A stretch of DNA of 64,000 nt from Bacteroidota bacterium (GTDB lineage Bacteria > Bacteroidota > Bacteroidia > AKYH767-A > 2013-40CM-41-45): contig JAPLDA010000009.1 of NCBI GenBank assembly GCA_026391945.1, positions 33,932 through 97,931 on the forward strand. Direction: 5' to 3'. Numbering within the stretch: the first letter of the stretch is position 1; the number at the start of each line of letters is the position of its first letter. Positions 1 to 64,000 of this stretch are shown piece after piece. Below the pieces are notes generated by a model. It worked only from the letters and a program-made list of their open reading frames with translations. It was not told the DNA's origin and made no database searches. The position numbers and the translations under genes were made by a program.

Positions 1-1
1 C

Positions 2-850
2 GTGAGCAGCGGTTTACGGAGAATGTTGTGGGGCCTGTTTAAAAAGATGGTGATTGCCGACCGCCTATCATTTTATGTCTCCATTGTGTATGGAAACCCG
101 CACAGCTATTCCGGTTTCCCTTTAATCTGGTCGACACTTTTTTTCTCCGTCCAGATTTATTGCGACTTCTCCGGTTATTGCGACATTGCTTTGGGTGCTG
201 CAAAGGTGATGGGATTTCAGCTCATGGAAAATTTCAGCTTCCCTTATTTTTCTTCCTCCTTCCGTGAGTTCTGGAAACGCTGGCACATTTCTCTTTCTTC
301 CTGGTTTGCTGATTATCTCTATGTTCCTTTGGGTGGAAATCAAAAAGGAAAAATAAAATGGATGAGAAACATCCTCGTGGTATTTGCCGTGAGCGGCTTG
401 TGGCATGGAGCGTCTTGGACGTTTGTCATCTGGGGACTCCTGCATGCGGTTTATCTTCTTGCTGAGCGGCTGTTTTTCAGAGAACGGAAAAGAGATTTTA
501 ACTGGTTCAGTATGGTATCCGTATTTTCCTGCGTGACGGTCGCATGGATTTTTTTCCGTGCACAGACAGTCAACGATGCCATCTATATTCTCACTCATTT
601 ATTCTCTTTTGAAAACTACAACATCATCGGCGTTCCGGTGGTGAGCACCTTTTCATTCATCCTGAATTTTACAGCGATTGCCTGCATCTTTCTTTCGGAT
701 GCATTCCTGTTCAGCAGGCTCAGCGAAAAAATAAGACTTTCTTTTCCGGGCGCAACCGGTTATGCATACATCACCAATGCTTTGATGATCATTGCACTGG
801 TTTTGTTTGGTGTTTTTGAGCAACAGTCGTTCATCTATTTTCAATTCTGA
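2..850 (+). CDS. MBOAT family O-acyltransferase (AlgI/DltB-like), 5' end outside the window
   Basis: Multi-pass protein with SFREFWKRWHISLSSWFADYLYVPLGGN and GLWHGASWTFVIWG motifs typical of AlgI-type MBOAT proteins. Confidence 0.9.
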   Translation: MSSGLRRMLWGLFKKMVIADRLSFYVSIVYGNPHSYSGFPLIWSTLFFSVQIYCDFSGYCDIALGAAKVMGFQLMENFSFPYFSSSFREFWKRWHISLSSWFADYLYVPLGGNQKGKIKWMRNILVVFAVSGLWHGASWTFVIWGLLHAVYLLAERLFFRERKRDFNWFSMVSVFSCVTVAWIFFRAQTVNDAIYILTHLFSFENYNIIGVPVVSTFSFILNFTAIACIFLSDAFLFSRLSEKIRLSFPGATGYAYITNALMIIALVLFGVFEQQSFIYFQF

Positions 851-854
851 CGAC

Positions 855-1805
855 ATGAATAAAGTGCTGAAACTTTTTACAGAGATATTCCTGTTGCTGA
901 TGGCAGGCCTGGTGGTTTTTCTCTTGCTCGAAAAAAAATATGCGTCCTGTGAAACCAATGCAGATCTCCTCATGGCGAAATTCAACAGAACCTGTTCCAC
1001 TTCAAACATGCTGTTGCTTGGAAATTCACATACGCTTCCCCTTGAAGTGACTATGAAAACCTCTTCAGGAAAGGAAATCTGCTCGTTCACAGCCAGGGGA
1101 ATGGATTTATTCTGGTCTTGTGTACTGCTGAAGAAGTACATTCATAAAATTCCCAACCTCGAACTCATCCTCGTGGGAGTGGATGATGAGCTGCTTGGTT
1201 TCAACCAGGCGTGGTTTTACCAGGAATACGTGAACCGTTCCCTCTATCGCTATACAGATACACTGTACCACGATAACCTCATGAACCGCTTTCTTGCTTC
1301 CAGCAATTTTTTCCGTTCCAACCGCGACCTTACTTTTTTATGGCGGGGAGAAGCAAGCCATTCTGAAAAAGAAACCGTTCTGCCATTGGAAAGTACAGGA
1401 GGACTGTCGTTGGAAAATTGCCTGGGCCGGGCGAAAGAACTTTCGGAATACCGGTTTACCAAGAAACTGTTGCCGGAAAACATCGGGATTCTTCAGTCGA
1501 TGATTGACTTGGCAGCGCAGCACGGAAAAAAAATTATTTTTTTTACCACGCCTAAGTCGGCCTGTTTTATTGAAAAGAGAAATCATGAAAATGCTGATCT
1601 TGCTCATTCCGCAATGGATTCATTGTTCAGAGCAAACAGAATTTTTTATGTTGATTTTTCAAGGACAAAAAATTTCAGGGATGATTTTTTTGCTGATGCT
1701 GATCACCTGAACCAAACCGGAGCAAAGATTCTGTTGAAGGAGCTCGATTCACTCATTGAAATAAAAACCGGGAAGCATTATTTCAGTTCAGCAGTTTCCC
1801 GATAA
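855..1805 (+). CDS. Hypothetical protein, possible SGNH/DltD-like partner of the MBOAT protein
   Basis: ORF begins 5 nt after the MBOAT stop (ATG at 855); N-terminal TM segment, LLLGNSHT motif and C-terminal DADHLNQTGA motif. Confidence 0.65.
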   Translation: MNKVLKLFTEIFLLLMAGLVVFLLLEKKYASCETNADLLMAKFNRTCSTSNMLLLGNSHTLPLEVTMKTSSGKEICSFTARGMDLFWSCVLLKKYIHKIPNLELILVGVDDELLGFNQAWFYQEYVNRSLYRYTDTLYHDNLMNRFLASSNFFRSNRDLTFLWRGEASHSEKETVLPLESTGGLSLENCLGRAKELSEYRFTKKLLPENIGILQSMIDLAAQHGKKIIFFTTPKSACFIEKRNHENADLAHSAMDSLFRANRIFYVDFSRTKNFRDDFFADADHLNQTGAKILLKELDSLIEIKTGKHYFSSAVSR

Positions 1806-2358
1806 CGGAAGGCAAGTACCGGTATTCCAGCTCATGGATTTTTTCGGCCAGTGAACCGGCTGTTTCATTTTTGCTGACATGGCAGGCCGCCTGGAAAATG
1901 ATTTCTCCTTCATCAAATTTTTCATTCACGTAATGGATGGTGATTCCCGAAAGAATGCTTCCGGAATCAATCACCGACTGGTGAACATGTTTTCCGAAGA
2001 ACCCTTTGCCGCCAAAGCCTGGAAGCAAAGCCGGGTGAATGTTGATGATTTTATTTTGAAATAAGCGGACCAGTTTTTCCGGTACCAGCCAGAGAAAACC
2101 GGCCAGTACAACAAGATCAATGTTGTTTTCAATCAGCATGTTTAACACTTCATCTGAGTCATAAAAATTTTTCCGGTCGAACACCATGCTACGAACGTCA
2201 TACTTTTTAGCACGGTCAATCACACCGGCCATGGGATTATGAGTGAGAACCAATGCTACCGTTGCCAGCCCGGATCCGGAAAAATAACGGATGATGTTCT
2301 CCGCATTCGTTCCTGAACCTGAAGCCAATATGGCAATTTTTTTTACGGACGTCTTCAC
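1783..2358 (-). CDS. purN: Phosphoribosylglycinamide formyltransferase
   Basis: IAILASGSGTNAENI, NIHPALLPGFGGKGFFGKHVHQSVIDSG, TIHYVNEKFDEGEII motifs. Confidence 0.93.
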   Translation of the reverse strand: MKTSVKKIAILASGSGTNAENIIRYFSGSGLATVALVLTHNPMAGVIDRAKKYDVRSMVFDRKNFYDSDEVLNMLIENNIDLVVLAGFLWLVPEKLVRLFQNKIINIHPALLPGFGGKGFFGKHVHQSVIDSGSILSGITIHYVNEKFDEGEIIFQAACHVSKNETAGSLAEKIHELEYRYLPSVIGKLLN

Positions 2359-2468
2359 GGATCAAAAGTACATGAAACAAAGTGGAATGGAAGTTTTCAA
2401 CAAGATATTTTTACACTGTAAAATTTTGCTACTTTGCCTGCACTTAAAAAAAATTACACGAAACAATT

Positions 2469-3116
2469 ATGTCAGCAAACTCCATCTTTCAGTACTTCGT
2501 TCCCAAAGACCGAAAATTTTATCCGCTCTTCGAGCAGGCTTCTGCCAACCTGGTTGCCATTTCAAAAATATTGTACGAGGCGCTTACTACGAACTCCGTT
2601 GAAAAGCGCTCTTCGTTGATCCGGGAAATTGAAAAGCTGGAACACGTAGGTGATGAAATCACGCACCAGATTTTCCAGGAAGTAGGAACCACTTTCATTA
2701 CACCTTTCGACCGGGAAGACATTCAGCAACTGGCATCTGTTCTGGACGATGTACTCGATTACATTCATGGCTCGGCAAAACGAATCGAGTTGTACAAAGT
2801 GAACCCGATTCATCCTTCCATGATTAAACTGTCAGAATTGATCATTCAATGTGCCGAAGAACTCAATGTGGCCATCGGTGGGTTGCGCAGCATGAAAAAC
2901 ATGATGAAGATCCGTGAAGCACTCGTCCGGATCAACAGCATCGAAAATCATGCGGACGATATTTTCGATAATGCCGTGGCGCGTTTGTTTGAAGATGAAA
3001 AAAATGCCATCGAGATCATCAAGATCAAAGAAGTTCTTTCAGCACTCGAAACGGCGACCGACAAAGCCGAAGATGCTGCCAATGTAATCGAATCCATCAT
3101 CATCAAACAATCCTGA
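2469..3116 (+). CDS. DUF47/PhoU-like phosphate transport regulator
   Basis: FDREDIQQLASVLDDVLDYIHGSAKRIELY motif; directly upstream of PiT. Confidence 0.88.
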   Translation: MSANSIFQYFVPKDRKFYPLFEQASANLVAISKILYEALTTNSVEKRSSLIREIEKLEHVGDEITHQIFQEVGTTFITPFDREDIQQLASVLDDVLDYIHGSAKRIELYKVNPIHPSMIKLSELIIQCAEELNVAIGGLRSMKNMMKIREALVRINSIENHADDIFDNAVARLFEDEKNAIEIIKIKEVLSALETATDKAEDAANVIESIIIKQS

Positions 3117-3143
3117 GAGTAGAATCATTTTTATCCTAAAGCT

Positions 3144-4130
3144 ATGCAGTTACTTTATCTGGTCGTCATCCTCGCCATCCTTTTTGATTTTATCAATGGA
3201 TTTCATGATGCCGCCAATTCAATCGCAACCATTGTTTCCACCAAAGTGCTTTCGCCCCTGAGTGCAGTAATCTGGGCAGCAGCGTTTAACTTTCTTGCCT
3301 ACTGGCTTTTTGAACTTCATGTAGCCGATACTGTTTCCAAATCAGTGAAACCGGAAGGGATCAACCTCATCGTTGTGCTTTCCGGATTGATTGCCGCCAT
3401 CATCTGGAACCTGGTTACCTGGTGGTATGGAATTCCTTCCAGTTCATCACATACGCTCATCGGCGGATTTGTAGGTGCAGCCATTGCCTATGCAGGATTT
3501 GAAGTGGTAAAACTTGATAAGGTGCTTCCTCCTCTTTTCTTTATTGTTCTTGCCCCGGTAATCGGGATGACTATTTCTTACCTGATTTCATTGCTGACTT
3601 TATTCATATGCAAACGATCGCATCCTTATAAGGTAGATAAAATTTTCAGGAGGATGCAGTTGTTCTCTGCTGCTGCTTATAGTCTCGGGCATGGAGGTAA
3701 CGATGCACAAAAGGTAATGGGAATCATTGGGGCGGCACTCATTGCATCCAACGTTATTCCTGACATGAAACATTTGCCCGGCTGGGTTCCATTCGCCTGT
3801 TATTCAGCAATCGCGCTGGGAACCATTTTCGGTGGATGGAGAATTGTGAAAACCATGGGACAGAGGGTAACCAAACTCAAACCGTTCGAAGGGTTCTCTG
3901 CTGAAACGGCCGGGGCCATCACCTTATTTACGACCGGTGCCCTTGGAGTTCCTGTCAGCACCACCCACACCATTACAGGTGCTATCATCGGAGTGGGGGT
4001 TTCAAAACGGGTGAGTGCTGTGCACTGGGGAGTAACGGTCGAATTAATCTGGGCATGGATACTCACCATTCCTGTTACCGCTCTTCTGGCCATGGCAGTC
4101 TTCGAGGTCATCAATATGTTTATGAAATAA
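3144..4130 (+). CDS. Inorganic phosphate transporter, PiT family
   Basis: GFHDAANSIATIVSTKVLSP and SLGHGGNDAQKVMGI signatures, multi-pass. Confidence 0.93.
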   Translation: MQLLYLVVILAILFDFINGFHDAANSIATIVSTKVLSPLSAVIWAAAFNFLAYWLFELHVADTVSKSVKPEGINLIVVLSGLIAAIIWNLVTWWYGIPSSSSHTLIGGFVGAAIAYAGFEVVKLDKVLPPLFFIVLAPVIGMTISYLISLLTLFICKRSHPYKVDKIFRRMQLFSAAAYSLGHGGNDAQKVMGIIGAALIASNVIPDMKHLPGWVPFACYSAIALGTIFGGWRIVKTMGQRVTKLKPFEGFSAETAGAITLFTTGALGVPVSTTHTITGAIIGVGVSKRVSAVHWGVTVELIWAWILTIPVTALLAMAVFEVINMFMK

Positions 4131-4257
4131 ATTTTTATTGGAACCTGCGATGGTTTATGCAGAAATTGTTTTTTCAACAATTAATTTTGCAAAAAAATCA
4201 TTCATCTCAATGAGTCATTTCGAATGGCGAAATTTATCTCTTTAGTTTCCCGGCATT

Positions 4258-5031
4258 TTGAAAACCATTTTTGAAAAAATATCGGAAGCACAAAAGCAAC
4301 ACCTCGATGTGGCGCTTTGTATTGTAGTGAATACAAAAGGGTCCACGCCGCGTGAAGCCGGTGCGAAAATGCTGGTGTATCCGGACGGAACCATCTTCGG
4401 AACCATCGGCGGCGGAGACCTCGAAAAAAAAGTCATTGAAAGAGCTTTGCAGGTTTTAAAAAGCCGTCAGCCTTCAACCTTCAAACATGATTTGCTTCAC
4501 CAGCATAACATGTGTTGCGGTGGAAGCGCGGAGATTTATATTGAGCCCATCATGAAAAAAAACAAGCTGTACATTTTTGGCGCAGGACATACCGGCCATG
4601 CCTTAGCGAAGTATGCTCTGAATTTCGAATTCGAAGTGGTGATCATCGATGACAGGAAAGAATTTCTCGATGAAATAAAACCTGATGGAATCAATAAAAT
4701 GAACATCCATTATTCGGCTGCGCTTCCTGTTCTGCCTTTTGATGAACAGACATACATCACCATCATGACGTACAGCCATCCGTACGACCGTGATATCCTG
4801 GCGTATTGCCTGAAGAAACCTTCTGCCTACCTGGGAATGATCGGAAGCCAGCGTAAGGTGGAGATGACAAAAAAAATGTTTGAGGAAGGAATGATTGCTT
4901 CAAAAGAAGAACTGGACAAGGTTGACATGCCGATGGGAATTGACATTGGCGCGAAAGATCCTGATGAAATTGCCATCAGCATCCTCGCAAAAATGATCGC
5001 CGTGAAAAATCATGTGCAGGTGAGTGGTTGA
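4258..5031 (+). CDS. XdhC/CoxF family molybdoenzyme maturation protein
   Basis: VNTKGSTPREAGAKMLVYPDGTIFGTIGGGDLEKKV and IFGAGHTGHALAKYA motifs; TTG start. Confidence 0.88.
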   Translation: MKTIFEKISEAQKQHLDVALCIVVNTKGSTPREAGAKMLVYPDGTIFGTIGGGDLEKKVIERALQVLKSRQPSTFKHDLLHQHNMCCGGSAEIYIEPIMKKNKLYIFGAGHTGHALAKYALNFEFEVVIIDDRKEFLDEIKPDGINKMNIHYSAALPVLPFDEQTYITIMTYSHPYDRDILAYCLKKPSAYLGMIGSQRKVEMTKKMFEEGMIASKEELDKVDMPMGIDIGAKDPDEIAISILAKMIAVKNHVQVSG

Positions 5032-5145
5032 AGATTTTGTGAGGGAATTAAGCGCGGGAATTTTTTTTACGAAGCATTCATTTTCATGACGTAAATCATG
5101 ATGTTCCGCCATCAATCTGTATATTTTTGAGTAAACAATCATCCC

Positions 5146-5547
5146 ATGATCCCTGAAAATATTTTCCGTACCGTAAAAAATGCGATGGATTCATTGCGTG
5201 TTGCAGAGAACGAATTGAATCGTCCCACAGAAGACACCGTAACGCTTTGCGCCTGTTACAGCACGCGAAATTCCGTGAACGGTTTTTTGCATTCGTATCT
5301 TCTCAGCAAGTCATCGGATAACCAGGAAAAATACCTCGACGACTTGTTGGATCAATGTTCGAAGATTGATTCTCAATTTAAAAAGGTGGACCTGTCCTGT
5401 TTCAAGTGCGGGGTGTCGAACAAGGAACAATGTGAAAAAAATTATTGTCTTTCCGTCGACAAAGTCAACGAATGCTACAGCCAGGCCAACATGGTAAAAC
5501 AACTGGTGATGGAAAAATTAAATCTCTCCGAAAAAGATTTCGAATAA
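5146..5547 (+). CDS. Hypothetical cysteine-rich protein
   Basis: 133-aa ORF with CFKCGVSNKEQCEKNYC motif; no confident family. Confidence 0.55.
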   Translation: MIPENIFRTVKNAMDSLRVAENELNRPTEDTVTLCACYSTRNSVNGFLHSYLLSKSSDNQEKYLDDLLDQCSKIDSQFKKVDLSCFKCGVSNKEQCEKNYCLSVDKVNECYSQANMVKQLVMEKLNLSEKDFE

Positions 5548-5557
5548 TTTTTCTTTC

Positions 5558-8500
5558 CTACAATCCCTTCAGCACCTGCAATCTTTCCCAATGGTTCAGC
5601 ACATCCTGCTGAGCGCTTACAAATAATTCTTCCGCATGCACCGGGTTGGTTCGTGTGAGTGAACTGAATCGTGTTTCATTGTATAAAAAATCTTTCAGCG
5701 GAATGGATGGTTCCTTGCTATCGAGAGAGAATCGTTCGCCTTTTGCTTTCAATGGATTGTAACGGAACAATGGCCAGTAACCGCTTCTCACAGCGTTGTC
5801 CTGTTGTTCGGCTCCATGTCCCATGTCGTACCCATGCGCAATGCAATGACTGTATGCAATCACGAGCGAAGCTCCGGGAAACGATTCGGCTTCCTGGATG
5901 GTTCTCACCGTATGAACATCATTGGCTCCCATGGCAACCTGCGCGACATAAGCTCCTCCATGTGCGATGGCCTGCAAGGCCAGGTCTTTTTTTGTATTTG
6001 ATTTTCCGTTGACAGAAAATTTTGCGCTGGCGCCCACCGGTGTGGATTTGGATTTTTGTCCGCCGGTATTGGAATACACTTCTGTGTCAAGAACAAGAAT
6101 GTTCACCTTCTCTCCGCAGGAAAGTACATGATCCAATCCCCCGAAGCCAATGTCATAAGCCCATCCGTCGCCACCGATGATCCAATGCGATTTTTTCACC
6201 AGGTGTTCTGCAAGAATGGAAAGTTGCCGGGCTTCATACGAAGTCATCGATGCAAGCAACCGGCGAAGTTCTTTGATCCGGTCTCTTTGTTTTTTAATTC
6301 CGGCTTCATTGCTTTGATCGGCATCCAGGATTTCATTCACCAGGTTTTCTCCAAGAGGAGTTCGGAGATGATTTAAAATACTCTTTGCAACATCTGTTTT
6401 CTTGTCGTACGCCAGTTTGATTCCAAGTCCGAATTCAGCATTGTCTTCAAACAACGAATTCGCCCATGCCGGTCCGCAACCTTCGTTGTTTACGGCCCAT
6501 GGCGTAGTTGGAAGGTTTCCACCGAAAATGGAAGAGCATCCCGTTGCATTGGCAATCACCATCCGTTCACCGTAAAGTTGTGATAACAATTTCAGGTAAG
6601 GCGTTTCACCGCAGCCGGAGCAGGCTCCTGAAAATTCAAACAGCGGTTGTAAAAACTGTGTTCCTTTCACTGTATTGAAATTCATCCGTGAACGATCGAG
6701 TTCAGGAAGTGAAAGGAAAAATTCCCAGTTTTCTTTTTCAGTTTCCTTCAGCGGAATCTGGTCTTTCATGTTGATGGCACGATGTCCCGGTTCTGCCTTG
6801 CTTTCAACCGGGCAGAGTTCAACACATAAATTACACCCGGTACAATCTTCCGCTGACACCTGCAGCGTATAAGCTTCTTTGTCTTTGAAAAATTCTTTTC
6901 CAACAGGATCCACATGTTTGAACGTGGAGGGCGCTGAAGGCAGCAGTTCTTTATCGTACACTTTGCAGCGGATGGCGGCATGCGGACAAATGAGAAAACA
7001 TTTTCCGCACTGTGAACAAAGTTTTTCATCCCACACCGGTATGCGATCGGCGATGTTCCGTTTTTCCCATTGCGTGGTAGCCACCGGATACGTTCCGTCA
7101 ACAGGAAATGCACTCACCGGCAATTCATCTCCTTCAAAAGAAATGATCTTCGACAACACATCTTTTACAAAGATCGGTGCCCGGTCAGGAACGGCTTTTT
7201 CACTTTCAATGTTCCCGATGGGGAGGGAAGAACAATCAATCTCATGAAGGTGAGCAATCGCCTGGTCAACGGCTTCGAAATTTTTCAGCACCACTTTTTC
7301 TCCTTTGGCGGAATACGATTTCCTGATGGCATCTTTGATTTTCTGAATCGCTTCTTCTTTTTCAAGAATTCCTGAGATGGCAAAGAAACAGGTTTGTAAA
7401 ATCGTGTTGATGCGGGAACCCATTCCTGTTTCACGTGCCACCTTCGAAGCGTTGACGACAAAGAATTTTAGTTTCTTCGCCTTGATTTCTTCCTGTATTT
7501 TTTTCGGAAGCATGCTCCACACATCAGCCGTAGGATACGGTGAATTGAGGAGGAAAGTAGCTCCCGGTTCGGCATCTTTCAACAGATCGTATTTCGTGAG
7601 GTAATTGAAGTGATGGCAGGCGATGAAGCTTGCCGAGTGTACAAGGTACGTTGAGCGGATTGGCTTTTTCCCGAAGCGGAGATGCGATACGGTAAGCGAT
7701 CCGGATTTTTTTGAATCGTAAACAAAGTAACCCTGCACAAAATTGTCGGTGGTTTCGCCGATGATTTTGATGGAATTTTTATTCGCGCTTACCGTACCAT
7801 CAGCTCCCAGTCCAAAAAAGAGTCCGCGGAACAGGTGCTGTTTTTCAAGCGAGAATTTTTTATCATAGACGAGGCTGGTATTCGTCACATCATCTTCAAT
7901 ACCGATGGTGAAATGATTTTTCGGATGAGGCTGATTCAACTCTTCAAAAATCGATTTTACCATGGCGGGAGTAAATTCTTTCGAAGCAAGTCCGTAACGT
8001 CCGCCAATGATGACGGGTCTTGGACCTTTCCATTCTTCCGAGATGGCATTCACCACATCCATGTAAAGCGGTTCGCCGATGCTTCCGGGTTCTTTGCAAC
8101 GATCGAGGACGGCAATTTTGGTAACGGAAGCCGGAATTGATTGGATGAATTCTTTTACATCCAGCGGACGGAACATGCGGACATACAGGCAGCCTGTTTT
8201 TTCTCCATTGGCATTCAGGTATTCCGAGGTTTCATTCACCGCACCCACTCCTGATCCCATGATGATGATGATCCGGTCAGGGTTGGCATGGCCTGAATAT
8301 TCGTACAACGAATAATTTCTTCCGGTGAGCTCACCGAATTTTTTCATCATCGAAGTGATGATGCCCGGAACTTCCCGGTAGAATTTATTTCCGGCCTCGC
8401 GGCTCTGGAAAAACACATCGGGATTTTGTGCTGTGCCGCGAATGAATGGATGTTCCGGTGACATGGCACGCCGGCGATGAGCAAGGATGTCGTCTTCATC

Positions 8501-9133
8501 CATCATCTTAAGAATGACATCATCCGGGATCACATTTACTTTCATCAGTTCATGCGATGTCCGGAATCCATCGAACACATTGAGGAAAGGAATTCTTGAT
8601 TTCAACGTGGCGGCCTGTGCGATGAGAGCCATGTCCATGGCTTCCTGTGCGTTTTGTCCGAATAACATCGCCCATCCTGTTTGCCGCACGGCCATCACAT
8701 CGGAATGATCGCCAAAAATAGAAAGTGCGTGAGTGGCCAGTGTTCGTGCGGCAATTTGAAAGACAACGGGCGTGAGTTCGCCCGCAATTTTGTACATGTT
8801 CGGAATCATCAGCAGCAGTCCCTGTGAGCAGGTGAAAGTGGAAGACAACGCGCCTCCCTGCAACGATCCGTGAATGGCTCCTGCAGCTCCGCCTTCGCTC
8901 TGCATTTCGATGACTCTCGGAACGTTGCCAAAAATATTTTTCTTCCCGGCTGCTGACCATTCATCGCAATATTCTCCCATGGCTGATGATGGAGTGATCG
9001 GGTAGATCGCACACACTTCGTTCGTCTTATAGGCGATGTAAGCAGCAGCTTCATTGCCATCCATGATCGACGTTTTGAATTCCGTCTTTTTCAAGTCTTC
9101 CTGTTTCCTTTTTTTCTCTTCGGTGATTTCCAT
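5558..9133 (-). CDS. nifJ: Pyruvate:ferredoxin (flavodoxin) oxidoreductase, single chain
   Basis: 1191 aa; IYPITPSSAMGE, two 4Fe-4S motifs (CSQCGKCFLICPHAAIRC, CTGCNLCVELCPVE), TPP domain GDGWAYDIGFGGLDHV. Confidence 0.95.
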   Translation of the reverse strand: MEITEEKKRKQEDLKKTEFKTSIMDGNEAAAYIAYKTNEVCAIYPITPSSAMGEYCDEWSAAGKKNIFGNVPRVIEMQSEGGAAGAIHGSLQGGALSSTFTCSQGLLLMIPNMYKIAGELTPVVFQIAARTLATHALSIFGDHSDVMAVRQTGWAMLFGQNAQEAMDMALIAQAATLKSRIPFLNVFDGFRTSHELMKVNVIPDDVILKMMDEDDILAHRRRAMSPEHPFIRGTAQNPDVFFQSREAGNKFYREVPGIITSMMKKFGELTGRNYSLYEYSGHANPDRIIIIMGSGVGAVNETSEYLNANGEKTGCLYVRMFRPLDVKEFIQSIPASVTKIAVLDRCKEPGSIGEPLYMDVVNAISEEWKGPRPVIIGGRYGLASKEFTPAMVKSIFEELNQPHPKNHFTIGIEDDVTNTSLVYDKKFSLEKQHLFRGLFFGLGADGTVSANKNSIKIIGETTDNFVQGYFVYDSKKSGSLTVSHLRFGKKPIRSTYLVHSASFIACHHFNYLTKYDLLKDAEPGATFLLNSPYPTADVWSMLPKKIQEEIKAKKLKFFVVNASKVARETGMGSRINTILQTCFFAISGILEKEEAIQKIKDAIRKSYSAKGEKVVLKNFEAVDQAIAHLHEIDCSSLPIGNIESEKAVPDRAPIFVKDVLSKIISFEGDELPVSAFPVDGTYPVATTQWEKRNIADRIPVWDEKLCSQCGKCFLICPHAAIRCKVYDKELLPSAPSTFKHVDPVGKEFFKDKEAYTLQVSAEDCTGCNLCVELCPVESKAEPGHRAINMKDQIPLKETEKENWEFFLSLPELDRSRMNFNTVKGTQFLQPLFEFSGACSGCGETPYLKLLSQLYGERMVIANATGCSSIFGGNLPTTPWAVNNEGCGPAWANSLFEDNAEFGLGIKLAYDKKTDVAKSILNHLRTPLGENLVNEILDADQSNEAGIKKQRDRIKELRRLLASMTSYEARQLSILAEHLVKKSHWIIGGDGWAYDIGFGGLDHVLSCGEKVNILVLDTEVYSNTGGQKSKSTPVGASAKFSVNGKSNTKKDLALQAIAHGGAYVAQVAMGANDVHTVRTIQEAESFPGASLVIAYSHCIAHGYDMGHGAEQQDNAVRSGYWPLFRYNPLKAKGERFSLDSKEPSIPLKDFLYNETRFSSLTRTNPVHAEELFVSAQQDVLNHWERLQVLKGL

Positions 9134-9163
9134 AAAATATTTTTTTTCGATTGATTACAATTT

Positions 9164-10096
9164 TTATTTTTTTAATTCTTCAAAACTCTGCTCAAGAAAT
9201 ACGCGGATCATTTCTCTCCGGTAACTTCGAGAATAGAAATCATTGTCGACCACTCTTGATTTTTTCATGGCCATTTTGATGTATTCTTCGGAACTGCCGT
9301 TCAGGATTCCCTCGATGACAACAGGTTTCGGATCCACTCCGCCGAGAACGATTTTGATTTTTCCGGATTCATTTACCGTGACCGCTGTGGTGAGTGAGGT
9401 GAAATCAACAGCTTCCCGCGGTCGCAGTTTTTTGAAGATGGTTCTGCAGGGCTGATGGAGCGGTAAAATAATGTGGCGGATAATGGAAGTTCCCGGAAGG
9501 TTACGGGGTGCGATTCCATCACCGGTGTAAATGTTTTCAAGAGAAAAGATTTTTGTTCCATCCCGGTCAATGGTTTCCAAAAGCGCATTTACGCTGATGA
9601 GGACAGGAGCGGTATCGGAAACAAATTTTGAAAAACAGGCTTTTGTTCCTCCTGTTGCAATGCAGACATCACCTTCGCATTTCAGGCAATAGCCTACTGA
9701 TTCTCTCCACCAATCGCTTTGGTTGAAAAAGGAACACCTGTTTTCACAAAGAAGGTTTCCCCCGATGGTGGCGGTTTTTCTCAGCATCGGCGAAGCGACA
9801 CTATGAGCCGCTTCAATCAATGCAGGAAAATTCTTTTGAATGATTTCATTTTTTTTCAAATCATCCAGGCGAACGAGGGATCCGATCTTTAAAGCATTTC
9901 CTTCAACAGAAATCTCCTTCAGTTCATCCAGTCCGCTGATGTCAATCAAACAATTGGTCTCGTCCGTTCCCTGGAATTTATTGACCATCACATCCGTTCC
10001 TCCTGCGATGTAACGGAAACTGTGATGATGATCATGTGCAACATGAATTGCTTCATCGATGGTTTGTGGCCGGATGTATTTTTTTTCTGTAATCAT
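9164..10096 (-). CDS. hcrB: 4-hydroxybenzoyl-CoA reductase beta subunit (FAD plus extra 4Fe-4S loop)
   Basis: FAD-binding molybdopterin dehydrogenase fold with loop CSFFNQSDWWRESVGYCLKCEGDVCIATGGTKAC; Cys spacing 16/8/9 fits the 4-HBCR beta-subunit cluster loop as remembered. Confidence 0.85.
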   Translation of the reverse strand: MITEKKYIRPQTIDEAIHVAHDHHHSFRYIAGGTDVMVNKFQGTDETNCLIDISGLDELKEISVEGNALKIGSLVRLDDLKKNEIIQKNFPALIEAAHSVASPMLRKTATIGGNLLCENRCSFFNQSDWWRESVGYCLKCEGDVCIATGGTKACFSKFVSDTAPVLISVNALLETIDRDGTKIFSLENIYTGDGIAPRNLPGTSIIRHIILPLHQPCRTIFKKLRPREAVDFTSLTTAVTVNESGKIKIVLGGVDPKPVVIEGILNGSSEEYIKMAMKKSRVVDNDFYSRSYRREMIRVFLEQSFEELKK

Positions 10097-12909
10097 GAGG
10101 AGGCCGGTACTTCTTTTATTGTTTTTTCTTTTTGCCTGATCAATTCAAGAATGTGTTCCGGTTTGATCGGCAATTTAGTGATCCGCACACCAACAGCATC
10201 ATAGATGGCATTGGCGATGGCCGGAATCACGGGATGCAAAGCTCCTTCACCACATTCTTTCGCTCCGAACGGACCTTCCGGATCCATCGTTTCGATGATG
10301 TTGGTGTGAATGTCGGGAGTATCCAGGGATGTTGGAATTTTATAATCCAGGAAATTGTTGTTCACCAGGAGTCCTTTGTAATATTTCATTTCTTCACTCA
10401 ACGCCTGACCGATACCCATGTGCCAGGAACCTTCCAGTTGTCCCTCTACAGCCAATGGATTCAATGCTTTTCCGCAATCATGTGCTCCCCAGACATTGAG
10501 AATTTTTACATGACCTGTTTTCGGATTTACATTCACTTCAGCCACACAGGATCCGAATGAATAAGAAGGACTCAGTCCTGCACCGGCTCCCTTGAAATCT
10601 CCGCCGAGTTTAGGAGAAATGTATTTCCCGCTTACACTAACGGCTCCGCGTTTGGCAGTGAGGATGTCGATGGCTTCATTCCAGTTCAGATCAACGGTCT
10701 TGTTGTTGCTGAAAATTTTTTCATTGGAAAAATTCAACTCTTCAACAGCAATTTCTTTTTTCATGGAAATGGCCTGCGCAATTTCATTCTTCAGGTTTTC
10801 AGCAGCATCTTTGGCTGCGTTGCCGGCCATAAAAGTAACGCGGCTTGAATAACTTCCAAGGTCAACAGGAGTAAGCAAGGTATCTGCTGCGAGAACGAAT
10901 ATTTTATCCATGCTGATGCCAAGCACTTCGGCAACAATGATGGCAAGCATCGTATCGCTTCCCTGGCCGATGTCGTTGGCTCCTGAAGTGATCAGAACCC
11001 TTCCGTCGAAATCAACTTTCAGGTGAACGGTAGATTGCGGCAGTTCATTCCAGATGATTGGCAATGCACTTCCGCTGATAAAAAATCCGCAGCCCACACC
11101 GAAGCCATGTCCGTGCTCCATTTTTCCGTGTTTGTTTTTCCATCCTGATTGTTCGGCGACTTTCTGAATGGACTCGCGGCTTCCATTCGAAGTGATGCGG
11201 TATTGCCCGACGGTGAGTGAATGTGAATCAAGAAAATTTTTCATTCTCAGTTCAACAGGATCCATGTTGATTTTATGTGCGATGTCATCAATGAGGCTTT
11301 CAACGGCAAAACGGGAGTTCACTGCACCGTGTCCGCGCATGGCGCCGCACTGTGGCTTGTTGGTATAAACCCGGAAGGTGCGGAAACCAAAATTATTGAG
11401 TTTGTAAGGAGCCTGTAACAAGACGCCATTGTAGTAAGATGTTACGACGCCGAAACTTCCGTATGCGCCTCCGTCGATGATGATGTCTGCGTCCAGTACT
11501 TTCAGCAAACCGTTTTTATCAGCACCAAGTTGTATCGTCATGCGCGAAGGATGACGTCCATGATTGTTCAGGAAAACTTCTTCTCTGGTGAGGCAAACAC
11601 GCACCGGCTTCCCGGTTTTGCGTGCCATGTGTGCAACGATGATTTCATGTGGAAACGGATCGCTCTTGCCTCCAAAACCACCGCCGACATGAGGTTTGAT
11701 CACGCGGACACGGCTGAGCGGAACTTCCATGGTTTTGGCAAGAGCACGGTGAAGATAATGTGTCACTTGCGTAGCGGAAATAACAGTGAGGCCGTTCTCA
11801 TCCCAATAAGCAGTAGTTGCATGAGGTTCGGTGAAAGCATGTGTGACGCCTTCCATTTCGAATGTCATGTTGCTCACCACTTCCGCATCTTTCAATCCCT
11901 GTTGTTGATCTCCGAAACGCAGTTCAGCTTTCTTGTGAATGTTGTTGTTGAATTTTGATTCGCGGTTCGGATCGGAATGTATTTTCTCATGTTCACCGAC
12001 ATCGTTCATCGAATCATCGATGGTCAGGAATTCTTTGATCGGCTGGTAAGTGACTTTTACCAGTTTGCAGGCCTGTTGTGCGATGGCTTCCGTATCGGCT
12101 GCGACAGCAGCAACGATTTCACCGGCGTACCGTGTTTTATCAATGGCCATTGCCGTTTCATCCTGTGAAAGCGGAAGCACTCCGAACTTAACCGGCAGTT
12201 CTTTTCCTGTGGCAATGTAACGGACTCCCGGAAGTTTCATCGCCTCATCGGTGCTGATGTCAACAATTTTTGCATGAGGGAAAAGGCTTCTCACAAATTT
12301 TACATGGAGAGCATCTTTGATTTTATAATCATCAGCATAATCGGCAATTCCCCTGGCTTTCTTTGATGCTTCAATGGCAGGTCTTCCGATTCCGACGGTT
12401 TTTTCAGTCGTGCTATTTTTTTCTTTTTTCTGAGGAAGAATTTTTCCGTTTTTCTCAGCGGCATATTCTGCAACGGCTGCGATGATTTTTTTATATCCTG
12501 TGCAGCGGCATACATTTCCTGACAGAGCATCTTTGATTTCTGAAATGGAAGGATCCGGATTTTTATTGACAAAGTCGAGAGCCGTCATCACCATTCCGGG
12601 AGTACAGAAGCCGCATTGAATGGCTCCTTTCTCCACAAATTTTTCCTGCAGCAGATGCAATTCTCCCTGGTGATCGATTCCTTCAATGGTAGTAATGTTC
12701 GCATTCTCGAACCGGAGAGCAGGCGTGATGCAGCTCAACACCGGTTCGTTGTTTACCAAAACGGTACAAGCTCCGCAACTTCCCTGTGAACAACCGATTT
12801 TTGTTCCGGTGAGCCCGATTTTTTCCCGGATCACTTCAGAAAGCATCTCATGCTCAGTCACAGGAACTGAATGAGATTTGCCGTTTACTGTCAGATTTAA
12901 AATTCTCAT
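10093..12909 (-). CDS. 4-hydroxybenzoyl-CoA reductase-like fused gamma (2x 2Fe-2S) and alpha (molybdopterin) subunits
   Basis: N-terminal GCSQGSCGACTVLVN and QCGFCTPGMV...NVCRCTGYKKI; then xanthine oxidase-family Mo domain (HVGGGFGGKSDPFPHE, GAMRGHGAVN). Start set at MRILNLTV (12909), ATGA overlap with the upstream ferredoxin. Confidence 0.85.
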   Translation of the reverse strand: MRILNLTVNGKSHSVPVTEHEMLSEVIREKIGLTGTKIGCSQGSCGACTVLVNNEPVLSCITPALRFENANITTIEGIDHQGELHLLQEKFVEKGAIQCGFCTPGMVMTALDFVNKNPDPSISEIKDALSGNVCRCTGYKKIIAAVAEYAAEKNGKILPQKKEKNSTTEKTVGIGRPAIEASKKARGIADYADDYKIKDALHVKFVRSLFPHAKIVDISTDEAMKLPGVRYIATGKELPVKFGVLPLSQDETAMAIDKTRYAGEIVAAVAADTEAIAQQACKLVKVTYQPIKEFLTIDDSMNDVGEHEKIHSDPNRESKFNNNIHKKAELRFGDQQQGLKDAEVVSNMTFEMEGVTHAFTEPHATTAYWDENGLTVISATQVTHYLHRALAKTMEVPLSRVRVIKPHVGGGFGGKSDPFPHEIIVAHMARKTGKPVRVCLTREEVFLNNHGRHPSRMTIQLGADKNGLLKVLDADIIIDGGAYGSFGVVTSYYNGVLLQAPYKLNNFGFRTFRVYTNKPQCGAMRGHGAVNSRFAVESLIDDIAHKINMDPVELRMKNFLDSHSLTVGQYRITSNGSRESIQKVAEQSGWKNKHGKMEHGHGFGVGCGFFISGSALPIIWNELPQSTVHLKVDFDGRVLITSGANDIGQGSDTMLAIIVAEVLGISMDKIFVLAADTLLTPVDLGSYSSRVTFMAGNAAKDAAENLKNEIAQAISMKKEIAVEELNFSNEKIFSNNKTVDLNWNEAIDILTAKRGAVSVSGKYISPKLGGDFKGAGAGLSPSYSFGSCVAEVNVNPKTGHVKILNVWGAHDCGKALNPLAVEGQLEGSWHMGIGQALSEEMKYYKGLLVNNNFLDYKIPTSLDTPDIHTNIIETMDPEGPFGAKECGEGALHPVIPAIANAIYDAVGVRITKLPIKPEHILELIRQKEKTIKEVPASS

Positions 12910-13136
12910 TGGATCTTTTCTGTCTTGATAATTTTCACCGGACAATTTTGGGCTGCAATGCGTATGGATTGGTATTCATCATCCCCGGCAGTCGTCATGT
13001 ATATCCCGTTTTTTTCTGTTCCGCCAACCAGCGTACTTTTTCCATCTTTTCTCGACATGCGCCAGCGGCCCGGATCAGCTTCCACACATGCATTGCAGCC
13101 AATGCATTTATCCCTGTAGTGAACAACTTTCACCAT
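12906..13136 (-). CDS. Small 4Fe-4S ferredoxin
   Basis: CIGCNACVEADPGRW ... NCPVKII. Confidence 0.8.
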   Translation of the reverse strand: MVKVVHYRDKCIGCNACVEADPGRWRMSRKDGKSTLVGGTEKNGIYMTTAGDDEYQSIRIAAQNCPVKIIKTEKIQ

Positions 13137-14383
13137 TATGCATTCACTACTTTATATAATTTATCCGAAGCACGGATTTTACTTTTTACCGGCATCGAAA
13201 TGAGATCTCCCTTTTTCACTTTTTCTTTCTTCCTGTCGTTCACGCGAATTTCCTCAACCGTATCATAGATCAATCCCGTGGTGGGGCCGCTGATTAAAAT
13301 ATCATCTCCGACTTCAAGCGATTGTGATTCCATCTGGAATTCACCGACACCCAATTGATCGTAATATTTCACACCTTTCCCAACGTATATTTTTTTCTTC
13401 GTGGCTTTGGATCCGTATTCATCATTCCATTCTCCCATTTTTTTTCCGAGGTAATACCCATCCCAGAACCCGCGGTTGAAAACAGTTTCAAGGCGTTTTT
13501 TCCAATTCGCAACCTTTTCTTTTGTAAACGTTCCTTCTCTTACCGAATCAATCGCTTCACGGTAGCAGGATGTGGTGGTGAAAACATAGTCTTCATTTCT
13601 TCCCCGTCCTTCAATTTTCAATACGGAAACACCTGAACGGATGACCTGGTCAAGGAAACCAATCGTGCACAGATCTTTAGCCGACATGATGTATTCATTG
13701 TCGATTTCGAATTCAATCCCGTCTTCCTTATCGGTAACAATATAATTTCTCCTGCAGTTCTGAACGCAGGCTCCGCGGTTGGCAGAGGCAAAATGCGAGT
13801 GAAGGCTCAGGTAACATTTCCCCGATACGGCCATGCACAAAGCTCCGTGAGCAAAAATTTCGACCGCTACCAGTTTCCCTGATGGTCCCTTTATTTTTCT
13901 TCGTTTGATTTCAGCGGTAATTTTTCCGACCTGCTCAAGAGTGAGTTCCCTTGCCATCACCATCACATCGGCATATTGCGAATAGAATTCCACCGATTCG
14001 ATGTTGGTGATGTTTGCCTGCGTGGAAATATGAACCGGGATGCCGGCTTTCTTCGCATAATTCATCACGGCATGATCGGATGCAATGATGGCGTCGATGT
14101 TATTTTTTTTTGCTTCATCCACGATCGATCGCATGAGTGAAAGATCATGATCGTACAAAATAGTGTTCAGCGTAATGTACGTACGGATGTTATTTTTTTT
14201 TGCCGTAGCAGATAGTTGCTGCAGGTCTTCGAGCGTAAAATTGATACTCGACCTGGCACGCATGTTCAATTGCTCGATGCCAAAATAAACGGCATGGCAT
14301 CCGCCCTGGATGGCAGCTGCCAACGATTCCCATGATCCGCAGGGAGCAAGCAATTCGATGTGGTTGCCGGGTTGAACCATCAC
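13136..14383 (-). CDS. Peptidase U32 family protein
   Basis: IELLAPCGSWESLAAAIQGGCHAVYFG, SGKCYLSLH...ASANRGACVQNCRRNY, LKIEGRGRNEDYV motifs. Confidence 0.88.
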   Translation of the reverse strand: MMVQPGNHIELLAPCGSWESLAAAIQGGCHAVYFGIEQLNMRARSSINFTLEDLQQLSATAKKNNIRTYITLNTILYDHDLSLMRSIVDEAKKNNIDAIIASDHAVMNYAKKAGIPVHISTQANITNIESVEFYSQYADVMVMARELTLEQVGKITAEIKRRKIKGPSGKLVAVEIFAHGALCMAVSGKCYLSLHSHFASANRGACVQNCRRNYIVTDKEDGIEFEIDNEYIMSAKDLCTIGFLDQVIRSGVSVLKIEGRGRNEDYVFTTTSCYREAIDSVREGTFTKEKVANWKKRLETVFNRGFWDGYYLGKKMGEWNDEYGSKATKKKIYVGKGVKYYDQLGVGEFQMESQSLEVGDDILISGPTTGLIYDTVEEIRVNDRKKEKVKKGDLISMPVKSKIRASDKLYKVVNA

Positions 14384-14463
14384 AGGTTTAGTGATTTTTA
14401 TTTTTTTAAATGACCAATCAAAATTCGGATTAAAAAATAGCTCCGACTATGATATTGATCATG

Positions 14464-15204
14464 CTATAGTGAGGCTCCAATGCTCTTCCCGCCATCCACA
14501 TAAATGGTCTGGCCTGTAATAAATTGCGTGTGTTCGGAAATGAGAAATGCTACGGTGTTGGCCACATCTTCCGGCAGTCCCATTGTTTTTGTCGGTTGGG
14601 CTTCAATTAATTTCTGGAGAACCTCGGGTTTTAATTTTTGTGTCATGGGAGTATCAATCAATCCCGGCGCAACAGCATTTACACAAACATTGTATTTTCC
14701 GAGTTCAAGAGCGAGCACACGCGTGAGTGCAACAACACCGGCTTTTGAAGCGGAGTAATTGCTTTGTCCTTTGTTCCCAAGCCAGGCACGGGAGGCAATG
14801 TTGACAATCCTTCCGCTGTTTTGTTCTTTCATAACGCGGGCAACTTCCCTGCACATCAGCCAGGTTCCTTTCAGGTTCACACCAATGACGGCGTCAAATT
14901 CATCCACACTCATATTCCAGATCATGTTGTCGCGGATAATCCCGGCATTGTTCACCAGTGCATCGATGCGTCCGAATCTCGACAGGCAATCAGCAAACAA
15001 CGATTGCACTTCTTTCTCATTGCAAATGTTGATGGAAGAGAAGTGAACCTTGTCTTTTCCGAATACGTTCTCTAACAGGATTCCGTTTTCAGCGTCAATA
15101 TCGATGGCGACAACGAATGTGTTTTCGGTGACAAGCCGTTGCACAATGGCTTTGCCGATTCCTTTAGCTGCACCGGTAACGATGCAAATCCTCTTTTGTA
15201 TCAT
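14464..15204 (-). CDS. SDR family oxidoreductase (FabG-like)
   Basis: TGAAKGIGKAI, NNAG, YSASKAGV, YVDGGKSIGASL. Confidence 0.9.
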   Translation of the reverse strand: MIQKRICIVTGAAKGIGKAIVQRLVTENTFVVAIDIDAENGILLENVFGKDKVHFSSINICNEKEVQSLFADCLSRFGRIDALVNNAGIIRDNMIWNMSVDEFDAVIGVNLKGTWLMCREVARVMKEQNSGRIVNIASRAWLGNKGQSNYSASKAGVVALTRVLALELGKYNVCVNAVAPGLIDTPMTQKLKPEVLQKLIEAQPTKTMGLPEDVANTVAFLISEHTQFITGQTIYVDGGKSIGASL

Positions 15205-15802
15205 GATGAGAATGATTATTTAATTTTGGAAAGTATGTTTCATACTCTTCCGGGGTATTTACATCAGCCATTACTTTTCCATCTTCAACCGGTAGTCTGC
15301 AACGTGAATGATTTTCAAGGATCTGCCGGAGGCTTTGATCAAATGACGGAAGAGACAGAATTTGCTGAGCGACTGTTGATGAAACCAGGATGGGATGGCC
15401 ACCGTGACCGTTGGTGACCGGCGTGATGTAGTCAGCTTTCATCCTCGATTCATGCAACTGATGAATCAACGGTGCTGTTACGAACGGGTTGTCGATGTTC
15501 TGAACATAAAAATAGTCAGATCCCGGAAAACATTTCAGTCCGAGGTAAAGCGAATAAAGCCGGCCCCGTTGCTGAGAATAATTTTTGACCACCACTGTTT
15601 CATCCATGCCATCGATGATGGCTGTGTTGATATCGGGATTGATCACCACTGCGATCTTCTTTACCCAGGCTTCCCGGTACACTTTAATAATATGCTGAAG
15701 AAAATTTTCTCCGGATGAAAAAGGAAGTAACGCTTTATGAGTACCCATCCTGGTCGATAACCCGGCGGAGAGAATAATGCAAGCGGTTTTCTCATCGACC
15801 AT
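15164..15802 (-). CDS. Nucleotidyltransferase family protein, MocA-like
   Basis: IILSAGLSTRMGTHKALLPF; GHGGHPILVS; DVNTPEEYE. Confidence 0.8.
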   Translation of the reverse strand: MVDEKTACIILSAGLSTRMGTHKALLPFSSGENFLQHIIKVYREAWVKKIAVVINPDINTAIIDGMDETVVVKNYSQQRGRLYSLYLGLKCFPGSDYFYVQNIDNPFVTAPLIHQLHESRMKADYITPVTNGHGGHPILVSSTVAQQILSLPSFDQSLRQILENHSRCRLPVEDGKVMADVNTPEEYETYFPKLNNHSHHDTKEDLHRYRCS

Positions 15803-16051
15803 ATCAATTTCTTTAGATCGTCAAAGATTCACGTTTATGCCCTTTGCTGTTGGGCAAACATGTGCAAAAGAATATGAAAAGATTGGTTTTCAGCATGACG
15901 TCTCTCATGGCCAATTGTACGAAAAAATACTTTATGCTTTGATAAGTGTCATTTCATAATTTACTAAAAGTTAGGAAGATTGCATAGCGGTATTTTTTCA
16001 GATTAGCCAATTGAAAGAAAACGAAAGAAATAAGGGTAAAAATTATCTTCC

Positions 16052-17227
16052 ATGAATTCACCTGAACAACAACTTGAGAAATTACTTGACGAATGCAAGA
16101 CACTTGCCTTCGATTTGAATTTTACATACGCAAAGGATTGGAAAAAGCAATCCAAAAACCGGTTGCTTGTCGGGTATCTCCCGATTTATGTTCCGCGTGA
16201 AATTATTCATGCTGCCAATGCATTGCCTGTTGGCATCATGGGAGTTGGTGACAGGAAACAAATTATCAAAGGCGATGCCTATTACCAGTCATACATCTGC
16301 CACCTGCCGAGAGGGATCATAGAAATGGCTCTCGATCACAACCTGGAAAACTTCGACGGATTTCTTTTTCCTGCAATCTGTGATTGTGTAAGGAATCTTT
16401 CAGGGATGTTCAAGATTGTTAAAAAAGGGAAGTTCACCCGCTATTTTGATTATCCTCAGAATTTTGATGCGCTGATCGGTGGTGTTTTTTACCGCGAGTT
16501 GCTCGAGACCGTTATCCACGACATGTATCTTCTGAACGGAGTAAAAATTACCATCGAAAATCTCAATCACTCCATCAAACTTTACAACATCAACCGCCGG
16601 CTGATTGAAAAGATATACGATATCCGCCAGGAATTTCCATGGCGTCTTTCGGCCGTGGATGTATATCATATCATTCGTGCAGGCCTGGTGATCACGGTTG
16701 AAAAACACAATGAGATTTTGGAAGAAGTGGTTTCGCTGATTGAAAAAGATTCCGGAGAACCCCTGGATAATATCCGTGTGGTAGTATCAGGATCGTTCTG
16801 TGAACAGCCGCCGGTTGGCCTGATCAAATCCATCGAAATGGCCGGATGCTATATCGTGGATGATGATTTCATGCTCGGATCAAGATGGATACAAGGTGAT
16901 ATCAACGCAGCCACCAATAACCCGGTCAACGAAATCGTAAAATCATTCCTCGAACAGAGCGCTCCTTCTTCTGCAATTTATGATGTCGCCAATCCGAAAG
17001 GAAAACGGCTGGTCGACCTGGTGAAAAAAAGAAAAGCGGACGGTGTGATCTTCTGCGCAGCAAGTTTCTGTGATCCGGCTTTGCTCGATCGCCCTGACTT
17101 GCAGAAGTCCTGCGACGAAGCAGGAGTGAATCACATCAATTTCCAGTTCCATGAAAACACCGGGCAGTTCAAGGTGATCAAAGAGCAGGCAGGAACATTT
17201 TCTGACTCCATCAAACTCTGGGTATAA
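16052..17227 (+). CDS. bcrC: Benzoyl-CoA reductase subunit C (BcrC/BadD-like)
   Basis: 2-hydroxyacyl-CoA dehydratase/BCR family; first of a four-gene bcrCBAD-ordered set; DDDFMLGSRWIQGDI motif. Confidence 0.88.
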   Translation: MNSPEQQLEKLLDECKTLAFDLNFTYAKDWKKQSKNRLLVGYLPIYVPREIIHAANALPVGIMGVGDRKQIIKGDAYYQSYICHLPRGIIEMALDHNLENFDGFLFPAICDCVRNLSGMFKIVKKGKFTRYFDYPQNFDALIGGVFYRELLETVIHDMYLLNGVKITIENLNHSIKLYNINRRLIEKIYDIRQEFPWRLSAVDVYHIIRAGLVITVEKHNEILEEVVSLIEKDSGEPLDNIRVVVSGSFCEQPPVGLIKSIEMAGCYIVDDDFMLGSRWIQGDINAATNNPVNEIVKSFLEQSAPSSAIYDVANPKGKRLVDLVKKRKADGVIFCAASFCDPALLDRPDLQKSCDEAGVNHINFQFHENTGQFKVIKEQAGTFSDSIKLWV

Positions 17228-17271
17228 AAAGTTAAACAAATTGTCTGTCAACTAAACCAAATCAAATCACC

Positions 17272-18570
17272 ATGAGCAATCCGCAGGAAGCCATCAAGGA
17301 AAAAAGTATGATCATTCAGAAAGAGATGCTTGGAAATCTTTTTACTGAATTGAGCACGGCAAAAGAGAACGGAAAAAAAGTAGTCTACACTTTTGTTCCG
17401 GGAAACCTCACCGAACTGATTCTCGCTCTCGACATGTTGCCGGTGTACCCGGAAATCAATGCCCTTCAGTCGGGCATGAGAAAAAAATCCGGTTCGTATA
17501 TTAAAGATGCCGAGAAGATTGGTTTCAGTGAAGACGTTTGCACGTATGTGAAATGCGATATTGGAATGATGCTCAACGGCAACATCGGTCCCACCGGCGA
17601 AAAACTTCCTGATCCCGACATGCTGCTGTTAAGTTACACCGGCTGCTTCACGTTCCTGAAATGGTTTGAAAACCTTGAACGACTCTTCCCGGGAGTTGAA
17701 ATTGCCATGCTTCACACGCCTTACCAGGAAGACGGAAGGATTACCGACGACCAGGTGAACTACATGGTGAAGCAATTGAAAGAAGAAGTGATTCCGAAAA
17801 TGGAAAAAGTAGCCGGAAAAAAAATGGACTACAACCGTCTTTCAAAGATGCTGGCGAATTCAGCGAAGTCGGAAGATTTATGGGTGAAGGTCCTGGAGTC
17901 GGCAAAGAATGTCCCATCGCCGATTGATTCCTACTTCGCAGGTGTGTATTACATGGGGCCGTTGAACACGGCTTTTCGCGGAACCGATATGGCACTTCAG
18001 TATTACCAGGAATTGTTCAATGAAGTGGACGACCGTTTGAAAAAAGGTTTGCTCCCGATCAATCCCGAAGGTGAAATGAAAAAGGAAAGGTACCGGCTGG
18101 TCGTTGAAGGTCCGCCTAACTGGACCAACTTCCGCGAGTTCTGGAAAATATTTTATGACATGGGAGCGGTGATTGTTGCATCCACTTACACCAAAGTGGG
18201 CGGTGTGTACGACCGTGGATTCCGTCATGAACCTGAGAAACCCCTGGAGAGCTTGTCAAAATACTGCATGGGTTGTTATACGAATCTCAATCTGGAACAG
18301 CGTGTTGATTTGATTGAACATTATATCAAAGAATACAAAGCCGACGGGTTTCTCATCAACTCCATCAAGAGTTGCAATTCATTTTCCGCAGGGCAATTGC
18401 TGATGATGCGCGAGATTGAGCAACGATGCGGTGTTCCGGTGGGCTTCATCGAAAGTGACCTGGTGGATCCGCGTTATTTTTCTTATGCCAACATCAAGAA
18501 CCGTCTTGAGTCCTATTTCCAGATGCTGGAACAAAGAAAGATCATCATGTCACAGGAGGCGACCGTCTGA
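17272..18570 (+). CDS. bcrB: Benzoyl-CoA reductase subunit B (BcrB/BadE-like)
   Basis: 432 aa; LLLSYTGCFTFLKWFENLERLFPGVE; KYCMGCYTNLNLEQRV; position between bcrC and bcrA. Confidence 0.88.
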   Translation: MSNPQEAIKEKSMIIQKEMLGNLFTELSTAKENGKKVVYTFVPGNLTELILALDMLPVYPEINALQSGMRKKSGSYIKDAEKIGFSEDVCTYVKCDIGMMLNGNIGPTGEKLPDPDMLLLSYTGCFTFLKWFENLERLFPGVEIAMLHTPYQEDGRITDDQVNYMVKQLKEEVIPKMEKVAGKKMDYNRLSKMLANSAKSEDLWVKVLESAKNVPSPIDSYFAGVYYMGPLNTAFRGTDMALQYYQELFNEVDDRLKKGLLPINPEGEMKKERYRLVVEGPPNWTNFREFWKIFYDMGAVIVASTYTKVGGVYDRGFRHEPEKPLESLSKYCMGCYTNLNLEQRVDLIEHYIKEYKADGFLINSIKSCNSFSAGQLLMMREIEQRCGVPVGFIESDLVDPRYFSYANIKNRLESYFQMLEQRKIIMSQEATV

Positions 18571-18611
18571 GTTTATAAATGAAAGCAACACCATTAACTG
18601 ATAACTGATCC

Positions 18612-20039
18612 ATGAGCAAATATTATCTCGGAGTTGACCTTGGCTCCACCACATCAAAGGCTGTCATCATCAATGAACAGGATGAAATCATCGGGCGCGG
18701 AATCACCAACACCCGCGCTAACTATGCTGTTGCTGCTGATATTGCACGCGACGAAGCCATTTACAATGCGCGTTTTTCCGTGCTGAAGAAAAAGCTGGAA
18801 GCTGAAATGAAAGCGAAACCGGAGTACCATAAATACATTACCGATCTCGAAAGTGTTTTTCAATATGAGCAGTTCAAAGTACGGCTGGATAAACTGGGTG
18901 AAGAACTTCTGAAAACCTGCTATACATTTTTCAAGGAAGAAAAAAGAAGAGAAGAAATTCTGAATCACCTGCGGAATATCCGGAAAGCTTTTAAGCCGAA
19001 AATAAAACACGAATACCTTTTTAAAAACCTTGGAGCGAAAAACCAGTTTTTCCGTGACATCGTTTCGGAACGGTACAACGAAGAAGTAAACAAACTCGAC
19101 CTGTCGTTGTTTGAGCCGCTGATGACCGTATGGGACAAGAGTATCAGTCCAGCCGAAAATGAGCGTGTGCAATTTGATTTCGAAGAGCTCATTCATAAAG
19201 CCATGGATGAGTTGAAAGACAAATACAAAAATCTTCCTGATACTGCCGCTGAAGATACCAGCGTAAATTTTGATGCAGAGATCAACCTGCTGAAAGGAAA
19301 ATTCGATCACGTTTCGGAATCGCTGCGTGAGCACATCGATGAGATCGCTGCGATTGAATTCAATATTGAAAACATGACAGGAACCGGCTACGGAAGAGCT
19401 CTTCTGCCGTTTCCGCAGGAGTGCATCCGTTCAGAAATTTTGTGTCATGCATTTGGTGCTCATGCCGTTTTTCCGGAAACAAGAACCGTACTCGACATCG
19501 GCGGGCAGGATACGAAGGCGATACAGGTTGACAAGTACGGACTCGTTACCAGTTTCCAGATGAACGATCGTTGTGCTGCCGGCTGCGGACGTTACCTCGG
19601 TTACATTGCCGATGAGATGAGTATTTCATTGAATGAACTGGGACCAATGGCGATGCAGGCGGAGAAGGAAGTAACCATCTGTTCCACCTGTACCGTGTTT
19701 GCCGGCGCTGAGTTAAGGGAACTCACCAATCTTGGTGAGAAGCGTGCCGACATTCTTGGAGGTTTGCACAAAGCGATTATCATGCGTGCCATGTCATTGA
19801 TCGCGCGTTCGGGAGGAGTATTCAATGAATTTACTTTTACCGGCGGAGTAGCCCGTAACCAAGCCGTCATCAAGTACCTCACCCAACTGGTGAAAGAAAA
19901 TTACGGAGACAACATCCGGATTAACATTCACACCGATTCCATTTTTATGGGAGCGCTCGGAGGTGCCATGTTTGCCAGGAGAAATATCCTTACCAATCTT
20001 CCTGACGAAAAAAAATCAAAAGAAATTACCATAGAATAA
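18612..20039 (+). CDS. bcrA: Benzoyl-CoA reductase subunit A (ATPase/activase, BcrA/BadF-like)
   Basis: YYLGVDLGSTTSKAVIINE; long helical insertion; NDRCAAGCGRYL and CSTCTVFAGAEL activase cysteine motifs. Confidence 0.9.
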   Translation: MSKYYLGVDLGSTTSKAVIINEQDEIIGRGITNTRANYAVAADIARDEAIYNARFSVLKKKLEAEMKAKPEYHKYITDLESVFQYEQFKVRLDKLGEELLKTCYTFFKEEKRREEILNHLRNIRKAFKPKIKHEYLFKNLGAKNQFFRDIVSERYNEEVNKLDLSLFEPLMTVWDKSISPAENERVQFDFEELIHKAMDELKDKYKNLPDTAAEDTSVNFDAEINLLKGKFDHVSESLREHIDEIAAIEFNIENMTGTGYGRALLPFPQECIRSEILCHAFGAHAVFPETRTVLDIGGQDTKAIQVDKYGLVTSFQMNDRCAAGCGRYLGYIADEMSISLNELGPMAMQAEKEVTICSTCTVFAGAELRELTNLGEKRADILGGLHKAIIMRAMSLIARSGGVFNEFTFTGGVARNQAVIKYLTQLVKENYGDNIRINIHTDSIFMGALGGAMFARRNILTNLPDEKKSKEITIE

Positions 20040-20054
20040 TCTAACAACAAGTCA

Positions 20055-20894
20055 ATGGACAAACCTGTTTATACAATCGGAATTGATGTTGGAAGTAATT
20101 TCATCAAACTCATCCTGATGAAATATTCCGATCATCCTGAAATCATCGACAAACACACTGAAAAAATCCGCAAGCGCGATCCGTCGGCGGTGGCAGACGA
20201 AATCGTGAATGCCATACTCGAAAAAAACGGGTTAAAATACGAGGACATTGCTTACCTCGCTTCCACCGGTGAAGGCGATTTGGTAAAAAGAAAGCGCGGT
20301 CATTTTTACGGGATGACGACTCACGCAAAAGGCGCCAATTTCTTTTTCCCTGATGCGAGAACAGTGGTTGATCTTGGAGCACTTTATGTGCGTGCCATCC
20401 GCATCAACGAAGGCGCGCGCGTGGAAGATTACAAGATGACGGGCCAGTGTGCATCAGGCTCCGGGCAGTTCCTTGAAAATATTTCGCGTTACCTCGGCTT
20501 GTCAATCGAAGAAGTCGGCGAGGTTTCCATGCAGGCAACACAACCGGAAGTTTCATCCGGCATTTGCGCCGTACTTGCCGAAACAGATGTGATCAACATG
20601 GTGTCGCGCGGAATAACGACTCCTGACATCATCAAAGGAATTCATATTTCTATTGCTTCCCGGATCATCAAATTACTGAGCTCATTAAAAGCAGAGTCAC
20701 CGATCGTATTAACCGGCGGAATGGCGTTGAACAAAGGAATGATCCAGGCGATTGACGAGCAACTGAAAGAAGGGAATAAAAAATTCATTGTCAAGGCTCA
20801 TCCTGATTCCATCTATGCAGGAGCCATCGGCGCTGCTTTGTGGGGAGGATACCGTCATCTTAAGTTGAAAGAAAAACAGGCAGAGGCAGTTTAA
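20055..20894 (+). CDS. bcrD: Benzoyl-CoA reductase subunit D (ATPase/activase, BcrD/BadG-like)
   Basis: TIGIDVGSNFIKLILMK; TGQCASGSGQFLENISRYLG; ICAVLAETDVIN. Confidence 0.9.
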   Translation: MDKPVYTIGIDVGSNFIKLILMKYSDHPEIIDKHTEKIRKRDPSAVADEIVNAILEKNGLKYEDIAYLASTGEGDLVKRKRGHFYGMTTHAKGANFFFPDARTVVDLGALYVRAIRINEGARVEDYKMTGQCASGSGQFLENISRYLGLSIEEVGEVSMQATQPEVSSGICAVLAETDVINMVSRGITTPDIIKGIHISIASRIIKLLSSLKAESPIVLTGGMALNKGMIQAIDEQLKEGNKKFIVKAHPDSIYAGAIGAALWGGYRHLKLKEKQAEAV

Positions 20895-20904
20895 AAAAAC
20901 CAGG

Positions 20905-23046
20905 ATGGAAGCGATTTTAAAAAACGAAATAAAAAAAAACGTCTCGGGAAAATCAGTTCACGAACTGGATTCACTTTTCAAACCCAAAGCGATTGCCATC
21001 ATCGGCGCTTCTTCCAAAGAGCTTTCCATTGGAAATGTGATCCTGAAAAATCTTGTTCATTATGGATACACCGGGAAAATTTATCCCATCAATCCGAAAG
21101 AACCGGAAGTGAGAGGCATCAAAGCATACCCGACCATTTTTGATGTGCCGGGAGACATTGACCTCGCGCACGTCATCATCCCGGGAAAATTTGTTCCGCA
21201 GATCATTGAAGATTGCGGGAAGAGAGGAATCAAATCAGTCATCATCAACTCGGCGGGATTCAGTGAGATGGGAGAAGAAGGAATGGCGCTTCAAACAGCC
21301 TTTCTTACCAATGCAAAAAAATACGGAGTCCGGATTTTCGGCCCCAATTGCCAGGGCATCATCAACGCCGATCCACAATACAAAGCCTACTGCGATTTCA
21401 CGTTTACATTTCCGAAACCCGGCAGCATTTCCATTGTTGCCTTGAGCGGCGGCGTCGGTGCCTTCATCATGCAGAGTTTGTTTGATCTGGAGATCGGGAT
21501 GCGCATGTATGCATCCAACGGAAACGCCTGCGATGTTTCCATTTCGGAAGTGGTGAATTATTATGGTGAAGACGAAGGAACCAAAGCCGTTATTTTATAT
21601 ACGGAAGGTTTTCACAACCCGAAAGAGTTCATGGATGTGGCACAAATTGTTTCAAAGAAGAAACCGATTCTCGCCATGAAAGCCGGCCGCACGGAAGAAG
21701 GCGCGAAAGCCGCCGCCTCTCACACAGGCTCACTGGCAGGAGTGGACATCGCTACCGAATTGATTTTTGAAAAAACAGGAATACTTACTTTCAATAATGA
21801 AGAAGAAATGTGCCAGGCAGCCATGGCTTTTTCTACACAACCGATTCCGAAAGGAAACCGTGTCGGCATCATCACCAACACAGGTGGCCCTGCCGTGATT
21901 GCCACCGATGAACTGGTGAGTGCAGGACTGCAGCTTCCCGCCTTATCAGAAAAAGCAAAAAATATTCTGAAAGAAACCATGCTTCCTGAAGCCACCATCG
22001 GAAACCCGATTGATGTGGTGGCAACGGGCGGAGGAAAACATTTCCGCAGTGCACTGGATGTACTGATGGATGAAGAAACGATTGATTCCGTTTACATCAA
22101 TTTTGTCACGGCACCGTTTACGGATACCGATGATGTTGCCAGGAATATTGTGGAAGTGAATAAACAGAATCGTAAGCCGATCGTCTGCAACTTTATGACG
22201 AACATGAGCCTTGAACGTTTCCAGGTGACAGCAAAAATTTTAAAAGACGGCGGAGTTCCTTGTTATAGTTTCCCGACTACTGCTGCAAAGGCGCTTGGCG
22301 CATTGTATCAATACCACCAGGTACAGTCAAGGAATATCGGTGAAGCAAAAAATTTCAGTGATACAAACAAAGCCGGTGCTGAGAAGATTTTAGAGCAGGC
22401 GAAAAATGAAAACAGAGAATTTCTTTCTTCTGCCGCTACGTATCAATTGCTTTCTCATTATAACATTCCTGTTGCCGACTGGCGCATAGCTGCTGATGCA
22501 AATAGTGCAATTCAAGCTGCCGAAGAAATCGGGTTTCCTGTTGTCATCAAAGCAGATGCAGAATCATTGGTTCATAAGAGCGACATGGGTGGTGTAGCCG
22601 TCAATTTAAAAAATGCCGATGAAATTCACGCGACTGTTGAGAGGATGAAAAAATCTTTTGATTCAAAGGATTTGAAATTCTTTGTTCAGAAATTTTTACC
22701 GGGAGGAAGAGAGTTAATAGCCGGTGTGAGTGCGAAAAAAGATCTCGGCCATCTCATCATGTTCGGCATCGGCGGAATTTATGTTGAGGTGCTGAAAGAT
22801 GTGGTCTTCAAAATTTCTCCCGTCACCGAAGTGGAGGCAAAAGAAATGCTTTCGTCCATCAAGACTTCAAAATTACTGGATGGTGTGAGAGGAGAAAAAG
22901 GAATTCACAAACATAGCGTGATTGAAATTATTCAACGCCTATCGCAACTGGTTACTGATTTTCCGGAGATACAGGAAATGGATTTGAACCCCATCATGGC
23001 GTTTGAGAATAAAGCATTAGTTGTTGACGCGAGAATAAGAATTTAA
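20905..23046 (+). CDS. Acyl-CoA (acetyl-CoA) synthetase, ADP/NDP-forming, fused alpha-beta type
   Basis: CoA-binding domain AIAIIGASSKELSIGNVILKNL; GRTEEGAKAAASHTGSLAG; C-terminal ATP-grasp GFPVVIKADAESLVHKSDMGGVAVNL. Confidence 0.9.
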   Translation: MEAILKNEIKKNVSGKSVHELDSLFKPKAIAIIGASSKELSIGNVILKNLVHYGYTGKIYPINPKEPEVRGIKAYPTIFDVPGDIDLAHVIIPGKFVPQIIEDCGKRGIKSVIINSAGFSEMGEEGMALQTAFLTNAKKYGVRIFGPNCQGIINADPQYKAYCDFTFTFPKPGSISIVALSGGVGAFIMQSLFDLEIGMRMYASNGNACDVSISEVVNYYGEDEGTKAVILYTEGFHNPKEFMDVAQIVSKKKPILAMKAGRTEEGAKAAASHTGSLAGVDIATELIFEKTGILTFNNEEEMCQAAMAFSTQPIPKGNRVGIITNTGGPAVIATDELVSAGLQLPALSEKAKNILKETMLPEATIGNPIDVVATGGGKHFRSALDVLMDEETIDSVYINFVTAPFTDTDDVARNIVEVNKQNRKPIVCNFMTNMSLERFQVTAKILKDGGVPCYSFPTTAAKALGALYQYHQVQSRNIGEAKNFSDTNKAGAEKILEQAKNENREFLSSAATYQLLSHYNIPVADWRIAADANSAIQAAEEIGFPVVIKADAESLVHKSDMGGVAVNLKNADEIHATVERMKKSFDSKDLKFFVQKFLPGGRELIAGVSAKKDLGHLIMFGIGGIYVEVLKDVVFKISPVTEVEAKEMLSSIKTSKLLDGVRGEKGIHKHSVIEIIQRLSQLVTDFPEIQEMDLNPIMAFENKALVVDARIRI

Positions 23047-23139
23047 ATAAAACAGATGTGAGGATTGAGATAAGAGGCATGAAGCAAAAATAGTTTTATC
23101 CATCTCCAATCTAAATCTTCAGATCCCAGATCTGGAAAC

Positions 23140-24378
23140 ATGTATAAAATACAATCTGCAAAAATCCTGAAGGAAGTAATGGGAAATTATTTTCTGGGAA
23201 TGAAAGACACCGGTAAAAAATATGCGTGGTGTACAAGCGTAGGTCCCGCCGAGTTGCTGCGCTCATTTGGTTTTGAAGTCCACTTCCCTGAAAACCACGG
23301 AGCGTTATTGGGAGCCACACGAACCTCCGGCGATTTTATTCCCGAGAGCGCAAGCCTGGGATATAACAACGACATCTGTTCATACCTGACTTCAGACATC
23401 GGTTCCTATTTAAAAAAGAAAACTCCATTGCAGGAACATTATGGTTTGAATGGCCCGCCTAAACCGGACATCATCGTTTACAATACCAATCAATGCCGCG
23501 AAGTGCAGGATTGGTTCATGTATTTTGCAAAAGAAATGAATTGTCCGGTTGTCGGCATCACACCTCCAAGGCATGTGGATGAAGTCACCGATGCGCACAT
23601 CAACGATGTGAGCGCGCAGTTCAAAGCGATGATTCCTGCCTGTGAAAAGGCAAGCGGAAAAAAATTCGACATTGATAAATTCAGGGAAACGCTGCGGCTG
23701 AGCAAGGAAGCAACCGACCTGTGGAAGAAGGTTTTGTGGACGGCCACCGCTTCTCCTTCACCAATCAGTTTTTTTGATGCGACCATTCACATGGGGCCGA
23801 TCGTGGTTTTGCGCGGAACGCAGACAGCCAAAGATTATTACTCAACGCTGTTAAAGGAACTGAAAGAAAATGTTTCCAAAAAAGTCGGGTTTCTTGAAGA
23901 CGAGCGTTTCCGGATTTACTGGGACGGAATGCCGATCTGGGGAAAGTTAAGGCCGATGTCGGAATTGTTTATCCAGAACAAAGCTGCTGTGGTTGCTTCT
24001 ACCTATTGCAACAGCTGGGTGTTTGATGCATTCGATGAAGAACATCCGTTCGAGACATCTGCAAAAGCATACACCGAAATTTTCATCAACAGAAGTGAAG
24101 AGGCGAAGGAAAAAATATTAGCCGGCCTGGTCGAAGATTTCCGGATCGACGGAATGATTTTTCATGATGCAAAGACCTGCGCCAATAATTCCAACTCCCG
24201 TTTTGGAATGCCGCAGCGAATTACTGAAAAACTTGGCATCCCGACTTTGGTGGTGGAAGGTGATTTGTGTGATTTGCGTTTTTACTCCGAAGGACAAACC
24301 ACCACAAAAATTGAAACATTCATTGAACAGATAGAAAGCCTGCCTGCCGGACAGGCAAGTACAAAAGTGCTTAGCTGA
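23140..24378 (+). CDS. 2-hydroxyacyl-CoA dehydratase / BcrB-HgdA family protein, orphan paralogue
   Basis: 412 aa sharing layout with BcrB (N-terminal helix, GYNNDICSYLTSDIGSYL, HDAKTCANNSNSRFGMPQ, LVVEGDLCDLR); divergent from 17272-18570. Confidence 0.75.
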   Translation: MYKIQSAKILKEVMGNYFLGMKDTGKKYAWCTSVGPAELLRSFGFEVHFPENHGALLGATRTSGDFIPESASLGYNNDICSYLTSDIGSYLKKKTPLQEHYGLNGPPKPDIIVYNTNQCREVQDWFMYFAKEMNCPVVGITPPRHVDEVTDAHINDVSAQFKAMIPACEKASGKKFDIDKFRETLRLSKEATDLWKKVLWTATASPSPISFFDATIHMGPIVVLRGTQTAKDYYSTLLKELKENVSKKVGFLEDERFRIYWDGMPIWGKLRPMSELFIQNKAAVVASTYCNSWVFDAFDEEHPFETSAKAYTEIFINRSEEAKEKILAGLVEDFRIDGMIFHDAKTCANNSNSRFGMPQRITEKLGIPTLVVEGDLCDLRFYSEGQTTTKIETFIEQIESLPAGQASTKVLS

Positions 24379-24407
24379 TTGATTGGTGAAATAAAAAAAA
24401 CAAAATC

Positions 24408-24878
24408 ATGAGCGGGAAAAATTCTTTTGAAAACCGGATCTATAAACTTTCCACTGGAGAGAAAGTAAGTTCCGCTGACCTCGAAAAGCTGATTGAAGGG
24501 AAATGCCACTATGTTCAATACGTCGCTATCGGGAAAGATGAAAAGGGTGATTCAGTCGCGTTGATTTTTCCGAATAAAAATTTACTGAACAATCCCGATT
24601 ACCAGCTAAGCCCGGAAGAAGGATGTTTTTGTCCGCGCAGCCTCGATGAACTCGGCAGATGCCTGACCGGTTGTTTGAAACTGGTGAATCAACAGATTGA
24701 TAATGATTCATCGAAAGTGAAATCAGCGGCCATCATCAACACGAATTTTCCTGCCGGGGACGAAACATCGATTACTTCCCAACACGTTTTTGATAAATAC
24801 AAAGCACTGCTTCACGAGGCACATGGAGAAAATGTTCCGGCTGATGAAGAAATTTATTTTATAAAAAATGCACAATGA
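24408..24878 (+). CDS. Hypothetical protein resembling the C-terminal subdomain of AMP-forming acyl/feruloyl-CoA synthetases
   Basis: YKLSTGEKVSSADLEKLIEGKCHYVQYVAIGKDEKGDSVALIFPN resembles the GKWVS...YVQDVVI..G...ALIFPN region of ligases; no N-terminal adenylation core in the window. Confidence 0.45.
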   Translation: MSGKNSFENRIYKLSTGEKVSSADLEKLIEGKCHYVQYVAIGKDEKGDSVALIFPNKNLLNNPDYQLSPEEGCFCPRSLDELGRCLTGCLKLVNQQIDNDSSKVKSAAIINTNFPAGDETSITSQHVFDKYKALLHEAHGENVPADEEIYFIKNAQ

Positions 24879-26731
24879 AAAACGCCATGGATTCAGCGAA
24901 AATAAAAATCGGTGTGGTGGGCTTAGGCCCCGTGGGGATGATCTTAGCGGTTAAACTGAAAGAAGCCGGTTGTGACGTAGCCTTGTGCGATAAGGATGAA
25001 TTCAAACTGAAAAAAATCCGCGAAGAAGGAATTGTCCTGGAGAATATCATTGAATCAAAAACGGTTTTTGACAAGGTGTACGATTCTCCCAGGGACATGC
25101 GCCACCTCGACCTGGACTATCTTGTTTTTTCACTGAAGACTTACCAGACATTGGGTGCAGCCAAAGAAGCTGAAATACTGAACTCCGATAAAATCACACT
25201 GGTGTCAGCGCAAAACGGAATTGATTCGGAGAAACTGGTCTCCTCTGTTTTTGGAGAATCCAAAACGCTTCGCATGGTCATCAACTATGCAGGAAATTTA
25301 CGTTCACCGAATACGGTGAGGGTTTCTTTCGTAACTCCTCCGAACTACGTTGGTTCCATCGACGACAGCCGGACCAAACAAGCGGAACGTTTTGCAGGAA
25401 TCTTAAACAGTGTCGGGTTCGCCACCGAAAGACTTGATTCGTTCGAACTGGTAAAAAGCACCTGGGAAAAAACAATTCTCAATTCATCACTCAGCGCCCT
25501 GTGCGGAGTGGGGCGGCTCACGATGATGGAAGCCATGGCCGATGCCGACACGATGGAATTGATCGAACAAATCATCAACGAAGGAATTGATGTTGCTGAA
25601 AAAGAAAAAGTCCGGTTCCCGGATGACTTCCTGAGAAAATGCATGTTGTACCTGAGGAAGGGCGGCGATCATTTTCCCTCTCTCGCCGTTGACCTCATCA
25701 ACAACAGGCAAACGGAAATAGATTACTTCAACGGGAAAATTGTGGAGTACGGAAAAAAACATTACGTGAAAACATCGCTGAACCTTGCCTTCACCAACAT
25801 GGTAAAAGCCATGACGAATAAAAATGTGCTGGCGAGATTTCCCGGCGTGGAAGGCGAACTCAATAAAATCATCATCAGCAAAGGGCTGGTGGATAAAAAT
25901 AAACCTTCTGTTTTTTACCAGGAACAGAATTGTTTTATGGGAATTGATCTCGGTTCCGCATTCACCAAGTTCACCATCGTTGATGAAAATGGAAATCCTG
26001 TATTCAGGTACGTTTTACAGACGATGAACAAGGATCGCCACGCCATGAAAAACATTCTCAAGGCGATTCATTCGACATTTAAGATCAGCCACAGCTGCGC
26101 CACCGGTTACGGAAGAAAACATTTTACCGATACCGACATCGTGAAAACTGAAATCAACTGCGCTTCCGCCGGTGTTTCGGAATTTTTCGGCGGCGAAAAA
26201 AACATCATCGACATCGGGGGAGAAGACATTAAAATCATTCATTGCGACTACGAAAATCACGTAGCGAATTTTTACATGAATGATAAATGTGCTGCCGGAA
26301 CCGGTGCTTTCCTGGAAGAAATTTCGGAACGTGCGGAAATCAATATTTCTGAAATGAGCAGTCTGGCATCGAATTCAGAATACAACAGGGAACTGAACAG
26401 TTTCTGCACCGTGTTCGCCAAAACAGAAATCATGAATTGGGTGTTCGACGGAATGCCGCGGCAGGATATTGCAAGAGGAATTTATATTTCGATTGCCAAC
26501 AAAGTCGCGAAGATGAGGCTCTACCCAAACATCCCGACATTCATGATCGGTGGTGTGATCGCTCATCATCCTTACCTGAACAAAATTCTCTGTGATAAAT
26601 TCAACATAGAAATAAAAACGGTTGATCAGCCGCAGTACATCGTATCGTTTGGTGCAGCGATGATAGCAAGGCTAACCTGGCTGGCGCTGCACCCGTTAGA
26701 AATCAAACAGGCCGAAACACTCACTCATTAA
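24875..26731 (+). CDS. Fusion: ketopantoate-reductase-like dehydrogenase (N-terminal) plus BadF/BadG/BcrA/BcrD/HgdC-type activase ATPase (C-terminal)
   Basis: N-terminal IGVVGLGPVGMILAVKL and KSTWEKTILNSSLSALCGV; from about residue 353 CFMGIDLGSAFTKFTIVDENG, NDKCAAGTGAFLEEISERA, FCTVFAKTEIMN. Confidence 0.85.
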   Translation: MKNAMDSAKIKIGVVGLGPVGMILAVKLKEAGCDVALCDKDEFKLKKIREEGIVLENIIESKTVFDKVYDSPRDMRHLDLDYLVFSLKTYQTLGAAKEAEILNSDKITLVSAQNGIDSEKLVSSVFGESKTLRMVINYAGNLRSPNTVRVSFVTPPNYVGSIDDSRTKQAERFAGILNSVGFATERLDSFELVKSTWEKTILNSSLSALCGVGRLTMMEAMADADTMELIEQIINEGIDVAEKEKVRFPDDFLRKCMLYLRKGGDHFPSLAVDLINNRQTEIDYFNGKIVEYGKKHYVKTSLNLAFTNMVKAMTNKNVLARFPGVEGELNKIIISKGLVDKNKPSVFYQEQNCFMGIDLGSAFTKFTIVDENGNPVFRYVLQTMNKDRHAMKNILKAIHSTFKISHSCATGYGRKHFTDTDIVKTEINCASAGVSEFFGGEKNIIDIGGEDIKIIHCDYENHVANFYMNDKCAAGTGAFLEEISERAEINISEMSSLASNSEYNRELNSFCTVFAKTEIMNWVFDGMPRQDIARGIYISIANKVAKMRLYPNIPTFMIGGVIAHHPYLNKILCDKFNIEIKTVDQPQYIVSFGAAMIARLTWLALHPLEIKQAETLTH

Positions 26732-26733
26732 TT

Positions 26734-27996
26734 ATGAAATCATTCCACTCGATAGAAAAGGGAATTGCAATTATTTACGACGATCTGTATTTGGTGAATG
26801 GAGCGCGTACTCCATTCGGAAAATTTTGCGGAACACTTGCACAGGTTTCCCCGACGGATCTTGGAATTTTTTCGAGCCGTGCGGCCATCGAAAAGTCAGG
26901 CGTCAATCCAAAGGAAATTGACCAGGCCATCATTGCGAACATCGGCCAGTCGTCGGGAGATGCTTATTTTCTTCCACGTCACATTGCCTTGTTTGCAGGA
27001 TTGCATGAATCGGTTCCGTCACTCATGGTGCAGCGGATCTGTGCTTCGGGATTTGAAACCATCATTGCTGCATCCGAACAGATCATGCTCGGGAAAGCCG
27101 ATACTGTTTTGTGCTGCGGAACAGAAAGTATGTCGCTTTCACCCACGGTGAGCTTTGGCAACCGCATGGGTTATCCTCTTGGACGGCCTGTGTTTAAAGA
27201 TATGTTGTGGGAAGCACTCGATGATACGGCTGCCGGTTACCCGATGGGTTATACGGCGGAGAATGTGGCGAAGAAACACAACATCACACGGCAGCAATGC
27301 GATGAGTTTGCGCTTCTTTCATTTCAGCGTTCGGTGGCTTCGCGCAACAGCAACATTTATAAAGATGAAATAGCTTCCGTAAATTCTGTTGTGTTTGAAG
27401 CGGAAGGACTGAAGCCAAGGAAGGTGAGGATACCGGGAGGTGTAAAGAATTTTGTTTCCGATGAACAGGTGCGTGAAACTACGCTGGAAGCACTGGCGAA
27501 ACTACCAACGGTATTTTCTGATGTGGGAGTACTCACCGCCGGGAATTGCAGCGGCATCGTTGACGGTTCCGCAGCTGTTGTCGTGGCGAATAAAAACAGC
27601 ATTCAGTCGAAAGGATTAAAACCGGTTGCCAAAGTAGTTGCTTCTGCAAGTTGCGGCATTGATCCCAAAGTAATGGGACTCGGCCCGGTTCCGGCAATCC
27701 GGCTTCTTCTTGAAATCACAGGATTGAAAATGGAAGACATCGGCTTGTTTGAAATCAACGAAGCTTTTTCTGCGCAAGTCATCGGCTGTGAAATTGAACT
27801 CGGATTGGATCGCGCCAAATTGAATGTGAACGGTGGCGCTATTGCCATTGGGCATCCGTTAGCAGCAACCGGAACAAGATTGTCGCTCACGATTTCAAGG
27901 GAAATGATTGCACGAAAAGTAAAATATGGAATTGCTTCTGCCTGTATTGGCGGCGGACAAGGAACGGCAGTGTTATTTGAAAATGTAAATCTTTAG
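26734..27996 (+). CDS. Thiolase family acetyl-CoA C-acyltransferase
   Basis: VQRICASGFETI, GGAIAIGHPLAATGTRL, ASACIGGGQGTAVLFE. Confidence 0.92.
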   Translation: MKSFHSIEKGIAIIYDDLYLVNGARTPFGKFCGTLAQVSPTDLGIFSSRAAIEKSGVNPKEIDQAIIANIGQSSGDAYFLPRHIALFAGLHESVPSLMVQRICASGFETIIAASEQIMLGKADTVLCCGTESMSLSPTVSFGNRMGYPLGRPVFKDMLWEALDDTAAGYPMGYTAENVAKKHNITRQQCDEFALLSFQRSVASRNSNIYKDEIASVNSVVFEAEGLKPRKVRIPGGVKNFVSDEQVRETTLEALAKLPTVFSDVGVLTAGNCSGIVDGSAAVVVANKNSIQSKGLKPVAKVVASASCGIDPKVMGLGPVPAIRLLLEITGLKMEDIGLFEINEAFSAQVIGCEIELGLDRAKLNVNGGAIAIGHPLAATGTRLSLTISREMIARKVKYGIASACIGGGQGTAVLFENVNL

Positions 27997-27998
27997 TC

Positions 27999-29111
27999 AT
28001 GTCGGATACAATTGAAAAAGTAAAATCAAATTCTTCTGCGATAAAACGGACAGAAAAAATTTATCAGTGGCAGATGATTGAACCGGATAAGGAGTTTAAT
28101 CTTGTTGAACAACCCGTTCCGGAATTGAAAGAAGGAGAAGTGTTGGTGCAAATAGCCGGTTGCGGAGTTTGTCACACCGATATCAGTTTCTGGCATCATG
28201 GAGTTCAGACGAAACATGCATTGCCACTTACGCTGGGGCATGAAATCAGCGGAACGGTTGTGGACGGATCACAGGAATGGATTGGAAAGAAGGTCATCAT
28301 CCCTGCCGTTCTTCCATGCGGTGAATGTGAGTTGTGTAAAAAAGGAAGAAGCAACATTTGCAGAAATCAATTGATGCCCGGAAATGATTTTCACGGTGGA
28401 TTTGCATCCCACATCGTGGTTCCTTCAAAATATTTATGTCATGTTCCTGCTGATGTGTTGAAAAAATATTCGCTGGAGCAACTGTCGGTGATTGCAGATG
28501 CCATCTCCACTCCTTACCAGGTGGTGAAGAAATCAGAACTGGAAACAGGAGACCTTGCCATTGTGATCGGAGTCGGAGGCGTTGGGGTGTACGGTGCGCT
28601 GATCGCCAAAATTTTCGGAGCCAAAGTCATTGCACTCGACATCAACGATGAAAAATTAAATACGGCAAAGGCCAATGGCGTGGATGCCATCCTCAATATT
28701 AAAGGGCTGGATACAAAAACCATTAAGGAAAAAGTAAAGGAGCTTGCCAAAGAAATCAAAGCACCGAAAACCGGGTGGAAAATTTTTGAGATCAGCGGAA
28801 CGAAAGCAGGACAGGACTTGGCTTTCAACCTCATCACGTTTACTTCCACACTTTCCATCGTCGGGTTTACGATGGATAAAGTGGAAGTCCGCCTGAGTAA
28901 CCTCATGGCATTCGATGCAAAACTCATCGGTACCTGGGGATGCCGTGCTGAATTATATCCCGAAGTACTCGACCTCGTAGCAAAGGACAAATTAAACATT
29001 TCCGGTTTCGTGCAGACGTTCCCGATGTCAGAAATCAATAACGTATTTAAAAATACATTGGAACATAAGTACACCAAACGTTCGGTGCTGGTGCCGGATT
29101 TTAACGGATAG
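27999..29111 (+). CDS. had: 6-hydroxycyclohex-1-ene-1-carbonyl-CoA dehydrogenase
   Basis: Zn-ADH fold; LPCGECELCKKGRSNICRNQLMPGNDFHGGFASHIVVP; TGWKIFEISGTKAGQ; GFTMDKVEVRLSNLMAFDAKLIGTWGC. Confidence 0.88.
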   Translation: MSDTIEKVKSNSSAIKRTEKIYQWQMIEPDKEFNLVEQPVPELKEGEVLVQIAGCGVCHTDISFWHHGVQTKHALPLTLGHEISGTVVDGSQEWIGKKVIIPAVLPCGECELCKKGRSNICRNQLMPGNDFHGGFASHIVVPSKYLCHVPADVLKKYSLEQLSVIADAISTPYQVVKKSELETGDLAIVIGVGGVGVYGALIAKIFGAKVIALDINDEKLNTAKANGVDAILNIKGLDTKTIKEKVKELAKEIKAPKTGWKIFEISGTKAGQDLAFNLITFTSTLSIVGFTMDKVEVRLSNLMAFDAKLIGTWGCRAELYPEVLDLVAKDKLNISGFVQTFPMSEINNVFKNTLEHKYTKRSVLVPDFNG

Positions 29112-29118
29112 CCTGGTC

Positions 29119-30306
29119 GTGAAAAAACATGTAGTCTTTATTTTGAGTCTCTTGCTGATTTTCAGCAGCGCCAGTTCGCAGACTGCAACATCAGTCGCCA
29201 ATGGAAACTGGACCAATCCGTTTGTATGGAGTTGCACGTGTGTTCCAACTCCGGGTTATACAGTCATCATCAATACAAGCGTAATGCTCAATACCAGTTT
29301 TGCATTTACTTCCGGGAGCATAACCATTAATAATGGCGCCTCACTTATTGAAGACGTACCAACCCGTGATATTTGGATGAATGGCGGCAGCTTAACCAAT
29401 GACGGAACCATGGATGTACGTTATCTCTGGACACAATCCGGCACTTTTTCAAACAGTGGCACCCTAACCGCACGTTCCATTCTGTGTAATGTGAATTTTA
29501 CCAATTCAGGAGATGTGGTGAACGTGGACAGCATGTACACAACAGCGACTGTAATTAACAATGGCCGTTTTCTGAATATCGACAGTGTGACGAACGGAGG
29601 AACTTTTGCCAACAATGGAATGTGTACCTATAACCAGTTTACCAACAACAACCAGTTCGTCAACAATAATATTTTAACCTTCACCGACATTACCAACAAT
29701 GGAACACTTACCAACGCTGATACCATCCTGGCAGCGAACAGTGGCTGGAATCGTGGGGTTTGGAATAATCTTGTGAATTCCTTTTTCCTGGTGAGTACCA
29801 GTTTTTTGAATGATGATAATGTAATGCATGATGCTGTGTTCAATAATAATGGAAAAATGCTGGTGATGGATAGCTGGTACAACATGGATACTGTGAAAGG
29901 AAGTTCGGCCGGAAGCATCATGGTGCAGGATTCTTCTTATAATTCAGGATGGATGAAAGGCTCTTTTGATTTTTGCGATTTGACACCGCCGCTCTCATCG
30001 CCTTATGTGGATATCAATACAGGAACTGTTTCGAATGGAATCACCTGGTGTCTTCAGACCGGCATGAATGAAGTAACAGAAAATGCTGTACATGTTTTTC
30101 CAAACCCGGCGACGACTGAATTGTTTATTGAAACAAAAAATCTAAAGGATTATACGGTTGAAATTTTTGATTCAGCAGGGAACAGGAAATGCTTCGAAAA
30201 AAACATTGCCGTTCTCGATATTTCGCATTATGAGCCGGGAATCTATTTGGTGTTCATTCAATCAAAAGAAAAAAACTTTACACAAAAAATTCAGATTACT
30301 AAATAA
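29119..30306 (+). CDS. Secreted protein with T9SS C-terminal sorting domain, Asn/Gly-rich repeats
   Basis: GTG start; signal peptide VVFILSLLLIFSSASSQ; multiple xNNG repeats; C-terminal VFPNPATTELFIE...YEPGIYLVFIQSKEKNFTQKIQITK. Confidence 0.85.
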   Translation: MKKHVVFILSLLLIFSSASSQTATSVANGNWTNPFVWSCTCVPTPGYTVIINTSVMLNTSFAFTSGSITINNGASLIEDVPTRDIWMNGGSLTNDGTMDVRYLWTQSGTFSNSGTLTARSILCNVNFTNSGDVVNVDSMYTTATVINNGRFLNIDSVTNGGTFANNGMCTYNQFTNNNQFVNNNILTFTDITNNGTLTNADTILAANSGWNRGVWNNLVNSFFLVSTSFLNDDNVMHDAVFNNNGKMLVMDSWYNMDTVKGSSAGSIMVQDSSYNSGWMKGSFDFCDLTPPLSSPYVDINTGTVSNGITWCLQTGMNEVTENAVHVFPNPATTELFIETKNLKDYTVEIFDSAGNRKCFEKNIAVLDISHYEPGIYLVFIQSKEKNFTQKIQITK

Positions 30307-30314
30307 AAAATATC

Positions 30315-31409
30315 ATGGAAGAATTGAAAAGCCACAACCTTGTCGAGACCCAATACACAGAAATTATTTTTGAAAAACGTCCATGTCTTAATTATGACGG
30401 ATCCCCGGTAAACGGCTTGTATAATGCGTGGATCATTCTGAATAATCCGAAACAATTCAACTCCTACACAACCAAGGCGGTAAAGGAAATCATTCTTGCC
30501 TTCGGTGAAGCCTCCAACGACCGGAGCGTGGTATCCGTTGTGTTTACGGCCGTTGGTGATAAGGCCTTTTGCACCGGCGGCAATACGAAGGAGTATGCTG
30601 AATATTATGCCGGAAATCCGCAGGAGTATTCCCAGTACATGCGTTTGTTCAACGACATGGTGAGCGCCATTCTCAAATGTGAGAAGCCTGTGATCTGCCG
30701 CGTGAATGGAATGCGCATCGGAGGCGGACAGGAAATCGGGATGGCTTGTGACTTCAGCATTGCCAGCGACATGGCACGTTTCGGACAGGCTGGTCCAAAA
30801 CATGGAAGTGCGCCGATTGGCGGGGCAACGGATTTTCTTCCGCTGTTTGTCGGCATGGAAAGAGCGATGATGTCGCTCACTCTTTGTGAACCATGGAGCG
30901 CGCACCAGGCTTATTATTTCGGAATCATCAGTGAAATTGTTCCGGTACTGAAACGAGACGGAAAATTCATCCCCAACCCGATGGTAGTCACTGATAAAAT
31001 TGTTGATGAATACGGAAGGTATGTGTTCGGTACTTCGAAAGCGGGCGATGAACTGAAAGCCGCCAAGGAAACCGTTGCTGCGTGTGAAATGGATTTAAGC
31101 ATGCTCGATGCCGCCGTGAACAAATTGATCGCAAAATTGCTGCATACATTTCCAAATTGCACGAACAAAACAATTTCAGAAGTCCGGAAATTTAAACTGG
31201 AACACTGGGATAAAAACAAAGAGGGCAGCCGAGAATGGCTTGCATTGAATATGATGACGGAAGCCAAAGCAGGATTCCGTGCATTCAACGAAGGGCCGAA
31301 AGAAAACAGGGAAGTGGATTTCATCAAACTGCGCCGCTTGCTTGCAGAAGGCCGGGAATGGGATGACGAAATGCACAAGTCAATTTCACCGCAATTCCAG
31401 ACGGCATAG
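30315..31409 (+). CDS. oah: 6-oxocyclohex-1-ene-1-carbonyl-CoA hydrolase
   Basis: Crotonase-like; PVICRVNGMRIGGGQEIGMACDFSIASD; GPKHGSAPIGGATDFLPLFVGMERAM, typical of Oah/BamA. Confidence 0.9.
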   Translation: MEELKSHNLVETQYTEIIFEKRPCLNYDGSPVNGLYNAWIILNNPKQFNSYTTKAVKEIILAFGEASNDRSVVSVVFTAVGDKAFCTGGNTKEYAEYYAGNPQEYSQYMRLFNDMVSAILKCEKPVICRVNGMRIGGGQEIGMACDFSIASDMARFGQAGPKHGSAPIGGATDFLPLFVGMERAMMSLTLCEPWSAHQAYYFGIISEIVPVLKRDGKFIPNPMVVTDKIVDEYGRYVFGTSKAGDELKAAKETVAACEMDLSMLDAAVNKLIAKLLHTFPNCTNKTISEVRKFKLEHWDKNKEGSREWLALNMMTEAKAGFRAFNEGPKENREVDFIKLRRLLAEGREWDDEMHKSISPQFQTA

Positions 31410-31591
31410 GGAATTCCAGCCCATCACTGACCGCTATCGCGGCCGGAACAGTGCCTGGATCATGATGATAATCATAGTATGAAAGACATCTTAAAAATAG
31501 CTTTGTCAGTGTAAAAAGACTCTGCAATTTTTTCAGATGAGTTAATATATTTTGCAAAAACTGTAGTTCGTCACTTCCTAATTTAAAAACG

Positions 31592-31837
31592 ATGGCAAAA
31601 GTAAAAGGCGAAATTGTCGTAAACACCGAACGATGCAAAGGATGCCAGTTATGTGTTCCGGTGTGTAAAGAAAATGTGATTGCCATGTCGGAAAACCTGA
31701 ATGGAAAAGGGTATCACTTTGCGCAAAGTGTAAATGATGAATGCAACGGTTGCATCAATTGCGCATTGGTTTGTCCTGATGGTGCGATCACCGTGTACAG
31801 GGTAAAATTAAATGAATCACTAAAAGCAGCTTCGTAA
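31592..31837 (+). CDS. korD: 2-oxoacid:ferredoxin oxidoreductase delta/ferredoxin subunit (2x 4Fe-4S)
   Basis: CKGCQLCVPVCKENVI and CNGCINCALVCPDGAI, adjacent to korA. Confidence 0.88.
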   Translation: MAKVKGEIVVNTERCKGCQLCVPVCKENVIAMSENLNGKGYHFAQSVNDECNGCINCALVCPDGAITVYRVKLNESLKAAS

Positions 31838-32961
31838 TGAAAGACATCAGGTTAATGAAGGGTAACGAAGCATTCGCCGAAGGAGTTATTCGCGCGGGAT
31901 GCGATGGTTATTTTGGATATCCGATCACTCCCCAGTCAGAAGTATTGGAATATTTAGCGGCACAAAGAGCCGACGAAAGAACCGGTATGGTGGTGCTGCA
32001 GGCTGAAAGCGAAATTGCCTCCATCCACATGGTATATGGTGGTGCGGCCTGCGGGAAAAAAGTGTTGACGTCTTCTTCGAGTCCCGGAATCAGTTTGATG
32101 CAGGAAGGAATTTCTTTTTTGGCGGGAACAGAACTTCCGTGTTTGCTGTTGAACGTAGTGCGCGGCGGACCGGGACTGGGAACCATTCAGCCTTCACAGT
32201 CCGATTATTTCCAGGCGGTGAAAGGCGGTGGTCATGGTGATTATAAAATGATCGTGCTGGCGCCGGCATCGGTTCAGGAAATGTATGATTTTGCAAAACT
32301 CGGATTTGATCTGGCGTTTAAACACCGCATCCAGGTCATGATCTTATCAGACGGCGCCATCGGGCAAATGATGGAGAAGGTGGAACTGGATGACCAGGTT
32401 CCAAGAATGACCAATGAAGAAATCATTCAGAAATATCCATGGACGACGACAGGAAAAACTCCTGACAGGGAAAGAAACATCATCACCTCTCTTGATCTGA
32501 ATCCGGTAAGACAGGAAATCATCAACAGGAAGCTCCAGGAAAAATTTAAGAAGATCCAGGAAACAGAAGTTCGTTTTGAAAGGATTCAGTGTGATGATGC
32601 TGAGTATTTATTTGTCGCCTATGGATCCAGTGCACGCATTTGCCAGAAGGCTGTTATGCTTGGAAGAGCGCGTGGATTAAAAATCGGATTGCTTCGCCCG
32701 ATCACTCTTTTCCCTTTCCCTTCGGATGAATTGGCGAAATTATCTAAACAGGTTCACGGAATTTTATGTGTTGAAATGAGTGCGGGACAAATGGTGGAGG
32801 ATGTAAGACTGTCGGTGAATGGCGCTGTACCGGTTGAACACTACGGCCGCCTTGGCGGAATCATACCTGCCCCGGATGAAGTATTGCATGTGTTAGAAGA
32901 GAATTTCATTAATGAGACTATGATTTCAGAATCCGCCGCAGGCGGAGAACGGAAATCATAA
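31837..32961 (+). CDS. korA: 2-oxoglutarate:ferredoxin oxidoreductase alpha subunit
   Basis: MKGNEAFAEGVIRAGCDGYFGYPITPQSEVLEYLA. Confidence 0.9.
   Translation: MKDIRLMKGNEAFAEGVIRAGCDGYFGYPITPQSEVLEYLAAQRADERTGMVVLQAESEIASIHMVYGGAACGKKVLTSSSSPGISLMQEGISFLAGTELPCLLLNVVRGGPGLGTIQPSQSDYFQAVKGGGHGDYKMIVLAPASVQEMYDFAKLGFDLAFKHRIQVMILSDGAIGQMMEKVELDDQVPRMTNEEIIQKYPWTTTGKTPDRERNIITSLDLNPVRQEIINRKLQEKFKKIQETEVRFERIQCDDAEYLFVAYGSSARICQKAVMLGRARGLKIGLLRPITLFPFPSDELAKLSKQVHGILCVEMSAGQMVEDVRLSVNGAVPVEHYGRLGGIIPAPDEVLHVLEENFINETMISESAAGGERKS
32920..32959. repeat. Nested palindrome overlapping the korA 3' end
   Basis: Outer arms ATGATTTC/GAAATCAT, inner arms TCCGCC/GGCGGA. Confidence 0.7.
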
Positions 32962-32993
32962 AGTCGAATTAATCCCGGGCATCGTCGAGGGAT

Positions 32994-33014
32994 ATCCCGA
33001 TAGCGTATCGGGAT
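32994..33014. repeat. Palindromic hairpin in the korA-korB gap
   Basis: ATCCCGATA-GCG-TATCGGGAT. Confidence 0.75.
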
Positions 33015-33107
33015 TTGGTCAATACTCCGCAGTTCTGTTGCGGAAAATAATATTCAATTTGATACCTCGCAGCTCGGCTGTGGGGCCATACATAAAAGCA
33101 AAAAGTT

Positions 33108-33884
33108 ATGCCTGATACCATCACCAGAGAAGAAATCTGCCAGCCGGAGAATATGATTTATTGCAGAACTCCGTTGCTCACGGATGCACCGCTTTCTTAT
33201 TGTCCCGGCTGCGGCCATGGAACCGCTCACCGGTTGATCATGGAAGTGATTGAAGAAATGAATTTGCAGGCTGATACCATCGGTGTAGCACCGGTTGGCT
33301 GTTCAGTGCTTGCGTATGATTTTCTCGACATCGACATGCAACAGGCCGCTCATGGAAGAGCGCCCGCAGTGGCAACGGGAATCAAGCGATTGATGCCTGA
33401 CAAATTTGTGTTTACCTATCAGGGTGATGGTGATCTTGCTGCCATCGGCACAGGCGAAACCATTCATGCCTGTAACCGCGGAGAAAACATCACCATTTTT
33501 TTTGTGAACAATGGCATTTACGGAATGACCGGCGGGCAAATGGCGCCAACCACTCTTCCGAATATGAAAACCGCTACATCGCCGTTTGGCCGAGATGTAC
33601 AGACGATGGGTTACCCGCTTAAAATTACGGAACTCATCGCTATGCTTCCCGGAACTTATTTTGTTTCCCGACAGTCTGTGCATACACCTGCTAATGTCCG
33701 CAAAGCAAAAAAGGCAATTGAGAAAGCCATCTCGTATCAAAAATTAAATAAAGGATTGTCGTTTGTTGAAATCGTTTCCAACTGCAATTCAGGATGGAAA
33801 ATGACTCCGCTGGAATCCAATAAGTGGATGGAAGAAAATATGTTCTCTTTCTTTCCGCTGGGCGATATTAAAGTTCCTAAATAA
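33108..33884 (+). CDS. korB: 2-oxoglutarate:ferredoxin oxidoreductase beta subunit (TPP)
   Basis: YCPGCGHGTAHRLI; YQGDGDLAAIGTGETIHACNRGENITIFFVNN. Confidence 0.92.
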   Translation: MPDTITREEICQPENMIYCRTPLLTDAPLSYCPGCGHGTAHRLIMEVIEEMNLQADTIGVAPVGCSVLAYDFLDIDMQQAAHGRAPAVATGIKRLMPDKFVFTYQGDGDLAAIGTGETIHACNRGENITIFFVNNGIYGMTGGQMAPTTLPNMKTATSPFGRDVQTMGYPLKITELIAMLPGTYFVSRQSVHTPANVRKAKKAIEKAISYQKLNKGLSFVEIVSNCNSGWKMTPLESNKWMEENMFSFFPLGDIKVPK

Positions 33885-33916
33885 TCATTGCAATCATTCA
33901 TTGAAAATATAACGAC

Positions 33917-34471
33917 ATGACAGAAGAAATTATCATTGCAGGTTTTGGCGGACAGGGAGTTTTATCCATGGGAAAAATTCTTGCTTATTCAGGCATGATG
34001 CAGGATAAGGAAGTCAGTTGGTTTCCTTCGTATGGCCCGGAAATGCGCGGCGGAACAGCCAATGTAACGGTGATCATCAGCGATGAGCGGATCAGTTCCC
34101 CGATTCTCAACCAGTTCGACACGGCCATCATTCTCAACCAGCAGTCTATGGATAAATTTGAGAACTCGGTGAAAAAGGGCGGACTGCTGATTTATGATCC
34201 CAATGGAATTACACGTCATCCTGTAAGAACCGACATTGATATTTATACGGTTGATGCAGCCGATGAATCTGCACGAATGGGTTCTGCAAAAGTTTTCAAT
34301 ATGATTGTGCTTGGAGCATTCCTGAAATTAAAACCGCTGATCGGTCCGGAATACATGCACAAAGGACTTGAAAAATCGTTGCCGGCCCGGCATCATTATA
34401 CCATTCCGGAAAATGAAAAAGCCATTGAAAGAGGGAAAGAAATTATTCAACCGAAATTTTTATTGAATTAA
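33917..34471 (+). CDS. korC: 2-oxoacid:ferredoxin oxidoreductase gamma subunit
   Basis: EIIIAGFGGQGVLSMGKILAYSGM...SWFPSYGPEMRGGTANVTV. Confidence 0.92.
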   Translation: MTEEIIIAGFGGQGVLSMGKILAYSGMMQDKEVSWFPSYGPEMRGGTANVTVIISDERISSPILNQFDTAIILNQQSMDKFENSVKKGGLLIYDPNGITRHPVRTDIDIYTVDAADESARMGSAKVFNMIVLGAFLKLKPLIGPEYMHKGLEKSLPARHHYTIPENEKAIERGKEIIQPKFLLN

Positions 34472-34493
34472 AAATTTTATATCCATTTTATTT

Positions 34494-35267
34494 ATGCAAA
34501 AAATTAAACTTTCTTTTTCTCACGATGACTCTGTGGCCCGCATCATCCTTGACGATGGCAAAGGAAATGTGCTCGATCAGATCATGATGAAAGAATTGCA
34601 GCAGGCGCTGGATTCCTTCCATGAAAAAAAAGAACTTAAGCTGATTACGTTCGAAGGAGCCGGAAAACATTTTTCATTTGGCGCCAGCGTGGAGGAACAC
34701 AAAAAGGAAAATGCTGCGGAGATGCTGAAGGCATTTCACCGGTTGTTTTATTCCATTACTGATTTATCCATTCCGACAGCAGCAAAAATATCAGGACAAT
34801 GTTTAGGCGGCGGAATGGAACTGGCTCTCATCTGCAATTTTCTTTTTGCTGATAAAACCGCCAAACTCGGTCAGCCGGAAATTGTGCTTGGTGTGTTCGC
34901 ACCGCCTGCTTCCGTGATCCTGCCAATGAAAATTGGAAGAGCAAAAGCTGAAGAATTACTGCTCACCGGCAAAACGATTGGCGCCGATGAAGCATTGAAC
35001 ATCGGTTTGCTGAACGAAGTTTTTGCCGACAAAGCGGCGATGGATGCAGCAACGGAAGCCTGGATGGAACAACACATCGTACCGAGAAGCGCTTCCTCGC
35101 TTCGCATGGCGGTGAGCGCTTCACGCTCCTTCTTCAATCACATTCTCACCAAATTTTTACCTGCTCTGGAGCAGGTGTATGTTCATCAACTGATGGAAAC
35201 GCACGATGCCAACGAAGGAATCAATTCCTTCCTCGAAAAGCGTAAACCTGAATGGCAAAATAGTTAA
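34494..35267 (+). CDS. dch: Cyclohexa-1,5-diene-1-carbonyl-CoA hydratase
   Basis: Crotonase fold; AAKISGQCLGGGMELALICNFLFAD; QPEIVLGVFAPPASVILPMKIG; clustered with had/oah/bcr. Confidence 0.85.
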   Translation: MQKIKLSFSHDDSVARIILDDGKGNVLDQIMMKELQQALDSFHEKKELKLITFEGAGKHFSFGASVEEHKKENAAEMLKAFHRLFYSITDLSIPTAAKISGQCLGGGMELALICNFLFADKTAKLGQPEIVLGVFAPPASVILPMKIGRAKAEELLLTGKTIGADEALNIGLLNEVFADKAAMDAATEAWMEQHIVPRSASSLRMAVSASRSFFNHILTKFLPALEQVYVHQLMETHDANEGINSFLEKRKPEWQNS

Positions 35268-35437
35268 TCAGCCTGCACAGTTTCTTGTTCGGTTTTACTG
35301 CCGGGATTTTAATCCACAGGTGAATCGTCGAATATCATTCACAATATTTTTTTCACTTGTTCCGATCAGTTAGTTTCTGATGAGAGGATTATTTATCTTG
35401 CCGCCCGGAAATCCGTAAAGCCACCATTTGACCAGCC

Positions 35438-36193
35438 ATGGAGACGCATCACAGCCTGTATTATTTACGTACGTACAACTTCGCCATCATCGTACCGATG
35501 GCGAATGAAGAATCAGAATTTGACCAGTTCGTTTCTGCACTGATCCAGATTCTTGATTTCCTGCAATCTGGAAAAATTTATTTCATTGTCGATAATGCCT
35601 CCAAAGACAAAACACTTGACTTGTGCCGGGACTTATCAGCAAAGGATCCGAGATTTCTAACTGTATGGGCTCCGGAAAATAAAAATGTCGTGGATGCATA
35701 CATCCGCGGTTATCGTGAAGCGTATCCTCATCATGATTTTATCATTGAAATGGATGCCGGTTTATCACACGATCCACGTGCCATACCTATGTTTCTTCGT
35801 GTACTGAATGAAGGAAATGAATGTGCTTTCGGAAGCCGGTTTATGAATGGTGGTTCCATCTGGCAATCTTCTTTCAACCGAACACTGTTGTCGAGGACGG
35901 GAACCATTTTATCGAATATTTTATTGGGTTCAAGAATGAAAGACATGACTTCCGGTTACCAGGGCTTTCACAAAAGTGTCGTCAAAGAACTGCTCGATTA
36001 CCCGCTGTTGTCGAAAGCACATTTTTATCAGACAGAAGTCCGTTACCTGATGAGAAAAAAACGCTACATCGAAGTTCCGATCCATTACCGGGCGCCTTCC
36101 CCGAGGGTGTCACAAAAAGCTATTAATAATTCGATAAAAGTTTTGCTGCACTATTTCTGGCAGCGGCTTCTTTTCAATTCCAAATCACTTTAA
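35438..36193 (+). CDS. Glycosyltransferase family 2 protein
   Basis: YFIVDNASKDKTLDLC; IIEMDAGLSHDPRAIP; GSRFMNGG. Confidence 0.85.
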   Translation: METHHSLYYLRTYNFAIIVPMANEESEFDQFVSALIQILDFLQSGKIYFIVDNASKDKTLDLCRDLSAKDPRFLTVWAPENKNVVDAYIRGYREAYPHHDFIIEMDAGLSHDPRAIPMFLRVLNEGNECAFGSRFMNGGSIWQSSFNRTLLSRTGTILSNILLGSRMKDMTSGYQGFHKSVVKELLDYPLLSKAHFYQTEVRYLMRKKRYIEVPIHYRAPSPRVSQKAINNSIKVLLHYFWQRLLFNSKSL

Positions 36194-36194
36194 T

Positions 36195-37202
36195 ATGAAT
36201 TCCAGTACTTCTCTCGTCATTACATCCATTGCAGGATCCGGTCATCCTGTGCTGAAAGATTTTGCAAAACGCTGCAAAGAAAAAAACATTCCGTTCATCG
36301 TCATCGGCGACAAGCCATCGCCGCCGGATTTTCATCTCGACGGATGTTCGTTTTACAACCTTCAGCAGCAGCGTGAACTGGATTTCAGCATCGCCGGACT
36401 TTTACCGGAGCGGCATTATTCAAGGAAGAACATCGGCTATCTCGTGGCGATCAAAAATAATCATGCGGAAGTGATTGTAGAAACGGATGATGATAATTAT
36501 GCGCGGTCAGAATTCTGGGAGCCAAGGAATCGTTTGGTGAAAGCTCATCCGCTGGATGAAACCGGCTGGACGAATATTTATTCTTACTTCACTCCGCAGA
36601 GGATATGGCCAAGAGGATTTGCACTGGAGCATTTGCAGGATGAACTTCCTTCACTCAGTAAATATCCGATGGCAGATGTGAATTGTCCGATACAACAGGG
36701 CCTTGCTGATGAGAACCCGGATGTGGATGCGATTTACCGTTTGATACTTCCTTTGCCTTTGTCGTTTGAAAAAAAATCAAATGTGGCACTTGGAAAAAAA
36801 TCGTGGTGTCCGTTCAACAGTCAGAACACCACCTGGTTTAAAGAAGCGTTCCCGCTTTTATACCTTCCATCGTATTGCAGTTTCAGGATGACGGATATCT
36901 GGAGAAGTTTTGTCGCGCATCGCATTGCATGCGGGAACGACTGGCATTTGTTGTTTCACAACGCCACCGTTTACCAGGAGCGGAACATGCATAATTTGAT
37001 GAGAGATTTTGCCGATGAAATTTCCGGGTATACCAACAACCTGAAAATTGTGGATACACTGGATAAACTCAACTTGAAAAAGGGATCTGATTTTCTCGGA
37101 GAAAACCTGCTGACCTGTTACGAAGCACTCATTGGACTTTCACTGATTGATAAAAAAGAAATTCCGTTGATCGAAGCGTGGATAAAGGATCTTGGTGCTT
37201 GA
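36195..37202 (+). CDS. STELLO/DUF288-like glycosyltransferase
   Basis: VITSIAGSGHPVLKDFAKRC...IPFIVIGDKPSPPDF; VETDDDNYARSEFW. Confidence 0.65.
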   Translation: MNSSTSLVITSIAGSGHPVLKDFAKRCKEKNIPFIVIGDKPSPPDFHLDGCSFYNLQQQRELDFSIAGLLPERHYSRKNIGYLVAIKNNHAEVIVETDDDNYARSEFWEPRNRLVKAHPLDETGWTNIYSYFTPQRIWPRGFALEHLQDELPSLSKYPMADVNCPIQQGLADENPDVDAIYRLILPLPLSFEKKSNVALGKKSWCPFNSQNTTWFKEAFPLLYLPSYCSFRMTDIWRSFVAHRIACGNDWHLLFHNATVYQERNMHNLMRDFADEISGYTNNLKIVDTLDKLNLKKGSDFLGENLLTCYEALIGLSLIDKKEIPLIEAWIKDLGA

Positions 37203-37239
37203 ATTTTTTTGAAATAGAAAAACGATTTACAGCAAATCA

Positions 37240-37515
37240 TCATTTGTTGTTATTCCACTTCTCCGCTTTCTTCCTGTTTTTTTTCATTCTCTTCTGCACC
37301 TCTTTGGTTTGGATTTTCATGGTGCGTTTTTGAAGATCCCTTTCCGACTTTTCCTCTTTGGCTTTCCGTTGCACTTTCTTTTTTTCGGCTTTCTTTTGCT
37401 GTTTGGTAATCGGATCATTCTGTTTCGGAGAATGAGCATCCACGTCCTGTGCGGAAGCGGCAAAAGGCAACCACGCAAAAACAAGTAAGAGAAATTTTTT
37501 ATGCAGGGTTTTCAT
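37240..37515 (-). CDS. Small secreted lysine-rich hypothetical protein
   Basis: Signal peptide MKTLHKKFLLLVFAWLPFAASAQ; basic K/E/R-rich tail. Confidence 0.6.
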   Translation of the reverse strand: MKTLHKKFLLLVFAWLPFAASAQDVDAHSPKQNDPITKQQKKAEKKKVQRKAKEEKSERDLQKRTMKIQTKEVQKRMKKNRKKAEKWNNNK

Positions 37516-37568
37516 GATTGATATTTGGCTTTCCGTACACAAACGGATAAATCATGAAATGATTTGAC

Positions 37569-37808
37569 TCAGCTTTTCGCTTCGAGATCCATGCCGCATT
37601 TAGGACATTTAGCCGGCTTGTCGCTGGTTTCTTCCGGGTGCATCGGGCAGGCATAAGCGGCTTTGTGTGCCGTAGTATCCTGCGGAGCTGAAGCAGTTGT
37701 TTTCGTTGTATCCGTGTTTGCCGCATCTGTTTTGTTTTCACTATTTTTACATGAAATAACAAATAGGGCTGCGCAAAAGAGCAGGGCAGGAATAATTTTT
37801 TTGTTCAT
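37569..37808 (-). CDS. Lipoprotein with heavy-metal-binding domain
   Basis: Lipobox FVISCKN; YACPMHPEETSDKPAKCPKCGMDLEAK motif. Confidence 0.8.
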   Translation of the reverse strand: MNKKIIPALLFCAALFVISCKNSENKTDAANTDTTKTTASAPQDTTAHKAAYACPMHPEETSDKPAKCPKCGMDLEAKS

Positions 37809-37865
37809 AATCCGTTTTGTTTTATCAATCAAAAGTAAAAAGAAGGGAACACATAACCAATCTTC

Positions 37866-38303
37866 ATGAGAAAAATAATCAACTTTTTTTTACCCTTTTT
37901 TGTTTTCGTCTCGGGCTTGTTACTGAGTGCCTGTAAAAAGGACAACAACACCATTGCCAATGTGTATGTTGATTTTTACATCTACCTCACCCAGCCGTCG
38001 TTCGCAAACCTCAATGCCGTGGGAGGCTGGGTGTATGTAACCGGCGGTGTAAAGGGTATCCTTGTTTTCAAGAAAAACTCCTCTGAGTTTGCCGCATACG
38101 AACGCAACTGCCCGTATGATCCGAATGCAACCAATGCCCGCATTGAAGTGGACTCGAGCAACATCATCGGGGTTGATAAGAACTGCGGAAGTAAATTCGG
38201 GTTGATGGACAATGCCATTTTAAACGGCCCGGCCACACGGTCGATGAAAACGTACTCTGCCGACTATGATCCTTCAGCTCAAACGGTTCATGTGCATAGT
38301 TGA
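37866..38303 (+). CDS. Hypothetical lipoprotein
   Basis: Lipobox LLLSACKKD; otherwise no confident family. Confidence 0.65.
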   Translation: MRKIINFFLPFFVFVSGLLLSACKKDNNTIANVYVDFYIYLTQPSFANLNAVGGWVYVTGGVKGILVFKKNSSEFAAYERNCPYDPNATNARIEVDSSNIIGVDKNCGSKFGLMDNAILNGPATRSMKTYSADYDPSAQTVHVHS

Positions 38304-38340
38304 AATGATTCCGTTTTAAAATGCTGTTGAGTGGTCTTCT

Positions 38341-39027
38341 TCAAACGATCGCTTTGAAAGAAAAATTCCTTTCTGAAAAATAATCCAGAACACTGGGAAG
38401 CGCGTACAGGACGCGGTCAGCAGCCTTTTCACTGTCGTGAAATACAACGATGGATCCGTTTCCTGCATGGTTGATCACGTTCCTGGAACATTGTTCTCCA
38501 CAGAGGTTGCGGTCGTAATCTTTGCTCAGCACATTCCACATGATGACTGAATAGTTTTTCTTTATCATCGAATGTTGCACCGGAGTTAATTTTCCATAAG
38601 GAGGACGAAAGAGTTTTAGAGTGGAAGGCTGCGAAATTTCAATCCCGGTTTTGACTTTTAACTTTTGACTTTTGACTTCTGCTTCCGGTTTGCGGATCAT
38701 GTTATCAATCACCTCCTGGCATTTCTCCACATCTTCAAAATAAATTTTCGAATTGGTTTTCCATCCGTTCAAATGATGAAACGTATGGTTGCCGACGGTA
38801 TGGCCATCAGAAAGAATGTTTTTAAAAACGGCAGGATGTTTCAGGATATTCTCACCTGTGCAGAAAAAGGTGGCGGAGGCATTGTATGTTTTTAAGATCG
38901 CCAGAATTTCTGTGGTGACCTCCGGGTGAGGGCCGTCATCGAAAGTCAGAAAAAGATCCGGGTCAGTGCTCGGCATCCGCCAGGTCACTGACCCGAAAAT
39001 CTTCTGTACAAAAAAGGGTACGTTCAT
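38341..39027 (-). CDS. Polysaccharide deacetylase family protein
   Basis: LFLTFDDGPHPEVTTEIL; GNHTFHHLNGW; FRPPYGKLTP. Confidence 0.92.
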   Translation of the reverse strand: MNVPFFVQKIFGSVTWRMPSTDPDLFLTFDDGPHPEVTTEILAILKTYNASATFFCTGENILKHPAVFKNILSDGHTVGNHTFHHLNGWKTNSKIYFEDVEKCQEVIDNMIRKPEAEVKSQKLKVKTGIEISQPSTLKLFRPPYGKLTPVQHSMIKKNYSVIMWNVLSKDYDRNLCGEQCSRNVINHAGNGSIVVFHDSEKAADRVLYALPSVLDYFSERNFSFKAIV

Positions 39028-39036
39028 TCTGCCCGA

Positions 39037-42000
39037 TCAGAACCCGGCTTTGGAGGCAAGCTCTTTAAACTTCTTGTCTACTTTGTCGGCAAGTTCTTTC
39101 TGGTTGGTTTGCTGAAGAATTTGCGAAAGCGCCTGCATGATGTACAACGACTGGTTCATGTCCGTATCCACCAGTTTGAAATACTTGGTGCCTTTCAGCG
39201 ACAGGTAATAGTTGAGGTTGTCGGCATAGATGTCTGCCAGCCGGCTTGCAATGGCGTTGGCTTTTGTAACCAGTTCCTTTTGCCTGTTGAGTTCAACATC
39301 CGTTTTCTGAATTCCTGAATCCTGTTTATTCATGGCTCCCGATGCACGGTAGTACAACTCGGCAATACGCGCCATGAAATAATTATACGGAACATTTTTA
39401 TCAGGCATTACTTCCACGCACTTATCCAGTACCTTGATGGCTGAGTCTCGCCTGCCTTCGTTCAGCAGTTCTTCTGAAAGCCTGGCGAAGTTGATGCGGA
39501 AGTTGGTCGTCATCCGCAAGTTGTTTTCATCCATATAAACGCGAGGGTCATTCATGTTACCCCACTCGAATTTGTTCATCACGTTGTTGTACATCGCACT
39601 GGTTTCAACGCGGCCCGGTACCACATCCGATTTTGTTTCCGTACGTATCGGAACCAGCCGGTATGCAATTCCTTCCAGCTGGAAGTAAGGTTCGAGGTTG
39701 AGGTAATTTTCTGATCCAACAGTGGTGGCAAAATAAATCGGGCGCTTCCAGTTGTTGTTCGCAAGGATATTCAAAATCATCAGGTCGTTTTTCATCAGGT
39801 AACTTCCGCTGAGACTCCAGTTCATCACCTTCACGATTTTTCCTGCATTTTCTTTTGAAACCGTTCCGCTGCTGACTGCAGCAGTAGAATCAACGGTAAG
39901 TTTGACATTTTTCGTAGGGTAATAGTTGATGTCTTCACCGTTGTTTGCTCTTGCTTTCGCCTGTGGTTCATCACTGCCGATGAAATCCATGAACTCTTTC
40001 AGTTCAACAGGCTCTTTCAGGTTACGATCGTAGAAACCAACGTAGTCGCGCCTTCCGAGCATGTACTTGTCGGGCGTCCAGGAAATTTTAATCGGGTCGG
40101 AATCGTAATATTTCCGTGTGAGCTGATCAATGTACCAATCGGTATTCAGGAGGCTCAGGTTGATGACACGCACATCCGTACGTACATTTTCCACTTCCTG
40201 TGCATACCAAAGAGGGAAGGTGTCGTTATCACCGTTTGTAAAGATGATGGCATTCCGTTCGCAGGAGTTGAGATAGTCGACGGCGAAATCGCGCGATGTA
40301 TAACGGTGCGAACGGTCATGATCATCCCATTCGGCGCGAGCCATCAGGCATGGAACGGCAAGCAGGCAAATGGCCGTGGTGGCTACAGCAGCCGTTGATC
40401 CCGGCAACTTTTTCCTCAATACTTCGATGAGAGAAAGAACACCGATGCCGATCCACATGGCGAATGCATACGTGGAACCGGCGTATGCATAATCACGTTC
40501 ACGCGGCTGAAGCGGCGGGCCGTTCAGGTATAATACAATGGCAATACCGGTAAAGAAAAATAAAAGCATCACCACCCAGGCATCTTTTTTATCTCTCGAG
40601 AAATGGAAAACCATTCCGATGATGCCGAGAATGAACGGAAGGAAATACATCAGGTTCCTCGATTTATTATTCTTCAGACTTTCAGGAAGTTTATCCTGTG
40701 GCCCCAGCCTCCATTCATCAATGAATTTTATTCCGCTGATCCAGTTTCCTTTGGTGATGCCACCCGGACCCTGGATATCATTTTGTCGTCCCGCATAATT
40801 CCATAGGAAATAACGCCAGTACATTTCTCCCAATTGATAAGTGAATAAAAATTTCAGGTTCTCGCTGAACGTCGGAGTCCGGTCGCCTTTCACATCAGCC
40901 CACTTTTTATATTCAGAGACGTGGCTCGGCTGGCTGCTGTACATGCGGGGCAGAATGGTGCAGCTTTTCGGATCGTACACGGGAATGATTTTATTCCCGG
41001 CTTCCATGTATTGCTTTGACCATGGAACCTTTGCATAATTCATATGCCCCTGCTCCTGTTCAATCACTTTGGCGTTGTAATATTGTCCGTAGAACAAAGG
41101 ACGATCACCATATTGCTCACGGTTCAGGTACGATTCGAAGTTGAACGCATTTTCAGGATTGTTCTCATCCAAAGGCGGGTTGGCAAGGGAACGGATTACA
41201 ATCTGTGCGAACGAAGAATAACCGATCAGGATAAAAACCAAACAGAGAATAGCCGTGTTCCAGTTGTAGAGTTGTTTTTTCTTCGTGTACATCAATCCCC
41301 ACACAATACCTGCTACGATCAGCAGGCCGTAGAAAATAATTCCGGAACCAAACGGTAAGCCGAAAGAATTGACAAAGAGCAGATCGAATTTTGCAGCAAG
41401 TGAAATGGATTGCTGGATCACACCGTACTGAACAAAGCCGAGAATGAACACCGATAAAACAGAAGTATAGATAATCCCTTTTGTGGAAATCGGGTATCTC
41501 CTGAAATAATAAACGAAGGCAATGGTGGGAATGGTCAACAGGTTCAGCAAGTGGACGCCGATGGAAAGTCCCATGAGATAAGCGATGAGGATGATCCAGC
41601 GCATGGAATGTTTTTCGTCCGCCACATTTTCCCATTTGAATATAGCCCAGAAAGTGATGGCAGTGAAAAAGGCAGAGCTGGCATATACTTCACCTTCCAC
41701 GGCTGAAAACCAGAATGAATCGCTGAAGGTGTAAGCAAGCGCACCGACGATTCCGGCACCCATTACAGAAATGATTTTGTCGGTAGTAGCTTCCCCTTTA
41801 GCAATCACCATTTTCCGCGCAAGAGCGGTAATCGTCCAGAACAGGAAGAGAATCGTAAAGGCGCTCATGAGTGCCGACATGATGTTCACCATGATCGGGA
41901 ACATTTTTACGTTGCTGCCGCCGAACAGGATGAAAATTCTTCCCAGCATGAGGAACAAAGGAGCTCCCGGCGGGTGGCCGACTTCTAATTTATTTGCTGT

Positions 42001-42123
42001 GGCGATGAACTCGCCGCAGTCCCAGAAACTTCCGGTAGGCTCAATGGTGGAGATGTAAACGAATGCTGCGATGAAGAATACAATCCAGCCTACTATGTTG
42101 TTTATTCTCTGGTAGTTTTTCAT
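39037..42123 (-). CDS. DUF2723 family membrane protein
   Basis: PTGSFWDCGEFIATANKLEVGHPPGAPLFLMLGRI; FTNGDNDTFPLWYAQEVENVRTDVRVINLSLLNTDWYI; start set at MKNYQRIN. Confidence 0.9.
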   Translation of the reverse strand: MKNYQRINNIVGWIVFFIAAFVYISTIEPTGSFWDCGEFIATANKLEVGHPPGAPLFLMLGRIFILFGGSNVKMFPIMVNIMSALMSAFTILFLFWTITALARKMVIAKGEATTDKIISVMGAGIVGALAYTFSDSFWFSAVEGEVYASSAFFTAITFWAIFKWENVADEKHSMRWIILIAYLMGLSIGVHLLNLLTIPTIAFVYYFRRYPISTKGIIYTSVLSVFILGFVQYGVIQQSISLAAKFDLLFVNSFGLPFGSGIIFYGLLIVAGIVWGLMYTKKKQLYNWNTAILCLVFILIGYSSFAQIVIRSLANPPLDENNPENAFNFESYLNREQYGDRPLFYGQYYNAKVIEQEQGHMNYAKVPWSKQYMEAGNKIIPVYDPKSCTILPRMYSSQPSHVSEYKKWADVKGDRTPTFSENLKFLFTYQLGEMYWRYFLWNYAGRQNDIQGPGGITKGNWISGIKFIDEWRLGPQDKLPESLKNNKSRNLMYFLPFILGIIGMVFHFSRDKKDAWVVMLLFFFTGIAIVLYLNGPPLQPRERDYAYAGSTYAFAMWIGIGVLSLIEVLRKKLPGSTAAVATTAICLLAVPCLMARAEWDDHDRSHRYTSRDFAVDYLNSCERNAIIFTNGDNDTFPLWYAQEVENVRTDVRVINLSLLNTDWYIDQLTRKYYDSDPIKISWTPDKYMLGRRDYVGFYDRNLKEPVELKEFMDFIGSDEPQAKARANNGEDINYYPTKNVKLTVDSTAAVSSGTVSKENAGKIVKVMNWSLSGSYLMKNDLMILNILANNNWKRPIYFATTVGSENYLNLEPYFQLEGIAYRLVPIRTETKSDVVPGRVETSAMYNNVMNKFEWGNMNDPRVYMDENNLRMTTNFRINFARLSEELLNEGRRDSAIKVLDKCVEVMPDKNVPYNYFMARIAELYYRASGAMNKQDSGIQKTDVELNRQKELVTKANAIASRLADIYADNLNYYLSLKGTKYFKLVDTDMNQSLYIMQALSQILQQTNQKELADKVDKKFKELASKAGF

Positions 42124-42225
42124 AAGAGTTTTTAAAAAATGGGATAGCGTGCGAAGGTAAAAAATAAATGTAAAAACGCTGAAATTAAAAGAATCCTTCA
42201 CAGGTGCTTCAGAAACCAGGCTCAT

Positions 42226-42252
42226 CGGTGGCTTCGACAGGCTCAGCCACCG
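42226..42252. repeat. Dispersed-type palindromic element
   Basis: CGGTGGCTTCGACAGGCTCAGCCACCG with 8-bp arms. Confidence 0.6.
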
Positions 42253-42364
42253 AATTGAAACACTACCACTTCTTTATAGATGAAGCGTATTCCATTCCAT
42301 TCTTTTACCTTTGGCGCCCCTTCCGGCATCTTGCATCTTGAGTCTTGACTCTTATATCTATTTT

Positions 42365-43201
42365 ATGCCAAAAGAAGCAAGGAAACCGGAAACACAAATC
42401 AATAACTACAGATCCATTTTTACAATGAGCAGCCACGAAAGAGCCCATCATGATGATGCGAACAATGTAACGTACCAACGTTGCCAGTTCGCGTATGAGT
42501 TTGCCAAACCTTTTATTACCGGAAAAGAAGTGCTGGATGTAGGTTGCGGAATGGCTTACGGAACTGCGCTGATGGCTCAATCGGCAAAGAAAATTACCGG
42601 AATCGATTACGATCAGCAAACGGTGACCGGTAACAGCCAGCGGTATGCATCCATTCCGAATCTCAGTTTCAGACAGGGAGCCGTTCCGCCGCTTCCCTTT
42701 GCTGATCAGTCGTTCGACGTGGTGACGGCATTCCAATTCATTGAGCACATAGAACACCGGAAGGAATTTATCAAAGAAGCGCTTAGAGTACTGAAGCCCG
42801 GAGGTTCGTTGCTCGTGACTACGCCGAATGTAAAAAAATCACTGGCGAGGAACCCGTTTCATGTGCATGAATATACTTTTGATGAGATGAAAAAGGAAGT
42901 GGAATCGCTTACACCAAAATTTCAACTGAAGGGACTGAATGGAAATGATCGCGTGAATACGTACTATGAAGAAAACGGAAAGTTTGTGCGGATGATCCTG
43001 AAATGGGATGTGTTGAAACTTCACAGGATATTGCCTGCAGCCATCCTCACCAAACCTTACAACTGGGTAACCAGCCTGATGCGTAACAAACTGAAAGAGA
43101 AAGTTTCGCAGTCAATGGACATCACCACCAAAGATTTTCATTTGCAGGATGATAACCTCGATGCGATGTGGGATATTTACCTCGTTGCCGGAAAGCAATA
43201 A
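42365..43201 (+). CDS. Class I SAM-dependent methyltransferase
   Basis: EVLDVGCGMAYGTALMA; FDVVTAFQFIEHIEHRKEFIKEALRVLKPGGSLLVTTPN. Confidence 0.9.
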   Translation: MPKEARKPETQINNYRSIFTMSSHERAHHDDANNVTYQRCQFAYEFAKPFITGKEVLDVGCGMAYGTALMAQSAKKITGIDYDQQTVTGNSQRYASIPNLSFRQGAVPPLPFADQSFDVVTAFQFIEHIEHRKEFIKEALRVLKPGGSLLVTTPNVKKSLARNPFHVHEYTFDEMKKEVESLTPKFQLKGLNGNDRVNTYYEENGKFVRMILKWDVLKLHRILPAAILTKPYNWVTSLMRNKLKEKVSQSMDITTKDFHLQDDNLDAMWDIYLVAGKQ

Positions 43202-43336
43202 ACGCTGCCTGTTTCAGATTTTGAAATCAATCGTTCGGCATCTCAACGTCAGCATCAAAAATCCACCGTTTGAAATTCGCAATTCGAAAATATTTTTACC
43301 TTTGCCGTCCCAAAAACTGCCTACGGCAGTCAAGTT

Positions 43337-43409
43337 TGTCCTGTAGTGTAACTGGCAACACGCTTGATTTTGATTCAAGAAAGTCCAGGTTCGAGCCCTG
43401 GCAGGACAA
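43337..43409 (+). tRNA. tRNA-Gln (TTG anticodon)
   Basis: Acceptor TGTCCTG/CAGGACA; anticodon stem CTTGA-TTTTGAT-TCAAG; T arm CCAGG-TTCGAGC-CCTGG. Confidence 0.9.
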
Positions 43410-43725
43410 CAATTAGAACCCCGTGCACAGTCATGGGGTTTTGTTGTTTTTAGAAAGTAGATATGTGAATCCCCCGGGCGAGAAGTTTATCCCGATGTGA
43501 GTTGGGCGGTGCGGAGGAAATCGGGAAGCCTTGGCAGGACAACAATTAGAACCCCGTGCACCGTCATGGGGTTTTGTTGTTTTTAGAAAGCAGATATGTG
43601 GATTCCCGGGCGAGAAGTTTATCCCGATGCGTGTTGGAAGGTGCGTAGGAAATCGGGAAGCCCTGGCAGGACAACCATTTTGGGAATGAAACCTCTGCAA
43701 ACGAAAATTTTGCGGAGGTTTTTTT
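43401..43725 (+). repeat. Tandem 132-133 bp repeats, each ending in a copy of the tRNA-Gln 3' end
   Basis: GCAGGACAACAATTAGAACCCCGTGCAC... begins at 43401 and again at 43534; a third CCCTGGCAGGACAAC copy begins near 43661. Confidence 0.85.
43411..43445 (+). terminator. Probable intrinsic terminator after tRNA-Gln
   Basis: AACCCCGTGCACAGTCATGGGGTTTTGTTG hairpin followed by T-rich tract. Confidence 0.55.
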
Positions 43726-43815
43726 GTTTTTTGGATATGGTGATTTGATTATTGGTTTTCGTTCCGGTTATCATACTGGTTCTGATGCTTCAAAGCAGAT
43801 TGATAAAAGTTCTTA

Positions 43816-43852
43816 CAAAGTTCGCAAAATGCGAACTTTGTTTGTATATTTG
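43816..43852 (+). promoter_or_regulatory. Perfect 11-bp inverted repeat plus TATATTTG box upstream of the HigBA-like genes
   Basis: CAAAGTTCGCA-AAA-TGCGAACTTTG (43816-43840), then TATATTTG (43845-43852) matching the Bacteroidota TAnnTTTG -7 element. Confidence 0.7.
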
Positions 43853-43876
43853 CCGTATCGAAAAACATTGGCAGAA

Positions 43877-44170
43877 GTGAATATTTACAATAAAAGTACA
43901 CTCATTCATTTTTGGGAAAAACATCACCAGGCAAAAGTTCCTTTGCAAACATGGTATAAAATAACAGAGAAGGCCAAGTGGAAGAATACGAATGATGTAA
44001 AAAAGATATATGGTTCTGCTGATGCGATTGGAAAAAACAGGATGGTGTTTAACATCAAAGGAAATGATTACAGGTTAATTGTTGCTTTCAACTTTCAACG
44101 GAAATGGGTGTTTATCAAATTCATCGGGACACACAAAGAGTATGACAAAATTGATGCTTCAACTATATAA
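43877..44170 (+). CDS. higB: HigB family mRNA interferase toxin
   Basis: LIHFWEKHHQAKVPLQTWYKITEKAKWKN...RMVFNIKGNDYRLIVAFNF...FIGTHKEYDKIDA; GTG start preferred by family length and promoter position. Confidence 0.88.
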   Translation: MNIYNKSTLIHFWEKHHQAKVPLQTWYKITEKAKWKNTNDVKKIYGSADAIGKNRMVFNIKGNDYRLIVAFNFQRKWVFIKFIGTHKEYDKIDASTI

Positions 44171-44193
44171 ATTCTGAAAGGAATCAAACTCAA

Positions 44194-44547
44194 ATGGAAA
44201 TCAAATTAATTAAAACGGAAAAAGATTATCAGCAGGCATTGAAAAGATTTGAGAAACTTTTTGATGCTCCCGTGGGAACAAAAGAAGGCGATGAGGCAAA
44301 ATTGCTTTCTATTCTTATTGATCATTATGAAACGGAGCATTACCCCATTGAAACTCCTGATCCGATTGAAGCCATCAAATACATCATGGAAGAAAAAGGA
44401 TTGAGCAATAAAGACGTTGTGCAGTATTTTGGCAGCAAGAGCCTGGTTACACAGGTATTAAAAAGAGAACGGAGTCTTTCGTTAAAAATGATCCGGGCGC
44501 TGCATCGCGGCCTGGGGCTGCCTTACGAGATATTACTTGCGAACTGA
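44194..44547 (+). CDS. higA: HigA family antitoxin (HTH/Xre)
   Basis: PDPIEAIKYIMEEKGLSNKDVVQYFGSKSLVTQVLKRERSLSLKMIRALHRGLGLP. Confidence 0.88.
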   Translation: MEIKLIKTEKDYQQALKRFEKLFDAPVGTKEGDEAKLLSILIDHYETEHYPIETPDPIEAIKYIMEEKGLSNKDVVQYFGSKSLVTQVLKRERSLSLKMIRALHRGLGLPYEILLAN

Positions 44548-44695
44548 ATTGATCTGCAGCTTTCACACAACTATCTGTTTAATTAGCACCAGGTCTCCAA
44601 CACATAAACCAGCATAGGAAGACCTGACGCTGCGAAAAATACTGCTCCCTAAAAAATACATTGCAACGACTAAACTCTTCGGAATAAAACTATTT

Positions 44696-44920
44696 TTGTG
44701 TTTACACCCAGCAGGTGCTGCGCGACTTGCCGGATGGTGGAATCAGGCCGGGATGATCTCTTGTTTAGTTGGTTCTGTTATTTCAACAGTAGGAATTGCA
44801 GATAATTCTGAGTCAAAAGGTTTTTTAACCGTTGTAGGAGGTGTTTTATCACTGATAGGAGCTATTCAGATAATAGACACTCACATAAATACATCGGCAG
44901 AGCAGGGCGACTCCGATTAG
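44696..44920 (+). CDS. Hypothetical small membrane protein (uncertain)
   Basis: Short ORF with two hydrophobic stretches; no family recognised. Confidence 0.3.
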   Translation: MCLHPAGAARLAGWWNQAGMISCLVGSVISTVGIADNSESKGFLTVVGGVLSLIGAIQIIDTHINTSAEQGDSD

Positions 44921-44976
44921 CTCCAAATGGAGAGGTATTGATTCTTTGATCGACAACCTTGGTTCTCATTCATAAT

Positions 44977-45053
44977 ATCGGGAAGCCCTGGCAGGACACC
45001 CATTTTGGAAATGAAACCTTCGCAAAGTAAGTTTAGCGGAGGTTTTTTTTGTT
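44977..45053 (+). repeat. Distal copy of the tRNA-Gln 3'-end plus terminator repeat
   Basis: ATCGGGAAGCCCTGGCAGGACACCCATTTTGGAAATGAAACCTTCGCAAA...GCGGAGGTTTTTTTTG closely matches 43652-43727. Confidence 0.8.
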
Positions 45054-45140
45054 GAGGATGGAATTTGGAATTATAGCCATTCACCCGGTCGCACGGCACC
45101 TGCCACGTGGTGGGTTCATTTTCATTTAAATGGTAGTGTG

Positions 45141-45488
45141 TTATTCCACACAAATTTTCTCCACCCTCATCCCTTTCTCCGTTTCAACGCGGAGGAAATA
45201 CATTCCACGGGGTTCGGAGAGAAGGTCGATGTTCTTATCGTAAGAACTGTTGATGATTGCTTTTTCATTCAGCACGGTCCGTCCCTGTAAATCACAAACC
45301 GTAATCGTCACTTTTCCTGTTACTCCCTGCACTTGTATATGAAACAATCCGCCGGAAGGATTCGGAATAACCGTTAAGCCGATGTTTTTGTTCAACTCAT
45401 TCACGCCGAGTAACTGGTCGATGTGCAAAACGGAAATGTCGTTCGTTGCATTGGCATCACCGGCAAAAAATATGAGTGAGGCTGTCAC
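45141..45488 (-). CDS. T9SS C-terminal sorting domain, probably the 3' end of the upstream PNGase-like gene in a shifted frame
   Basis: FFAGDANATNDISVLHI... VIPNPSGGLFHIQVQG...GMYFLRVETEKGMRVEKICVE; overlaps 45457-48606 in another frame. Confidence 0.7.
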   Translation of the reverse strand: MTASLIFFAGDANATNDISVLHIDQLLGVNELNKNIGLTVIPNPSGGLFHIQVQGVTGKVTITVCDLQGRTVLNEKAIINSSYDKNIDLLSEPRGMYFLRVETEKGMRVEKICVE

Positions 45489-48400
45489 CGGGATTCAGTG
45501 TCTGTAAAATCGTATCCGTCTGCATCATCACGCCATTCAAAAAATAACTCAGTACAGGGTTCACAACAGGCAACGATCCTTTGTTACTCATCACAGCGGT
45601 TACGATTTCATTTGCACTCAGCGACTGTGCCGGGATCGGTGAAGTGATGCGCGTGGCTTCACCATCTTTGAAGTCAGCGAAGTTCTGCGCCGAGTCGCTG
45701 GTTTCGACGAGGTAGGTATGAATCCTGTAGAATGGTTCTGTATGTCCGTTGCCATTGTAACCGGTGTTGAGTAAATTGGTATAGGATTGAAGAACATAAT
45801 TCAGGCTTACATTTTGACCGGTGGTTACCAATGGTGTCAGGTCGTTGATGATGGAATTCACACCTTGTCCGGGACACCAGCCCGCTCTTGAAAGAGTCCA
45901 TGTGCCTCCCTGGTTGCTGCAGCTGTTCGATCCGCAATCAGCTTTCCAGATGTGATGTGCGAACTGGTTTGTTCCGTTCACCCACACATGATGCGTGACA
46001 TTAAAAAATTCTGCGGCGTTGTTTGTGTTTCCCTGCCCGTGACCGGTAAGCGTGCTGCGCATGGAAACATGTTTGCTTTGTGCTTCAATGGGAATACTGA
46101 GAGTCGGAAGTACATACGAAACTCCCGGATCACCATACACCTGGTAATCGGTATTCCATAGCGGCGTGAGTTTGGAAAAAGGATAAGCGCTTGCACCGGG
46201 AATGAATTCAAAAGAAATAGTCACCAGCCATCCCGATGATCCCCAAACCTGAACATACGATTTCAATGTAAGCGGACCGGTGAGCAGCGATTTAAAATCG
46301 GTGACATCAATCGTCCATGGGCCGCAGGCGATTCCATAAGGAGTGATGTAACGTCCGAGTTCATATTCCTGCCCGTTCTTCAAAAGCGTTACCAGTCCTG
46401 CCTGGTCCCATGGATCACAACCTGAGCCCGGGCATGAAACAGAAACATGCAGCAACACCGAACTGTATTTTTCTGGAGCTTCCGGGAAAATCGCATCGGC
46501 ATAATGTACCTGTCCGTTGGAAGCAAAGTCATGCTGAACATTGTTGAAGACCACGATGGTATTCGGATTCACCGTTGGTTTTGTCAAAATCGTTACCGCG
46601 CTGTCGTTGCGCGAATCGGCATCGCCCGGCAAATGCACACGCGTAGTGAGCGTTGTGGTGGTGAGCAATGAAAAATCTTCAATGTTTTTAAAGCTGTGCG
46701 TGTAGGTTTGATTCGGTGCAAGGCTTGTTGCAATCGTATCGAGGAACCATGAACCGTTCCCGACTTTGTAAGCAACCGGAATGTTGGAGATGGTATTCAG
46801 GCCGGTATTTTTTACAAGCACTTTCACTCGTGTTTCACCGTTGAATGCCGTGAGGTTGTTCGGCGCAACCAAACCGGTTACAGATGCATCATCATTCATC
46901 AATGAATAACCACTCACCCATGCAGTGTTGAGATTGAAATTTCCGCTGAGTGAAGCCGTGTGCGAGTTGACTGTACCATCATACGCAAGCGGACTTCCAA
47001 GTCCTTCGTTGAGTTTGTAATATCCGACAAGACCAGTTTCATTTCCTGCAAGCGCAACGGCCATGTTGGTTTGAATTTCGGTGGCGGTGCGTGCGATGTT
47101 CCAGATGCGCACTTCATCGAGTTTGCCATAGAAGCCACTTCCGATGGTAAGTGGAACGGAAGAAGGAGAAATCGCTGAGGCAAACGTGCTGGAAATTAAA
47201 TCACCGTTTACATATAGTTTGATGGATGAACCATCGAAGACTCCTGCTACATGGTACCATCGGTTTGTTAAAAGCATGTGAGCGGATTCCACGGACTTCC
47301 ATCCGCCGTTGTCAGAGATCTGGAATTTCACACGGCCATTGTCACCGCAGGTAATGGAGTAGCCCTGGTCGGGAGAGCTTGTTGATTTGGAAATGATGCC
47401 TTCGCTTCCCACACCGCCAACCCATGACGATGTGTTGATCCATGCTTCAACGGTTAAGGCACTGGTTGGATTCAGGTAGCTGGTGTCGGTGAGTGTGATG
47501 GATTCAATTCCTGTAAATGCAACGGCGAAGTTTGTTCCGATGGCAAAGTTGTTAAAGGATTTGGAAACCGAATCGTTGCTATGATCAGCATCGCCGGTCA
47601 TGCCGGTGTACGATCGAATGGTGTAAGCCTGGATAGCAGACAGATCAACCGTCTGTGTAAAATTATAAATGTAAGAACCGAAAGCAGGAATGCTCGCTGA
47701 AACGGTTTCAGTAACCGGCGCCAGGTTTCCGAGTTTATAACTGACGGGAAAATTAGTCGCTGCCTGGTTGCTGTAATTATTAATTTTTATGCTCACCGGT
47801 TCAGTGGAGGAAAGATTAAACCCGGAAGCAGGGGCAATCACATCCACCACACCTACGTCAGGGTTGTTTACGGAACAAGTGTAATCTCCGCTCACCCATG
47901 CCGTGGCCAAGGTCATGTTGGTGAGAGTTCCGTTGTTTCCGCCGGCCACCGAATTAATGGCTGTCGTCGTTCCGTTCGTCGCATCGAATTTCCAGTAACC
48001 TGCCAAACCGGTTTCGCTTCCTGTAAGTGACGTGCAAATGTTGCCGGTGATTTCCGATGGCGTTCGTGCCGTATTCCAGAATCGTACTTCGTCCATTTTA
48101 CCATTGAACGTACGGCCTGTGAAGCCGGGACATTCCGCGATGTACATAGCTCCTGTCGAATACGTAATGGCTCCTGTGGCGGGAACTGCCGCACGAAGCA
48201 AACCGTTCACATATACTTTTACGGAATCACCTGTGTACACTCCGGCGAGGTGATACCACTGACCGAGCTGTAAAATGGCCGGTGTGGTTGCCGTCACCCA
48301 GTTTCCTGCAATGGAAATATTGAAGGCGACTTTTCCTCCTTCGCCGGCGCGTAAATCGAAACCGTTGTTCTGTCCTGCGTTGTTGCCGGTAGAAACAACT

Positions 48401-48606
48401 GTTCCTTTATAGAGCGGCGTTTTCCACGCAGTCGCATTGATCCATGCTTCAACCGTCATGGTGGAAGCAGTCTGCAACCCGGCGTAATTGGCGACGCTCA
48501 CATAATCATTGCTTCCGTCGAAGCTGAGGCAATACTGGGCTTGTGTGTGATTGCTGAATGACGATGCAATGAGGAAGATGCCGATGAGGCGAAGAATTTT
48601 TTTCAT
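45457..48606 (-). CDS. LamG-LamG-PNGase F-like secreted glycoamidase (peptide-N-glycosidase family)
   Basis: Signal peptide; two LamG repeats (LTVEAWIN...WYHVAGVFDGSSIKLYVNG); C-terminal STLTGHGQGNTNNAAEFFNVTHHVWVNG and WTLSRAGWCPGQGVN as in the PNGase F family. Confidence 0.75.
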   Translation of the reverse strand: MKKILRLIGIFLIASSFSNHTQAQYCLSFDGSNDYVSVANYAGLQTASTMTVEAWINATAWKTPLYKGTVVSTGNNAGQNNGFDLRAGEGGKVAFNISIAGNWVTATTPAILQLGQWYHLAGVYTGDSVKVYVNGLLRAAVPATGAITYSTGAMYIAECPGFTGRTFNGKMDEVRFWNTARTPSEITGNICTSLTGSETGLAGYWKFDATNGTTTAINSVAGGNNGTLTNMTLATAWVSGDYTCSVNNPDVGVVDVIAPASGFNLSSTEPVSIKINNYSNQAATNFPVSYKLGNLAPVTETVSASIPAFGSYIYNFTQTVDLSAIQAYTIRSYTGMTGDADHSNDSVSKSFNNFAIGTNFAVAFTGIESITLTDTSYLNPTSALTVEAWINTSSWVGGVGSEGIISKSTSSPDQGYSITCGDNGRVKFQISDNGGWKSVESAHMLLTNRWYHVAGVFDGSSIKLYVNGDLISSTFASAISPSSVPLTIGSGFYGKLDEVRIWNIARTATEIQTNMAVALAGNETGLVGYYKLNEGLGSPLAYDGTVNSHTASLSGNFNLNTAWVSGYSLMNDDASVTGLVAPNNLTAFNGETRVKVLVKNTGLNTISNIPVAYKVGNGSWFLDTIATSLAPNQTYTHSFKNIEDFSLLTTTTLTTRVHLPGDADSRNDSAVTILTKPTVNPNTIVVFNNVQHDFASNGQVHYADAIFPEAPEKYSSVLLHVSVSCPGSGCDPWDQAGLVTLLKNGQEYELGRYITPYGIACGPWTIDVTDFKSLLTGPLTLKSYVQVWGSSGWLVTISFEFIPGASAYPFSKLTPLWNTDYQVYGDPGVSYVLPTLSIPIEAQSKHVSMRSTLTGHGQGNTNNAAEFFNVTHHVWVNGTNQFAHHIWKADCGSNSCSNQGGTWTLSRAGWCPGQGVNSIINDLTPLVTTGQNVSLNYVLQSYTNLLNTGYNGNGHTEPFYRIHTYLVETSDSAQNFADFKDGEATRITSPIPAQSLSANEIVTAVMSNKGSLPVVNPVLSYFLNGVMMQTDTILQTLNPGDSLTHIFCR

Positions 48607-48704
48607 GATTTATTTTCTTGTTGACTGAATTGATACATGTTCACTATTGATGAAAAGAAATTATGCCACTCCTACGGAGTTTCGTTTTTGAATTACTTTT
48701 TTAT

Positions 48705-48760
48705 CCTATCATCATTTCACTCCTTCGGAGTTCGAATCCCGAAGGGATGAAATGATGATA
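48705..48760. repeat. 56-bp palindromic hairpin element in an intergenic region
   Basis: CTATCATCATTTCA ... TGAAATGATGATAG perfect 14-bp arms enclosing CTCCTTCGGAG...CCCGAAGGGA. Confidence 0.8.
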
Positions 48761-48852
48761 GTAAAGATCTTCTTTCCAGAGAAGAACCCCGAAGGGGTGA
48801 CATCTCACCATTGGAAGGATTGAATTATTTTATCATAGGTAACAATGATAAA

Positions 48853-50358
48853 TTAATTTTTCTGTATGACAATTCGTTTGGTGATGGTTTGTTCATGTTT
48901 CCTGATCTCCACAAAATAAATTCCATTGCTGATATCATGAACATCAACAGAGGTGAGGTCACCGGATGATTTCACTTGTTTCAACAGGCAGCCCATCGTG
49001 TTGTACATGCTGATGACGGCATTTCCTGCATGATCAACAGTAAAATAATTGCAGGCGGGATTCGGGTACAGGGTATTGTTTTCATTTTTATTTTGAATCG
49101 CATCAACCGACAACGTCGTTGCCAGTTGTGTACTTCCGACACCGATCGTGTAGTATTTGTTATCCAGAGGAAGCCCCGCAAATTTCACCACGGTTCCGCC
49201 TGAGTAAAGATTGTCCGCACAGGCAAGTGCACTGTAATCCTGGCTGGCGGAATCCCTCACCAGCAACGTATAATATTGAACGGGCTGGTTAAGAGCAAGC
49301 GTGTCGCCGCCGGCAGCAGCATTGTAAAGATTGAAATATAAATCGGCACTGATGTTTCCTCCTTTGTTGAAATACCATTCCCGGCTCAGCCTTTTGAAAT
49401 CAACAGATGCTCCCGCAGGAAGATGAGTCGTGGAAGTTCCGGCAGAGTCGTTGTGGCCGAAGACTGCGTAATCAAAATGTTTGGACTGTATGTTTGAAAT
49501 GATGGACAAACCATTGGTAGTGGCACCGAAATTATATTGCGCCGGATCTTTTCCGAACCAGACGGCATTCACGTCGGTCATGTTGTACATTTCATCGCCA
49601 CCGACGGCAGCATACGACGGCTGCCAGGAATAATACGGAGCAGCGGCAGCATCCACCGTTCCGTTGTTGGCATTGGAAGTAAGATCGGGAACATTGGTTC
49701 CGCTTGCTGAATTGAAATCATAGTAAGCGATGAGTCCCGCTTCGTTGCCCTGCAGGTGTTTGAACATGGTTGACCGGATATCGGCCTGGCTTCTTGCAAT
49801 ACTCCACACCCTCACTTCATCGAGGGAACCAAACGTCTGAAAACTGATCAGATCCCACGGAGCCATGCCGATGATAAACGGATTCGTGCTGCTGGCAATC
49901 GGATCCACACCGGCATTGATGGAACCGACATTCACACCGTTGATGTATTCCGTGAGTTGTCCGCCGGCAGCATACGTCATCGCAAGATGAACCCATGCCG
50001 AATCAACGGGAACGCTTCCGCTGATCAGCTGGTAATGCACCGGGTCCCAAACTTCAGCATAGTTTCCTGTCTGCATGGCCATCACGTAACCGTTGTTAAA
50101 TGTGTTCGTGACCTTCCCCATAATTTTTTGATTCCACGAAGAATTATAAATGCGGATCCATACTTCCATGGTGAGTTCATAGCCTGTATTGAAAACGTTG
50201 GAAGTTCCGCAATCAATATACACCGGTGGATGAGTGCCGCCGGCATTCCAGCTGTCGTAATCAACATAGAAACAACTGCCTGCAGTGGTTTGTGCTTTCA
50301 CATGATTCATGGTGAGAGCAAAAACAAAAAAAAGAATGAAGAGGAATTTTTTTTTCAT
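48853..50358 (-). CDS. LamG domain secreted protein with T9SS sorting domain
   Basis: TMEVWIRIYN...FIIGMAPWDLISFQTFGSLDEVRVWSIARS; C-terminal LYPNPACNYFTVDHAGNAVISMYN...NGIYFVEIRKHEQTITKRIVIQK. Confidence 0.88.
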   Translation of the reverse strand: MKKKFLFILFFVFALTMNHVKAQTTAGSCFYVDYDSWNAGGTHPPVYIDCGTSNVFNTGYELTMEVWIRIYNSSWNQKIMGKVTNTFNNGYVMAMQTGNYAEVWDPVHYQLISGSVPVDSAWVHLAMTYAAGGQLTEYINGVNVGSINAGVDPIASSTNPFIIGMAPWDLISFQTFGSLDEVRVWSIARSQADIRSTMFKHLQGNEAGLIAYYDFNSASGTNVPDLTSNANNGTVDAAAAPYYSWQPSYAAVGGDEMYNMTDVNAVWFGKDPAQYNFGATTNGLSIISNIQSKHFDYAVFGHNDSAGTSTTHLPAGASVDFKRLSREWYFNKGGNISADLYFNLYNAAAGGDTLALNQPVQYYTLLVRDSASQDYSALACADNLYSGGTVVKFAGLPLDNKYYTIGVGSTQLATTLSVDAIQNKNENNTLYPNPACNYFTVDHAGNAVISMYNTMGCLLKQVKSSGDLTSVDVHDISNGIYFVEIRKHEQTITKRIVIQKN

Positions 50359-50417
50359 GTGATTTATTTTTGTGAATTGATCGGTGCAAACCTGAACGGT
50401 ATCAAAGGTAGCAATGA

Positions 50418-51893
50418 TTAATTTTTATCCCACCATACTTTTGTGGAGGCTGCATCCGGTCCCTGAGATGAATTCGCTTCCTGGTAATGAACAGAATTCA
50501 GGATGGCTTCAGAAGAAGGATAAGTGAGGCGGTTGGGGAAGTTCGATTGATTGATCGGCGAACCATTGTAATTCGTAAGTACCGGGAAACCGGTTCTCCT
50601 GTAGTCAGCAAATGCTTCGTAACTGTTTTCGAATGTGAATGAAATCCATTTTTGTGTGATGATGTTTTGAAGATTCACTGCAGGAACAGAGGCAAGGTAG
50701 CTATTCATTTCTCCTGTGGTGATGAGCGTATCGTGGTACGATTCGATGCTGGCGCGGATGCCATCGATGTACAATTGCTGGGCGTTGCCATTCCACCAGC
50801 CAAGCAAGGAAGCTTCCGACTGAAGAAAACAAACTTCACTGTAACTCAGCAACACTCCGGGAACATCCTGGTGAAGAAACCAGTCGCCGATGGACGAAAA
50901 ATCACTGTGCTGCTGCAAATCATAATTGTTCCAGGTGGATGATCCGGCAGGGACCAGGTTGGGAAGGCCTGCGTAATCAGGGATTCCGAAGATGAGGGAC
51001 AAAGGAGTAGGTTTGGCAAACACTTTTATCCTCGGATCATGTGTTGCATTCAGTTTGTCAACGAGAAACTTGCTTGGAAAAATTTTCCCGCCGCTTTCTC
51101 CTCTTGCAAAAACATCAAACAGCGGATTTTTTATTTCGCCGTTGTAAGGAAACAAGGCATTGTCGGCATTGGACGCCATCATCGGCTGAGATTGCAGCAA
51201 CGCAATTTCCTGTTGTGCTTTGGAAGGATTTGCATAACGCAACCGCAGCGCCATCCTCAGCCGGAGCGAATTGGCAAAGGCTTTCCACTTGCTTACCGAT
51301 CCTGAATAGATCGGATCACTATTCCCGGGAAAAATGGTTTTGGATTCATCGAGAAGTGCCGATGCATTTTTCAGTTCTTCGAACAACGCTGTATAGATAC
51401 TTTCCTGTGTGTCGTATTGGGGAGAGTAGTTCAGGTTCGCTAACCCGTTCAATGCTTGCGAGTACGGAATGTTTCCCCACAAATCAGTCATCTGCTGGAA
51501 CAAATACACCTGCCAGATGCGTGCGATGGAAGTTTTGTTGATGAGCGAAGGATCGTCTTTGGTAAAACGTATTACTTCATGCGCATTGATGAGCGACTGG
51601 CTGTACAACTCCGCCCAGAGATTATTTTTGCCGCTGTTCTCTTCGTATTCTTTACCGGCATCCAGGCCACCGAGAACGGCGGAGTGCATCATCCAGTTCA
51701 TCATCATCCAATACTGCACGTACACATCCGTATTGTAGCTTCCCATTCCTTTAGTTACCGAATACGTAAACAGGTAATCAGGATTTGCAACCTCGGGAGA
51801 ATTCGGATTGACGTTCAGTTCATCCATGCTTTTTTTACATCCTGAAAAAAGAATGATGGTGAAAAGCAGAAGTGAAATGTTTTTCTTCATCAC
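50418..51893 (-). CDS. SusD/RagB family nutrient-binding outer membrane lipoprotein
   Basis: Lipobox ILFSGCKK; SusD-like architecture; directly downstream of SusC. Confidence 0.9.
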   Translation of the reverse strand: MMKKNISLLLFTIILFSGCKKSMDELNVNPNSPEVANPDYLFTYSVTKGMGSYNTDVYVQYWMMMNWMMHSAVLGGLDAGKEYEENSGKNNLWAELYSQSLINAHEVIRFTKDDPSLINKTSIARIWQVYLFQQMTDLWGNIPYSQALNGLANLNYSPQYDTQESIYTALFEELKNASALLDESKTIFPGNSDPIYSGSVSKWKAFANSLRLRMALRLRYANPSKAQQEIALLQSQPMMASNADNALFPYNGEIKNPLFDVFARGESGGKIFPSKFLVDKLNATHDPRIKVFAKPTPLSLIFGIPDYAGLPNLVPAGSSTWNNYDLQQHSDFSSIGDWFLHQDVPGVLLSYSEVCFLQSEASLLGWWNGNAQQLYIDGIRASIESYHDTLITTGEMNSYLASVPAVNLQNIITQKWISFTFENSYEAFADYRRTGFPVLTNYNGSPINQSNFPNRLTYPSSEAILNSVHYQEANSSQGPDAASTKVWWDKN

Positions 51894-51897
51894 AGGT

Positions 51898-54800
51898 TTA
51901 AATTTTTATTTTTACGTTGATGCCGATGCTGCGACGGGTTGGATAGGAATACTTTTCATAGCCCTGCCCGTTTCCGTTGGTGTATTCCGATTCAGGATCG
52001 ATGTTCGGTGCGCCGCTGTATATCAGCCACAGGTTTCTCCCGGTGAGGGCAACGCTCAACCCTTTCAGTTTTATTTTACGACAGAGTTGTTCTGAAAATT
52101 CATAGCCGAAAGTGACCTCCCGGAGTTTGACATACCCCGCATCATACACAAAAGGTTCATGAATTTCTTTTGTCCAGGTGGCAAACTGGCTCCAGTAATC
52201 CTGTGCGCTGATGTATTTTTTATTCGGCTTCCCGTCAGGAGTCACACCTTCTGCAAGGATTCCTCCTTCTCGTCCGGGTAAGGTTTCAACGAGGTTGCCG
52301 GAGTAACCATCACCGTACATGTTGGTTCCGGAAAACATCTGTCCTCCGACTCTTGCATCCACCAAAAAACTCAGGGAAATATTTTTATAAGTGAATTGAT
52401 TGAGGATGCCGCCGAGAAATTTCGGATTGATGTTTCCAAGCACACGTGGATTCGGATCGCGGAGATAAAAACCACTCGTGTCAACCAGTTTGTTTCCATT
52501 GCCATCGCGAAGAATCGCATAACCAACAATGTCACCGTACGGATGACCGGGCCTTGCTTCAATGGTCAGGTTCCAGTCGGATAACAGTTGCCTGCTCTCC
52601 AGTCCTTCGGTGAGTGAAACCACCGTGTTCTCATTGTGCGCATAATTGATGTTCACATCCCATTTGAAATTTTTTGCAGCGACAGGTGTCGTCTTCAGGA
52701 TGATCTCAATTCCTTTGTTTTTAATTTCTCCCGAGTTAATGACTGCCTGTGGAAACCCGGAAGCAGGAGAAATGTCAGCGGTCACTGTTTCGTTGCGTGT
52801 ATCCGAAGTATAATATGCAAAATCAAGACGGATGCGTCCTGTAAAAAACATCAGCTCGGTACCGACTTCAAGATGCGAGGTGAGTTCGGGTTTCAGGTTC
52901 GTGAGCGGAATCAACGGCACTACCTGGTACATCGGCGCACCGTTGAAGGAACTGACGTACGGATAAGAAATGCTTTCGAGGTAAGGCTGATCAGGATCAC
53001 GGCCAACCATCGCCCACGATGCACGCAATTTTCCGAAAGAGAGAATATTTTCTTTTATATGAAAGGCATCCGTGAATACAAACCCTGAACTCACCGACGG
53101 ATAGAAATACGAACGGTTTTCTTTCGGAAGTTTCGATGACCAGTCGTTACGCGCCGTCACATCCAAAAACAAAAATGATTTGTAAGCGATCTGCCCGAAT
53201 GCATACAAGCCGTTGATGCGGCTTTCATAAAGACGTGTGCTCGTGTCGGGATAGTTCACACTGTTTTCAATAGTGTATTCATAAGGAACGATAAGCCCGC
53301 TGCGGGTGTTTTTATGGTTGGAGTCATCGTGCGTTTCAAAAGTGCTTCCGCCGATATTTCCGTTCCAGGAAAGGTCAGCATTTATTTTATCGCTGTAGGT
53401 AATCAGAAAATCAGACTGATATTGTTTGTGATTCAGTTTTGTATTGGAATAGGAGCCTGAATAATTCAACAGCCCGTAACTCGCTTCACGGCTGCTTTCA
53501 ACCTGTGTGTTAAAATCAGTGGTGGTCCGGAGGAGCGCATTCAGGTGTTCCGTCAGTTTATAGGTGGCGCTTCCCATGGCAATCACGCGATCACGGCTGT
53601 CGTCGTTCAGCTCATACTGAATATCCCAAAACGGATTCGTCATCCAGTTCCACGCCGAGTACCACGTGGTTTCTTTTCCTGATGCATCCATGATGTGACC
53701 CTGGAGAGATTCAAGAGAAATACTTCGCGGCATCATCACGTAATTCCGCGCAACGCTGCGGCTGTCGGCCAGACCGAGCCTGTTGTTGGCGAGTTGATTT
53801 ACATAACTGATGGAAACATCAAGCGTAAGCCTCGAGGTGAGTTCAGCAATTCCTCTTGCAGAAAGATTGGTTCTTTTTAAAGTGGTGTTCGGCACGATGT
53901 CTTTCACGGTCATATACCCGGCGGAACCGCGCCAGGTAATTTTTTTACTCCCGCCTTCGAGTGAAACACTGTTGTTGGTGGTAAGTCCCGTTTGAAAAAA
54001 ATCTTTGTAGTTATCCGGCTGAGGATTGAAGTTCCGGATTTGTCCGTCCCAGTCGCGGATTTTCTGTCCTTCCATTTTTGGACCCCAGCTTCCGACGGCA
54101 TCGATGGCTGTGTTGTACGTCGGAATGCTGTCGATGCCCATCACCCATTGTCCTGCGAATTTTCCGTTTCGTCCGGCTCCGTAGGTGTTCTGAAATTTTT
54201 CATGGATGTATGCTGATTCAACGGAAGTGGAAGAATTAAAACTGACGGCGATTCCTTTCCCGCTTTTTCCTTTTTTTGTGGTGATGAGGATCACGCCGTT
54301 GGTTGCGAGGGATCCGTACAAGGCTGCGGCTGTCGGGCCTTTGAGAACAGAAATACGTTCAATGTCGTCCGGGTTGATGTCAGAAATACCGTTTCCATAA
54401 TCGCGGCCGCCCCATTGCGACGTGTTGTTGTTGGTGTTGTTTTCCATCGGGATGCCATCGATCACGATCAACGCCTGGTTGCCGCCGGTTAAGGAAGTAG
54501 CACCTCTCAGCACAATCCTGCTCGAAGAACCGGGACCGCCGGTGGTGGTGGAAATATTTAACCCGGCTACTTTTCCCGCAAGCTGGTTGACGAAGCTCGG
54601 ATCTTTCGCTGTCTGCAGTTCAGTACCCGAAACTTCCTGCACAGAATAACCGAGCGCTTTCTTCTCACGTTTGATTCCCAAAGCCGTCACTACCACTTCT
54701 TCCAGCTTATGTGATTTTACTTTCAGGGAAATGTCGAATGTGTTTTTTATTCCGGTGGAGATGGTTTGACTTTCCATTCCGACGGAAGAAAATACCAGTG

Positions 54801-55008
54801 AATCAGCGGCTGAAAAAATTTTTATTTCAAAACGGCCGTTGAGATCGGTGACGGTTCCGTTCGTAGTTCCTTTCACCACGACACTTACTCCCGGAACAGG
54901 CGAATGATCGTCGGCTGATGTCACCATGCCCGTGATGTTTCTTTCCTGTGCAAACAGGGAGAGACAGGAGAATATGAAAAGAAAACCAGGAATGTAAATT
55001 TTTTTCAT
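51898..55008 (-). CDS. SusC/RagA family TonB-linked outer membrane protein
   Basis: Carboxypeptidase-regulatory-like N-terminus, plug IDGIPMENN...INPDDIERISVLKGPTAAALYGSLATNGVILITTKKGK. Confidence 0.93.
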   Translation of the reverse strand: MKKIYIPGFLFIFSCLSLFAQERNITGMVTSADDHSPVPGVSVVVKGTTNGTVTDLNGRFEIKIFSAADSLVFSSVGMESQTISTGIKNTFDISLKVKSHKLEEVVVTALGIKREKKALGYSVQEVSGTELQTAKDPSFVNQLAGKVAGLNISTTTGGPGSSSRIVLRGATSLTGGNQALIVIDGIPMENNTNNNTSQWGGRDYGNGISDINPDDIERISVLKGPTAAALYGSLATNGVILITTKKGKSGKGIAVSFNSSTSVESAYIHEKFQNTYGAGRNGKFAGQWVMGIDSIPTYNTAIDAVGSWGPKMEGQKIRDWDGQIRNFNPQPDNYKDFFQTGLTTNNSVSLEGGSKKITWRGSAGYMTVKDIVPNTTLKRTNLSARGIAELTSRLTLDVSISYVNQLANNRLGLADSRSVARNYVMMPRSISLESLQGHIMDASGKETTWYSAWNWMTNPFWDIQYELNDDSRDRVIAMGSATYKLTEHLNALLRTTTDFNTQVESSREASYGLLNYSGSYSNTKLNHKQYQSDFLITYSDKINADLSWNGNIGGSTFETHDDSNHKNTRSGLIVPYEYTIENSVNYPDTSTRLYESRINGLYAFGQIAYKSFLFLDVTARNDWSSKLPKENRSYFYPSVSSGFVFTDAFHIKENILSFGKLRASWAMVGRDPDQPYLESISYPYVSSFNGAPMYQVVPLIPLTNLKPELTSHLEVGTELMFFTGRIRLDFAYYTSDTRNETVTADISPASGFPQAVINSGEIKNKGIEIILKTTPVAAKNFKWDVNINYAHNENTVVSLTEGLESRQLLSDWNLTIEARPGHPYGDIVGYAILRDGNGNKLVDTSGFYLRDPNPRVLGNINPKFLGGILNQFTYKNISLSFLVDARVGGQMFSGTNMYGDGYSGNLVETLPGREGGILAEGVTPDGKPNKKYISAQDYWSQFATWTKEIHEPFVYDAGYVKLREVTFGYEFSEQLCRKIKLKGLSVALTGRNLWLIYSGAPNIDPESEYTNGNGQGYEKYSYPTRRSIGINVKIKI

Positions 55009-55200
55009 CCGGAACATTAAAGTCATGCATGAATCAAATTTTCTTTTGAAAAAAAATCATTCCCGGATTTTTACAGGAATGAAATGTTAAAAGAAATTCT
55101 GTGTCAGGACAAATATACCAATTCAAATGACTTTGTTGCATGCCACAAAAAACGGAACCTTTCATTTCGCCATGTAATTTGAATATGGAAATAAATTTCC

Positions 55201-55225
55201 CCGATGGCCGAAGTTTCGTGCGTAG
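55201..55225 (+). repeat. 25-bp repeat, copy 1
   Basis: CCGATGGCCGAAGTTTCGTGCGTAG; 24/25 match to 56419-56443. Confidence 0.75.
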
Positions 55226-55266
55226 CTGTTGTGTGAACAACTTCGACCCCGTACCTCGATTTGAAT

Positions 55267-55585
55267 TCACTCAACAAAAAATTTCACATTTGCTGATGTA
55301 TGATTGCCTAATAGTCTTGCTAAATAAATACCGCCTGACAACTTGGGTAGTTTTAAATGCTGAACACTACTCCACTGAGGTAAATGAAAACGGGCTACCT
55401 CTTGACCTTCTATATTATTAAGAATGAGCAACGACGATTCATTCAATACATTGTAGGTAAAAGTTACTTCATCATTTGTAACCGGATTAGGGAACAGCCG
55501 GAAATTTGAATCATGATCCTTTATGTTTTGGGCGGAAAGCACCGTATCACACATACTACTTACTTTTGCTCCTAAAAAATAATTA
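55267..55585 (-). pseudogene. Truncated T9SS sorting-domain gene 3' fragment
   Basis: NDLINYFLGAKVSSMCDTVLSAQNIKDHDSNFRLFPNPVTNDEV...SGGIYLARLLGNHTSANVKFFVE; no signal peptide or upstream body. Confidence 0.65.
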
Positions 55586-55596
55586 ATTAAGTCATT

Positions 55597-56034
55597 TTAT
55601 TTTCTTTGTATATCCTCTGAAAATTGTTCCCATTTTTTCAATTTTCCATTTTTATCAAACAGGAATTCGTAATACTCACAATTCAAAACAGATGATGAAC
55701 CACAAGGTTTACTAATCGCATATTTAATACTTGAAATTAAAGTGTCTTTACTGATGGGATTTACCCAAAATAATTTTTCTCTTGATTTCGTTTTATTTCC
55801 AAACACCTTTAATATGAATGTGGAGTCCTTTCCATTGATACAATCACGATATACAGAGTTTAAATCCTTAATGAAGGATTTATTCACGTTATAATAATCC
55901 TCACTGGAGTTATACTTCCAATTGTCTCCAACTGAGCGAACGAGTCGTTCATCACATTTGTTTTTAGCAACTTTTTTTTGCCCTGTACAGGAAATGGAAA
56001 CTGATGAAATGATTAAACAAAGAATGAATTTCAT
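55597..56034 (-). CDS. Hypothetical small lipoprotein
   Basis: Lipobox SSVSISCTGQ; 145 aa. Confidence 0.65.
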   Translation of the reverse strand: MKFILCLIISSVSISCTGQKKVAKNKCDERLVRSVGDNWKYNSSEDYYNVNKSFIKDLNSVYRDCINGKDSTFILKVFGNKTKSREKLFWVNPISKDTLISSIKYAISKPCGSSSVLNCEYYEFLFDKNGKLKKWEQFSEDIQRK

Positions 56035-56347
56035 TGTTTGACGAATTTAAAATCCAAATATGAATTTGAAGAAATAATCTGTCCGAAATATAATCCGTCA
56101 GTTAAGTCCCACATTGTAAATCCCCTTTGAATATTTTACTTATCAGGACTTTTACATCAGTATAAATGTATGTTTTATCATCGTTCCAATAACTGTATGC
56201 CCCTAAAACTTCACCTTCAAAAATAAAAGCAGATTTATTTATTCTTTCAGAAATATCTTTCAGAATAATTTGTGAATTGCTCTTAAGGGAGTTGAACGCA
56301 AAGAGTAAGAAGAAAATAAAAGTCAGATGTAATTTATGTGTTTTCAT
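56031..56347 (-). pseudogene. Internally deleted T9SS-secreted protein gene (N-terminal fragment joined to a sorting-domain tail in another frame)
   Basis: N-terminal signal peptide plus ISERINKSAFIFEGEVLGAYSYWNDDKTYIYTDVKVLISKIFKGDL; after a frame change DLTDGLYFGQIISSNSYLDFKFVKQ*, a typical T9SS domain end. Confidence 0.6.
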
Positions 56348-56418
56348 AAGGAGGGAGTTTTTTGGTTATGCAAAGCAAGTGATTCATTTCAATTTTTCAA
56401 AGAGACTGTTATCAACCT

Positions 56419-56443
56419 CCGATGGTCGAAGTTTCGTGCGTAG
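56419..56443 (+). repeat. 25-bp repeat, copy 2
   Basis: CCGATGGTCGAAGTTTCGTGCGTAG. Confidence 0.75.
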
Positions 56444-56450
56444 ATGCGGC

Positions 56451-56540
56451 AAACCCCTAAAGGGTTTCTTGTTATTCGATTCAGAGAAGGAAGTGAGATG
56501 GATATTTTCTTTCCATTAACTGATGAACCCTTTAGGGGTT
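56451..56540. repeat. Inverted pair of REP-like palindromes
   Basis: AAACCCCTAAAGGGTTT (56451-56467) and AACCCTTTAGGGGTT (56526-56540). Confidence 0.75.
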
Positions 56541-56570
56541 GGCCGTTGCGTAATTTTTTAAAACAGAACC

Positions 56571-57233
56571 TTAAATCTCATTACCCAGGTTTTCCAATCC
56601 GCCAAAAAGTTCAAGCACCTCATCTTTTGAAACGAGCGATGGTTTATTTCCGGTTATCGCTGAGTACGATGAGAATTTCCAATCTTCCCTCTTTTCAGTA
56701 AAGCCATGACTTACCGAGTTGTTATGAATATAGCATATCGCTCTATGGAAATATTCGTTTGTATCTACCCGTTTCCGTTGAAAACTTTGTTTGAACAGCG
56801 ACCCTTTCCGACTATAGGTTTTATTGTAAGCTTGCGCATACGAATTAAAACAATGCGAAAATTGTTCCGTGACCAGGTCATTCAGAATAAGAAATTGACT
56901 TTTCGAAGAATCTGTAGCATTCGATTTGTCAGAGCGTTTTCTTTTTTCGAATTTCCCGGCAAACAGTTCATTCAGTTCATTCAGACTTTTTATTCTTATT
57001 ACGAAATGAAAATGATTCGGCATTAAACAGTATGCTAAAATATCGGCCACCGGTAGTATCCATTTCTTTATTTTCTTCAGGAAGAAAATATAATTGTCTT
57101 CGTTTTGAAAAAAATTATCACGGCCTACTGCATGATTGAAAATATGGTAGGTGCCATCGGGCTCTAAAGATATTTTAGGGTAAGGCATGACGAAATAATT
57201 TCCTGTAAAACTATTTGAAAAAAAATAATTCAT
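56571..57233 (-). mobile_element. REP-associated tyrosine transposase (RAYT, Y1_Tnp/IS200-like)
   Basis: DGTYHIFNHAVGRDNFF; AYCLMPNHFHFVIRI; SRKGSLFKQSFQRKRVDTNEYFHRAICYIHNNSVSHGF; flanked by REP pairs. Confidence 0.88.
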
Positions 57234-57251
57234 TAGTTTTGATTTTCCCGT

Positions 57252-57343
57252 AAACCCCTAAAGGGTGTACCGTAACATAGCGAATGTGAAGTGAGATCTG
57301 GCTTCTTCCTGTGAACTAATGGGCGGGAAACCCTTTAGGGGTG
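57252..57343. repeat. Second inverted pair of REP-like palindromes
   Basis: AAACCCCTAAAGGGT near 57252-57266 and ACCCTTTAGGGGT near 57330-57342. Confidence 0.75.
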
Positions 57344-57383
57344 AGTTGCTACGAAACCAACCACCGACTATTTATTAAACGTC

Positions 57384-57986
57384 ATGCATGACCTCTACGG
57401 CTTAGTTCTTACAGGTGGAAAAAGTTCCCGGATGGGAGCGGAGAAAGGTTTGCTCGATTATCATGGCAAGCCGCAGCAATTTCATGTGTATGATTTGCTG
57501 CGTTCGTTTTGTAAACAGGTTTTCATTTCATGCCGGGCTGATCAGTTACTGAATATTCCTGACGGTTATGAAGTGATAACAGATGAACCTCGTTATTCAA
57601 ACATCGGCCCCATGGCCGGTTTGCTGAGTGCGCATAAAAAATTCCCGGAAGCATCGTTTCTTGTTACGGGTTGCGATTATCCTTTTTTGACACTTGATCA
57701 CTTGGCGGAACTTGTTTCTGCGAGGAATGAAACCAATGATGCTATTTGTTTTTTGAATCCTGAAACGAACATCGAAGAACCTCTGATTGCCATCTATGAA
57801 AATCGTTCCTTTCAGGCATTGTTTGAAAATTTTGAATCGGGAAAATATTCACTCCGGCATTTTCTCCGTGAAGTTGATACAAAAAAGGTTGTTCCCGTTT
57901 CTTCAGAGTTTCTGAAAAGTGTGGATGACATGAAATCTTTTCATCTCGCGAAACGAAATCCGGCGGCAACTTATGGGCTGTCATAA
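57384..57986 (+). CDS. mobA: Molybdenum cofactor guanylyltransferase (MobA-like)
   Basis: GLVLTGGKSSRMGAEKGLLDYHGKPQ; GPMAGLLSAHK; FLVTGCDYPFL. Confidence 0.88.
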   Translation: MHDLYGLVLTGGKSSRMGAEKGLLDYHGKPQQFHVYDLLRSFCKQVFISCRADQLLNIPDGYEVITDEPRYSNIGPMAGLLSAHKKFPEASFLVTGCDYPFLTLDHLAELVSARNETNDAICFLNPETNIEEPLIAIYENRSFQALFENFESGKYSLRHFLREVDTKKVVPVSSEFLKSVDDMKSFHLAKRNPAATYGLS

Positions 57987-58015
57987 CCTGTTCATTCTTT
58001 TTCTAACTTTGAGTC

Positions 58016-58867
58016 ATGTTAAAAACGCCGGTTGCTTCCGCACGGATCATCAAAGTGAATGCAGGCATAGTCACCGAAACCGATGACCTGCTGGCTGCAG
58101 AAGAACCTTTGGAAATCCGCCTGGGATATGGTTTGGCTCATGAGAGAAACCAGAAAAGTATTTCCGTGACGATGCGCACGCCGGGAAATGATTTTGAACT
58201 GGCGCTCGGTTTTCTTTTTACCGAAGGAATCATCCGGAAGAGAAGTGAGGTGGCAGAGATAAAATACTGCACGGATTTTAACCGGCATACCAACCGTGAA
58301 AATATAGTCCGTGTTGAATTAAAAGAAGATGTTGAGTTTGATGCCGGGAAACTGCAGCGGAACTTTTATACTTCATCCAGTTGCGGTATCTGCGGAAAAG
58401 CTTCGATAGAAGCCATCAGGACGGTAAACGGTGTTCAATCTTCCAATAAAAACTTTGTTCCGCTGAATGCGTCATTCATTCAGCAGTTGCCGGCAAAACT
58501 CCGTGAACGTCAGCATGTATTTGAACATACCGGCGGGTTGCATGCTTCCGCACTTTTTCATTCTGACGGTGAACTTGTTTTTCTCCGTGAAGACATTGGG
58601 CGTCACAATGCTGTGGATAAAATCATCGGTGCTGCTTTGGAAAAAAAAATGCTGCCATTGGATGATCATGTTTTGCTGCTGAGCGGACGCGCCGGTTTTG
58701 AACTTTTGCAAAAAGCGGCCATGGCCGGAATACCTGTGGTAGCGGCCGTTGGCGCACCATCCGGTTTGGCTGTTGAAACCGCAAAGGAATTTGATATCAC
58801 GTTGATTGGCTTCCTGAGAGAAAACAGGTTCAATATTTATTCATCACCCGAAAGAATATTTTTTTAA
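58016..58867 (+). CDS. fdhD: Formate dehydrogenase accessory sulfurtransferase FdhD
   Basis: SSCGICGKASIEA; TGGLHASALFHSDGELVFLREDIGRHNAVDKIIG. Confidence 0.93.
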   Translation: MLKTPVASARIIKVNAGIVTETDDLLAAEEPLEIRLGYGLAHERNQKSISVTMRTPGNDFELALGFLFTEGIIRKRSEVAEIKYCTDFNRHTNRENIVRVELKEDVEFDAGKLQRNFYTSSSCGICGKASIEAIRTVNGVQSSNKNFVPLNASFIQQLPAKLRERQHVFEHTGGLHASALFHSDGELVFLREDIGRHNAVDKIIGAALEKKMLPLDDHVLLLSGRAGFELLQKAAMAGIPVVAAVGAPSGLAVETAKEFDITLIGFLRENRFNIYSSPERIFF

Positions 58868-58898
58868 TTTTAACTCTGACTTTTAAAATTTTCTACAC

Positions 58899-61073
58899 AT
58901 GAAAAACGATTCTGAAAACACCTTATTCAATCTTGCTGCTGAAGTCATCAATTTCACTTCACAGAATTTATTCCTGACCGGTAAAGCCGGTACGGGTAAA
59001 ACAACGTTTCTGAAATTCATCAAAGAACACACGGATAAAAATGCTGTCGTGGTGGCGCCGACCGGTGTGGCTGCTATCAATGCCGGCGGCGTGACGATGC
59101 ATTCTTTTTTCCAGTTGCCATTCGTTCCTTACCTGTCGCAGGCCATCAATTCTTCCGGAAATATTTCTACGGTCGATCGGTATAACCTTATCAAGAACAT
59201 CCGCTTCAGCCGAGAAAAGAAAGAACTGATCAATGAACTCGAACTGTTAATCATTGACGAAGTGAGCATGCTGCGTGCTGACATGCTCGACGCCATCGAC
59301 GAAATTCTCCGGCATTTCCGTCAGCAGAGAAGGCTTCCGTTTGGTGGTGTTCAGGTTTTGTTCATCGGTGATTTGTTCCAACTTCCGCCCGTGGTGAAAG
59401 AGCAGGAGTGGATGATGATGAGAGATCAGTATGCAAGCCCGTTTTTTTTCAGTGCAAAAGTGATGGAAGAACATCCGCCGTTATTCATCGAGATGAAAAA
59501 AATCTACCGGCAAAAGGAACAGTCGTTCATTGATATCCTGAATAACATCCGAAACAATGAAATGAATGAAACCGATTATGAATCGTTGCATGAGCGGTTC
59601 AGGCCGGAAGCGATGGATGTTTTTGAAAACAGCATCACGCTCACGACCCATAACCACATTGCCGACAACATCAACCAGAAAGAATTAAAAAAACTGGAAA
59701 CAGATCTTTGCCGTTTTACCGGGGAAGTGAAGGGAGAATTTTCTGACAAAGCCATGCCAACGGAGATGCAGCTTGAATTAAAAGAAGGAGCGCAGATCAT
59801 GTTCATCAAAAATGATTCGAGCGGCGAACAGAAATATTTTAACGGGAAACTGGCCGTTATCAAAAGCATCAGGGATGAGAAAATCAGCGTTCTTCTTGCC
59901 GACAGCCATGAGGAATTGATTTTGGAAAAAGAGAAATGGGAAAATATCCGCTATACATTGAATAGGGAAACGAACCGGGTGGAAGAGGAGGAACTTGGAA
60001 GTTTCACTCAATATCCTGTTCGATTAGCGTGGGCCATTACCATTCACAAAAGCCAGGGTTTGACGTTCGACAAAGCCGTGATTGATGCAGGCGCTTCCTT
60101 TGCCGCCGGTCAGGTATACGTAGCGCTGAGCCGTTGCAGGACATTGGATGGCATCGTGCTGCTGTCGCGCATTCACCCGGGCAGCGTTCAATGCGATGAA
60201 CGTATTCTCGAATTTGCCTCGCGTGAAAACAGCGAAGGAGAAATTCAGAAAATCCTTCTTGAAGAAAAACCAAAATTTGCCTCGCAGCTTTTACTGAGGA
60301 CATTCAACTGGAGAAAACTGGTGGTCGAACTGGAGTTGTTTGCTGAACAGGCGGAAGAAAAAAAATTGCCGGAGAAAGAAATGTTACTTGCTCGCATCAG
60401 CGGGATGATTGTAAAAGCAAAAGCACAACAGGAAGTCGCTGATAAATTTATTCAGCAACTTGAAAAAATCCTCCAGGGAAACCCTGTTGATACCTCATTA
60501 CTAAACGACCGTGTTCCGAAAGCAAAACAATTTTTTTCAAAAGCGCTGAAAGAGGAGTTGATTCAACCGGTGATTGACTTACAGAAGTTTCTGAAGGGAA
60601 AAAGCAAGGTGAAACAATTCATAAGATCGGTGAATGAACTTGACAATATGATCTGGAAAAAAATCAATGATGTACAACGGGTCACTTTAGGAGAGATGAC
60701 GTTTGATGTTCCGGTCATCCAAAGAGAGACAACTCCGGTGCTGATAAAAAAGGTAAAAGAGGAAAAGGGAAACAGCAAATTTGAAACACTGGAATTTTAC
60801 AAACAGGGAAAGACTATCTCCGAAATCGCTGCACAGCGTGGCTTTGCTGCCACAACGATAGAAAGTCACCTGTCGGAGTTTGTTTTAACAGGCGAAGTGA
60901 ATGTGTTTGATTTTCTCAATGAAGACCAGATCTCAAAAATCCGGGAAGCAGCGGATGAAGTCGGCTATGAAAAATTTTCTCCCATCAAACAGGTCGTCGG
61001 TGATTCCATCAGCTACGGGCAGATAAAAATGGGATTGAATTACATCAAATCAAAAAATGAAAATAAGAATTAA
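58899..61073 (+). CDS. PIF1/RecD-like AAA helicase with C-terminal HTH domain
   Basis: FLTGKAGTGKTTFLKFI Walker A; LLIIDEVSMLRADMLDAID; ITIHKSQGLTFDKAVID; C-terminal GKTISEIAAQRGFAATTIESHL. Confidence 0.88.
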   Translation: MKNDSENTLFNLAAEVINFTSQNLFLTGKAGTGKTTFLKFIKEHTDKNAVVVAPTGVAAINAGGVTMHSFFQLPFVPYLSQAINSSGNISTVDRYNLIKNIRFSREKKELINELELLIIDEVSMLRADMLDAIDEILRHFRQQRRLPFGGVQVLFIGDLFQLPPVVKEQEWMMMRDQYASPFFFSAKVMEEHPPLFIEMKKIYRQKEQSFIDILNNIRNNEMNETDYESLHERFRPEAMDVFENSITLTTHNHIADNINQKELKKLETDLCRFTGEVKGEFSDKAMPTEMQLELKEGAQIMFIKNDSSGEQKYFNGKLAVIKSIRDEKISVLLADSHEELILEKEKWENIRYTLNRETNRVEEEELGSFTQYPVRLAWAITIHKSQGLTFDKAVIDAGASFAAGQVYVALSRCRTLDGIVLLSRIHPGSVQCDERILEFASRENSEGEIQKILLEEKPKFASQLLLRTFNWRKLVVELELFAEQAEEKKLPEKEMLLARISGMIVKAKAQQEVADKFIQQLEKILQGNPVDTSLLNDRVPKAKQFFSKALKEELIQPVIDLQKFLKGKSKVKQFIRSVNELDNMIWKKINDVQRVTLGEMTFDVPVIQRETTPVLIKKVKEEKGNSKFETLEFYKQGKTISEIAAQRGFAATTIESHLSEFVLTGEVNVFDFLNEDQISKIREAADEVGYEKFSPIKQVVGDSISYGQIKMGLNYIKSKNENKN

Positions 61074-61431
61074 GGGAAACACCATCCGCTTTCGCCTCAC
61101 AAGGCCGGAGGTGAAATATTTTGGTGAACATAAAATCATCGAAGAGAAAACGGAATTCGAAAAAAACTCACTGTCGTATGTTTTGAAAATTACCGGCGAG
61201 GAAAATGAAATGAAAGCTACTTTTTCTGACGATACCATCACCCTGTTGATACCACAAGGCATTGCAGAAGAGTGGGTGAGAACGGAAAAAGTTGGCTGTC
61301 GCGGCGAGATGGATATTGGCAACGGTAAAAAACTTTTCCTTCTTCTTGAAAAGGATTTCAAATGCCTCGATCACGTGGATGAAGATCAAAGCGATCATTA
61401 TGAAAATCCATTGGCTTTAAAGAATAAATAG
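61057..61431 (+). CDS. Conserved hypothetical protein
   Basis: 124-aa ORF with ATG overlapping the helicase end and followed closely by the molybdoenzyme gene. Confidence 0.7.
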   Translation: MKIRIKGNTIRFRLTRPEVKYFGEHKIIEEKTEFEKNSLSYVLKITGEENEMKATFSDDTITLLIPQGIAEEWVRTEKVGCRGEMDIGNGKKLFLLLEKDFKCLDHVDEDQSDHYENPLALKNK

Positions 61432-61473
61432 GGTGATTCGATCACGCTCAATGAAAAGGATTCATTCAACAAA

Positions 61474-63792
61474 ATGAGTAACGAAAAAAAGAAACAACCG
61501 AATCCTGAAAACCCGGAAAAGTTTACCGGGCTGAAACTCGACCGGCCTAAATTGATCGCTGCCGGAATTCCTGCTGTGTTATCCAGTGCGCATCACATTT
61601 TAAGTGCGATGAATTTTTCCCGCGGGATGAAAGCTCTGCTCGCCCTGAACCAGAAGGACGGATACGATTGTCCCGGTTGTGCATGGCCTGATCCCGATGA
61701 TGAGCGTTCACGAATTGCAGAATACTGCGAGAACGGAGCGAAGGCCATTGCCGAAGAAGCGACCACAAAAGAACTAACTGCTGAATTTTTTAAAAAAAAA
61801 TCTGTGCATGATCTTGCAGCACTCAGTGATTATGAAATCGGGAAGATGGGACGAATTGCTCAGCCAATGTATTTACTGAAAGGTGCGACGCATTACGAGG
61901 AGATTAGTTGGGAAAAAGCATTTTTAAAAATTGCAGAACAATTAAACAATCTTGCATCGCCGGATGAAGCGGTTTTTTATACTTCGGGAAGAACGAGCAA
62001 TGAAGCGGCTTTTCTTTACCAGCTTTTTGTTCGTGAGTTCGGCACCAACAACCTTCCCGATTGTTCGAACATGTGTCATGAGTCGAGCGGAGTGGCGCTG
62101 AATGAATCCGTCGGAATCGGTAAGGGCTCGGTGAAACTGGAAGATTTTTATTGTGCAGAAGTCATCATCATCCTCGGACAAAATCCGGGGACAAATCATC
62201 CGCGAATGCTCACCGCTTTGCAAAAAGCAAAAGAGAATGGAGCCGTCATCATTTCCATCAACCCGGTTCATGAAGCCGGACTGATGGGCTTTAACAACCC
62301 GCAGACTGCAAAAGGAATTCTCGGAATGAAGTCGAAACTCACCGATCTTTTCCTCCAGGTTAACATCAACGGCGACATGGCCTTGCTGCAGGCCATTGAA
62401 AAATGTCTTCTTGAAAAAGAGAAAAAAAATCCGGGAAAAATAATTGACACTGAATTCATAGCTGAACATACCTCAGGATACGATGAATTCATTTCTCATC
62501 TTGAGAAAAAATCGATGGAAGAGTTGTCGGCATCGTGTGGTATTTCCATTGCTGAAATTCACGCTGCCGCCGAAATTTTGAAAGACAAAAATAAAATCAT
62601 TGCCTGCTGGGCCATGGGACTCACTCAACACAAAAATGCTGTGGATACGATTAAGGAAGTCACCAACCTGTTGCTGCTGAAGGGAAGCATCGGCAAGCCG
62701 GGAGCAGGAACCTGTCCGGTGCGCGGCCACAGCAATGTGCAGGGCGACCGCACGATGGGAATTTACGAGAAACCCTCTGTACCATTTTTAAACCGGCTGA
62801 AGGAAGTATATGGTTTCGAACCTCCGCGAAAAAATGGATACGATACCGTGGACGCCATCCATGCCATGCATGAAAATAAGGTAAAAGTTTTTTTTGCCAT
62901 GGGAGGAAATTTTCTTTCCGCTTCTCCCGATACCCTTTATACGGCGGAAGCGTTGCGCACGTGCAAACTCACTGTGCAGGTTTCAACGAAACTGAATCGC
63001 AGTCATTTGGTTCATGGGGAAGAAGCGCTCATTCTTCCTTGCCTCGCAAGGAGCGATCAAGATGTCATTGATGGCGAAGAACAGTTTGTCACGACAGAAA
63101 ATTCGATGGGTGTGATCCAGCTTTCAAAAGGAAACCTCAAACCAATCTCGGCAACTTTGTTGAGTGAACCGGTGATTGTAAGCCGCCTTGCGAAGGCGAC
63201 ATTCGGAAAAAGTTCAAAGGTGAAATGGGACCTGTATGAAAAACAGTACGATCACATCCGTGACGATATTGAAAAAGTAATTCCGGGTTTTGAAGAGTAT
63301 AACAAACGGGTGAGGAAGCCTGGCGGATTTTATCTCCCGAATGCTGCGCGCGAAGGAAAATTCGAAACGCTTTCCGGCAAAGCAAATTTCAACGTTGCCG
63401 ATGCCGTGAATGTAAAACTGGAAGACAACGAATACCTGATGATGACCATCCGCAGCCATGACCAGTTCAACACCACCATTTACGGGTTGAACGACCGTTA
63501 CCGTGGTGTGCTGAATGAACGCAGAATTATTTTGATGAATGAAAAAGATATCATGAGAGCCGGGTTTAAACCCGGCGATGTGGTGGATCTCTCCAACCAT
63601 TCAGACGGAGTGGAAAGAAAAGCTCATCGTTTCATTGTCATCGCGTATGACATTCCCGAGCGTTGCACCGCCACTTATTTTCCAGAAACCAATGTGCTGG
63701 TTCCCATCGGCAGTACGGCGGAGAAAAGCAATACGCCGACGTCGAAATCGGTGGTGATCAGGATCAGGAAGGTCTTAGACAGCGGTGGATGA
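61474..63792 (+). CDS. FdhF/YdeP family molybdopterin oxidoreductase
   Basis: DGYDCPGCAWPDPDDERSRIAEYCENGAKAIAEEAT; GRTSNEAAFLYQLFVREFGTNNLPDCSNMCHESSG; C-terminal molybdopterin dinucleotide-binding region. Confidence 0.9.
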   Translation: MSNEKKKQPNPENPEKFTGLKLDRPKLIAAGIPAVLSSAHHILSAMNFSRGMKALLALNQKDGYDCPGCAWPDPDDERSRIAEYCENGAKAIAEEATTKELTAEFFKKKSVHDLAALSDYEIGKMGRIAQPMYLLKGATHYEEISWEKAFLKIAEQLNNLASPDEAVFYTSGRTSNEAAFLYQLFVREFGTNNLPDCSNMCHESSGVALNESVGIGKGSVKLEDFYCAEVIIILGQNPGTNHPRMLTALQKAKENGAVIISINPVHEAGLMGFNNPQTAKGILGMKSKLTDLFLQVNINGDMALLQAIEKCLLEKEKKNPGKIIDTEFIAEHTSGYDEFISHLEKKSMEELSASCGISIAEIHAAAEILKDKNKIIACWAMGLTQHKNAVDTIKEVTNLLLLKGSIGKPGAGTCPVRGHSNVQGDRTMGIYEKPSVPFLNRLKEVYGFEPPRKNGYDTVDAIHAMHENKVKVFFAMGGNFLSASPDTLYTAEALRTCKLTVQVSTKLNRSHLVHGEEALILPCLARSDQDVIDGEEQFVTTENSMGVIQLSKGNLKPISATLLSEPVIVSRLAKATFGKSSKVKWDLYEKQYDHIRDDIEKVIPGFEEYNKRVRKPGGFYLPNAAREGKFETLSGKANFNVADAVNVKLEDNEYLMMTIRSHDQFNTTIYGLNDRYRGVLNERRIILMNEKDIMRAGFKPGDVVDLSNHSDGVERKAHRFIVIAYDIPERCTATYFPETNVLVPIGSTAEKSNTPTSKSVVIRIRKVLDSGG

Positions 63793-63917
63793 GCATCTAC
63801 AGGATGTTCGCGAGATAAAAAGCTGTTTGAATTATGAAGGTTTTATCCATTTACATGTCCTTCGGGTTCATGTCTTATCTTTATCCGGATTTTAATTGAT
63901 GCTTTATAAAAATGTAT

Positions 63918-64000
63918 ATGAAGAAAATTATTTTTATTTATTCATTGCTGATCTCAACGATCAGTTTCGGACAATCAGAAAAGGTAAGCAGTCGCGTGGA
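63918..64000 (+). CDS. Start of a secreted hypothetical protein, truncated by the window end
   Basis: MKKIIFIYSLLISTISFGQSEKVSSRV signal-peptide-like start. Confidence 0.5.
   Translation, partial: MKKIIFIYSLLISTISFGQSEKVSSRV

What the first reader, a model, noticed from the sequence alone, without database searches (positions are those of the whole stretch)
23140..26731. Possible new reductase/dehydratase module: orphan BcrB/HgdA-like subunit, ligase-tail-like protein and dehydrogenase-activase fusion
Right after bcrCBAD and the ADP-forming synthetase lies a second, divergent BcrB/HgdA-family gene with no second dehydratase subunit beside it, then a 156-aa ligase-tail-like protein and the PanE-activase fusion. 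Known 2-hydroxyacyl-CoA dehydratases need two catalytic subunits plus an activase. The orphan may pair with BcrC, form a homodimer, or act on a substituted aryl-CoA or ring-cleavage intermediate. This three-gene set is not part of the canonical bcr, bad or bzd operons as I know them.
Basis: inference. Interest (0 to 1): 0.88.

Follow-up and report, generated by a model that had tools for sequence, protein, structure and literature searches.

The report
Orphan radical-enzyme module beside benzoyl-CoA reductase
Bacteroidota-group bacteria that carry the ATP-driven enzyme for breaking down benzoate without oxygen also carry, wherever we looked, a second, related iron-sulfur protein with its own helper protein; it has no partner subunit anywhere in the genome, so it probably runs an extra, still unidentified reaction in this pathway.

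Summary
23140-24378 (ORPH) is a third HGD-D gene beside bcrCBAD, and the 3.1-Mb, 100%-complete genome has no fourth. It belongs to a tight clade (65% identity or more over 80 loci; support 100/100) of the substrate-binding subunit lineage (HadB/BcrB/MbdO/BzdO). The AlphaFold model (pLDDT 92) is closest to HadB (TM 0.89). The three cluster cysteines and a HadB-like pocket are kept. Three further invariant cysteines include one at a double-cubane ligand position of BzdN/DCCP.

Across 26 ORPH genomes the HGD-D complement is a class I reductase pair (bcrCB or bzdNO) plus ORPH, never a HadC-like partner (one partial assembly shows ORPH alone). The PanE-activase is the lasting companion; its domains are separate genes in some lineages. 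The 156-aa protein is the leftover C-domain of an AMP-forming CoA ligase that was replaced by the ADP-forming one; it lost the ligase lysine motif but keeps a cysteine motif.

Best reading: a self-contained, ATP-activated, HAD-like CoA-ester enzyme, probably homodimeric, with a dedicated NAD(H)-dependent hydroxy/oxo-acid dehydrogenase-activase, feeding the benzoyl-CoA pathway. Substrate, dimer state and cluster type are inferred. A new variant of a known superfamily.

The parts
23140..24378 (+). ORPH: orphan HGD-D (2-hydroxyacyl-CoA dehydratase / benzoyl-CoA reductase) catalytic-type subunit, 412 aa
   Evidence: PF06050 4.5e-63; monophyletic clade sister to BcrB+MbdO; AF2 pLDDT 92, Foldseek best 3o3m_A HadB TM 0.89; only 3 HGD-D genes in genome
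23230..23232 (+). ORPH Cys31, invariant; at the end of strand 1, within one residue of double-cubane ligand column 1 (BzdN C36, DCCP C76)
   Evidence: Possible ligand, not shown: MbdO also has a Cys in this column
23377..23379 (+). ORPH Cys80, core [4Fe-4S] ligand position (BzdO C95)
   Evidence: ligand role in BzdO from PMC11971306
23494..23496 (+). ORPH Cys119, core [4Fe-4S] ligand position (BzdO C128)
24007..24009 (+). ORPH Cys290, invariant; exactly in the double-cubane ligand column of BzdN C263 / DCCP C309; Thr/Pro/Leu in BcrB, BzdO, HadB, MbdO
24178..24180 (+). ORPH Cys347, core [4Fe-4S] ligand position (BzdO C380)
24268..24270 (+). ORPH Cys377 (motif EGDLCDLRF), 98% conserved in ORPHs, Val/Ala/Gly in relatives; loop after strand 369-374 on the cluster side
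24408..24878 (+). TAIL: 156-aa remnant of the C-terminal domain of an AMP-forming acyl-CoA ligase; lysine motif lost
   Evidence: aligns with C-domain of 582-aa ligases in L044, L062, L066; 40 short vs 32 long forms; fold search top hits are adenylation/ligase domains
24504..24674 (+). TAIL cysteine motif C33 ... C73-F-C75-PRSLDELGR-C85-LTG-C89
   Evidence: C33, C73, C85, C89 at least 95% conserved in both short and long forms, C75 in short forms
24875..26731 (+). PanE-activase fusion, 618 aa
   Evidence: separate genes in L039-L041, L055, L065, L068, L071, L073 and unlinked in G160
24905..25819 (+). PanE/ApbA dehydrogenase domain (residues 11-315) with invariant K199, N114, S269, E281
   Evidence: TIGR00745 156.6 bits, cut-off 141; conservation; only PanE in this genome and none over the cut-off in six ORPH-less relatives
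25937..26665 (+). Activase (ASKHA ATPase) domain (residues 355-597) with invariant C472 and C511
   Evidence: TIGR00241 170.6 bits, cut-off 125
16052..20894 (+). bcrC, bcrB, bcrA, bcrD: class I (BCR-type) benzoyl-CoA reductase
   Evidence: TIGR02263, 02260, 02259, 02261
20905..23046 (+). ADP-forming acyl-CoA ligase (ACD) that stands where an AMP-forming ligase stands in sister loci
   Evidence: ACD only in 40 loci, full ligase only in 31, both in 1 with a decayed ligase
26734..29111 (+). thiolase and 6-hydroxycyclohex-1-ene-1-carbonyl-CoA dehydrogenase (had)
   Evidence: TIGR03201 467 bits
30315..31409 (+). 6-oxocyclohex-1-ene-1-carbonyl-CoA hydrolase (oah)
   Evidence: TIGR03200 611 bits

Best explanation
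ORPH and the PanE-activase fusion form a self-contained, ATP-activated radical enzyme system of the benzoyl-CoA pathway in Bacteroidota and Ignavibacteria. SHOWN: ORPH is a conserved, separate clade of the catalytic (substrate-binding) subunit lineage, with the three cluster cysteines and a HadB-like pocket, no dedicated second subunit, and constant company of a PanE dehydrogenase, a third activase and a class I reductase. INFERRED: the activase domain (two invariant Cys, ATPase fold) docks on an ORPH homodimer and injects a low-potential electron; ORPH binds an acyl-CoA and performs HAD-type one-electron chemistry at its [4Fe-4S] cluster, most likely elimination of a hydroxyl next to the thioester. 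The extra cysteines (31, 290, 377) line the cavity where DCCP and BzdN hold the second cubane; they may give each ORPH its own electron store, so no HadC/BcrC-type subunit is needed. The PanE domain, NAD(H)-linked by its acidic residue after strand 2, makes or consumes the matching 2-hydroxy/2-oxo acid; one candidate route is arylpyruvate to aryllactate to aryllactyl-CoA to cinnamoyl-CoA to benzoyl-CoA. The ligase tail is a leftover domain, perhaps metal-binding, from the AMP ligase that once supplied the CoA ester.
For: Clade and sister placement. Fold closest to HadB, not to the electron-transfer subunits (TM 0.88-0.89 vs about 0.70). Pocket: Ser33 and Trp293 as in HadB, where BzdO has Leu302, and Gly35 where BzdO has Trp46, by alignment (BzdO roles). 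Six invariant Cys, one exactly and one nearly at the extra double-cubane ligand columns. No HadC-like partner in 26 genomes: complement is a reductase pair plus ORPH, apart from G456 whose partial assembly shows ORPH only. A homodimeric, two-component precedent exists: DCCP with its reductase (PMC11971306). PanE is absent above cut-off from six ORPH-less relatives and present in all eight ORPH genomes tested; fused in most, split in others. ORPH, PanE and activase persist even when on four different contigs (G160). ORPHs in bzd-type hosts are as conserved as those in bcr-type hosts (66-69% to the window), which argues against a partner drawn from the reductase. Catalytic residues of PanE and activase cysteines are invariant.
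Against: No biochemistry. Characterised HADs and BCRs are heterodimers (PMC11574389). Only five of the six positions match double-cubane ligands even loosely, and BcrB orthologues also have five invariant Cys, so invariance alone does not prove ligation. A full double cubane might leave no room for an acyl group. ORPH has Asp124 where HadB, BcrB, MbdO and BzdO have Lys. The strict tie to the reductase is unexpected for an optional feeder route. The only hint of an amino-acid route, a HisC-like aminotransferase beside PanE in L055, L058 and L065, is the sole HisC over cut-off in the genomes tested and may just make histidine.
Confidence: 0.42

Rival explanations
1. ORPH is an alternative catalytic subunit that shares the electron-transfer subunit of the reductase (BcrC, or BzdN in bzd-type hosts), giving a second BcrC-ORPH heterodimer with different substrate range.
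For: ORPH is of the BcrB/HadB type, which normally needs a BcrC/HadC type partner; BcrC is the only such protein in the genome; same operon; strict co-occurrence with the reductase.
Against: The same ORPH clade (66-69% identity to the window's) occurs with BzdN, which lies far from BcrC in the tree; no extra branch length where the presumed partner changes. A dedicated third activase would be less needed if BcrAD already served BcrC.
Confidence: 0.25
2. ORPH is a second aryl-CoA reductase or dehydroxylase for substituted rings (for example 3-hydroxybenzoyl-CoA or salicyl-CoA), working beside BcrCB.
For: Sister to BcrB+MbdO in the tree (98/87); always beside a class I reductase; 4-hydroxybenzoyl-CoA reductase genes are in the same island, so hydroxylated aromatics are likely substrates.
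Against: Ring-reduction residues of BzdO (Trp46, Leu302, His131) are not kept while HadB-like ones are; the PanE domain has no obvious role in such a reaction.
Confidence: 0.13
3. ORPH-PanE-activase is an accessory of the reductase itself, for example activation, repair of over-reduced or misreduced CoA esters, or cluster maturation, and not a catabolic step of its own.
For: Near-perfect co-occurrence with either reductase type; the known pathway steps are otherwise covered by other genes in the operons.
Against: Well-studied Thauera, Aromatoleum and Rhodopseudomonas reductases work without such a gene (own knowledge of their operons; not re-tested here); the pocket and CoA-binding features point to a CoA-ester substrate.
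Confidence: 0.12

Closest known systems
HadBC/HadI, (R)-2-hydroxyisocaproyl-CoA dehydratase (PDB 3o3m) and its relatives FldBC, HgdAB
   Same: Fold of the alpha subunit (TM 0.89), three cluster cysteines, TSV/Ser and Trp pocket residues, a separate single activase, a hydroxyacid dehydrogenase in the same gene set
   Different: No beta subunit gene; three extra invariant Cys; activase fused to a PanE-type dehydrogenase; a CoA ligase instead of a CoA transferase; tied to benzoyl-CoA reductase
Class I benzoyl-CoA reductase catalytic subunits BcrB, MbdO, BzdO
   Same: Sister clade, same operon, CoA-binding region conserved (HMGP...LRGT)
   Different: Pocket residues of ring reduction not kept; no own electron-transfer subunit; own activase beside BcrAD
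DCCP / DCCP-R (PDB 6eno, 7yyl) and E. coli YjiM/YjiL
   Same: Single catalytic gene plus single activase; Cys290 exactly and Cys31 nearly at double-cubane ligand positions
   Different: Only 17-19% identity, in the other half of the tree; ligand Cys 5 absent and replaced, if at all, by Cys377; CoA-binding region retained
PanE family 2-oxoacid/2-hydroxyacid dehydrogenases (PDB 2ew2, 3wfi; 3wfi is D-mandelate dehydrogenase by my recollection)
   Same: Domain architecture, catalytic Lys, Asn, Ser and Glu
   Different: Fused to a dehydratase activase; not the housekeeping ketopantoate reductase of this lineage, whose ORPH-less members lack PanE over cut-off

Membership tests
HGD-D / BCR-HAD superfamily (PF06050) | Profile match over the full HGD-D domain | tested here: met
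   214 bits vs cut-off 28.4, residues 34-398
HGD-D / BCR-HAD superfamily (PF06050) | Three Cys ligands of the core [4Fe-4S] cluster | tested here: met
   C80, C119, C347 invariant in 81 ORPHs and aligned with all family members
2-hydroxyacyl-CoA dehydratase (HAD) | Alpha-beta heterodimer of two homologous subunits | tested here: not met
   No HadC-type gene in 26 ORPH genomes other than the reductase's own BcrC/BzdN
2-hydroxyacyl-CoA dehydratase (HAD) | Single activase with two cluster Cys per monomer | tested here: met
   C472 and C511 invariant; TIGR00241 above cut-off
2-hydroxyacyl-CoA dehydratase (HAD) | Passes the HadB equivalog model | tested here: not met
   227 bits vs cut-off 750
2-hydroxyacyl-CoA dehydratase (HAD) | Dehydration of a 2-hydroxyacyl-CoA | not testable with these tools
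   needs enzyme assay
Class I benzoyl-CoA reductase, catalytic subunit | Passes BcrB (TIGR02260) or BzdO (TIGR03191) equivalog model | tested here: not met
   162 vs 487 and 84 vs 449 bits
Class I benzoyl-CoA reductase, catalytic subunit | BzdO active-site residues (Glu65, Ser44, Trp46, His131, Leu302) | tested here: not met
   Glu51 and Ser33 kept; Gly35, Val122, Trp293 at the other three by alignment. BcrB also lacks His131, so that residue is not a strict criterion
Double-cubane cluster protein (DCCP) | Six ligand Cys at the DCCP/BzdN positions | tested here: inconclusive
   Four positions match exactly (C80, C119, C290, C347), C31 within one residue, position 5 missing, with C377 on the same face by secondary structure
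Double-cubane cluster protein (DCCP) | Passes NF040772 | tested here: not met
   58 bits vs cut-off 350
Double-cubane cluster protein (DCCP) | Homodimer | not testable with these tools
   only monomer prediction was available
AMP-forming acyl-CoA ligase (for TAIL) | Adenylation N-domain | tested here: not met
   156 aa only; N-domain absent
AMP-forming acyl-CoA ligase (for TAIL) | C-terminal domain homology | tested here: met
   43-53% identity to C-domains of 582-aa ligases; fold match
AMP-forming acyl-CoA ligase (for TAIL) | C-domain lysine motif (TLTPSMK) | tested here: not met
   present in the long forms, lost in the window and most short forms
PanE/ketopantoate reductase fold | Family model and catalytic residues | tested here: met
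   TIGR00745 156.6 vs cut-off 141.4 bits; K199, N114, S269, E281 invariant

The most novel reading that the evidence does not exclude
ORPH is a homodimeric CoA-ester radical enzyme that carries a six-cysteine, double-cubane-like cofactor inside a HadB/BcrB-type catalytic subunit, so that one polypeptide does what two subunits do in all characterised dehydratases and reductases; it is energised by a fused dehydrogenase-activase that couples supply of the 2-hydroxy acid to ATP-driven electron injection.
Probability: 0.22. Interest if true: 0.85.

Novelty: new variant of a known kind. Interest (0 to 1): 0.62.

Why it matters
Low-potential radical enzymes of this superfamily are understood as two-subunit machines plus an activase. 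A phylum-wide branch with one subunit, extra cysteines and its own dehydrogenase-activase would test the idea (PMC11971306) that subunits diverged from a homodimeric double-cubane ancestor. It would also point to an undescribed step in anaerobic aromatic breakdown by Bacteroidota and Ignavibacteria. I found no description of it in the papers I could search, but most subscription journals were not searchable. The ligase-tail protein is a clear natural example of a domain that outlives its enzyme.

Tried and rejected
(1) BcrC-BcrB gene fusions suggested by long open frames: rejected, stop codons separate the genes. (2) HisC-like aminotransferase next to PanE in L055, L058 and L065 as proof of an aromatic amino-acid route: weakened, since it is the only HisC over cut-off in the genomes tested. 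(3) MobA-like NTP transferase and XdhC-like neighbours as part of a cofactor pathway with ORPH: explained as assembly genes of 4-hydroxybenzoyl-CoA reductase. (4) PanE domain as the housekeeping ketopantoate reductase: unlikely, ORPH-less relatives lack PanE over cut-off. (5) PanE as 3-hydroxypimeloyl-CoA dehydrogenase: unlikely as a general role, since 33 loci have a separate 3HCDH-crotonase fusion. (6) Measuring Cys-Cys distances in the AlphaFold model: no coordinates are given out; only strand and helix positions were used. (7) A gammaproteobacterial member (L062, titled Competibacteraceae): the genome search places it among relatives that largely coincide with the window's, and a Por tail protein lies in its bcr operon, so probably mislabelled. 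(8) Literature searches for PanE-activase fusions found nothing; the MbdONPQ structure paper was not found. (9) Plasmid searches as an outgroup control: relatives at most 29% identical; the three clusters inspected all show two adjacent HGD-D genes plus one activase.
Full report
WHAT IS THERE. The window is a contig of a 3.1-Mb Bacteroidota genome (100% complete, 0.63% contaminated). Genes at 16052-20894 are bcrC, B, A, D (bcrA is below its equivalog cut-off). They are followed by an ADP-forming acyl-CoA ligase (ACD), ORPH (23140-24378), TAIL (24408-24878), the PanE-activase fusion (24875-26731), thiolase, had and oah, then korABC-like genes and a dienoyl-CoA hydratase-like gene. Spacing (29 bp, -4 bp, 2 bp) indicates one operon. 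Upstream on the other strand is a 4-hydroxybenzoyl-CoA reductase set. The window is an anaerobic aromatic-degradation island.

ORPH. The whole genome holds only three HGD-D genes: BcrC, BcrB and ORPH. A pattern scan found 204 relatives in public genomes, of which 80 loci were kept; by their titles they are Bacteroidota or Ignavibacteria apart from a few unassigned or probably mislabelled records. In a maximum-likelihood tree ORPH is one clade (100/100) inside the catalytic-subunit half, sister to BcrB plus MbdO (98/87), with HadB just outside (84/52, weak). The AlphaFold2 model has pLDDT 92.1 and pTM 0.91. Its best PDB match is HadB 3o3m_A (TM 0.89), then MbdO and BzdO (0.85-0.88), then DCCP (0.75-0.78), then the electron-transfer subunits (about 0.70).

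CLUSTER AND POCKET. The BzdNO paper (PMC11971306) reports that BzdO binds [4Fe-4S]-OH2 through C95, C128 and C380, and BzdN binds [8Fe-9S] through C36, C73, C100, C263, C293 and C327. By alignment, ORPH C80, C119 and C347 match the three core ligands in every family member. ORPH also has invariant C31 and C290 and 98%-conserved C377. C290 sits exactly in the double-cubane column of BzdN C263 and DCCP C309, where BcrB and BzdO have Thr, HadB Pro and MbdO Leu. C31 is one residue off column 1. Position 5 has no Cys, and C377 is unique to ORPH. In the model all six lie at strand C-termini or helix N-termini facing the interdomain cavity (inferred from secondary structure only). Caution: BcrB has five invariant Cys and BcrC six, and MbdO has a Cys in the C31 column, so a second cubane is possible, not shown. 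The pocket is HadB-like: Ser33, Glu51 and Trp293 are shared with HadB, while Gly35 and Trp293 stand where BzdO has Trp46 and Leu302 around the ring. Asp124 replaces a Lys common to HadB, BcrB, MbdO and BzdO.

CO-OCCURRENCE. The loci were collected with ORPH, so they cannot test independence; the genome surveys can. Among 61 relatives, 12 have both ORPH and BcrB and 49 have neither. Among 100 relatives of another carrier, 18 have both and 82 neither. In a 395-genome sample of the phylum, the 4 ORPH genomes each have a reductase pair (3 bcr, 1 bzd); the other 21 HGD-D-positive genomes belong to one other family and lack ORPH. The surveys overlap and the genomes are related, so these are not independent trials, and would not see a bzd pair without ORPH; would, and found none. 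Within 26 ORPH genomes (27 entries, one a duplicate) the HGD-D set is one reductase pair plus ORPH. Exceptions: G442 has bcr and bzd pairs, G160 (= G455) and G453 carry an extra partial hit, and G456 shows ORPH only in a partial assembly. ORPH sits with bzd-type pairs in G160, G453 and G454.

PANE-ACTIVASE. Fused in most loci, it is separate genes in L039-L041, L055, L058, L065, L068, L071 and L073, and in G160 the ORPH, two PanEs and activase lie on four contigs. Such fusion and fission supports a shared function. PanE catalytic residues and both activase cysteines are invariant in 59 sequences. An Asp after strand 2 suggests NAD(H) (inference). Six ORPH-less relatives have no PanE above cut-off, whereas all eight ORPH genomes tested do. 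This makes PanE part of the module and not a housekeeping gene.

TAIL. In 31 loci the gene before ORPH is a full AMP-forming ligase of about 580 aa (AMP-binding 1.3e-69), whose C-domain is 43-53% identical to TAIL. ACD alone occurs in 40 loci, the full ligase alone in 31, both in one, where the ligase is decayed (L039), and neither in 8, mostly short or cut-off loci. Intermediate 176-188-aa forms exist (L024, L030, L040, L041). The window protein and most short forms lack the lysine motif TLTPSMK, yet the motif C33 ... GCFCPRx(8)CLxGC stays in both forms. So an AMP ligase was replaced by an ADP-forming one, and its cysteine-bearing C-domain was retained under selection (dN/dS 0.12-0.15). The direction of replacement is inferred from the decaying forms. 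TAIL may bind metal or dock on ORPH or the fusion; nothing here decides.

MECHANISM. Shown: identity, conservation, absence of partner, association. Inferred: activase-driven electron injection into an ORPH homodimer, HAD-type radical chemistry on a CoA ester, PanE acting on the matching hydroxy/oxo acid. HAD chemistry and architecture are summarised in PMC11574389. I prefer the homodimer because ORPHs accompanying BzdN are as close to the window's (66-69%) as many accompanying BcrC, without extra branch length, although BcrC and BzdN are very different. The substrate is not identified; an aryllactyl-CoA route to benzoyl-CoA is one candidate only.

NOVELTY. It fails the equivalog cut-offs for HadB, BcrB, BzdO and DCCP and the heterodimer criterion of HAD, so it should not be named as any of these. 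It works within the same superfamily chemistry as far as the sequence tells, hence a new variant of a known kind. My literature check covered open-licence papers only.

Noticed in passing
window 9164-15802 (-): 4-hydroxybenzoyl-CoA reductase set: fused MoCo plus 2Fe-2S subunit (10093-12945), FAD subunit (9164-10096), MobA-like transferase (15164-15802), with an SDR (14464-15204) and a U32 protein (13136-14383) between; SDR and MobA-like relatives recur beside bcr in sister loci.
   Followed up: partly
window 5558-9133 (-) and 31837-34471 (+): Two 2-oxoacid:ferredoxin oxidoreductases (one 1191-aa single chain, one split korABC-like) flank the bcr operon, likely ferredoxin reducers for the reductase.
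   Followed up: partly
window 29119-30306 (+): A secreted-type ORF (signal-like start, C-terminus resembling a Por sorting tail) sits inside the catabolic operon between had and oah; a different Por-tail gene sits inside the bcr operon of L062 (6151-7260).
   Followed up: no
L024, L030, L039, L040, L041: A series of decaying AMP-forming ligases (181, 180, 522, 176, 188 aa) that coexist with the ADP-forming ligase: intermediate stages of enzyme replacement with a retained Cys motif.
   Followed up: partly
L144:445-5287 and L142, L143: In bzd-type Ignavibacteria and Kapaibacteria, two PanE paralogues: one beside a HisC-like aminotransferase, the other beside MobA-like and XdhC-like genes and a FAD subunit of a molybdenum hydroxylase.
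   Followed up: partly
L062 (JACSSC010000026.1): Genome titled Candidatus Competibacteraceae behaves as a Bacteroidota genome in the surveys; probably mislabelled.
   Followed up: partly
L097 and L098 (G442:C42): One genome carries both bcr-type and bzd-type benzoyl-CoA reductase genes on the same contig together with ORPH.
   Followed up: no
L151, L152, L153 (plasmids of Sphingopyxis, Azoarcus KH32C, Rhodococcus ruber): HGD-D pairs plus one activase next to acyl-CoA, SDR or CoA-transferase genes on plasmids of mostly aerobic bacteria; function unclear.
   Followed up: no

Follow-up and report, generated by a model that had tools for sequence, protein, structure and literature searches.

Described 2-hydroxyacyl-CoA dehydratases (HADs) are heterodimers, and double-cubane cluster proteins (DCCPs) are homodimers (PMC11971306). 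The system reported here resembles HadBCI/LdhA, and also FldABC-I and HgdABC of Clostridia, in combining a D-2-hydroxyacid dehydrogenase with an activase that has the same two cysteine motifs and with a HadB-type catalytic subunit that has three cluster cysteines, a Ser and a Glu. It differs from them in that the dehydrogenase belongs to the PanE family and is fused to the activase, in having one HGD-D subunit instead of the two in HadBCI-type systems, and in being clustered with a CoA ligase, not a CoA-transferase, and linked to the benzoyl-CoA pathway. Class I benzoyl-CoA reductases (BCRs; BcrABCD, BzdNOPQ and MbdNOPQ) share the activase and HGD-D folds and sit in the same operon, but they have two activase and two HGD-D subunits, whereas here there is one of each beside a complete BcrABCD. 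DCCP with its reductase DCCP-R likewise consists of one HGD-D protein and one activase and is homodimeric. In contrast, our HGD-D protein is HadB-like (TM 0.86-0.90 for an AlphaFold model of mean pLDDT 84) and not DCCP-like (TM 0.71-0.75; 58 bits against a cut-off of 350 for NF040772), and the activase bears a PanE domain. Finally, PanE-type D-2-hydroxyacid dehydrogenases (Enterococcus D-mandelate dehydrogenase, 3wfi; ketopantoate reductases) have the same Rossmann and ApbA_C domains and Lys/Asn/Glu set, but here a C-terminal activase is added and the link to benzoyl-CoA genes is strict.

We found this system in the window, by which we mean the whole 64,000-nucleotide stretch of Bacteroidota DNA that was analysed. 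The setting of the fusion gene is a complete class I benzoyl-CoA degradation cluster with the following features:

9164..12945, - strand: 4-hydroxybenzoyl-CoA reductase-like hcrB and fused hcrCA (best matches TIGR03195 and TIGR03194, below cut-offs)
16052..17227, + strand: bcrC (TIGR02263)
17272..18570, + strand: bcrB (TIGR02260)
18612..20039, + strand: bcrA (best match TIGR02259, 439 bits, below the cut-off of 578)
20055..20894, + strand: bcrD (TIGR02261)
20905..23046, + strand: ADP-forming acyl-CoA ligase, 713 aa (Pfam, NCBIfam)
23140..24378, + strand: lone HGD-D protein of the catalytic HadB type, 412 aa (profiles, alignment, tree, predicted fold)
24408..24878, + strand: 156-aa ORF, homologue of the C-terminal domain of AMP-forming ligase (Pfam, neighbourhood comparison)
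24875..26731, + strand: PanE/ApbA-type dehydrogenase fused to BcrAD_BadFG activase, 618 aa (ORF reading, Pfam, NCBIfam)
24908..25813, + strand: PanE/ApbA domain of the fusion, residues about 12-313 (Pfam, structure search, 82-protein alignment)
25829..25930, + strand: variable linker of the fusion, residues 319-352 (82-protein alignment)
25940..26668, + strand: activase domain of the fusion, residues 356-598, cluster ligands C472 and C511 (Pfam, structure search, alignment)
26734..27996, + strand: thiolase, immediately 3' of the fusion (Pfam, NCBIfam)
27999..29111, + strand: had, 6-hydroxycyclohex-1-ene-1-carbonyl-CoA dehydrogenase (TIGR03201)
30315..31409, + strand: oah, 6-oxocyclohex-1-ene-1-carbonyl-CoA hydratase/hydrolase (TIGR03200)
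31592-31837, + strand: ferredoxin (named from sequence reading and cluster position)
31837-34471, + strand: korABC-like 2-oxoacid:ferredoxin oxidoreductase (named in the same way)
34494..35267, + strand: dch, dienoyl-CoA hydratase (best match TIGR03189, 235 bits, below the cut-off of 292.5)

The source genome (G000, a 3.1 Mb assembly) contains three HGD-D genes, all within this cluster: bcrB, bcrC and the lone gene. The ligase slot holds an ADP-forming enzyme of 713 aa in the window, as against an AMP-forming one of about 580 aa in other genomes. A free-standing homologue of the AMP-ligase C-terminal domain is kept where the ADP-forming ligase substitutes (24408-24878 in the window, and loci L026, L031 and L034).

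The fusion ORF opens with an ATG at 24875 and its stop ends at 26731, with no internal stops. An earlier note on this DNA had described it as one 618-aa ORF with a PanE/ApbA domain and, from about residue 353, a complete activase with both ligand motifs. Profile searches confirmed both parts. Pfam placed ApbA at residues 12-152 (70 bits) and ApbA_C at 194-313 (95 bits; cut-offs about 22), followed by BcrAD_BadFG, a full ASKHA domain, at 356-598 (128 bits; cut-off 31.5), all above gathering scores. NCBIfam agreed, with TIGR00745 at 157 bits (cut-off 141) and TIGR00241 at 171 bits (cut-off 125). The motifs GLGPVG, KSTWEKTILN, NDKCAAGTG and FCTVFAKTE were all found in the sequence. In an alignment of 82 proteins, every member kept the GxGxxG glycines (G16, G18, G21), N114 and the catalytic K199, N203 and E281 of the PanE half, as well as the two cluster cysteines of the activase half. 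The linker is the least conserved inner part; it varies in both length and sequence, with a mean column identity of 52% versus 75-78% in the domains. The solved structures closest to the N-terminal half are the PanE-type enzymes 2ew2, 8wl1 and 3wfi. For the C-terminal half they are three activators: 4eht (HadI, serving 2-hydroxyisocaproyl-CoA dehydratase, ranked top), 7yyl (serving DCCP) and 1hux (serving 2-hydroxyglutaryl-CoA dehydratase). Neither the fusion nor its HGD-D neighbour qualifies as a class I BCR: both fall short of the thresholds set for TIGR02259, TIGR02260 and TIGR02261. A phage or mobile origin of the fusion was rejected, since a viral scan gave no relative.

The earlier note had further proposed that the fusion couples 2-oxo reduction to radical chemistry in one polypeptide. 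This proposal is partly supported. The two domains, their intact catalytic and ligand residues and a link of 2-oxo acid reduction to BCR/HAD chemistry bear it out, but no dehydratase or reductase domain is present in the polypeptide, so the radical step must belong to the HGD-D protein encoded just upstream.

This HGD-D protein matched HadB with 206 bits, MbdO with 158 and BzdO with 105 in a 33-row alignment, and HadB was also its best fold match. Its tree placed it firmly with the catalytic subunits and apart from HadC/BcrC/BzdN (100/100), without separating HAD from BCR kinship. Residues C80, C119 and C347 align with the BzdO cluster ligands Cys95, Cys128 and Cys380, and S33 and E51 with BzdO Ser44 and Glu65 (PMC11971306), equivalent to HadB Ser37 and Glu55. 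The three cysteines, the Ser, the Glu and the nearest fold are thus those of a HadB-type catalytic subunit, and from its sequence it is probably a radical dehydratase served by the activase domain. Two more cysteines, C31 and C290, are also invariant and C290 aligns with a DCCP cysteine, so the protein could hold an additional or altered cluster. We found no second subunit of the HadC type in the source genome, where bcrB and bcrC are the only other HGD-D genes, or in genome G332, which has a single HGD-D gene. In class I genomes bcrC may act as a shared partner; a solitary HadB-type protein would be a new arrangement.

Conservation of the module was assessed in related genomes and in a species-level genome collection, and the fusion proved widespread among uncultured Bacteroidota. 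Full-length fusions occur in 10 of 59 related genomes (G017 included), and an 11th, G003, has a fragment at a contig edge. The collection yielded 80 further loci with 53-88% identity, from Chitinophagaceae, Flavobacteriales, Saprospiraceae, Ignavibacteriae and single bins named as other phyla, and a single-contig genome carries the fusion too. Gene order is near-fixed: bcrCBAD, CoA ligase, HGD-D, fusion, thiolase, had, oah, dch. In 69 of the 73 loci that could be tested, an HGD-D gene precedes the fusion on its own piece of DNA, and the two mostly overlap by 1-4 bases or have just the 156-aa ORF between them. The window has the second arrangement; elsewhere stop and start usually overlap. Two of the exceptions, loci L087 and L088, were rejected as cases without a partner, since both genomes have an HGD-D gene; for L087 it is found some 10 kb upstream of the fusion, on the contig that carries it. 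Of the 388 Bacteroidia genomes scanned, 50 have bcrB and 51 have the fusion or its split form; 49 have both. Almost all genomes without BCR also have no fusion. Only G353 has bcrB alone; it is a 67% complete genome in which a contig edge cuts the HGD-D gene. The fusion or its parts occur without bcrB in two genomes, G332 and G202. In G202 (L120, 3780-5618) the fusion is divergent, with 37% identity and its active-site residues kept; no HGD-D gene was found in this 82% complete genome.

In our judgement there is about an even chance that the fusion assists, through two activities, a 2-hydroxyacyl-CoA dehydratase route into the benzoyl-CoA pathway, with aryl-pyruvates as the likeliest substrates. 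Using NAD(P)H, the PanE half would convert a 2-oxo acid into the (R)-2-hydroxy acid, and the clustered CoA ligase would turn this into the thioester. The activase half, presumably a dimer sharing one 4Fe-4S cluster, would dock on the lone HadB-like protein and pass it a low-potential electron driven by ATP. The HadB-like protein, probably homodimeric, would then remove water from the 2-hydroxyacyl-CoA to give the 2-enoyl-CoA. A hydratase, a 3-hydroxyacyl-CoA dehydrogenase and the adjacent thiolase would shorten the chain to an aromatic acyl-CoA such as (4-hydroxy)benzoyl-CoA, which would enter Hcr, BCR, dch, had and oah. The route would most likely start from phenylpyruvate and 4-hydroxyphenylpyruvate, which derive from phenylalanine and tyrosine.

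Several observations point to a helper of a dehydratase. HadI is the nearest activase, and HadB is the nearest partner by sequence and fold; the upstream HGD-D gene, the co-occurrence with BcrB (49 of 50) and the invariant active sites point the same way, as does a class II genome that keeps the module without bcr. We also count in its favour Wada et al. 2008, in so far as it is cited in PMC12350541. The set of ligase, PanE, HGD-D, activase and thiolase reads as a path from 2-oxo acid through 2-hydroxy acid, CoA ester and enoyl-CoA to beta-oxidation. Reduction of the free 2-oxo acid is favoured, and reduction of a 2-oxoacyl-CoA is less likely because a CoA ligase accompanies the cluster. Several findings favour aromatic 2-oxo acids. 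The module is tied almost obligately to benzoyl-CoA genes, and hcr-like genes occur in its clusters, in G665 between the two separated halves. In G544 a standalone PanE gene overlaps one for a HisC-family aminotransferase (one genome, and the gene could be an ordinary hisC). None of 17 module-carrying genomes has a benzoate-CoA ligase over the TIGR02262 cut-off, although one that scores lower may exist. Against the overall reading stand the AMP-forming ligase, which has no near relative among characterised aryl ligases, the two extra invariant cysteines of the HGD-D protein, which could mean a different cluster, and the tree, which leaves HAD and BCR kinship together. The steps from phenyllactyl-CoA through cinnamoyl-CoA to benzoyl-CoA make chemical sense and were put forward as a hypothesis in a different context (PMC13416013).

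We propose more tentatively, and somewhat short of an even chance, that Bacteroidota and relatives have an undescribed anaerobic route. It would lead from phenylalanine, tyrosine or other aryl-2-oxo acids via aryl-lactates and (hydroxy)cinnamoyl-CoA to benzoyl-CoA, using a single-subunit homodimeric radical dehydratase with its dehydrogenase and ATPase in one protein. If true, this would explain how protein-degrading Bacteroidota of anoxic water and sediment could take the breakdown of aromatic amino acids as far as the ring. It would also provide a radical dehydratase working with one subunit type, and a compact protein with natural split versions for probing how an activase docks on its partner. 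The families are all known, but neither the architecture of the fusion nor its single HadB-type partner, the near-obligate benzoyl-CoA link in Bacteroidota or the pathway turned up in the open papers searched, and the earlier note named no enzyme with this architecture either.

The same machinery might instead act on a non-aromatic substrate (2-oxoglutarate, or a branched-chain or alicyclic 2-oxo acid), with clustering beside BCR due to a shared lower pathway or electron supply. The nearest characterised relatives, HadB and HadI, do use 2-hydroxyisocaproyl-CoA, and a standalone PanE is the immediate neighbour of had and oah in G332 and lies close to them in G200. Yet the near-perfect co-occurrence with benzoyl-CoA genes and the hcr-like genes repeatedly in company suggest an aromatic substrate, and we regard this alternative as a minority possibility.

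Rather unlikely is that the HGD-D protein and the activase half form an extra homodimeric ATP-dependent ring reductase or reductive dehydroxylase, with PanE oxidising or reducing a ring-derived intermediate. The HGD-D protein does belong to the BzdO/MbdO superfamily, with the Ser44/Glu65-type residues and three cluster cysteines in common with BzdO (PMC11971306), and the module is embedded among ring-degradation operons. However, HadB is nearer by sequence and fold, and a complete bcrCBAD or a class II BamB is already present alongside. The HGD-D protein also has no equivalent of BzdO His131, but neither does BcrB, and we discarded this residue as a BCR/HAD discriminator. Ring reduction through the activase half, which the earlier note had entertained, is likewise unlikely, since bcrA and bcrD are separate genes and the module occurs without bcrB or bcrC in a class II genome.

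In that genome, G332, ligase, PanE, had, oah, dch, HGD-D and activase are all present as individual genes in one neighbourhood. It has no bcrB and no bcr gene beside the module, and just one HGD-D gene in total. Its ring reductase is of class II: an ORF in a bam-like cluster (named by sequence) is near-identical to protein L136 of G200, which matches BamB (4z3w) with 1265 bits. G332 thus represents a Bacteroidota genome with BamB and bam-like neighbours in place of bcr (L143, 1709-9035). The AFOR-type proteins L133 and L134 were rejected as BamB, since a structure search matched them to other aldehyde oxidoreductase-like proteins. The module is therefore tied to the benzoyl-CoA pathway generally and not to class I BCR, and in G332 its HGD-D protein can do without a partner of the HadC or BcrC kind, provided that none is missing from this 92%-complete genome. 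The tight operon with bcrCBAD could still suggest that the activase half supports or repairs the class I BCR (BcrBC), with the PanE half as a redox sensor. This strained reading is very improbable given G332 and the module's own HGD-D partner gene, which adjoins it in nearly all testable loci.

The two halves also occur apart. In G258 and G349 the cluster position of the fusion is taken by two genes side by side, one for PanE and one for the activase, and the closed genome G665 has the order HGD-D, PanE, hcrB-like, hcrCA-like, activase, thiolase. The PanE and activase trees both separate all fused from all unfused proteins (support 100/98 and 100/99), which fits a single fusion event, possibly through loss of the genes between the halves. 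A ketopantoate reductase for CoA synthesis, fused by chance, is hardly credible: the fusion is the only PanE-family protein above the cut-off in the source genome, but fusions are almost confined to BCR genomes, and G200 and G544 have two PanE copies each. Joining of two genes by an assembly or sequencing error, which the earlier note had named as a possible refutation, can practically be dismissed: the window comes from a fragmented assembly (114 contigs) and the halves are separate genes in some relatives, but the same fusion recurs in 10 relatives' genomes, in the 80 loci from other species and in the single-contig genome.

Variations of the cluster were observed at several positions. In the window, homologues of hcrC and hcrA share a single ORF of 950 aa (within 9164-12945), with hcrB separate. 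Between had and oah, at 29119-30306, lies a secreted protein with a C-terminal domain resembling a type IX sorting signal. In G019 the same position (L032, 8448-9638) is taken by a homologue with 53% identity over 376 residues. A saccharopine-dehydrogenase-like protein of 373-386 aa, so named by sequence, is inserted 3' of bcrA and usually 5' of bcrD (L028 13633-14769, L093 1891-3051, L079 3026-4165 and L151 13967-15088). At L038 (4333-8837, G048), bcrCBAD is flanked by a second BzdN/BzdO-like pair, together with an activase and a fragment resembling BcrA. At L057, L060 and L098 the usual thiolase slot holds a fused 3-hydroxyacyl-CoA dehydrogenase/enoyl-CoA hydratase, and the genes after it encode subunits resembling those of caprolactamase or acetophenone carboxylase.
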